A stretch of DNA of 32,431 nucleotides, from positions 1 to 32,431 of the forward strand of contig JAFAYM010000275.1 of assembly GCA_019240395.1 (NCBI GenBank), in the 5' to 3' direction. Source of the DNA: Acidisphaera sp. (GTDB lineage: Bacteria; Pseudomonadota; Alphaproteobacteria; Acetobacterales; Acetobacteraceae). The position numbers and the translations under genes were made by a program. The notes beneath the pieces were generated by a model that was given only the letters and a program-made list of their open reading frames with translations, had not been told where the DNA came from and made no database searches. Below, piece by piece: positions 1 through 32,431 of the stretch. Each line of letters opens with the position of its first letter. Position 1 is the first letter of the stretch.

Positions 1-1059
1 CGGCGACATGCCGGGGTCCAGCACCGCCTCCAGGCGCCGCATCGTCTCCGGTTCGATCGTGGCCATGGGACAGCCGAGGTCGGCGGCAAGATCGACTGCG
101 AGCTGACGCTCGCCGCCGGAATTGGTGACCATGCCGACGCCCGGCGCGGTGGGGCGGCGCGGGCAGGACAGCAGCTCCACGGTGTCGGTCAACTCGTCGA
201 TGGAGGTAACGCGGATGACGTTGTGGCGTTCGAACACCGCGCGATAGGCGGCGTCGCTGCCCGACAGCGCGCCGCTATGCGCCAGCGCGAAACGCCGCCC
301 TGCCTCGCTGCGTCCGAGCTTGAGCGCCACCACCGGAATGCCGCGGCGATCCGCGTCCTCCAATGCCGCAAGGAATTGGTCGGGCTGGCGGACCGTCTCG
401 ATGACGCAGGCGATCACCCGCGTTTCCGGACGGGAGAGCAGGAACTGCATGTAGTCCGCCAGGCCGGTGGCGATCTCCTGTCCGGCGGAGATGGCATAGT
501 TGAAGCTGAGATTCCGCTGATTGCCGACCAGGCCCGACCAGGTGGAGCCGCTATGGGAAATCAGGCCGACGCAGCCTGCCGGAGTCTCGATCGGCGGCGG
601 ATTGCCCGACATGCGCAGCCCTTCGGCGACGCTGATATAGCCCATGGCGTTGTTGCCGCAGACCGTCATGCCGGCCTCACGCGCGATGGCGCCCAACCGC
701 TCCGGCAACGGCGTGCGGTCCGGCGCCGGCGGCTCGTAGCCGCGGCCGAAGATCATCGCCGCCGGCACACCGGCGCCGGCGGCGGCAAGCAGCCCCGCTT
801 CGATCCGATCGTCGGACAGCGCGAAGGCGACACAGTCGGGAATTTCCGGCAGTGCGGCGAGGTCCGGATAGCACGGGCGGCCATCCAATGACTCGTAGCC
901 CGGGTTGACGGCGTAGATCGGCCCGCCGAAGTGCCAGCCCGTCAGGCTGGCCAGCAGCCGCTGGCCGAACGACCCGGGGCGATTTGAGGCGCCGACGACC
1001 GCGACGGAGCGCGGCCGCAGCAGGTTCGCGACATCCATGTCGGTCAGGTCAGCAGCCAT
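1..1059 (-). CDS. NDP-forming acyl-CoA synthetase (acetate-CoA ligase family), N-terminal half, cut by window edge
   Basis: Members of this family join a carboxylic acid to CoA with ATP hydrolysed to ADP, through a phospho-histidine intermediate. The 353 visible residues hold the CoA-binding Rossmann domain (RSVAVVGAS near residues 17-25) and the flavodoxin-like succinyl-CoA ligase domain. His261 in the AHSGALSG motif fits the phosphorylated histidine. The frame is open to base 1, so the second ligase domain and the ATP-grasp domain should lie outside the window (the family is about 700 residues). The ATG at 1059 overlaps the end of the binding-protein gene by 16 bases; an in-frame ATG at 1038 is an equally possible start. 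It is the last visible gene of the minus-strand transporter operon and resembles the complete synthetase at 19897-22005. The substrate is unknown. Confidence 0.88.
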   Translation of the reverse strand, partial: MAADLTDMDVANLLRPRSVAVVGASNRPGSFGQRLLASLTGWHFGGPIYAVNPGYESLDGRPCYPDLAALPEIPDCVAFALSDDRIEAGLLAAAGAGVPAAMIFGRGYEPPAPDRTPLPERLGAIAREAGMTVCGNNAMGYISVAEGLRMSGNPPPIETPAGCVGLISHSGSTWSGLVGNQRNLSFNYAISAGQEIATGLADYMQFLLSRPETRVIACVIETVRQPDQFLAALEDADRRGIPVVALKLGRSEAGRRFALAHSGALSGSDAAYRAVFERHNVIRVTSIDELTDTVELLSCPRRPTAPGVGMVTNSGGERQLAVDLAADLGCPMATIEPETMRRLEAVLDPGMSP

Positions 1060-2120
1060 TCCTTCAGCCGGCGGTTCACCCGATCGAAATTATCCGCCCA
1101 CCACTCGACATTCACCGACGTCGTCTGCGGGCTCGTGAGATCAGGCGCCAGGGTGCGTGCCTTGCCCTGCAGCAGCGGCAGTGCACCCTTGGCGATCGGG
1201 CTGTTGCCCGGCAGCATGTTGGCATAGGCCGCCTGCATGTCGGGCCGCATGAAATAGTCCAGCAGCTTCATGGCGGCGACGCGATTGCGCGTTCCCTTCA
1301 CCGCCGCGACATAGTTGGGAATGACGATCGGCTGCTCGCTGACGAACTCCATCGACAGCCCGTCCCGCTGGGCCGCGTTCACCCGGCCGGCATAGGCGTA
1401 GGAGAAGTCGATCTCGCCGGTCTGCACCAGCGTGATGGTCTGCGGCGTCTGGTTGATGAATTTCAGGACGTAGGGCTTGATCCTGTCGAGCGAGCGGAAG
1501 GCGCGGTCGATGTCGAGGGGATAGAGCTCGTGCGGCTGCACGCCGTCGCCGAGCAGCGCCATTTCGATTGTTTCGCCGGCGCGGTCGCGCATGCCGCGCT
1601 GGCCGGGGTAGGTCTTGGCATCCCAGAATTGCGGCCAGGTGGCCGGCACCTTGTCGCGGGGATGACGGTTCGGGTCATAGGCGACGCCGCCCCAGAACGT
1701 GTAGCAGGGAAAGCAGCCCGGCCGGTTCGGCAGGAAGCCGTCGACCGGCTTGACGATGGAATAGTCGATCGGCTCCAGCAGCCCCTGGCGTTCCGCGCCG
1801 ACCGCGGAGACGCCGTCGAAGGCGAGCGCGTCCCACTCGATATTGCCGGTCACCACCTGCGCCTTCAGCTTCGCGAGGTCCGGCCCGGAGACGACGATCA
1901 CCTTGATGCCGGTGTCTCGCGTGAAGGCGGCGAGCTGCACCTTCTCATAGGCGTCCTGGTTGGCGCCGCCGGAGCCGACGAACACCAGCTGGTCCGCCGC
2001 CCAGCTGCGCCCCGGCACGATGACCGCCGGTGCCGCCAATGCCGCCCCCAACACGGCCCGCCGCGAGACGCCGGAGGCGGAACACGCTTCCTGGTGGGTA
2101 ACGCGACTATCGTCCTGCAA
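1044..2120 (-). CDS. Spermidine/putrescine-type ABC transporter substrate-binding protein
   Basis: This is a periplasmic binding protein of 358 residues, the usual length for the PotD-like family, feeding the two permeases encoded just upstream. A twin-arginine signal (SRRAVLGAALAAPAVIVPG) precedes mature residues starting around AADQLVF, so export as a folded protein by Tat is likely. The C-terminal half has the family pattern of YPLDIDRAFRSLDRIKP and a GEIDFSYAYAGRV-like segment. The start is a TTG at 2120: an in-frame TGA lies six codons upstream, no ATG or GTG lies between them, and a GGCGGAG Shine-Dalgarno sits seven bases before the TTG. It lies between permease and synthetase genes in one operon. 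The ligand could be a polyamine or an unrelated organic anion; family membership alone does not decide. Confidence 0.88.
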   Translation of the reverse strand: MQDDSRVTHQEACSASGVSRRAVLGAALAAPAVIVPGRSWAADQLVFVGSGGANQDAYEKVQLAAFTRDTGIKVIVVSGPDLAKLKAQVVTGNIEWDALAFDGVSAVGAERQGLLEPIDYSIVKPVDGFLPNRPGCFPCYTFWGGVAYDPNRHPRDKVPATWPQFWDAKTYPGQRGMRDRAGETIEMALLGDGVQPHELYPLDIDRAFRSLDRIKPYVLKFINQTPQTITLVQTGEIDFSYAYAGRVNAAQRDGLSMEFVSEQPIVIPNYVAAVKGTRNRVAAMKLLDYFMRPDMQAAYANMLPGNSPIAKGALPLLQGKARTLAPDLTSPQTTSVNVEWWADNFDRVNRRLKEWLLT

Positions 2121-2208
2121 GAGCGCACTCCGCCTTCAATGTTGCACGACACCGAACACGATTATGGCCGAAGATTCTGGTGGCCGCATCACCGATCTCC
2201 ACGCGCCC

Positions 2209-3009
2209 TTAGCCAGCTGCCGCCGGTTTTGCAAAACCCGCGCCGGCGACGCACACTACCAGCGAGAGCACCGTCAGCAAGGTGGAGATCGCGGCGATCA
2301 CCGGTGAAACTTCCCACTGGATGCTGCTGTACATCTTCACCGGCAGGGTCTGGGTCGCGGAGTCGGTGACGAAATAGGCGATCACCACTTCGTCGAACGA
2401 GATCAGGAAGGCGAACATGGCGCCGGCCAGCAGCGCCGGCCGCACGAGCGGCAAGATCACCCGGCGCAGAACCGTCAGCCACCCCGCGCCCATGATGATC
2501 GCCGCGGTTTCCAGCCGCGAGTCCACCGCCCGCAATCCCGCCATGACGGTGACCATGATGAACGGCGTGGTGTGAACGGCATGCGCCAGGATCAGCCCCG
2601 GTGTCGGCGCCAGATGGATCGTGGAAAAATACAGGTAGCTGCCCAGCGCGACGGTGATCGCCGGCACCATGACCGGGCTCAACAGCACCACATTCACCCA
2701 TCGCTTGCCGGGAAAGCTGCAGCGGATCAGCGCATAGGCCGCGGCGAAGCCCAGGCAGCACGCCAGCGCCGTGCTGCAGGAGGCGACGAGCAGACTTTGC
2801 GCCGTCGTCATCATCCAGGTGGAGGTGTGGAAATACTCGGCATAGAAGGCCAGCGAGAATCCGCGCGGCGGAAACACCAGCTCGCGCCCGGTGCCGAAGG
2901 AGAGCGGAATGACGATCAGGCTGGGAGCGATCAGGAAGGCGTAGACGAGACTGGCGGCAGCGTTTCCCACGCCGCGCCAGCGCAGTGTCGCCGGATCGGC
3001 GAGCGGCAT
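2209..3009 (-). CDS. ABC transporter permease, PotC-like
   Basis: This 266-residue inner-membrane permease of the binding-protein-dependent family has about six hydrophobic helices. It carries the cytoplasmic EAA loop (AAIIMGAGWLTVLRRVILPLVRPAL), which docks on the ATPase. The N-terminus MPLADPATLRWRG is followed by the first helix (ASLVYAFLIAPSLIVIPLSF) and the periplasmic segment GFSLAFYAEYF, typical of PotC proteins. The ATG at 3009 lies 26 bases after the stop of the PotB-like gene. The frame stays open far upstream, but that extension is antisense or out-of-frame shadow over the PotB gene. No clear Shine-Dalgarno is visible, so translation probably depends on the upstream gene. It partners the PotB-like permease at 3036-3842. 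Confidence 0.87.
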   Translation of the reverse strand: MPLADPATLRWRGVGNAAASLVYAFLIAPSLIVIPLSFGTGRELVFPPRGFSLAFYAEYFHTSTWMMTTAQSLLVASCSTALACCLGFAAAYALIRCSFPGKRWVNVVLLSPVMVPAITVALGSYLYFSTIHLAPTPGLILAHAVHTTPFIMVTVMAGLRAVDSRLETAAIIMGAGWLTVLRRVILPLVRPALLAGAMFAFLISFDEVVIAYFVTDSATQTLPVKMYSSIQWEVSPVIAAISTLLTVLSLVVCVAGAGFAKPAAAG

Positions 3010-3035
3010 GCGGTCGGCGGGAATGGCGGGGGCGG

Positions 3036-3842
3036 TCAGATCACCGTCTCCCCGCCGCGCACCCGGGCGAGCAACGCCAGGAGCACCAGGGACAGCAGCA
3101 GCAGGATCACCGAGACTGCGGCCGCGGCGTTCCAGTCCAATGCCTCCCGTGTGTAGTAGTCCACCAGGTTGGCCAGCATCGTGTCCTGCCGCCCGCCCAT
3201 CAGCGAGGGGATGACGAAGCTGCCCATGGAAATCACCGTGGTCATCAGCCCCGCGGCGATAACCCCGGGCAGGCTCAGCGGCAAGGTGATGCGCCAGAAG
3301 ATGCGGGCCGGCCCGGCGCCCATCAGCTGCGCCGCGCGCCGCAGATTGGTGTCCTGCGCCAGCAGGCTGGCCAGCACGGGGAAGACGACATAGGGGACGA
3401 GATTGTGGCTCAGCGCCACGATCACGCCGATCCGGTTGAACATCAAGCTCAGCCTTGCTCCCGGTCCGAACAGGGAGACGAGGATCGCGTTCACCACGCC
3501 GTTGTTGCCGAGAATGATGGTGAAGGCGAAGCTCTTCACCAGGATGCTCATCCAGAAGGGAACCAGCACCAGGATCATCAGCAATGCGCGGCGCTGCGGC
3601 GGCTGCCGTGCCAGATGCAGCGCCACGACATAGCCGAGAGCCAGGCTGACGGCAGTCGCGGTCAGGCTGATTCCGCACGAAGCGCGCAGCACCCGGACAA
3701 ACAGGCCGCTCGCCAGCAGGCCGGTGATGGCGTGCACGGTGAAGCCGTTGTCCCAGACGCTATAGGCAAGGATGAAGCCCAGCGGCACCAGGAAGGCCAG
3801 CGCCATGATCAGCATGACCGGGCCCAGCAGCGCCGAGGCCAT
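3036..3842 (-). CDS. ABC transporter permease, PotB-like
   Basis: This 268-residue inner-membrane permease pairs with the PotC-like protein encoded next. The sequence begins MASALLGPVMLIMALAFLVP with an immediate first transmembrane helix, and has the EAA loop as RRAAQLMGAGPARIFWRITLPLSLPG. The end GGETVI lies just before the next gene. The start at 3842 was chosen because residues encoded further upstream are charged and non-conserved in character, and a GGGAG stretch lies roughly ten bases before this ATG. It is the first gene of the minus-strand operon that continues through PotC, the binding protein and the acyl-CoA synthetase. The ATPase needed to drive it is not in this operon but is divergent, starting at 4006. 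Confidence 0.87.
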   Translation of the reverse strand: MASALLGPVMLIMALAFLVPLGFILAYSVWDNGFTVHAITGLLASGLFVRVLRASCGISLTATAVSLALGYVVALHLARQPPQRRALLMILVLVPFWMSILVKSFAFTIILGNNGVVNAILVSLFGPGARLSLMFNRIGVIVALSHNLVPYVVFPVLASLLAQDTNLRRAAQLMGAGPARIFWRITLPLSLPGVIAAGLMTTVISMGSFVIPSLMGGRQDTMLANLVDYYTREALDWNAAAAVSVILLLLSLVLLALLARVRGGETVI

Positions 3843-4005
3843 CCTGATCTGCTCCCGCTCGTAGCGCGCGGGGATCGTTCCCGACTGTTTCACGCCGGTA
3901 GGACCCGCCCGATCGCACCGGACGCCACGCTCTGCCGACCGCGATTGATTGTCGTCACCGGGCAACTCTGCAAGGATTGGCGCACGCCGACGAAGAGAAA
4001 AGCCC
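3843..4005. promoter_or_regulatory. Divergent intergenic region between permease operon and its ATPase
   Basis: These 163 bases separate two divergent transcription units, so promoters for both must lie here or overlap the gene starts. I see no convincing sigma-70 pair and no copy of the 10-base palindrome found upstream of the monooxygenase. The ATPase frame remains open through the last part of the region, but that predicted leader is arginine-rich and unlike the family N-terminus. Confidence 0.4.
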
Positions 4006-5079
4006 ATGCCGATCGTCCGCCTCGCCGGAGTACGCAAGAGCTATGCCGCCGTGACCGCGCTCTCCGGCGTCGACCTTGCGGTGGAGGAGGGAGAGTTTCT
4101 CACCCTGCTCGGCCCCAGCGGCTCCGGCAAGACCACCATCCTGAACATCATCGCCGGCATGATCCGCCCGAGCGCCGGGCGCGTCTATATCCGCGACGCC
4201 GACGTGACGGATGTGCCGCCGAGCAAGCGTCAGCTCGGCATGGTGTTTCAGAACTACGCGCTGATGCCGCACATGACGGTGTTCGAGAACATCGCCTTCC
4301 CGCTGCGCGTCCGCAAGCTGCCGAAAGCCGAAATCCGCGCCAGGGTCGAGGCGGTGCTGCGCACGGTGCAGCTGCCGGACATCGCCGGACGCAAGCCGCA
4401 CGAGCTTTCCGGCGGGCAACAGCAGCGCGTGTCGATCGCCCGCTGCCTCGTCTACAACCCCTCGATCATCCTGATGGACGAGCCGCTGGGCGCGCTGGAT
4501 CGCAAGCTGCGCGAGCAGATGCAGCTGGAGATCAAGCGGCTGCACCGGGAGCTGGGCATCACCATGCTCTACGTGACGCACGACCAGGAGGAGGCGCTGG
4601 TGCTGTCGGACCGCGTCTGCCTGGTGAACCGCGGTGCCATCGAGCAGATCGACGTTCCGGCGAGACTGTATACGAGACCGGCCTCGCACTTCGCCGCCAC
4701 CTTCCTCGGCGATTCCAATCTGCTGCCCGGCACGCTCACCGCCGCGCATCCCGCGGCGACGGTGCGCGGGCCGATGCAGGCGACCATCCGGGCGGCGGAA
4801 GCCTGCCCCGTGCAGCAGGACGGCGCCGTCTCCATCCTGGTGCGGCCGGAGAGCATCCGCCTGCTGGAGGCCGGCGAAAGCGCCTGCAACATGCTGGAGG
4901 GCACGATCGACGAGGTGATCTTCGCCGGCGGAACCACTCGCTACCAGGTGAAGCTGGGCGACCGGACAATCGTCACCGTGCGCCAGACCCAGGATGAGAC
5001 GCGGCCGGTCCGCCAGCCCGGCTCCGCCGTGCGCATGGGCTGGACGGCGGCGAGCACGATCCTTCTGCCGGCCCAGTAG
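4006..5079 (+). CDS. ABC transporter ATP-binding protein, PotA-like
   Basis: This cytoplasmic ATPase of 357 residues powers a spermidine/putrescine-type importer. Walker A is GPSGSGKTT (36-44), the Q-loop lies at FQNYALMPHMT (81-91), the ABC signature LSGGQ is at 134-138, Walker B IILMDE at 154-159 and the switch histidine at about 192 (VTHDQEE). The C-terminal third is a TOBE-type regulatory domain, the usual PotA layout. The ATG at 4006 (MPIVRLAGVRKSY) was chosen over an upstream ATG because it places the first beta strand where the family has it, and an AAGAG stretch lies about ten bases before it. It faces away from the permease genes at 2209-3842, which it presumably serves. The next plus-strand gene starts 122 bases downstream. 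Confidence 0.92.
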   Translation: MPIVRLAGVRKSYAAVTALSGVDLAVEEGEFLTLLGPSGSGKTTILNIIAGMIRPSAGRVYIRDADVTDVPPSKRQLGMVFQNYALMPHMTVFENIAFPLRVRKLPKAEIRARVEAVLRTVQLPDIAGRKPHELSGGQQQRVSIARCLVYNPSIILMDEPLGALDRKLREQMQLEIKRLHRELGITMLYVTHDQEEALVLSDRVCLVNRGAIEQIDVPARLYTRPASHFAATFLGDSNLLPGTLTAAHPAATVRGPMQATIRAAEACPVQQDGAVSILVRPESIRLLEAGESACNMLEGTIDEVIFAGGTTRYQVKLGDRTIVTVRQTQDETRPVRQPGSAVRMGWTAASTILLPAQ

Positions 5080-5114
5080 GCAACCGCTGCGCGCCATGGC
5101 CCTCGTGGACTCTG

Positions 5115-5155
5115 CTGTATACAGGCTTGCACACTGCGGAGCATGCAGCTAGCGT
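5115..5155 (+). promoter_or_regulatory. Palindromic operator candidate with weak promoter upstream of the monooxygenase
   Basis: CTGTATACAG at 5115-5124 is a perfect 10-base palindrome. It lies just before a weak sigma-70-like pair, TTGCAC (5127-5132) and TAGCGT (5150-5155), with a 17-base spacer. GntR/FCD regulators commonly bind short AT-centred palindromes containing GTATAC-like cores, and a GntR/FCD gene is the second gene of the operon that starts at 5202. The palindrome is directly visible; the link to the regulator is inference, and the promoter hexamers match consensus only partly. Confidence 0.45.
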
Positions 5156-5201
5156 ATTCTGCTTCGGCGAAGCCCCGGCCGGGCACGACAGGGAGGCGGC
5201 G

Positions 5202-6557
5202 ATGACAGCCAGGCAGATGAAGCTCGGGCTCTCCATGCGCGGCCTCGGCTATCACGTCGCGGCGTGGCGACACCCGGACGTGCCGGCTGGCGGCTACCTC
5301 GATTACCGGCACTTCCTGCACAACGCGCAGATGGCCGAGCGCGGCAAGTTCGACATGATCTTCTTCGCCGACGGCGTCGGCATTCGGATGCGCGACGAGC
5401 CGCCCGGCTCGCTCCCCCGCTCCGGCTACGAGGTGGCCGAACTCGAGCCGATCACCTTGCTCTCGGCCATCGCGCCGATGACGACGCATATCGGCCTGGT
5501 GACCACGGCCTCGACCACCTACAACGAGCCCTACCACATCGCCCGCAAATTCGCCTCGCTGGACCACATCAGCGGCGGGCGCGCCGGCTGGAACGTGGTG
5601 ACCTCCTGGTCGGAGGCGGAGGCGAAGAACTTCAATCGCGACTCCCATCTGGATTACGCCACCCGTTACGAGCGCGCACAGGAATTCCTCGAGGTGGTGC
5701 TGGGATTGTGGGACAGTTGGGAGGAGGATGCCTTCCTGCACGACAAGCAGGCGGGAATCTTCTTCGATCCGGACAGACTGCATGTGCTGGATCACAAGGG
5801 GAAATATTTCTCGGTGCGCGGCCCGCTGAATGTCGGCCGCACGCCGCAGGGCCGGCCTGTCATCGTGCAGGCCGGCGCTTCGCTGCAGGGTCAGGAGATG
5901 GCGGCCGCCAGCGCCGAGGTCGTCTACACGCTGCAGCACACGATCGGCCCGGCGCAGGCCTATTACGCCTCGGTGAAGGGATTTCTGCCGAAATATGGCC
6001 GGCCGCAGAACGCGGTGACGATCATGCCGGGGCTGATCCCCGTCGTCGGCCGCACCGAGCAGGAAGCCCGCGACAAATTCGACCGGCTGCAGGAACTGGT
6101 GGAGCCGCTGGTGGGTCTGGCGCGCATCGCGCCGGCGATCGGCGATCTGACCGGCTACCCGCTGGACGGGCCGGTGCCGGATGCCAGCCACGACGCCGAG
6201 ATGCGCAGCGGCGCCGAGCAATTGCGCGAGCGCGCCCGGCGGGAAAATCTGAGCATCCGCGAGCTCTACCTCGCCGTCGCCGGCGGCACCGGCCTGCGGG
6301 TCATCGGCACGCCCGCCCAAGTCGCCGACAAGATGGAGGAGTGGTTCGTCAATCGCGCCGCCGACGGTTTCAACGTGACGCCGACACACCTGCCCGGCGG
6401 TATCGATGATTTCGTGGAGCTGGTGGTGCCGGAGTTGCAGCGCCGCGGCCTGTTCCGCCGGGAATATGAGGGAACCACGCTGCGGGAGAATCTTGGCCTG
6501 CCGCGGCCGGAGAACCGCTACGCGCGCGGGCGCGAGAAAGCGCGCAAGACCGCCTGA
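5202..6557 (+). CDS. FMN-dependent monooxygenase, NtaA/SnaA/DszA family (luciferase-like)
   Basis: This 451-residue cytoplasmic flavin monooxygenase uses reduced FMN supplied by a separate reductase. Family members oxidise aminopolycarboxylates (nitrilotriacetate, EDTA), sulfur heterocycles or pristinamycin precursors. Hallmarks seen: GYHVAAWRHP near the start, GKFDMIFFADG, ISGGRAGWNVVTSWSEAEAKNF, and the C-terminal block GFNVTPTHLPGGIDDFVELVVPELQRRG followed by TLRENLGL. The ATG at 5202 follows GGGAGG with five bases between; a longer frame starting at 5127 adds residues unlike the family. Its stop overlaps the next gene's start by one base. No flavin reductase gene is visible in the window, so the partner must be encoded elsewhere. 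Family membership does not fix the substrate. Confidence 0.92.
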   Translation: MTARQMKLGLSMRGLGYHVAAWRHPDVPAGGYLDYRHFLHNAQMAERGKFDMIFFADGVGIRMRDEPPGSLPRSGYEVAELEPITLLSAIAPMTTHIGLVTTASTTYNEPYHIARKFASLDHISGGRAGWNVVTSWSEAEAKNFNRDSHLDYATRYERAQEFLEVVLGLWDSWEEDAFLHDKQAGIFFDPDRLHVLDHKGKYFSVRGPLNVGRTPQGRPVIVQAGASLQGQEMAAASAEVVYTLQHTIGPAQAYYASVKGFLPKYGRPQNAVTIMPGLIPVVGRTEQEARDKFDRLQELVEPLVGLARIAPAIGDLTGYPLDGPVPDASHDAEMRSGAEQLRERARRENLSIRELYLAVAGGTGLRVIGTPAQVADKMEEWFVNRAADGFNVTPTHLPGGIDDFVELVVPELQRRGLFRREYEGTTLRENLGLPRPENRYARGREKARKTA

Positions 6558-7234
6558 TGGGAGTTCCGGCCCCGGAGAAATCCACCTCCGCCGAACGGGT
6601 CTACGAGCAGACGAAGCTGATGGCGATGACCTATCAGTTCCGTCCGGGCGAGCGGATCAACGAGGTGGAACTGGCACGGCGCCTCGACGTCAGCCGCACG
6701 CCATTGCGCGAGGCCCTGAACCGGCTGGTGTCCGAGCAGTTTCTCATCGCCGTGCCGAGCCGCGGCTTTGTCGGCCGTCTGCTGGACGCCAAGGAGATTT
6801 TCGACCTGTACGAGTTCCGCTGCATCCTGGAGCAGGGGATCATCCGCCTGGCCTGCGAGCGGGCCACCGTCCAGGAGTTGCGCGATCTCGAAGCCTTCGC
6901 CGGTTCGGCGGCCGATCACAGCCCGACGGAACCGACCCTTGCGGTGCTGCAGCGCGACGAGGAATTCCACCTGCGCATCGCACAGATAACGCACAACGCC
7001 GAGCTGCTGCAGAGCTTGAGAAACCTGAACAGCCGCATCCATTTCGTCCGCTGGATCGACCTGCGCCGGCGCAAATGGTCGCGGGCCGGCCACGTTCGGC
7101 TCGCCGGGCTGTTGCGGCAGCGGGACGGCGAGAAATGCGCCGAATATCTGGGCCGCGTCATCCGGCGACGCTATGAGGAGATCGTCGAGGTCGTACGCAG
7201 CGGCATCGCCGACATCTACACCGGCACGAACTGA
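6557..7234 (+). CDS. GntR-family transcriptional regulator with FCD ligand-binding domain
   Basis: This 225-residue DNA-binding regulator has an N-terminal winged helix (RINEVELARRLDVSRTPLREALNRL, about residues 31-60, including the typical SRTPLREAL recognition helix). The C-terminal all-helical FCD domain includes DEEFHLRIAQITHN, which carries histidines of the kind that bind metal and an organic acid effector. The ATG lies within TGATG at the end of the monooxygenase gene, giving translational coupling. It therefore probably controls its own operon, and the palindrome at 5115-5124 is the best operator candidate. FCD regulators usually respond to carboxylic or amino acid substrates of the pathway they control, but the effector here is unknown. 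Confidence 0.93.
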   Translation: MGVPAPEKSTSAERVYEQTKLMAMTYQFRPGERINEVELARRLDVSRTPLREALNRLVSEQFLIAVPSRGFVGRLLDAKEIFDLYEFRCILEQGIIRLACERATVQELRDLEAFAGSAADHSPTEPTLAVLQRDEEFHLRIAQITHNAELLQSLRNLNSRIHFVRWIDLRRRKWSRAGHVRLAGLLRQRDGEKCAEYLGRVIRRRYEEIVEVVRSGIADIYTGTN

Positions 7235-7304
7235 GCGCCGGCTCCGCCGAGTGGCGCGAACGGATCGATAGGCTTGCGCGGGATCGATGACGTTCAGCAG
7301 AGGT

Positions 7305-8963
7305 TCACCCGGCCGGAAGCGGCGGATGTTCTCGCAAACCTGGATCGCCGCGGTTCGCGGGTCGCCGGTTGGAGCGGCGGCTCGCCACGCCGTGATCCCG
7401 AGCGAGCGTGGCGGCAAATCGTTCCACCTCCTCGCTCACCCGCGCTTCGTCCCAGCCCAGCACGGGTGCGACCAGTTCGGCTGCCGACTGCGCCGCCTCC
7501 GCACCCATCGTCTCCGTCCAGATCAGACCGACGCGCGTGAACAAATCGTAGAGGTGGCGGACATGGCCGTCGCCGGCGGCGCGCAGGAGATCCGCTTCCC
7601 GAGCGACCGGCCAGTGCGCAACCAGCGGCGGCGATTGCGCATCGACCGGCAAATGCTCGCCCCGCAGTGAAAAGGGGCGGGGTGGACGAGAGGGCTGCAA
7701 CCGCTGCGCCACGAGAGCGCATAATTCGGCCCCCGCGATCCGCTGCGTCTTCAGCAACCCCGAAGTCATGGCAAAGACATTCGGCAATCCCTTGGCCGCG
7801 AGATCGTGGATCGTGCGGCCCCGCGCGCCGGCCCCGGTTGCCGGGTCGTAGGTCAGCGGGCGCACGCCGGCCCAGCTGTACAGGATGTCCTCGCGGCGGA
7901 GCGGTCCAAGCCCGGGAAACAGGTGATTCACCTCGTCCAGCAGATGCAGGAGTTCGTCCTCTTCGGGCCGCGCCTGCGATGGATCGCCCTCATAGGGTGT
8001 TTCGGTGGGACCGAAGAAGTGGAAATCGCGCCAGGGAAAACAGTAGAGGCGGCGGTGCCCTGAGCGATCGAACCCGCACACGCCCTGCATGCGGAATCTC
8101 TCCGGCAGCCGGACGGCGATGTGGATCCCCTTGGTCCCGTAAACCGTGCGCGCCGCCCGTGGCTCCGCCAGAGTGTTGACGGTGTCGATCCAGGCGCCGG
8201 CGAGATTGCAGACGATGGAGGCGGTGACCCGCGCCGTCACGTGCGGCGCGTCGGCATCCCTTACAGTGAGGGACCATCGCTGGTCGTTTCCCTGCTGCAG
8301 GCCGGTGACCATCGCGTAATTGCGCGCCACGGCGCCGAGTCGCTCGGCGTCCGCCACCATGTCCAGCGCGATGCGCTCCGGCCAGTCGTAGTGATGTTCG
8401 CGAAACACGCAGAACCCCAGCAGGTCCTCGGATTGGCGCACCGCCCCGAGGAGCGGCATGTCAGCGGGGGCTCCGGGCCGAACGAAGCGAAAATCTAGCG
8501 GCACATCGCCAGGGCCGAGCCAGCGCAAGAGCCGGAAGGCCAGCCGGACCTGCCAAGGCCGGAAATTGTCGCTCCTGTAGATGGGCACCGCGAAAGGCAC
8601 CCGGCGGATCCGCTCCGGAACGGTGGCCAGGAAATCGCTTCGGGCGGCCATCGCTTCGCGGGCGCTGGCGAGATTGCCGCGCAAGGCGCGCACATCGCGG
8701 AGGTAGTTCCAAAGCGACGTGTTCGGCGCGAGGTAGATTATTCCGCAGGAGAGCATCCGGCTCGAACGGCTCGAGGCTCCGGAACAGAAATCGCCTTTGT
8801 CGACCAGCAGCACCGAATAGCCCGCCGATGCGAGGCGCTGCGCCGTCGCGCACCCGTTCACACCGGCGCCGATGATCGCGACATCGAAGGACTGGCCATC
8901 GAGTGCGTCTAGTCGAGGTCCCGGTGCCTGCGCCACTCGACCACCCCTGCTGTTCGCCGGCAT
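7305..8963 (-). CDS. FAD-dependent oxidoreductase, glycerol-3-phosphate-dehydrogenase-like (GlpD/DAO fold)
   Basis: This 552-residue FAD enzyme has a GlpD-type layout. The dinucleotide-binding motif GAGVNG lies at 32-37 and the SGASSRSSRMLS segment follows. A DAO catalytic core (AGVRPLTYDPATG) and a helical C-terminal domain (HVRHLYDLFTRVGLIWTETMG) complete it. Two positions that bind glycerol 3-phosphate in E. coli GlpD differ: the GGLRYL arginine (Arg54) is Ile76 in CGIIYL, and the Lys354 position is Leu in SGLLKTQR. Arg317 (GVRPL) is kept. Canonical glycerol-3-phosphate oxidation is therefore doubtful, and another hydroxy or amino acid substrate is possible. The ATG at 8963 has AGGA five bases upstream. 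It is transcribed alone and converges on the GntR gene. Confidence 0.82.
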   Translation of the reverse strand: MPANSRGGRVAQAPGPRLDALDGQSFDVAIIGAGVNGCATAQRLASAGYSVLLVDKGDFCSGASSRSSRMLSCGIIYLAPNTSLWNYLRDVRALRGNLASAREAMAARSDFLATVPERIRRVPFAVPIYRSDNFRPWQVRLAFRLLRWLGPGDVPLDFRFVRPGAPADMPLLGAVRQSEDLLGFCVFREHHYDWPERIALDMVADAERLGAVARNYAMVTGLQQGNDQRWSLTVRDADAPHVTARVTASIVCNLAGAWIDTVNTLAEPRAARTVYGTKGIHIAVRLPERFRMQGVCGFDRSGHRRLYCFPWRDFHFFGPTETPYEGDPSQARPEEDELLHLLDEVNHLFPGLGPLRREDILYSWAGVRPLTYDPATGAGARGRTIHDLAAKGLPNVFAMTSGLLKTQRIAGAELCALVAQRLQPSRPPRPFSLRGEHLPVDAQSPPLVAHWPVAREADLLRAAGDGHVRHLYDLFTRVGLIWTETMGAEAAQSAAELVAPVLGWDEARVSEEVERFAATLARDHGVASRRSNRRPANRGDPGLREHPPLPAG

Positions 8964-9238
8964 CGTCGTCCTGGCCGCTTTCCTTCCGTGCGAGCATCGA
9001 GCGCGGCCTCAGGGCGACAACGCGGGTCCAGAACCATAGTGGCAAAATGCCGGACCGATAGTGCTTTGTTGGCGGTCAAGCGCGCGCAACCGTATTCGGC
9101 GACCGGCTCGTACTCGAAGGCAGTGCCATGGCTCGGCCGCCATTCGCCCGAGGGTCGGACATGGCGGCAGGTGGCTGGACAGCGGCGGCGGGATGGGGAT
9201 AGGTCTAGGGAATACGCAGCCGGGAAGGACGGGGGAAG
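8964..9238. promoter_or_regulatory. 275-base divergent intergenic region
   Basis: This region separates the FAD oxidoreductase (minus) from the amidohydrolase operon (plus). I see only a weak plus-strand sigma-70-like pair, TTGGCG at 9069-9074 and TATTCG at 9093-9098 with an 18-base spacer, which would leave a leader of about 130 bases. A short hairpin GGCA-aaa-TGCC lies nearby at about 9042-9052. No credible small gene was recognised in any frame. Confidence 0.3.
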
Positions 9239-10297
9239 ATGATCCCGGGCGGCATCGATTGCGATATCCACCCGACCTTGCCGGGATTGCGCTCGTTGTT
9301 TCCCTACCTGCCGGAACACTGGTGCGAGATTCTCGACCAGCAAGGCATGCACGAGCTGGTGTCCAACAATTATCCTCCGGGGGCGCCGCTGTCGCTGCGT
9401 CCGGATTGGCGGCCGGAGGCCGGGCCGCCGGCACAGCTCGCGCATATCCGTAGCCATGCCCTCGATCCGTGGGAAACCCGGGCCGCCATCTGCAACTGCC
9501 TTTACGGAGTGCAGCTTCTGTTCAACGAAGACATGGCGGCGGCGATCGCCCGCGCCATGAACGAATGGATGGCGCGCGAACTGCTGGACCTCGAGCCGCG
9601 CCTGCGCGCCTCCATCATCGTGCCGATGCAGAATCCTGGTCTCGCGGTCGAGGAGATCGAGCGGTGGGCGGATGATGCGCGCTTCGTGCAGGTGCTGTTG
9701 CTGGTCATGGGTGACATGCCGCTCGGACGGCGCGTCTACTGGCCGGTCTATGCCGCCGCCGAGAAGCACGGACTGCCTGTCGGCATTCACGCCGGCAGCG
9801 CCTATCACAACCCGACGACACCGACAGGCTGGCCATCCTATCACGGCGAGGACTATGTCAACCAGGCGCAGGCCTTTCAGACACAGCTCGGCAGCTTGAT
9901 CTACGAGGGCGTGTTCGGAAAATTTCCCGGGCTGCGCGTGGTCCTCATCGAGTCCGGCTTCACCTGGCTGCCTGCCTGCCTGTGGCGGCTCACAAAATTC
10001 TGGCGCGGGCTGCGCCCCGAAGTCCCCTGGGTCGACCGTTCGCCGGCGCAGATCGTGCGCGAGCACGTGCGGCTGACGCTCCAGCCAGTGGACGGGCCGC
10101 CGGATGCCGAGCAGTTCGAGCGGTTCTGGGAGCATATGGGCTCGGACGCGCTGCTGCTGTTCTCTTCCGACTATCCGCACTGGCAGTTCGAAGGCGACAC
10201 GCCGCTGCCGCCCGGCCTGCCGAATGCACTCGCCCGGAAGATCATGGTCGATAACCCGATCGCCACCTATCCGCGACTGAAGGAGGTCGTTTCATGA
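9239..10297 (+). CDS. Amidohydrolase-superfamily metal-dependent hydrolase/decarboxylase (ACMSD-like), first of tandem pair
   Basis: This 352-residue TIM-barrel enzyme of the amidohydrolase-2 group includes decarboxylases and C-C hydrolases related to ACMSD. The N-terminal metal motif is DCDIHPT (residues 8-14), a central histidine sits in VGIHAGSAYHN, and the C-terminal metal aspartate is in SSDYPHWQFEGD. Where many members have a catalytic His-Gly-Gly, this protein has ESGFTWLP. The start at 9239 follows the purine run AAGGACGGGGGAAG. The stop overlaps the next gene by four bases (ATGA). It opens a plus-strand series leading to a dioxygenase-like gene and an amino-acid importer, so a role in degrading an imported compound is likely. 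The chemistry (hydrolysis or decarboxylation) cannot be decided from sequence. Confidence 0.87.
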   Translation: MIPGGIDCDIHPTLPGLRSLFPYLPEHWCEILDQQGMHELVSNNYPPGAPLSLRPDWRPEAGPPAQLAHIRSHALDPWETRAAICNCLYGVQLLFNEDMAAAIARAMNEWMARELLDLEPRLRASIIVPMQNPGLAVEEIERWADDARFVQVLLLVMGDMPLGRRVYWPVYAAAEKHGLPVGIHAGSAYHNPTTPTGWPSYHGEDYVNQAQAFQTQLGSLIYEGVFGKFPGLRVVLIESGFTWLPACLWRLTKFWRGLRPEVPWVDRSPAQIVREHVRLTLQPVDGPPDAEQFERFWEHMGSDALLLFSSDYPHWQFEGDTPLPPGLPNALARKIMVDNPIATYPRLKEVVS

Positions 10298-11406
10298 ACG
10301 AGATTGCCGCGCCGCGCACTCTCCCACGTGCCGACACGGGCAGCCGGATGGCGATCGCCGACTGCGACATCCATCCGACGCCGAACTCGCTCGCGCATAT
10401 GCAGCGCTACCTGGAACCGCGCTGGCGGCGGCATCTCGACACCTTCGGCGCGCTGCGCCGGCATGGTTGTCTCGGCGGCTCGGCCTACCCGAAGGGCTCG
10501 CCGGGCGCCAACCGGCGCGACGCAGCGCCGCCGAACGGGGCAAAGCCGGGCGGCGATCTCGACTTCATGCGCGCCCAGCATCTCGATCCCAATAACGTGC
10601 AGCTCGGGATCCTCAACATGATCTCGCCGCATCCCGGCGGGGTGCAGAATCCCGGGTTGAGTGCGGCACTTTCGGCGGGGCTGAACGACTGGCAGGTAGC
10701 CGAGTGGACGCTGCATGACAAGCGGCTGCGCGCCTCCGTCCTGGTGCCATACGAGCAGCCAGTCGCCGCCGCGGCCGAGATCGACCGGCGCGCCGGGGAC
10801 GCGAATTTCGCGCAGATCCTGCTGCTGAGCCGCACCGCAGAGCCGCTCGGTCAGCGCCGCTACTGGCCGATCTACGAGGCCGCGGTGCGTGCCGCCCTGC
10901 CCGTCGCCGTGCACGCTTTCGGCTATGGCGGGGCGCCGCTGACCAGCAGCGGCTGGCCCTCCTTCTACATCGAGGAGATGATCGGCCACGCCTCCTGCTG
11001 CCAGTCCGTGCTGACCAGCTTCATCATCGAAGGCGTGTTCGAGCAGTTTCCGGCGCTGCGCGTCATGCTCGTGGAATCCGGCTTTGCCTGGGTACCCTCG
11101 CTCGCCTGGCGGCTGGACAAGAACTGGATGCGACTCAGGGAAGAGAACCCGTGTCTCAAGCGCTTGCCGTCGGAAGTCCTGCACGAGCATGTCTGGTTCA
11201 CCACCCAGCCGATGGAAGAGCCGGAGGAGAGCGCGCACCTGCTCGACGTCATGGAATGGATCGGCTGGGACCGCCTGCTGTTCGCCACTGATTATCCGCA
11301 CTGGGACTACGATGATCCCGCGCGCTGCCTGCCGGTGCCGCTGAGTGCCACGCAAAAGGCGGCTCTGTTCTACGGCAACGCCCGGAGCTTCTTCCGCATG
11401 GATTGA
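10294..11406 (+). CDS. Amidohydrolase-superfamily metal-dependent hydrolase/decarboxylase (ACMSD-like), second of tandem pair
   Basis: This 370-residue paralogue of the preceding gene has the same landmarks: DCDIHPTPN near residues 24-32, VAVHAFGYGG for the central histidine, VESGFAWVPSLAWRLDKNW, and the metal aspartate in FATDYPHWDYDDP. It has a longer N-terminus and an extra stretch after residue 55 (GSAYPKGSPGANRRDAAPP) that the first copy lacks. The ATG overlaps the upstream stop and has a full AAGGAGGT Shine-Dalgarno six bases before it, so the two proteins are probably made together. They may act in sequence or form a heteromer; both are inference. Confidence 0.87.
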   Translation: MNEIAAPRTLPRADTGSRMAIADCDIHPTPNSLAHMQRYLEPRWRRHLDTFGALRRHGCLGGSAYPKGSPGANRRDAAPPNGAKPGGDLDFMRAQHLDPNNVQLGILNMISPHPGGVQNPGLSAALSAGLNDWQVAEWTLHDKRLRASVLVPYEQPVAAAAEIDRRAGDANFAQILLLSRTAEPLGQRRYWPIYEAAVRAALPVAVHAFGYGGAPLTSSGWPSFYIEEMIGHASCCQSVLTSFIIEGVFEQFPALRVMLVESGFAWVPSLAWRLDKNWMRLREENPCLKRLPSEVLHEHVWFTTQPMEEPEESAHLLDVMEWIGWDRLLFATDYPHWDYDDPARCLPVPLSATQKAALFYGNARSFFRMD

Positions 11407-11481
11407 AGCCGGCCAAACGTGCCGTTCGCTGAATGCAGGTGCAAGTGCGGCTTCGATGCCGCGAAATCGGGGAGACGCGTG

Positions 11482-12459
11482 GTGACAGACGTGCCGGTGA
11501 TAGACTTTTCGCCATTCCGGAAAGGCTCCGGCGACGCCAAGGCCAAGGTCGCCGCGGCGATCCGCGCCGCCTGCGAGGGCAGCGGCTTCTTCTATCTCGC
11601 CGGGCACGGCATTCCCGAGGCGGAGGTCGAAGGCATTTTCGCGGCTTCCCGGCGCTTCTTCGCCCTGCCGCTGGAGCAGCGCCTCGCCGTGAAGCTGACG
11701 CCGCGCGAGAATCGTGGCTATCAGCCGCTCGGCTCGCGCATCTATGGCGACAAGGCGGACGCGCCCGACCTGAACGAGAGCTATAAATACCAGCACGAGT
11801 TGCCGCCTGACGATCCGGACATCGTCGACGGCAATCGCGTACATGCCCGCAACCGCTGGCCGGAGGGTCTGCCGGGCTGGCGCGAGACGCTGATCGGTTG
11901 GTACGACCGGATGGAGCAGCTCTCGGACGGGCTGTTGCGCGCCTTTGCGCTGGCGCTTGACCTGGCCGAAGACTATTTCCTCGCCTCCTACCGCAAGCCG
12001 CTGACGCAGATCAACATGCTGCACTATCCGCCACGGCCGGCGGAAACCGTGGGGCGGCAGTTCGGGATTCGGCCGCACTCCGATACCACCGCCTTCACCG
12101 TTCTCGCCCAGGACAATGTCGGCGGGCTGCAGGTCGAGCAACGCGGCGCATGGATCGAGGTGCCGCCGATCCCGGGCACCTTCGTCATCAACATCGGCGA
12201 CATGATGGCGCGCTGGACGAATGACCGCTTCGCCTCCACGCCGCACCGGGTGATCAACCGTTCCGGCGCCGAGCGCTACTCCATTCCGTTCTTCGCGATC
12301 CCGGATTTCGATGCCGTCGTGTCCTGCCTGCCGAGCTGCATGGGGCCAGGCCATCCCGCGAAATACCAGCCGCTGAAGGTCGGCGATTTCATGCAGGACA
12401 GCAACGCCAAAGACTGGAACAAGGCAGCGCTGGCCGGCGCGCTTCCGAAGGCCGGATAG
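11482..12459 (+). CDS. 2-oxoglutarate/Fe(II)-type oxygenase, isopenicillin N synthase family
   Basis: This 325-residue non-haem iron oxygenase has an N-terminal DIOX_N-type region (VPVIDFSPF, then SGFFYLAGHGIP) and a C-terminal double-stranded beta-helix. The iron triad is visible as His199 and Asp201 in RPHSDTTAF and His255 in STPHRV. Arg265-Tyr-Ser267 is the usual RxS motif that binds 2-oxoglutarate. I start it at GTG 11482 because GGGGAG lies seven bases upstream and MTDVPVIDF matches the family start; an ATG at 11419 would add a cysteine-rich leader unlike the family. The family hydroxylates, desaturates or cyclises small molecules. It sits between the amidohydrolases and the amino-acid transporter, so its substrate may be the imported compound or a product of it. 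Confidence 0.9.
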   Translation: MTDVPVIDFSPFRKGSGDAKAKVAAAIRAACEGSGFFYLAGHGIPEAEVEGIFAASRRFFALPLEQRLAVKLTPRENRGYQPLGSRIYGDKADAPDLNESYKYQHELPPDDPDIVDGNRVHARNRWPEGLPGWRETLIGWYDRMEQLSDGLLRAFALALDLAEDYFLASYRKPLTQINMLHYPPRPAETVGRQFGIRPHSDTTAFTVLAQDNVGGLQVEQRGAWIEVPPIPGTFVINIGDMMARWTNDRFASTPHRVINRSGAERYSIPFFAIPDFDAVVSCLPSCMGPGHPAKYQPLKVGDFMQDSNAKDWNKAALAGALPKAG

Positions 12460-12484
12460 GCGAGCGAGCACTGGAGGAAAGCCG

Positions 12485-13339
12485 ATGCGAAACGCCAAGC
12501 GGCAATTGCCGCGCCTCTGCTGCGCCCTGGCGGTCCTTGCCTGCAGTCTGCCCCGTCCGCTGCTCGCCGAGATGATCGGCAATTGCGAGGTGAGCGGGCA
12601 GAAAGGCGCCGACCCGATCACGCCGATGATCCCCGGCCAGCTGACGGTGCGCGCGAACCTGCCGGCACCCGGTTGGTGGAACGGCGACCGGCCGGACACC
12701 GTCAAGGACGGCTACGAATACTGCATGGCGGCCGACATCGCCTATCGCGCCGGCCTCGACAAGGTGGTGGTGGTCTACGCTGCGTGGGCACAGGTGATCG
12801 CCGGCGCGGCGAAGAATTTCGACCTGACGCTCTCCCAGGCTTCGATCACCGAGCCGCGGAAAAAGACGGTGGATTTCTCGGTGCCCTACTTCAGCTCGGA
12901 TATCGGCGTGCTCGTGAAGAAGGGCACGAAGATGAATGCCACCACTATCAAAAACATGCGGCTCGGCGTCTATCAGGGCACGACGGGAGCCGATTTCGTC
13001 ACCACCGTGCTGAAGCCGAATCAGCAGGTGCGCGTCTACCCCAACGTCCCGGCGTTGATGGCGGCGGTGACGGCGGGCCAGATCGACGCGGCGTTGGACG
13101 ACACCGCCGACCTGCTGGGGCAGGCGCAGAAATCCAACGGCCTGTTGGAGGTGGTGGGTCAGTACAAGACCGGCGAGAGCTATGGCGCAATCTATCCGAA
13201 AGGCTCTCCCAACGAGGCCGCCTTCGACAGGATCATCCAATCCTTGAAGGATGACGGCACGCTGAACAGGCTGGCCGGGAAATATCTCGCTGAGGCCTGG
13301 GGCACAGACCCCACCCAGGTTCCCTACTTCGAGCCGTGA
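12485..13339 (+). CDS. Polar amino-acid ABC transporter substrate-binding protein (SBP_bac_3), copy 1
   Basis: This 284-residue periplasmic protein has a Sec signal peptide (hydrophobic core LCCALAVLACSL, cleavage probably after LLA near residue 28). The mature protein starts with the cysteine-containing GNCEVSGQKG motif. The bilobal SBP_bac_3 fold is shown by AADIAYRAGL, FDLTLSQASITEPRKKTVDFSVPYF and GQIDAALDDTADLL. Cys34 and Cys80 could form a disulfide. The start has GGAGGA six bases upstream. It heads a binding protein-permease-ATPase set, and a very similar second copy lies at 18074-18946. Ligands of the family are amino acids and related compounds; whether it prefers an acidic amino acid is suggested only by the neighbouring ammonia-lyase gene. 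Confidence 0.93.
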   Translation: MRNAKRQLPRLCCALAVLACSLPRPLLAEMIGNCEVSGQKGADPITPMIPGQLTVRANLPAPGWWNGDRPDTVKDGYEYCMAADIAYRAGLDKVVVVYAAWAQVIAGAAKNFDLTLSQASITEPRKKTVDFSVPYFSSDIGVLVKKGTKMNATTIKNMRLGVYQGTTGADFVTTVLKPNQQVRVYPNVPALMAAVTAGQIDAALDDTADLLGQAQKSNGLLEVVGQYKTGESYGAIYPKGSPNEAAFDRIIQSLKDDGTLNRLAGKYLAEAWGTDPTQVPYFEP

Positions 13340-13372
13340 TCCCGCGGGGCGGGGGAGCTGAGTCGCGCGACG

Positions 13373-14512
13373 ATGCGTGCGGAAGATAGTCCGGCGCGGG
13401 ACGTGGCGGACGGTGGTAATCAGGGCGGGCAACGCTTTCGCGTCGGCGCGCCGCCGCCCAGCGTCACGCGACTCTGCGGCGCCGCTTTGGCGGTGGCCGG
13501 GCTCGTCGTCGTCGCGAGCTGGGCCACGCTGCGCGATCTGCGTGCGGCGCTGCAGACGCTCGGGCAGGCCGGCGCGATCGCCGACACGCTGCTCCTGCTG
13601 CTCGGCATGGCCGCTATCGCCCTGATCGTGCCGGGTGCGCGCAGCCTGCTGCTGGCGCGCCGGGCCGATACCGCTCTGGCGCAGGGCGACGTGATCGGGG
13701 CCCGGGTGGCGGCGTCGGCGGCGCGCAACCTCGCCTGGATCACCTTCGGCTACGCGGCGGCGCAGATCCTGGGGCTGCTGGCCATCGAGTTCCTGATCGC
13801 CAACGATCTCGCCGTCAGCCGCACCTTCTTCCTGCTGCCGCTGATCGAAAGCTCCTTCTTCCTCATCCTGCGGGCATTCTGGATCAACGTTGCCATTTTC
13901 ATGATTGCCGAAGTGCTGGTGCTGATCTGGGGCCTCGTCGTCGCCCTTGCGCGGCTGGCGCCGGGGGCGGCGGGCCGGCCGATCCGCCTGATCGCCACCT
14001 TCTACGTGGACGTATTTCGCGGCCTGCCGGCGATCATCAACATCTATCTCATCGGCTTCGGCATTCCGCTTACCGGCTTGCCGATCCTGAAGGGCATGTC
14101 GCAGGAGGCGTTCGCCGTCCTGGCGCTCACCCTGACCAACGGAGCCTACGTGGCGGAGGTCTATCGCGCCGGCATCGAGAGCATACATTGGAGCCAGACT
14201 GCGGCGGCGCGCTCGCTCGGCCTGTCATATATGCAGACATTGCGGTACGTCATCGTGCCGCAAGGCGTACGACAGATCATCCCGCCGCTGCTCAACAACT
14301 TCATCGGTCTGCAGAAGGACACGGCGCTGGTGAACGTGATCGGTACGATCGACGCCTTCAACCAGTCGATCATCGTCGCCAGCAACAACTTCAATCTTTC
14401 GGCAGTGACGACGGTGGCCGCCCTGTTCGTGCTGATCACGATCCCGCAGGCCCGCTTGGTCGACAGCATGGTGGCGCGTGACCGCCGGCGCATGCGCACC
14501 GGTGCGGGATAA
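13373..14512 (+). CDS. Polar amino-acid ABC transporter permease with extended membrane N-terminus
   Basis: This is an inner-membrane permease of the HisM/GlnP family. The canonical domain occupies roughly residues 160-379, with FYVDVFRGLPAIINIYLIGFG and the EAA loop EVYRAGIESIHWSQTAAARSLGLS. At 379 residues it is far longer than the usual 220-250. The first 155 residues hold about three additional hydrophobic segments (near 33-50, 64-84 and 115-137) joined by an Ala/Arg-rich stretch. It is the only permease gene in this set, so it probably works as a homodimer. The ATPase gene follows after five bases. No strong Shine-Dalgarno is close to the ATG at 13373, although GGGGGAG lies about 15 bases upstream, so the exact start is less certain. 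Confidence 0.88.
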   Translation: MRAEDSPARDVADGGNQGGQRFRVGAPPPSVTRLCGAALAVAGLVVVASWATLRDLRAALQTLGQAGAIADTLLLLLGMAAIALIVPGARSLLLARRADTALAQGDVIGARVAASAARNLAWITFGYAAAQILGLLAIEFLIANDLAVSRTFFLLPLIESSFFLILRAFWINVAIFMIAEVLVLIWGLVVALARLAPGAAGRPIRLIATFYVDVFRGLPAIINIYLIGFGIPLTGLPILKGMSQEAFAVLALTLTNGAYVAEVYRAGIESIHWSQTAAARSLGLSYMQTLRYVIVPQGVRQIIPPLLNNFIGLQKDTALVNVIGTIDAFNQSIIVASNNFNLSAVTTVAALFVLITIPQARLVDSMVARDRRRMRTGAG

Positions 14513-14517
14513 CGGGG

Positions 14518-15261
14518 ATGGCGCTGATCGAGATCCGCGGCATCCACAAGCACTTCGGCAACCATCCCGTGTTCACGGCACTGGATCTGGAGGTCGAGGA
14601 GCACCAGGTAGTCTGCCTGATCGGTCCCTCCGGCTGCGGCAAATCGACGCTGCTTCGCTGCATCAACGGTCTGGAGGAGATCGACGGCGGCGAGATCCGC
14701 ATCGACGGCGATCGCATCACCGGCCCGGGCGTGGACGTGAACGCGCTGCGGCGCGAGGTCGGCATCGTCTTCCAGAGCTACAATTTGTTCCCGCACATGA
14801 CCGTGCTGGAGAATGTCATGCTGGCGCCGACGCGTGTGCTGCGGCAGCCGCACGACGCGGCGGCAGCGACGGCAATGGGCCTGCTTCGGCGCATCGGGCT
14901 GGAGGCGAAGGCGCGCGAATATCCGGACCGGCTTTCCGGCGGCCAGCAGCAACGGGTGGCGATCGTGCGCGCGCTGGCGATGGAGCCGCGCGTGCTGCTG
15001 CTCGACGAGATCACCTCGGCGCTCGATCCCGAGCTGGTGGCGGAGGTGCTGAACATCGTCCGCGACCTGGCCGCCGAAGGCATGACGATGCTGCTGGCGA
15101 CGCACGAAATGGGATTTGCCCGGGAAGTCGCGGCAAAGATCTGCTTCCTGTGTGACGGTGTCGTGCATGAGGAGGGTCCGCCGGCGGAAATCTTCGGCGC
15201 GCCGCGGCGGGAGCGGACGCGCATGTTTCTCCGACGAATCATCGAAGCCGGGCGGCTGTAG
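14518..15261 (+). CDS. Polar amino-acid ABC transporter ATP-binding protein (GlnQ/HisP type)
   Basis: This 247-residue cytoplasmic ATPase energises the importer formed with the preceding permease. Walker A is GPSGCGKST (36-44). The Q-loop follows at FQSYNLFPHMTVLENV, the signature is LSGGQQQR, Walker B is VLLLDEITSALDPE and the switch histidine is in LATHEMGFA. The length is normal for the GlnQ family, with no C-terminal regulatory domain. The Walker B segment reads DEITSALDPE where DEPTSALDPE is more usual. It ends 21 bases from the stop of the convergent MmgE/PrpD gene. Confidence 0.94.
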   Translation: MALIEIRGIHKHFGNHPVFTALDLEVEEHQVVCLIGPSGCGKSTLLRCINGLEEIDGGEIRIDGDRITGPGVDVNALRREVGIVFQSYNLFPHMTVLENVMLAPTRVLRQPHDAAAATAMGLLRRIGLEAKAREYPDRLSGGQQQRVAIVRALAMEPRVLLLDEITSALDPELVAEVLNIVRDLAAEGMTMLLATHEMGFAREVAAKICFLCDGVVHEEGPPAEIFGAPRRERTRMFLRRIIEAGRL

Positions 15262-15282
15262 CGCATCGAGGTCCGCGCGCGC

Positions 15283-16701
15283 TCACTCCGCGGCCACCGC
15301 GTAGGGGCGGGAGGCGAAACGCTCACCCCGATCGCTCCCGGCGGCGAACCGCAGATGCCGCATCAGCCCGCGCACGCTGCGGACACGCTCGATGTCGGCA
15401 ACCGCATCGCGCAACGCGGCATAGCTCGCTTGCGGCAGCATTCCCGCTGCGCAATCGCGGAACTTCGCCGTCAGCTCCGCCGGGCTGAAAGGCCGGAACA
15501 TCGTCCCACGTGCGTGCTGTACTGTCGTGTGCAAAATGCGTCCATTCTTCAACCGCACGGTCACCTCCGCCGGCCTGCGCGCCTCCGGTGCCTCGGCATC
15601 GCCGCGCGGATGCGTCTGCATGCGAATGAGTGGAAACAATCTCCGCACCTCCGGCCGGTGCACGGCCGCCGGCGTGAAATCCGCCAGATCGAGCCCGCCC
15701 TTCAGCAGCGCCGCGGCGATGCAATACTGCATGCTGAACCGCGCCTCCATTTCCTGCACCGGTTCCGGATAGAGCAGGCTGCTGGCATTGCCCCAGCCCA
15801 CGAGGGTGTCGACCTCCGCCACGTCGTCTGCCTGGAACCGGTGCTCCGCCTGCAACTCCAGCAGACCGTCGAGTGCTCGATGCGCACCGGCGCAGCACGG
15901 ATAGTATTTCGGTTCCAGACCGTATTTCTCGACCGCGAGCTTCTGTCCCAGCCCGTCGAGAACACCGTCCCAGCCGCGGGAGTCCCATCCGACGTAAAGC
16001 TCCCGGAATCCGTACTTCCCGTCCAGCGGCTCCGGTGCCGCCGTAAGGCCGGCGGCGGCGAGCCTGGCCGCGACCACCGCATTCTTCGCGGCCATGCCGG
16101 CGTGAAACGGCTTGGCCATCGTTCCGAACTGCGCCTTCGTGCCGGACGCCATGCTGAAACCCAGGCTGACGGCGTTGCGCATCGCCGCCGCGTCGAGCCC
16201 GAGCAGCCGTCCGCACCCCGCAGCGGCGCCGATCGTGCCCACTGTCGAGGTGGCATGCCAACCGTTGTCATAGTGCAGCCGGTTGACACCATGTCCGACC
16301 GCCACCTGGATTTCGATGCCGACCAGCCATGCGCGCACGAGGTCGCTACCACTCGCGTCCACCTCCTCGCCGAGCGCCAGCAGCGCCGGCAGGATCACCG
16401 CGGAGGGATGCGTCATCGCGTAATGGATGTTGTCGTCGTAATCCAGCACGTGCGCCGCCATGCCGTTGGCGAGCGCGGCCCAGGGCGCGGCGGCCGGCTC
16501 GGTCGATCCGACCACCGTTGCCGGACCGCTGCCCCAGCCCGCGACAACGGCGCGTACCCGGGCGGCGCCCTCATCGCCGGCACCGGCGATCATGCAGGAG
16601 ATGGTGTCGTGCACCGCCTCGCGCGCCCACCGCCCCGCCGCCTCGGATGCAACGCCGTCCCACGTCGCCGCCCACTCCGCCAGCCCCGCCGTGACGTCCA
16701 T
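15283..16701 (-). CDS. MmgE/PrpD family protein
   Basis: This 472-residue protein belongs to the family of 2-methylcitrate dehydratase PrpD, cis-aconitate decarboxylase and iminodisuccinate epimerase, which abstract a proton next to a carboxylate. Family landmarks seen are LDYDDNIHYAMTHPS (active-site region with conserved His), GWHATSTVG, the lysine in MAKPFHAGMAAKN, CCAGAHRALDGL and FSMQYCIAAALL. The ATG at 16701 follows GGAG at a spacing of about eight bases; the frame runs on upstream but only as a shadow of the divergent gene. It shares a 93-base divergent promoter region with the methylaspartate ammonia-lyase homologue, which suggests a joint pathway, with this protein acting on a dicarboxylate or amino dicarboxylate. 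The precise reaction cannot be assigned. Confidence 0.9.
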   Translation of the reverse strand: MDVTAGLAEWAATWDGVASEAAGRWAREAVHDTISCMIAGAGDEGAARVRAVVAGWGSGPATVVGSTEPAAAPWAALANGMAAHVLDYDDNIHYAMTHPSAVILPALLALGEEVDASGSDLVRAWLVGIEIQVAVGHGVNRLHYDNGWHATSTVGTIGAAAGCGRLLGLDAAAMRNAVSLGFSMASGTKAQFGTMAKPFHAGMAAKNAVVAARLAAAGLTAAPEPLDGKYGFRELYVGWDSRGWDGVLDGLGQKLAVEKYGLEPKYYPCCAGAHRALDGLLELQAEHRFQADDVAEVDTLVGWGNASSLLYPEPVQEMEARFSMQYCIAAALLKGGLDLADFTPAAVHRPEVRRLFPLIRMQTHPRGDAEAPEARRPAEVTVRLKNGRILHTTVQHARGTMFRPFSPAELTAKFRDCAAGMLPQASYAALRDAVADIERVRSVRGLMRHLRFAAGSDRGERFASRPYAVAAE

Positions 16702-16728
16702 CGCCGTTACTCCACTGCCCTCCGCAAT

Positions 16729-16758
16729 TTGACCCGGTTCGGAGCAGTTGACTATACG
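16729..16758 (+). promoter_or_regulatory. Sigma-70-like promoter for the ammonia-lyase homologue
   Basis: TTGACC at 16729-16734 and TATACG at 16753-16758 are separated by 18 bases. This places a transcript start near 16765 and a short leader before the GGAGAGG ribosome site at 16781-16787 and the ATG at 16795. It is the best plus-strand promoter match I found in the window. The region is shared with the divergent MmgE/PrpD gene, so regulation may affect both. Confidence 0.55.
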
Positions 16759-16794
16759 AGTGGATGAAGCCCACAGGCCGGGAGAGGCAGCGGA

Positions 16795-18042
16795 ATGATC
16801 ATCCGTGATCTGGTCTGCACCGCCGTTCGTTCCGGCTACTTCAACAAGGACCTCCTGGCAATCAAGCGTGGCCCTGAGGCGGACGGCTTCGCCTATCGCG
16901 GCGCGCCGGTCAGCCCGGGCTTCGAGCAGATCATCCAGCCGGGTGAAGCCATTTCCGTGATGCTCGTGCTGGAGGACGGGCAGGTCGCGACCGGCGATTG
17001 CGTCGATGTCATCCTCGCCGGCCTCGCCGGGCGTGACCCGGTCTTCCGCGCCGCCGACCATCTTCCGCTGCTGCGCACCATGCTGCGCGACACGCTGCGT
17101 GGCCGTGCCATCGACCGTTTTCGTCCGCTCGCCGAGGAGATCGAGGAATTTCGGCAGGACGGAGCGAAGCTGCACACCGCGCTGCGCTACGGGCTGAGCC
17201 AGGCGCTGCTGCGCGCGGCGGCCCTCGCCCATCGCGTCACCATGGCCGAGATCATCGCCGCCGAATATGGCTGCGCGGTGGCGGAAACGCCGGTTCCCCT
17301 GCTGGCCTCCTGCATCACGCACGACTACGACCAGATCGACCGCATGATCCTCAAGCGGCTGGAGCTTCTGCCGCACGCCTCCTTTCATATTCCCGAACGC
17401 GATCTCGGACCGGAGGGCGGGAAGCTGCTGGAGTACGGCCGCCGTCTCGCGCAACGCGTCCGGGCGCTCGGCGGTGCCGAGTACCGCCCGCGCATCCATC
17501 TCGACGTGTACGGCACGATCGGCGAGCTCTTCGAGAGGGATATCGGGCGCATCGTTGATTATCTCGGACGGCTTGCGCAGGCGGTCACGCCGCTCGACCT
17601 GCTGATCGAGACGCCGATTCTGGCGGAGTCGCAAGCCGCGCAGATCGCGACCTTCCAGGAGCTGCGGCAGGCCCTGCGCCGTGCCGGCCACGCGGTCGCC
17701 ATCATCGCCGACGAATGGTGCAACACGCTCGACGACATCCGCGCCTTCGCCGCCGCCGAGGCGACGGACTATGCGCAGGTCAAGACGCCCGATCTCGGCG
17801 GCATCGGCAACACCATCGAGGCGCTGCTCTATTGCCGGCAGGTCGGGCTGGGCAGCTATATCGGCGGCAGCGGCAACGAGACCGACCACTCGGCGCAGGT
17901 CTGCGCCCATGTGGCGCTCGCCTGCCAGGCCGACTTCCTGCTCTCCAAGCCCGGCTTCGGCGGCGACGAAGGCGTGATGATCGAAAGCAACGAGATGCTG
18001 CGCGCCCTGGCGTTGATCGCCACGCGCGCGGAGAGGCGATGA
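16795..18042 (+). CDS. Methylaspartate ammonia-lyase homologue with altered substrate pocket (enolase superfamily)
   Basis: Methylaspartate ammonia-lyase converts L-threo-3-methylaspartate to mesaconate and ammonia. This 415-residue protein aligns along the whole Clostridium tetanomorphum enzyme (413 residues). Catalytic residues are kept: Lys330 in QVKTPDLGG (clostridial Lys331) and His194 in LPHAS. The magnesium ligands are also kept: Asp237 in HLDVYGT, Glu272 in IETP and Asp306 in ADEWCN. Substrate contacts differ: Gln73 is Ile73, Gln172 is Ser172, Thr360-Cys361 are Ser359-Gly360 and Phe170 is Leu170. Gln329, Tyr356 and Leu384 are retained. An active lyase with a different specificity is the likely reading. 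The ATG has GGAGAGG seven bases upstream. No glutamate mutase gene is visible to supply methylaspartate. Confidence 0.88.
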   Translation: MIIRDLVCTAVRSGYFNKDLLAIKRGPEADGFAYRGAPVSPGFEQIIQPGEAISVMLVLEDGQVATGDCVDVILAGLAGRDPVFRAADHLPLLRTMLRDTLRGRAIDRFRPLAEEIEEFRQDGAKLHTALRYGLSQALLRAAALAHRVTMAEIIAAEYGCAVAETPVPLLASCITHDYDQIDRMILKRLELLPHASFHIPERDLGPEGGKLLEYGRRLAQRVRALGGAEYRPRIHLDVYGTIGELFERDIGRIVDYLGRLAQAVTPLDLLIETPILAESQAAQIATFQELRQALRRAGHAVAIIADEWCNTLDDIRAFAAAEATDYAQVKTPDLGGIGNTIEALLYCRQVGLGSYIGGSGNETDHSAQVCAHVALACQADFLLSKPGFGGDEGVMIESNEMLRALALIATRAERR

Positions 18043-18075
18043 CCGGGAATGATCCCGGCCATCGCGCCCGGGATC
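18043..18075. terminator. Bidirectional hairpin between convergent genes
   Basis: The 31-base gap between two convergent stops contains two overlapping stems. One is CCGGGA-atga-TCCCGG at 18043-18058. The other is GATCCCGG at 18051-18058 pairing with CCGGGATC at 18068-18075 across a nine-base loop. They share an arm and so cannot form together. There is no T-run on either strand, so classical intrinsic termination is uncertain; the structure could serve transcripts from both sides. Confidence 0.45.
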
Positions 18076-18946
18076 AGGGTTTCAGGTACGGAACCTTGGT
18101 CGGATCCGTGCCCCAGGCGGCAGCCAGATATTTGGACGCCAGCTTGTCCAAGGTGCCGTCGGCCTTCATCTCGCCGATGATCTTGTCGAAAGTTGCCTCG
18201 TTCGGCGAGCCCTTCGGGTAGACGGCGCCATAGGTCTCGCCGGTGCTGTACTGCCCGGCCACCACCAGCGCGCCATTCGACTTCGAGGCATAGGCGAGCA
18301 TGTAGGCGGTGTCGTCCGCCGCCGCGTCGATCTGGCCGGCATTCAGCGCCGCCAGCATCGCCGGCACGTTGGGATAGACTTGCACCTGCTTGGTCGGCTT
18401 CAGCGTGTCGGCGATGAAGTCGCCCCCGGTGGTGCCCTGGTGCACGCCGATGCGCAGGTCCTTGGCCGACGCGCTGTCGACCATCGTGCTCTTCTTCACG
18501 AGAAGCGCGATGTCGGAGTTGAAGTAGGGCACGGAAAAGTCCACCACCTTCTTGCGCGGCTCGGTGATGGAGGCCTCGCTGAGCGCGAGGTCGAAGTTCG
18601 TGGTATGGCCGCCGATCAGCTGCGCCCAGGAGACGTTGACCACGGCGAGCTTGCTGAGACCGGTGCGGTAGGCGATCTCCGCGGCCATGCAGTATTCGTA
18701 GCCGTCCTTGATGGTGTCCGGCGTGTCGCCGTTCCACCACCCCGGCGCCGGCAGACTGACCTCCACCGTCAGCTGTCCAGGCGTCGCCGGGGTGATGTGA
18801 TAGGAGCCCTTCTGCCCGGACAGCTCGCAATTTCCGAAGGTCTGGGCGCCGGCGGCCTGTGCGAAGCCGAACAGCAGCACGGCAGCAGCGGCGCGCAGGC
18901 CGAAACGCCGCGCGATGCAAGCGCCACCTGATCGACAAGTCATCAT
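18074..18946 (-). CDS. Polar amino-acid ABC transporter substrate-binding protein (SBP_bac_3), copy 2
   Basis: This 290-residue periplasmic protein has a Sec signal peptide (LRAAAAVLLFGFAQAAGAQ) and then TFGNCELSGQKG. It is a close paralogue of the protein at 12485-13339: in the block LPAPGWWNGD through IAYR.GL, 29 of 33 residues are identical, and the ends GTDP-T-VPY also match. No permease or ATPase adjoins it, so it probably delivers ligand to the same permease encoded at 13373-14512. Two adjacent ATGs (18946 and 18943) follow GGGAGG; the second has better spacing (five bases rather than two). The two copies may widen the ligand range of one importer. It converges with the ammonia-lyase homologue. 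Confidence 0.93.
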   Translation of the reverse strand: MMTCRSGGACIARRFGLRAAAAVLLFGFAQAAGAQTFGNCELSGQKGSYHITPATPGQLTVEVSLPAPGWWNGDTPDTIKDGYEYCMAAEIAYRTGLSKLAVVNVSWAQLIGGHTTNFDLALSEASITEPRKKVVDFSVPYFNSDIALLVKKSTMVDSASAKDLRIGVHQGTTGGDFIADTLKPTKQVQVYPNVPAMLAALNAGQIDAAADDTAYMLAYASKSNGALVVAGQYSTGETYGAVYPKGSPNEATFDKIIGEMKADGTLDKLASKYLAAAWGTDPTKVPYLKP

Positions 18947-19081
18947 TTCCTCCCTGAGCGGATAAGCCGCGGCGGCTTTCCCGTCCCCGCCGATCGGTTC
19001 ACTCCCATGATGATCGCACGGAAACAGGCTGCCGGACAGGCCTCATGTATGGACATAAGCGCTCGGACGACAGCCGGCCGG

Positions 19082-19900
19082 CTATTCCCGGAACTGTTCG
19101 CCGCGCCACTTCAACGCTGCCCCAAGCCCCTCTGCCCGCGTGATCTCCTTGAACTTCATCCCCGCTTCCGTCTGGGCGGCATAGAGCGGCGCCACCACGT
19201 CCAGCCCCGCCTGCATGGCGTTGCGGAAGCCCGCGACGTCGGCGCCGCGGCTGATCGACAGCTTCGTCGCGACCAGCGCCTCGGGCGAGACCAGCGCGAG
19301 CCGGTTCGCATAGGCGAGGGTTGCCTCGCGCAGGCGATCCAGCGGGACGATGCGATTGATCATGCCAAAGCGCAGCGCCGTCTCGGCATCGATCAGGTCG
19401 CCGAAATACAGCAGCTCGCGGGCGCGCTTGTAGCCGATGATCCAGGGCATGACGATGCCCGGGCCGGTGTTGGAGAAGCGCACCTCCGGCTCGCCGAACA
19501 TGGCGTTGTCGGCGGCGATGGTCAGATCGCAATACATCGCCAGCTCGCAGCCGCCGCCGACCGCGTGGCCCTGCACGGAGGCGATAACCGGCTTGCGCAT
19601 GTACCAGGGGATCATCTCGAAGGCGAGCTGCGGCGTCAGGTGGGCGTGCCAGCGCAGCGCGTCGTGGCGCCAGGAATCGCGGCTGGGGTCGACGCCGCCG
19701 ATATCGTAGCCGGCGCAGAAGCTGCGGCCTTCCGCGCGGAGGATGACGACGCTGGTGGCCGGATCGTCGTCGGCGCGGACGAAAGCCTGCACGAGGTGCT
19801 CGCGCAGCTCCTTGCTGAGCGCGTTGAGCTTGGCCGGCCGGTTCATGGTGATGACGCCGACCGCGCCGTCCGTCTCGTAGAGGACCAGATCTTCGCTCAT
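19082..19900 (-). CDS. Enoyl-CoA hydratase/isomerase family protein
   Basis: This 272-residue crotonase-fold protein handles acyl-CoA thioesters. The oxyanion-hole segments are SFCAGYDIGG (near residue 61) and QGHAVGGGCELAMYCD. The latter carries the first catalytic glutamate position of crotonase, and FGEPEVRF supplies a glutamate at the second. Hydration of an enoyl-CoA is therefore possible, but the family also contains isomerases, dehalogenases and hydratase-lyases. The ATG at 19900 overlaps the stop of the NDP-forming synthetase by four bases (ATGA), so the two are translationally coupled and this enzyme probably acts on the thioester that enzyme makes. It is the last gene of the operon starting at 26029. 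It is related to the crotonase at 26123-26938. Confidence 0.9.
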   Translation of the reverse strand: MSEDLVLYETDGAVGVITMNRPAKLNALSKELREHLVQAFVRADDDPATSVVILRAEGRSFCAGYDIGGVDPSRDSWRHDALRWHAHLTPQLAFEMIPWYMRKPVIASVQGHAVGGGCELAMYCDLTIAADNAMFGEPEVRFSNTGPGIVMPWIIGYKRARELLYFGDLIDAETALRFGMINRIVPLDRLREATLAYANRLALVSPEALVATKLSISRGADVAGFRNAMQAGLDVVAPLYAAQTEAGMKFKEITRAEGLGAALKWRGEQFRE

Positions 19901-22005
19901 GCTTCGCTCCCGGGTATGGGGTTGGCCGCCGGCTCCAGCACCAGGTCGACGCCGACCGCGCCCTGTCCCGCCTCGCGCACGATCAGCGGGTTGATCTCGA
20001 TCGCGGCGAGCTGGCCGGTGGTAGCGCAGGCGAAGCGCGACAGGGCGACGATCGCGCGAATTGCGGCCTCGCGATCGAACGGTCCCTTGCCGCGCGTGCC
20101 CGCCAGCAGCGCGGCGGCCTTCGTCTCGCCCAGCATTTCCGCCGCCATGGCCGCATCCACCGGACCGATCCGCAAACTGGTCTCGCCCATCACCTCGACC
20201 AGGGTGCCCCCGAGTCCGACGACGATGATGGAGCCGAATTGCAGATCGTTGCGCGCCCCGATCAGCAACTGCACGCCGTCAACCATCGGCTGCACGATCA
20301 CAGCCGCCTGGGCATCGCCCGTGGCGTGGCGGTGCAGGGCAGCTTCCAGCGACCCATACGCGGAGCGCACACCCGCTTCGTCGGCAATGCCGAGCCGGAC
20401 CAGGCCCAGCTCCGTCTTGTGCGGCAGCTGGGCGGAGACGCCCTTCAGCACGACGGGGAAGCCGAGCCGCCGGGCGATCCTGACAGCGTCGTCCGCATCC
20501 TGCGCCACGACGGACTCGACGAAGGTGAGTCCGCCCTGCGCCACGAGCGCCATGCGCTCGGTTTCGCCGAGATCGTGCAGCGGCGGCACCGCGATACGCG
20601 GCACTTCCACCACCGGCGGAACGGGCGAGAGCTTCAGCCAGCGCGCCATCGCCGCCAGTCCCGGACGCATGCCCAGCAGGTAGGGAATGCCGTGCGGATC
20701 GACGGCTTTCCGGACCGCTTCATTCACCCCGCCGGGGGCGGTGTTATTGATGAAAAGCACTTTCTTGTCATGCGTCGGTGCCGCCGCGATCGCGACTGCG
20801 GCCATATCCACCGCGACATGGCCGTCGGCTCCGTCGCCACCCGGCGCGTCCACTGCGAGGGCAATCACGCCGGCTTCCGGCTCGCCGAGCAGAGCGTGGA
20901 AAATCTGCTTGAAGCGCTCGGCGTCCCACCCCAGCCCCCAGGCATCGACAGGATTGCGTGGCCGGGAGAAGGCCGGGAAGGCCGGCTTCATCGCCGCAAG
21001 CGTAGCAGGGCCGAGGCGGGCGAATTCGAGGCCGAGATCGGCGCCGAGATCGTCCACCAGCGCTGCCTCGCCACCCGACACGGTGACGACGATCGCCTGC
21101 CGCTTCGCCGGCGGCACCGGGTATTTCGACAGCAGCATGGCGGTCTCGACCATCTCGTCGATGTCGTCGGCGCGCACGATGCCGTTGCGGCGGAAGAACG
21201 CATCATACACCGCGTCCTCGCCGGACAGCGCACCGGTATGCGCGGCGACGGCGGCGCGCCCGCCCTCCGTGCGTCCTACCTTCAAGGCGATGATCCGCTT
21301 GCCTCGCCTGGCCGCCTCGGCAGCCGCTTCGGCGAAGCGCTGGGGGTTGCGGATCGTCTCGAGGAACAGCATGACGACGCGCACCCGGTCGTCACGTACC
21401 ACGGCGTCCAGATAGTCCGCGGCCGTGCAGACCGCTTCGTTGCCCGCGGTGATGAGATAGGCGAGGCCGAGGCCGCGCGGATCCTGGCTGATGGCGATAG
21501 CCACCGAACCGCTTTGCGAAATGACGGCCGCCGGGCCAGGGTTGATGCGCGGCAGCCGGCCGGCGGTCCACATGCAGACGTGGTCATGGGCGTTGATGAA
21601 CCCCATGTTGTTCGGCCCACACACCGCCATGCCGGCGTGTTCCGCGGCCTCGCGCAGGCGCTGCTGCAGAGCCTCGCCGTCGGCGCCGCTATCGGCGAAG
21701 CCGCTGGCGTTCACGATGGCGGCGCGGATACCGCAACGCCCCGCTTCCTCGATGGCGGCAACCGTGTGCTCGGCGGCGATGGCGACGAACACCGCATCCG
21801 GCGTGGCTGGCAGCGCCGTGAGCGACGGATAACAGCGCTGCCCGCCGATCTCGTCGTAGCGCGGATTGACCAGGTGGATCGGCCCGGAAAACTCCAGCGC
21901 GCGCAGGTTCCTGCGCACCCGCATGGCGGCCACGCCCTCGCGCGGCGAGGCGCCGACGATGGCGACGGACTTCGGGGACAGGAGTGGGCCGAGGTCGAGC
22001 GACAT
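19897..22005 (-). CDS. NDP-forming acyl-CoA synthetase (acetate-CoA ligase family), complete
   Basis: This is a 702-residue single-chain carboxylate-CoA ligase. The CoA-binding domain starts at KSVAIVGAS (12-20), followed by the flavodoxin-like succinyl-CoA ligase domain with the phospho-histidine candidate His256 in AHTGALSGED. A second ligase-like domain (about 300-450) and a C-terminal ATP-grasp domain follow, with FPVVLKGVSAQLPHKTELG, SIIVVGLGGTLVEVMGETS and AIEINPLIV. The order matches the fused alpha-beta form, which includes ADP-forming acetyl-CoA synthetases and FerA-type feruloyl-CoA synthetase. It starts six bases after the binding-protein stop and overlaps the crotonase gene, so the operon couples import, CoA activation and hydration. 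The acid substrate is unknown. Confidence 0.93.
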   Translation of the reverse strand: MSLDLGPLLSPKSVAIVGASPREGVAAMRVRRNLRALEFSGPIHLVNPRYDEIGGQRCYPSLTALPATPDAVFVAIAAEHTVAAIEEAGRCGIRAAIVNASGFADSGADGEALQQRLREAAEHAGMAVCGPNNMGFINAHDHVCMWTAGRLPRINPGPAAVISQSGSVAIAISQDPRGLGLAYLITAGNEAVCTAADYLDAVVRDDRVRVVMLFLETIRNPQRFAEAAAEAARRGKRIIALKVGRTEGGRAAVAAHTGALSGEDAVYDAFFRRNGIVRADDIDEMVETAMLLSKYPVPPAKRQAIVVTVSGGEAALVDDLGADLGLEFARLGPATLAAMKPAFPAFSRPRNPVDAWGLGWDAERFKQIFHALLGEPEAGVIALAVDAPGGDGADGHVAVDMAAVAIAAAPTHDKKVLFINNTAPGGVNEAVRKAVDPHGIPYLLGMRPGLAAMARWLKLSPVPPVVEVPRIAVPPLHDLGETERMALVAQGGLTFVESVVAQDADDAVRIARRLGFPVVLKGVSAQLPHKTELGLVRLGIADEAGVRSAYGSLEAALHRHATGDAQAAVIVQPMVDGVQLLIGARNDLQFGSIIVVGLGGTLVEVMGETSLRIGPVDAAMAAEMLGETKAAALLAGTRGKGPFDREAAIRAIVALSRFACATTGQLAAIEINPLIVREAGQGAVGVDLVLEPAANPIPGSEA

Positions 22006-22011
22006 GGTGGT

Positions 22012-23163
22012 TCAGGACTGGATCCAGGTCTCGAACCGCATCGTCAGCTCGTCGTAATGGTCCACCCACCAATCATAGTTGACAAGCAGCGAGACGTTCG
22101 CGTTGGCGGGATAGGAGGGAAGCTGGCGTGCCAGCTTTTCGTCGATGAGATCATAGGCTTTCAGGTTGGTCGGCCCGTAATACAGGGCACGGGCGAAAGC
22201 CGCCTGCGGCTCGGCGCGTCCGACGAAGTCCAGCAGCTTCATGCCGCCGTCGGGGTTGGGGCAGTTGCGCAGCAGGAACCAAGCCTCCACGTCGCCGTTG
22301 TAGCACGCCTGGTTCCAGACGATGTCGTAATGCGCACCATGATTGTTGATGGAGTCGCTGGCGCGCCCGTTCCAGGCCATGCAGAGATCGACCTCCTCGT
22401 CCTGCATGAATTGCTGCGGCTCGGTGCCGCTCGACCACCACGTCTTGATATGCGGCTTGATCTGGTCGAGCTTCCTGAAAGCGCGATCCACGTCGAGCGG
22501 GTACATTTTCGCGGGGTCGGCGGGAACGCCGTCCGCCATCAGCGCGGCTTCGAGCGTGGTCAGGCAGCGGCGCTGCAGCGAGCGCGGCCCGGGATAGCGC
22601 TGGATGTCCCAGAAATCCGCCCAGGAATTCGGGTGGTCCTCGCCCGGCCATTTCTTCTTGTTGTAGACCATCAGTGTCGAGAGGGTGATCGCGCCGATGG
22701 CGTTGGCGTATTTCAGCTGACCCGGCGAGAGTGCCGAGCGGTCGATCACCTTCCAGTCGAGCGGCGCGTTCATGCCGAAGCGGACCAGCCGTGGCGTGTC
22801 GATCGATCCGGCCTCGATCACATCGACCTGCTGCTGCTTTGCCATGTCCATCGCCCGCACCTTGTTGAAATCATACGGCGCGATGTAGCGGACGGCGTTG
22901 CCGGTCTTCTCCGTCCATGGCTTGAAGAAGGCCGTCTCCATCGCCGCCTGCCAGGCGCCGCCCCAGCCGAGCGTGGTGACCGGCTTCTGCTCGGCTGCGT
23001 CGGCATTGCGGGCTTCGATCAGCCCGACGAAGGAGCCGAGCAGCGCCGAGCCGGCAGCCGCCTGGCCGAGCCGGCGCAGGAAGGCGCGGCGATCCAGATG
23101 CCGGGTCTCCTCCAGAACCCGCCGCAATGTGGCGAGTGCAGCGTCTGTCTCGTTGTCGGCCAT
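22012..23163 (-). CDS. Spermidine/putrescine-type ABC transporter substrate-binding protein, second system
   Basis: This 383-residue PotD-like periplasmic protein has a twin-arginine signal (DRRAFLRRLGQAAAGSALLGSF, about residues 24-45) preceded by an unusually long polar n-region. Mature sequence includes TTLGWGGAWQAAMETAFFKPW and the family element YPLDVDRAFRKLDQIKPH. The ATG at 23163 has GGAGG seven bases upstream, itself part of a CCTCCGGAGG palindrome. It lies 21 bases after the PotC-like stop in a complete A-B-C-D order. It resembles the binding protein at 1044-2120, which also precedes an NDP-forming acyl-CoA synthetase. A carboxylate rather than a polyamine ligand is suggested by that repeated association, but this is inference. 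Confidence 0.9.
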   Translation of the reverse strand: MADNETDAALATLRRVLEETRHLDRRAFLRRLGQAAAGSALLGSFVGLIEARNADAAEQKPVTTLGWGGAWQAAMETAFFKPWTEKTGNAVRYIAPYDFNKVRAMDMAKQQQVDVIEAGSIDTPRLVRFGMNAPLDWKVIDRSALSPGQLKYANAIGAITLSTLMVYNKKKWPGEDHPNSWADFWDIQRYPGPRSLQRRCLTTLEAALMADGVPADPAKMYPLDVDRAFRKLDQIKPHIKTWWSSGTEPQQFMQDEEVDLCMAWNGRASDSINNHGAHYDIVWNQACYNGDVEAWFLLRNCPNPDGGMKLLDFVGRAEPQAAFARALYYGPTNLKAYDLIDEKLARQLPSYPANANVSLLVNYDWWVDHYDELTMRFETWIQS

Positions 23164-23184
23164 GATCGTTCCTCCGGAGGTTTG

Positions 23185-23985
23185 TCAGGCGTGTGCGACG
23201 GTTCGTACCGGCCGGCTGCGGCGATTCGCCAGCATCACCGTCACCAGGCCGAGGATGACGAGCAAGGTCACGGACGTGGTTGCGGCGGCGATGGACGGGT
23301 CGATCGCGACCCGCACCCCTTCCCACAGTTTCACTGCGAGCGGCTTCTGCAACGTGCTGAGGACGAAGATCGCGATCAGCAGTTCCTGGGCCGACTGCAT
23401 GAAGGCGAACACCGCGCCGACGATGATCGCCGGGGCGATGATCGGGAGGGTGACGCCGAACACCGCCCGCACCGGCGAGGCGCCGTGGATCGTCGCCGCC
23501 CGTTCGATGTCGCGGTCATAGCCGGCCAGGCTCGCCACCACGTTGATCACCACGAAAGGAATGCCCGAGACCGTGTGCGCGAAGGCCAGGCCCGGGATGG
23601 TGTTCAGCAGACCGAGCGGCACATAGTAGAGATAGATCGCCAGCGCCTTGATCACCGAGGGCGTCACCAGGGCGGCGAGCACCAGCGCATTCAGCATTCC
23701 CCGGCCCCGTGTGACGTGACGCGAAAGCGCGAAGGCCGCCGGCACCCCGAGCAGGGTCGAGAGCAACGCGGTCAGCGCGCCGACCTGCGCCGTCACCCAG
23801 AACGCGTCGATCCACTGCCAATCCGAAAAGATGGTGCGATACCAGCGCAGCGAGAGGCCGGGCGGCGGAAACGACAGGAAATCGACCGAGCTGAACGAGA
23901 TCAGCACGACAACCAGCACCGGGAACAGCAGGAACAGCAGGACCAACCCGGTCACGCCCTTCAGCGCGGCACTCCCCACCCTCAT
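23185..23985 (-). CDS. ABC transporter permease, PotC-like, second system
   Basis: This 266-residue inner-membrane permease starts MRVGSAALKGVTGLVLLFLLFPVLVVVLISF with one long helix, and carries the PotC-type segment GLSLRWYRTIFSDWQWIDAFW. The EAA loop is ERAATIHGASPVRAVFGVTLPIIAP. The ATG at 23985 overlaps the PotB-like stop by four bases (ATGA), which fixes the start; longer frames upstream are shadows of the PotB gene. It works with the permease at 23982-24878 and the ATPase at 24875-26029. Confidence 0.9.
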   Translation of the reverse strand: MRVGSAALKGVTGLVLLFLLFPVLVVVLISFSSVDFLSFPPPGLSLRWYRTIFSDWQWIDAFWVTAQVGALTALLSTLLGVPAAFALSRHVTRGRGMLNALVLAALVTPSVIKALAIYLYYVPLGLLNTIPGLAFAHTVSGIPFVVINVVASLAGYDRDIERAATIHGASPVRAVFGVTLPIIAPAIIVGAVFAFMQSAQELLIAIFVLSTLQKPLAVKLWEGVRVAIDPSIAAATTSVTLLVILGLVTVMLANRRSRPVRTVAHA

Positions 23986-24878
23986 CGTGCTACCCCGCCG
24001 AGCATGCGGTCGAGGCGGAAAAAGCGGCTGTACACCAGCAGCAGGCACGTGGTCACCACGAGCAGGAGAGCGCCCGCCGCGCTGGCAAGCGGCCAGTCCA
24101 ACAGATCGCTCGCAATCACCATGATGGTCTGCGAGATCATGGTCTGCTCCGGGCCACCCAGCAGCGCCGGCGTGACGTAGAAGCCGAGCGCGGAGACGAA
24201 CACCAGCAGGCCGGCGGCATAGATCCCCGGCAGGCTGAGCGGCAGGAACACCGTGAGGAAAGCGCGCCAGCGGCTGGCGCCGTGAATGGCGGCGGCGTCG
24301 ACCAGCCGCAGATCGATGCGCAGCATCGCACTGAACAAGGTCAGGATGGTGAGCGGCAGCAGTATCTGCACCATGCCGAGGCAAACGCTGAAGAGGTTGT
24401 ACAGCAGCGGCAAGGCGCCCTCGGAAAATCCTAGTCCGACGACAAGCTGGTTGATCAAACCATGCCGACCCAGAAGGATCATCCAGGAGTAGCTTCGCAC
24501 GATCAGGTCGAGCCAATAGGGCAGCACCACGAGCACCAGCAGCAGCTTGCGCAGGGCCGGCCGGCAGGTGGTCAACATATAGGCGACGGGATAGCCGAGC
24601 AGCAGCGAGCCGGAGGTCGTGATGAGGCAGATCTTCAGTGTCGTCAGCAGGACTTTCCGATAGATCGGCGACGTCAGGATGGCGGCATAGGGCGCGAGGC
24701 CGCGTTCCGCAAAGCTCTCCCAAATCATCAGCGCGGTGGGCAGGATGAAGAATGCGACTATCCAGAGCAGCATGGGCGCCAGCAGCACCATGGCCAGCAT
24801 ACCCGGATCGTCAATCCGGCGTCGCGACACTCTTCCGGGCTGGCCGGAGACATAGGCAGGCAGCACGTTTGCCGTCAC
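23982..24878 (-). CDS. ABC transporter permease, PotB-like, second system
   Basis: This 298-residue inner-membrane permease has a first helix at MLAMVLLAPMLLWIVAFFILP and the EAA loop VDAAAIHGASRWRAFLTVFLPLSLPG. The start is placed at GTG 24878, which overlaps the ATPase stop in a GTGA arrangement and gives a short cytoplasmic leader before the first helix. The open frame continues upstream only as a shadow of the ATPase gene. The four-base overlaps at both ends indicate tight translational coupling of the A-B-C genes. Confidence 0.88.
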   Translation of the reverse strand: MTANVLPAYVSGQPGRVSRRRIDDPGMLAMVLLAPMLLWIVAFFILPTALMIWESFAERGLAPYAAILTSPIYRKVLLTTLKICLITTSGSLLLGYPVAYMLTTCRPALRKLLLVLVVLPYWLDLIVRSYSWMILLGRHGLINQLVVGLGFSEGALPLLYNLFSVCLGMVQILLPLTILTLFSAMLRIDLRLVDAAAIHGASRWRAFLTVFLPLSLPGIYAAGLLVFVSALGFYVTPALLGGPEQTMISQTIMVIASDLLDWPLASAAGALLLVVTTCLLLVYSRFFRLDRMLGGVAR

Positions 24879-26029
24879 GTCGTGACGTCCAGAGCGCGCG
24901 ACCGCTCGGTCGGCCAAGCGACGGACACCGTGCGGCCGATCTCGACCTGCTGCGCCTCGGTACGGTGAGCGCGGACCACGATCGGCTGGTCGCCGATCAT
25001 GGCGGTCACCCGGAACGCCTCGCCGACATAGAGGATTTCGCGGATCACGGCCGGCGTGGCGACCTGGCTCTCCGCGGATGCAGCGGACGCACCGATGCGT
25101 ATGTCTTCCGGCCGGACGAACACGGTCACCGCACTTCCCGCGACGAGCGATCCGCCGAGATGCGGAACGGCAACGACTTCGCCGTTCGGTATCCGCACCG
25201 CGTAGCACGCATGCTGGCGAGCCAGCACCTCGCCCGGCAGCAGGTTGGCGCCGCCGAGGAAGTCGGCGACGAAGGCGTTGACCGGTGCCTCGTACACCGC
25301 CCGCGGCGACCCGACCTGCACGATCCGGCTGTCGTGCATCACCACGACCATGTCGGACATGGTCAGCGCCTCGGTCTGGTCATGCGTCACATAGACGAAG
25401 GTCGAGCCGATCTGCCGATGCAGCTGCTTGATCTCGCCTTGCAGACGCTCGCGCAGCTTCTTGTCGAGCGCGCCCAGCGGCTCGTCCATCAGCAGCAGGC
25501 GCGGGCGCGAGACCAGGGCGCGCGCCATCGCCACCCGCTGCTGCTGCCCCCCGGAAAGCTGGCGCGGATAACGGTGCTCGAGGCCGGACAGGCCGACCAT
25601 CGCGAGTGTCTCGCCGACGCGCGCCGCGAGGTGTGCGCGCCCGGGCCGCTCACGCATGCGCAGCGGATAGGCGACATTGCCGAATACGGTCATATGCGGA
25701 AACAGGGCATAGGACTGGAACACCATGCCGATGTTGCGCCGGTGCGGGGGTACCGCGCCGACCGCCTGGCCGTCGAAGGAAATGTCGCCGCCGTCAGGCG
25801 TAAGAAAGCCGGCGATCAGGTTCAGCGTGGTGGTCTTGCCCGAGCCGCTCGGGCCCAGCAGGGTGACGAAACTACCGGCCGGTATGGTGAGCGATATTTC
25901 ATCGACCGCAGTGATCGCGCCGAACAGCTTGGTGAGCCGGTCGAGCCGCACCTCGACGCCCGCTTCGGCCGCGCGCCTGTCTTCCCGACCCGGTGCAGCG
26001 AGACCCAACGCCGTCGCTCTCCCCCACAC
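24875..26029 (-). CDS. ABC transporter ATP-binding protein, PotA-like, second system
   Basis: This 384-residue ATPase has Walker [10 protein letters not shown] (59-67), Q-loop [11 protein letters not shown], signature LSGGQ (158-162), Walker [13 protein letters not shown], switch VTHDQTEAL and a C-terminal TOBE-type domain. It is the first gene of a six-gene minus-strand operon running to the crotonase at 19082. The start shown is GTG 26029, which lacks a clear Shine-Dalgarno and gives an Ala/Arg-rich leader. A GTG about 26 codons downstream (before [10 protein letters not shown]) would also fit the family N-terminus, so the start is uncertain. A promoter candidate lies immediately upstream. 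Confidence 0.9.
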
Positions 26030-26059
26030 GCGTTAGCCGGAGCCAGCCGCTCGCGTCAC

Positions 26060-26090
26060 GATATCCTGGCCCTCCCGCGACCGCTGTCAA
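26060..26090 (-). promoter_or_regulatory. Promoter candidate for the second potABCD-like operon
   Basis: On the minus strand a consensus TTGACA (26085-26090) is followed after 19 bases by GATATC (26060-26065), a partial -10 match. The transcript would start close to the GTG at 26029. The -35 is exact, but the spacer is long and the -10 poor, so this is moderate evidence only. Confidence 0.4.
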
Positions 26091-26122
26091 CCGGAGGCGG
26101 CCGGCGGCGCGTGGCGGCACGG

Positions 26123-26938
26123 CTATTCGTACTGCCGGAACTGGTCGTCGCGCCAGCGCATCGCCTCGTTCAGGCCCTTGCTGCGGCGCAGTTCGTCGAA
26201 CCGCTGGTACTCCGGGGTCTCCGTCGCATCCAGGATGGTGCAGGCCTCCAGACCGTAGCGCATCGCCGCGTGAAAGCCTTGCGCGTGATAGCTGTTGTTG
26301 ATCGAGCGCTTGTTCCATTGCAGGCAGGCGAGTGCCACCTGCGACATGCGCTTGGCGATCTTCATCGTCTCCTGCCGCAGCTCGGCCTTGGGGAACACGC
26401 GGTTGACCAGACCGATGCGCAGCGCTTCCGCCGCGTCGATCCGGTCGCCGGTATAGACCAGCTCGCGGGCGCGGGCGCCGACGATCCAGGGCATGATCAT
26501 CGTCACGACGCCGCTGGAAAACCGCGTCTCCACCACCCCGAAACGCGCATCGTCCGAGCAGTAGCGCATGTCGCACATCTGCGCGAATTCCAGCGCGCCG
26601 GCCAGACAGTAGCCGTTGATCATCGCGATCACCGGCTTCGAGCAGTCCCACACCGAAAAGGTGAAGTCATAGTCGCCGGCAAGACGGTCGCGCCACTCGG
26701 CCACCGTCTTCTTCGGCGCCTCGGCCGACTGCTTGATGTCGTATCCCGCGGAGAACGCCCGATCGCCCGCCCCGGTGATCACGATGACCCGGATGTCGGG
26801 ATTGCGATCGGCCTTCGCCACGGCATCCGCGACTTCGCCGCGCAGCTCCAAGCTGAAGGCGTTCAGCCGCTCCGGCCGGTTGAAGGTGATCACCGCAACC
26901 CGGTCGTCGGTCTCCTCGGTTATCGTCGCATAGGCCAT
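26123..26938 (-). CDS. Enoyl-CoA hydratase/isomerase family protein, second copy
   Basis: This 271-residue crotonase-fold protein has an oxyanion-hole segment AFSAGYDIKQ and a second one at INGYCLAGALEFAQMCD with a glutamate at the first catalytic position; FGVVETRFSSG gives a glutamate near the second. It shares landmarks with the protein at 19082-19900, for example MPWI-G-RARELVYTGDRIDAAEALR, so the two are paralogues. The ATG at 26938 follows GGGGAGG, and the frame upstream of it is non-family sequence. It is 28 bases downstream of the sodium:solute symporter gene, so it is probably co-transcribed with the transporter and acts on a CoA ester of what that transporter brings in. No CoA ligase gene adjoins it in this transcript. 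Confidence 0.9.
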   Translation of the reverse strand: MAYATITEETDDRVAVITFNRPERLNAFSLELRGEVADAVAKADRNPDIRVIVITGAGDRAFSAGYDIKQSAEAPKKTVAEWRDRLAGDYDFTFSVWDCSKPVIAMINGYCLAGALEFAQMCDMRYCSDDARFGVVETRFSSGVVTMIMPWIVGARARELVYTGDRIDAAEALRIGLVNRVFPKAELRQETMKIAKRMSQVALACLQWNKRSINNSYHAQGFHAAMRYGLEACTILDATETPEYQRFDELRRSKGLNEAMRWRDDQFRQYE

Positions 26939-26966
26939 TCTCGCCTCCCCTGCTTGTACGCCCAGC

Positions 26967-28502
26967 CTAAGCGTAGTCCTCCGCCAGAGTGACATCCTTG
27001 TGCCGGTCGGAGGCCACAACGTTGAGCACCGCCGAAAGCACCGCCGCCACGGCCAGGTTGAGAATGACCGAATAGAGCGCGGCGTAGCCCGGGATCGCCA
27101 CGCCGAACAGGTGGATCGCATAGACCGCGCCCTTGAAGTCCAGTGTCGCCGCCATCCAGGTGCCCGACACGATCCCGACCATCCAGCCCAGCAGCAGCGC
27201 CCAGGAATTGAAGTATCTCGTGAACAGCCCGAGCATCACCGACGGCGCCGTCTGGATGATCCAGATGCCGCCGAGCAGCTGCAGCTGAATGGCGTATTGC
27301 TGCGGCAGGAAGATGATGAAGAACAGCGCCCCCACCTTCACCACCAGCGAGGCGATTTTCGCCACCCCCGCCTCCTCGTCGTCGGTGCAGGCAGGGTGCA
27401 GGAACTCGCGCCAGATGTTGCGGGTGAAGATGTTGGCCGTGGCGATCGACATGATCGCCGCCGGCACCAGCGCACCGATGGCGATCGCCGCGAACGCCAC
27501 GCCGACGAACCAGGATGGGAAGGTCGCCAGCATCAGCGCCGGCACCGAGAAATTCGGCCCGTAGCGCTTGAACCCGTCGGCGAACTCCGGCATCGACCCG
27601 ACGCCCAGCGCCAGCGCCATGAAGCCGAGCAGCGCCAGAAACCCGAGCATCAGCGAATAGGCCGGCAGGATCGCGGCATTGCGCCGGATCACCCGCGCGC
27701 TGCTCGAACTGAGGATGCCGGTCATCGAATGCGGATAGAGGAACAGCGCGAAGGCCGAGCCGATCGCCAGCGTCGCGTAGCCGCTGTAGCTGCCGAGCGT
27801 GCCGGGCCCCGGCACGGCCAGCAGCTGCTTGGCCGGCGGCACTGCCGCGAAGATACGGGCGAAACCGCCGAGATGCATCGGCACCGCGATCACCGCGGCG
27901 ATCACCGTGATGTAGATCAGCACGTCCTTCACCACCGCGATCATCGCCGGCGCGCGCAGCCCGCTGGTGTAGGTGAATGCCGCGAGAATGAGGAAGGCGA
28001 TGATCAGCGGCGCATCGCCGAACCATCCGCCACCCGGAAAACCGAGCGCGCCGATCACCACCTCCATGCCGACCAGCTGCAGCGCGATGTAGGGCATCGT
28101 GGCGACCAGCCCGGTGACCGCGACGGCGAGCCCCAGCCAGCGATTGCCGTAACGGCCGCGGATGAAATCCGCCGCGGTGACGTAGCCGTGCCGGTGCGCC
28201 ACCGACCACAGCCGGGGATAGACGACATAGAGGATGGGATAGATGATGATGGTGTACGGCACGGCGAAGAAGCCGAGCGCCCCGGCGCCGTACATCAGCG
28301 CCGGAACGGCGATGAAGGTGTAGGCGGTGTAGAGATCCCCGCCGAGCAGGAACCAGGTGACGAAGGTGCCGAACCGCCGCCCGCCCAGCCCCCATTCATG
28401 CAGCAGGCCCAGATCGCCCCGCCGCCACTGCGCGGCAACGAAGCCGAGCACCGTGATGAACAGGAACAGCCCGACGAAGACGACGATGGCCGTCCAGTTC
28501 AT
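26967..28502 (-). CDS. Sodium:solute symporter family transporter (SSS)
   Basis: This 511-residue inner-membrane protein has about 13 hydrophobic helices. It begins MNWTAIVVFVGLFLFITVLGFVAAQW, followed by the typical LGGRRFGTFVTWFLLGGDLYTAYTF and VTAADFIRGRYGN segments of sodium-coupled monocarboxylate, pantothenate and amino acid symporters. The ATG at 28502 overlaps the stop of the DUF3311 gene by four bases. DUF3311 plus SSS is a recurrent pair in which the small protein is thought to be an accessory subunit. The downstream crotonase suggests that a carboxylate is imported. Substrate identity cannot be read from the sequence. Confidence 0.92.
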   Translation of the reverse strand: MNWTAIVVFVGLFLFITVLGFVAAQWRRGDLGLLHEWGLGGRRFGTFVTWFLLGGDLYTAYTFIAVPALMYGAGALGFFAVPYTIIIYPILYVVYPRLWSVAHRHGYVTAADFIRGRYGNRWLGLAVAVTGLVATMPYIALQLVGMEVVIGALGFPGGGWFGDAPLIIAFLILAAFTYTSGLRAPAMIAVVKDVLIYITVIAAVIAVPMHLGGFARIFAAVPPAKQLLAVPGPGTLGSYSGYATLAIGSAFALFLYPHSMTGILSSSSARVIRRNAAILPAYSLMLGFLALLGFMALALGVGSMPEFADGFKRYGPNFSVPALMLATFPSWFVGVAFAAIAIGALVPAAIMSIATANIFTRNIWREFLHPACTDDEEAGVAKIASLVVKVGALFFIIFLPQQYAIQLQLLGGIWIIQTAPSVMLGLFTRYFNSWALLLGWMVGIVSGTWMAATLDFKGAVYAIHLFGVAIPGYAALYSVILNLAVAAVLSAVLNVVASDRHKDVTLAEDYA

Positions 28503-28705
28503 CGGCGTGCTCCCGGCCCGGGCGGTTGCTCGGCCCGATAGACCACGCCGACCAACGCGGCGGCGATCAGGATCCAGAGCAGCTGATACCAGAAGAAGAA
28601 GGGTATCCCGCCGAGCGTCGGCTCGATCCGGTTGTAGCTCGGCACCCAGATCACCGCCGCGAACGGCAGCAGGAACAGGAGCCTCAGCCAGCTCGCACGT
28701 TGCAT
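28499..28705 (-). CDS. DUF3311 small membrane protein, symporter accessory subunit
   Basis: This 68-residue protein has two predicted transmembrane helices (WLRLLFLLPFAAVIWVPSY and FFFWYQLLWILIAAALVGVVY) separated by the conserved NRIEPTLGGIPFF loop typical of DUF3311. The ATG at 28705 was chosen over a GTG or ATG further upstream because GGGAGG lies nine bases before it and the family starts close to the first helix. It overlaps the symporter gene by ATGA. A requirement for symporter function is inferred from this pairing in the family. Confidence 0.85.
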   Translation of the reverse strand: MQRASWLRLLFLLPFAAVIWVPSYNRIEPTLGGIPFFFWYQLLWILIAAALVGVVYRAEQPPGPGARR

Positions 28706-28795
28706 CGATGTAACCCTCCCGTGAGCGTGAGTAGCGCGACCGGGAGCCGGCGACAAGAAAAGGAAGCGGGGGATCTGCCTCCGCCGGGAAGCCGC

Positions 28796-29608
28796 TTATG
28801 CCGCCGCGAAGCGCTGCTGCCGCCGCTGCAAGAGCCGCCAGGCCAGCTTCGCCGCGGCGTCGGAGATCCGCCCCCGTGGCGGCAGGCCGACCGCTTTCAG
28901 GATCATTCCCATGCCCCGCTCGACATGGCGGAACCGGTAGCAGGCCATGGCGCGGCCCATGTAGGCGGCGATGCAGCGCTTGTGGACGTAGGCCACGCTC
29001 TCCGGCTCGTTGCCGCAATGGAAGGCGTAGGCGAGCTCGTCATCCTCGCTCTCGGTGATCCGCCCGAGTGCGATGCGCACCCGCCGCAGCACGCCGATCC
29101 GCTCGCGCGCGAGGTAGCGGCGCATGTGGTCGTAAAACAACTTGAAGTGGCGGTATTCGTCGGCCGCGATCAACCGGCAGACCTGCTGCAGCACGGGCTC
29201 CTCGGTCGCCTCGCCGAGCGCTGTGTAGTAGCTGCTGGTGCCGGTCTCCACCATGCAACGGGCGATCAGCTCTCCGGTGAGCGACCCGCGCACCGAGGCG
29301 TCCACGTCGGTCGGCACCTTGTAGCCGGCCTTGTAGCGGGCGAAAGCGGCTTCGTAGTCCCAGCCGGGGTCGGCCAGCGTGGCCCACTTGCCGAGCGCGT
29401 CGCCGTGCTGCACCTCCTCGAGCGCCCAGTTGTCGGCCGCGCCGCGGAAGTCGGGATCGTCGCGAAACACCTTGTTGAGATAGACGGCATAGTCGGTGCC
29501 GTTGCGCTCGACCATCGCCGCGGCCTTGACCAGCGGCACGAGCTGCGGGTCGAGCTTCGACGGATCGAAGCGGTCCCAGCCGACCTCATCCAGACGCCAG
29601 TGCTTCAT
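28796..29608 (-). CDS. Acyl-ACP-desaturase-like diiron protein (ferritin-like superfamily)
   Basis: This 270-residue helical protein carries a complete set of diiron ligands in the order of the soluble acyl-ACP desaturases: Glu34, Glu65-Val-Gln-His68, Glu121 and Glu151-Tyr-Arg-His154. The surroundings also match that family: NWALEEVQHGDAL corresponds to the plant WTAEENRHGDLL, and IAADEYRH to IAADEKRH. The arginine in the first EExRH motif is Gln here. It is shorter than plant desaturases (about 360 residues), so the assignment to lipid desaturation is tentative; another oxygen-activating role is possible. The ATG at 29608 follows GGAACG, and a longer frame upstream lacks family sequence. It is transcribed alone, away from the atp genes, with a palindrome upstream. 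Confidence 0.72.
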   Translation of the reverse strand: MKHWRLDEVGWDRFDPSKLDPQLVPLVKAAAMVERNGTDYAVYLNKVFRDDPDFRGAADNWALEEVQHGDALGKWATLADPGWDYEAAFARYKAGYKVPTDVDASVRGSLTGELIARCMVETGTSSYYTALGEATEEPVLQQVCRLIAADEYRHFKLFYDHMRRYLARERIGVLRRVRIALGRITESEDDELAYAFHCGNEPESVAYVHKRCIAAYMGRAMACYRFRHVERGMGMILKAVGLPPRGRISDAAAKLAWRLLQRRQQRFAAA

Positions 29609-29629
29609 CGTTCCGACTCGCGTTGCACA

Positions 29630-29642
29630 ACGATGACATCGT
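29630..29642. promoter_or_regulatory. Inverted-repeat operator candidate upstream of the diiron gene
   Basis: ACGATG-a-CATCGT is a perfect 13-base inverted repeat ending 22 bases upstream of the ATG at 29608. On the minus strand TTGACC lies just upstream of it (29657-29662), so the repeat occupies the expected -10 region of a possible promoter. Repressors of the TetR type often bind such sites at fatty-acid genes; no regulator gene adjoins it here. Confidence 0.4.
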
Positions 29643-29741
29643 GCCACCGCTTGCCTGGTCAAGGCGAGGGGCTCTCCCTCCGCTGGCAATTCCACCGGCT
29701 GCGCCGGCGGAACCTTCGCCAGCTTCGCCCCTCGACCCCGC

Positions 29742-29761
29742 TGGGGTCAGCGGACCCCAGA
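29742..29761. repeat. Perfect hairpin in the gap between atpC and the diiron gene
   Basis: CTGGGGTC (29742-29749) pairs with GACCCCAG (29754-29761) across an AGCG loop. A further CCGGC-tgc-GCCGG stem lies near 29696-29708 and a run of seven G at about 29780-29786. The roughly 190-base gap thus contains strong secondary structure and no coding potential that I recognise. It follows atpC on the minus strand and could terminate the ATP synthase transcript, although no T-run follows the stem. The composition resembles dispersed intergenic palindromes of GC-rich alphaproteobacteria. Confidence 0.5.
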
Positions 29762-29802
29762 CCCCATGACTCAATCAAGGGGGGGCAAACTCCGCTGCCT
29801 TT

Positions 29803-30209
29803 CTACGCCGCGTCCGCCGCCTCCAGCATCGCCCGCGCCGACTGCAGTCGGTCCATGGCGGCATCCACCGCAACCATGTCCATCTTGTCGGCGGCATCAT
29901 AGGCGGCTTGCGCCTCGCGGAGGCGCTCATCGGCGACCGCGCGGGAGACCTCGCCGACCGGGATCACCTCGTCGGCCAGCACCGTGCAGCGCTTCGGCGT
30001 GATCTCGGCAAAGCCGCCGGCGACGAACATCCGGTCGGTGACCTCGGTGCCCTGATAGAGCCGGATCATGCCCCCGCGCAGCAGCACGATCATCGGGGAA
30101 TGCCCCTCGAGCACGCCGAGCTCGCCCTCATAGGCGGGGATGACCACCATCTCCACCTCGCGGGACAGCAGCAGCTTCTCCGGGCTGACGATTTCCAGCG
30201 GAACCGGCA

Positions 30210-30210
<1 letters not shown>
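29803..30210 (-). CDS. atpC: F1 ATP synthase epsilon subunit
   Basis: This 135-residue epsilon subunit of the F1 central stalk regulates ATP hydrolysis and links gamma to the c-ring. The N-terminal beta-sandwich is recognisable (LEIVSPEKLLLSREVEMVVIPAYEGELGVLEGHSPMI), and the C-terminal part is helical. The start is the ATG at 30210, which overlaps the beta stop by one base (TGATG); an adjacent upstream TTG would add one residue and is less likely. It is the last atp gene and ends in the structured gap described at 29742-29761. Confidence 0.96.

Positions 30211-32431
<2,221 letters not shown>

Follow-up and report, generated by a model that had tools for sequence, protein, structure and literature searches.

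The window analyzed here is a stretch of 32,431 nucleotides from Acidisphaera sp. (contig JAFAYM010000275.1). A gene of the methylaspartate ammonia-lyase (MAL) family lies at 16795..18042 on the plus strand as an open reading frame of 415 residues with an ATG start, preceded by a Shine-Dalgarno-like GGGAGAGG (16780..16787, plus strand; read by eye). A MmgE/PrpD-family gene (15283..16701, minus strand) is its divergent neighbor, with 93 bp between the two start codons. This gene encodes MmgE_PrpD_N and MmgE_PrpD_C domains and its start was placed by eye; a codon-usage gene caller fuses it with antisense sequence (15283-17910). The plus strand also encodes an amino acid-type ABC importer composed of a family-3 solute-binding protein (12506..13339; a start at 12485 is possible), a permease (13493..14512; a start at 13373 is possible), and an ATPase (14518..15261). 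A second family-3 solute-binding protein gene (18074..18946, minus strand) is convergent with the lyase gene.

The lyase contains the Pfam domains MAAL_N (207 bits) and MAAL_C (331 bits). Phmmer searches matched it to the C. tetanomorphum enzyme (CtMAL, 1kcz) with E = 1.3e-114 and to the C. amalonaticus enzyme (CaMAL, 1kko) with E = 4.7e-103. An AlphaFold model with a mean pLDDT of 94.3 has the solved MALs as its best structural relatives (Z 56.8-59.5, rmsd 1.3-1.9, 44-46% identity). The match to 1kko has a Z of 59.5 and an rmsd of 1.3 over 410 aligned residues, the first non-MAL match scores Z 30.6, and dipeptide epimerases of the enolase superfamily are among those ranking next. The domains and the end-to-end match of the predicted enolase-superfamily fold identify the window protein as a member of the MAL family. 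The NCBIfam equivalog model TIGR01502 gives it 451 bits (cut-off 286), so automatic annotation would name the protein methylaspartate ammonia-lyase, as the sequence-only reading had foreseen. Two same-branch relatives in Rhizobium sp. 007 carry this annotation. The ordinary MAL label is very probably wrong for the window protein, which belongs to a separate branch of the family lacking the residues that hold the substrate amino group and probably cuts a different amino acid-like nutrient.

Relatives were collected as 80 loci from one genome-contig scan, and more came from whole-genome and plasmid searches. L001 (a copy of the window) and L002 (a weak partial match to another protein) were left out throughout, and the fragments L087 and L092 were excluded before the tree and the residue tallies. 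The final alignment held 99 sequences. In a careful tree, a branch with a bootstrap of 100 and an SH-aLRT of 100 separates 34 of these, the window protein included, from the other 65. The split was retained with an SH-aLRT of 97 in a quick tree computed without 24 trait columns. Both trees are unrooted, so "clade" refers to one side of a branch, here called I/V73 for its residue at position 73, and placement is less sure for long rows such as L038_1591 and L029. CtMAL is the sole characterized enzyme in the tree and sits opposite the 34 sequences across the 100/100 branch. The window protein is thus not grouped with the proven MAL, a result that leaves the sequence-only reading standing.

Judged by title and kinship, clade members are proteobacterial except for one Myxococcota sequence (L029). 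Paralogues are often multiple: G148 and Chelativorans sp. J32 have four apiece, and G879 and Aquamicrobium sp. LC103 have three, with the three G879 genes fitting within 9 kb. A search of 147 genomes (the host and 146 relatives) located a clade gene in the host only, the other match being weak and partial. Four of 385 genomes from the host's class gave a match at E ≤ 1e-20, and three of them (the host, G148, and G288) hold clade members. The I/V73 subfamily was not found in the titles and abstract openings covered by a literature search, which is weak evidence because subscription papers mostly fell outside that coverage. Armatimonadota loci L082, L089, and L093 represent another odd MAL branch with T73 and G170, and glutamate mutase was not found in the stretch available for these loci.

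Alignment to CtMAL has no gaps until about residue 226, beyond which the Ct number equals the window number plus 1. The window protein keeps the catalytic His194 (17374..17376, plus strand), the three magnesium ligands D238, E273, and D307, Q329, and the catalytic K331 (window residue 330; 17782..17784, plus strand), which confirms the proposal of intact catalytic machinery. The replacements listed in the sequence-only reading are all correct. Codons 71-73 (17005..17013) specify Asp-Val-Ile, with the acidic residue 71 that is typical of the clade and Ile for Gln73; codons 170-172 (17302..17310) specify Leu-Ala-Ser, so that Phe170 becomes Leu and Gln172 becomes Ser; and codons 359-360 (17869..17874) specify Ser-Gly in place of Ct Thr360-Cys361, all on the plus strand. 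The changes relative to CtMAL are therefore Q73I, F170L, Q172S, T360S, and C361G. A study of CaMAL proposes that Gln172 contacts the substrate amino group directly and Gln73 does so through a water molecule, with Tyr356, Leu384, and Phe170 forming the methyl pocket (PMC7241714). This account agrees with the earlier designation of Gln73 and Gln172 as substrate contacts. Y356 and L384 of the methyl pocket are present in the window protein and variable among clade members.

The full catalytic set (Lys331, His194, Asp238/Glu273/Asp307, and Gln329) is present in 34/34 clade rows, window included. Position 73 is Ile in 29 rows and Val in 5; position 172 is S, M, G, T, or C, with Gln in 0/34; and position 361 is A, G, L, Y, S, or V, never Cys, in 33 rows (one row ends earlier). 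The other branch has Q172 and C361 in 65/65 rows and Q73 in 61/65. Leu replaces Phe170 in 32/34 clade rows. The Thr360-Cys361 change divides into two parts, with the loss of C361 extending across the clade and T360S failing as a distinguishing feature because Ser occupies position 360 in 17/65 rows of the other branch. Additional clade markers went unmentioned in the sequence-only reading. Residue 71 is acidic in 33/34 rows (31 Asp, 2 Glu, and 1 Gln) and is A, S, or G in the other branch. R47, D175, R177, and L196 are each found in 65/65 rows of the other branch and are absent from 34/34 clade rows. G174 (retained in 3/34 clade rows) and M389 (3/33) are mostly lost, and Met389, like Tyr356 and Leu384, varies within the clade. 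Nine more places in longer stretches, partly the same genes refetched, have I73, L170, S or G at 172, and a complete catalytic set. Judged from the alignment, this pattern across all clade rows is not the drift of a single gene. The amino-group side of the pocket is gone, which weighs against efficient 3-methylaspartate turnover.

No mesaconate-pathway or glutamate mutase genes were found in the window. The glutamate mutase E gene was detected at 0/28 clade loci versus 45/65 other-branch loci, using a query from L095, itself one of the 65, and leaving out the short loci L003-L008 (of which L005 belongs to the other branch). At least one of glutamate mutase E, CaiB-type CoA transferase, CoA ester (citramalyl-CoA) lyase, and fumarase/mesaconase was found at 1/31 clade loci versus 57/69 others, and the lone clade match was a weak CaiB (29%) in L097. 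The 69 include four loci picked for their annotation (L095 and L124-L126), three of which, all but L124, supplied queries, and without the four the count is 53/65; several of the other-branch misses are short or truncated loci. This comparison left out L001-L004, L006-L008, and L101-L118, as well as L031 and L038, which duplicate longer stretches; within the 31 clade loci, L120 and L121 share one contig and L122 and L123 share one genome. Whole-genome searches with PF06368 (glutamate mutase E) gave no match in 19/22 clade genomes, the host among them, and 451-458 bits in the three others (the genomes of L017, L018, and L022). The same model matched 19/23 other-branch genomes with best scores of 684-780 bits, leaving four without a match.

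Firmicutes supply most of the other-branch loci, many of which are short, so the contrast in context is partly taxonomic. Four plasmid genes from Sinorhizobium, Ensifer, Gemmobacter, and Mesorhizobium address this point. All have Q73, Q172, and C361 and all are accompanied by a CaiB-family CoA transferase and a CoA ester lyase; two also have glutamate mutase and three a fumarase-type gene. Proteobacteria thus carry the ordinary MAL system, which reduces the taxonomic confound and does not remove it.

A MmgE/PrpD gene lies within 3 kb of the lyase at 7/28 clade loci (the window, L016, L017, L018, L021, L029, and L100), a lower bound, like all neighbor counts here, because the gene caller was trained on lyase genes and overlooked several annotated L094 genes. 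Gene numbers in 20 clade genomes predict 0.36 such cases over 25 places. Three of the seven loci are one operon type and hence not independent; counted as lineages there are four against 0.26 expected, with a 75-gene genome excluded (P about 2e-4). That genome, G833, which contains L017, has 75 MmgE/PrpD matches in 5.7 Mb; the host genome has eight MmgE/PrpD genes. The same two queries detected MmgE/PrpD at 0/65 other-branch loci, and it was not found at 21/28 clade loci within the stretch available for each. The partner is not one orthologue, since the window and L018 proteins are only 33% identical.

The best PDB match of the window MmgE/PrpD protein is iminodisuccinate (IDS) epimerase (213 bits over ~420 residues), which shares this family with methylsuccinate isomerase; the match is distant and does not establish the neighbor as the same enzyme. 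The L018 protein scores higher with IRG1-type proteins than with IDS epimerase. Known MmgE/PrpD substrates are described as having a common 1,4-dicarboxylate backbone and include iminodisuccinate, an N-substituted aspartate (PMC12290011). Iminodisuccinate or EDDS was considered as the specific substrate based on the MmgE/PrpD neighbor and the several Chelativorans paralogues. It was kept as a candidate only, given the distant epimerase match, the L018 protein nearer to the IRG1 type, and a literature search that gave no sequence link.

Transport genes are a second feature of the clade loci. Family-5 (peptide, nickel, opine type) binding proteins were detected, within the stretch available for each locus, at 13/28 clade loci and 0/65 others with two queries; a family-5 importer was not found in the window. 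L018, L021, and L100 share a gene run of lyase, binding protein, MmgE/PrpD, and OppB. In L018 and L100 this run extends further into OppC and ATPase genes; the L021 contig stops inside OppB. Two clade genes of Rhizobium sp. 007 are located near an octopine dehydrogenase-family gene, an aminotransferase, an MFS gene, and a peptide-type ABC importer. Genes for enoyl-CoA hydratase and ADP-forming acyl-CoA ligase occur at the window, L016, and L097.

The original observation is right and stronger than first noted, and an N-substituted substrate, as the sequence-only reading suggested, is the best supported interpretation. The base pair and metal site are kept, so the enolase-type first step would survive, and the loss of the Gln73/Gln172 pair makes plain ammonium an improbable leaving group at C2. 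Together, the import genes and the MmgE/PrpD partner suggest uptake of a decorated 1,4-dicarboxylate that may be epimerized before it is cleaved. Loss of the two residues that hold a free amino group, combined with an acidic residue 71, would suit an N-substituted aspartate. Our best reading, held tentatively and a little short of an even chance, is that the window protein is a catabolic C-N lyase for an imported, N-substituted amino dicarboxylate that works in partnership with an importer and a MmgE/PrpD protein. This reading draws directly on the modeled fold, the catalytic set, the branch, the pocket changes, the missing pathway neighbors, and the importer and MmgE/PrpD association; from these we infer the elimination chemistry, the N-substitution, the order of steps, and the role of Asp71.

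In the proposed sequence, the neighboring ABC transporter (family-3 binding protein, permease, and ATPase) would import an amino-1,4-dicarboxylate, a task that an Opp/Nik-type family-5 system would perform in many relatives. The divergent MmgE/PrpD protein may set the right stereoisomer or otherwise process the dicarboxylate. Lys331 (or His194) would take the C3 proton to form a Mg-bound aci-carboxylate, and a substituted amine, rather than ammonia, would depart from C2 to give fumarate (or a substituted fumarate) plus the amine. Asp71 is a candidate for the new amine anchor, and the variable positions 172, 356, 361, and 384 may tune the paralogues to different substituents. The gene context fits an N-substituted substrate in its opine, peptide, and amino acid importers, its MmgE/PrpD genes, and the octopine dehydrogenase-family gene of Rhizobium sp. 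007. Several observations count against it. Ile73 is no smaller than Gln, the MmgE/PrpD partner varies between loci, is one of eight such genes in the host and was not found at most clade loci, no family-5 importer was found in the window, and the difference in gene context is partly taxonomic. The CoA ligase and enoyl-CoA hydratase neighbors would also fit a product needing CoA activation better than plain fumarate.

These CoA-dependent neighbors, together with an ectoine-type (Doe) context in some relatives, keep in play an ammonia-lyase for another 3-substituted aspartate, such as 3-hydroxyaspartate from hydroxyectoine-type compounds, a substrate with a free amine for which the pocket would have changed on its C3 side. 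Chelativorans, G879, Aquamicrobium, and Propylenella have 2-3 clade paralogues with DoeA-type and DoeB-type genes, class-III aminotransferases, and aldehyde dehydrogenases, although no DoeB match was found in the Propylenella stretch. Two clade genes in G879 are part of one same-strand run with DoeA (659 bits; cut-off 613), DoeB (521 bits; cut-off 402.7), and a class-III aminotransferase, and the third clade gene and aldehyde dehydrogenases are close to this run. One Aquamicrobium run consists of an Ehu-like binding protein (172.5 bits; cut-off 190.9), the lyase, and DoeB-like and DoeA-like genes that both score below their cut-offs, followed by amino acid importer-like permeases and an ATPase. 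The Phyllobacteriaceae loci L119, L120-L121, and L123 contain 2-3 lyase paralogues with DoeA/DoeB-type genes, aldehyde dehydrogenases, class-III aminotransferases, and an OYE-type flavoprotein. The pocket is also compatible with a change at C3, with Leu at position 170 in nearly all members and residues 356, 384, and 389 variable, and one study reports that the L384A and L384G variants of MAL admit large C3 substituents (PMC4517298). However, an altered C3 substituent leaves the loss of both amino-group contacts in every member unexplained, Tyr356 and Leu384 are still present in the window protein, and no Doe genes were found in the window. A DoeB-like gene also adjoins two Q73-type MALs (L012 and L013; 64-972), so the Doe link is not peculiar to the clade. 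We consider a 3-substituted aspartate with a free amine unlikely. A plain ectoine-pathway role was rejected on the Q73-type loci and the lack of a Doe match in the window. The host does have a DoeA that scores 803 bits, above the curated cut-off, on another contig (C280:10209-11372). The host also has a second DoeA-like gene (397 bits, C161:2-1117).

A non-nitrogen leaving group, or no elimination at all, is distinctly unlikely. The enzyme would then be an O- or S-succinyl lyase, for example, or an epimerase using the same Lys/His pair. Both nitrogen contacts have become non-polar or small residues with the Lys/His pair kept, and dipeptide epimerases are among the next structural matches past the MALs. 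Against this, the fold and catalytic set are MAL-like, as the gap in Z scores between 1kko and the first non-MAL match shows, and no examined neighbor suggests thioethers or ethers. That the protein remains an ammonia-lyase for 3-methylaspartate or aspartate, working in another setting with tolerated pocket changes, is very unlikely: the TIGR01502 score, the unchanged fold and catalytic residues, and the native-like kinetics of T360S and C361S in CaMAL (C361A lowers efficiency about sixfold) favor it, but in the same study Q172A alters Km considerably and Q172N may leave almost no activity (PMC7241714), the host lacks a glutamate mutase E match, no mesaconate-pathway gene was found in the window, and there are as many as four clade paralogues per genome.

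The N-substituted reading can be compared with several known systems. The window protein is like methylaspartate ammonia-lyase (EC 4.3.1.2; 1kcz and 1kko) in family, fold, magnesium ligands, and the Lys/His pair. It differs at Gln73, Gln172, Cys361, and residues invariant in the other branch, sits on a separate branch, and lies at a locus where neither glutamate mutase nor mesaconate genes were found. Position 73 is also one that has been altered in the laboratory (3zvh) among engineered MALs (Q73A and L384A; 3zvh and 3zvi). The Q73A variant reportedly accepts a wider range of amines, and engineered MALs that make N-substituted aspartic acids are, by title, said to be the subject of published work. 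The clade has a natural Ile or Val at this position plus the loss of Q172 and an acidic residue 71; Ile and Gln are similar in size, so the smaller-residue precedent cited in the sequence-only reading is not directly transferable. EDDS lyase and iminodisuccinate C-N lyase belong to the fumarase/aspartase superfamily, and the latter has a reaction type like that proposed here. The EDDS lyase of Chelativorans sp. BNC1 likewise resembles the window protein in proposed reaction type, as it joins amines to fumarate to yield N-substituted aspartates (PMC12363623). The window protein does not have the fold of these lyases and models as an enolase-superfamily member, a distinction made by fold. Ectoine catabolic clusters (DoeA, DoeB, and an Ehu-type importer) have Phyllobacteriaceae clade paralogues in or beside them, unlike the window with its lack of Doe genes.

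For the I/V73 branch as a whole, it is possible, if doubtful, that it constitutes an unrecognized class of enolase-superfamily C-N lyases. Such enzymes would naturally release amines from opine-, chelator-, or osmolyte-like N-substituted amino dicarboxylates, with their own importers and a MmgE/PrpD epimerase, and paralogues differing at 172, 356, 361, and 384 would cut different substrates. If so, nature has evolved within the MAL fold the N-substituted aspartate chemistry known from EDDS lyase and engineered MAL, and the curated equivalog TIGR01502 gives a whole multi-copy subfamily one wrong function. These amino dicarboxylates would then be a new nutrient class with a recognizable proteobacterial uptake and cleavage system, and the clade would offer ready-made biocatalysts for N-substituted aspartates, now obtained through engineered MAL or EDDS lyase.

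Other genes of note lie elsewhere in the window. An NtaA/DmoA-family FMN monooxygenase (5217-6557, plus strand; TIGR03860 557 bits, cut-off 280) adjoins a GntR/FCD regulator. It was considered as a chelator-degrading partner and rejected since its best solved relatives are YtnJ and MoxC, EDTA monooxygenase scores 232 bits, and the family is too general. Ahead of the amino acid importer lies a tandem pair of Amidohydro_2 genes, and a 2OG-Fe(II) oxygenase-type gene comes after the pair (9239-12459 in all, plus strand). Two similar modules (1-5079 and 19897-26008) each encode an ADP-forming acyl-CoA ligase, a family-8 type binding protein, permeases, and an ABC ATPase, and their ligases and binding proteins share similarity clusters. 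ATP synthase alpha/beta-type and gamma-type subunit genes (30210-32430, minus strand) are located at the border of the catabolic stretch.
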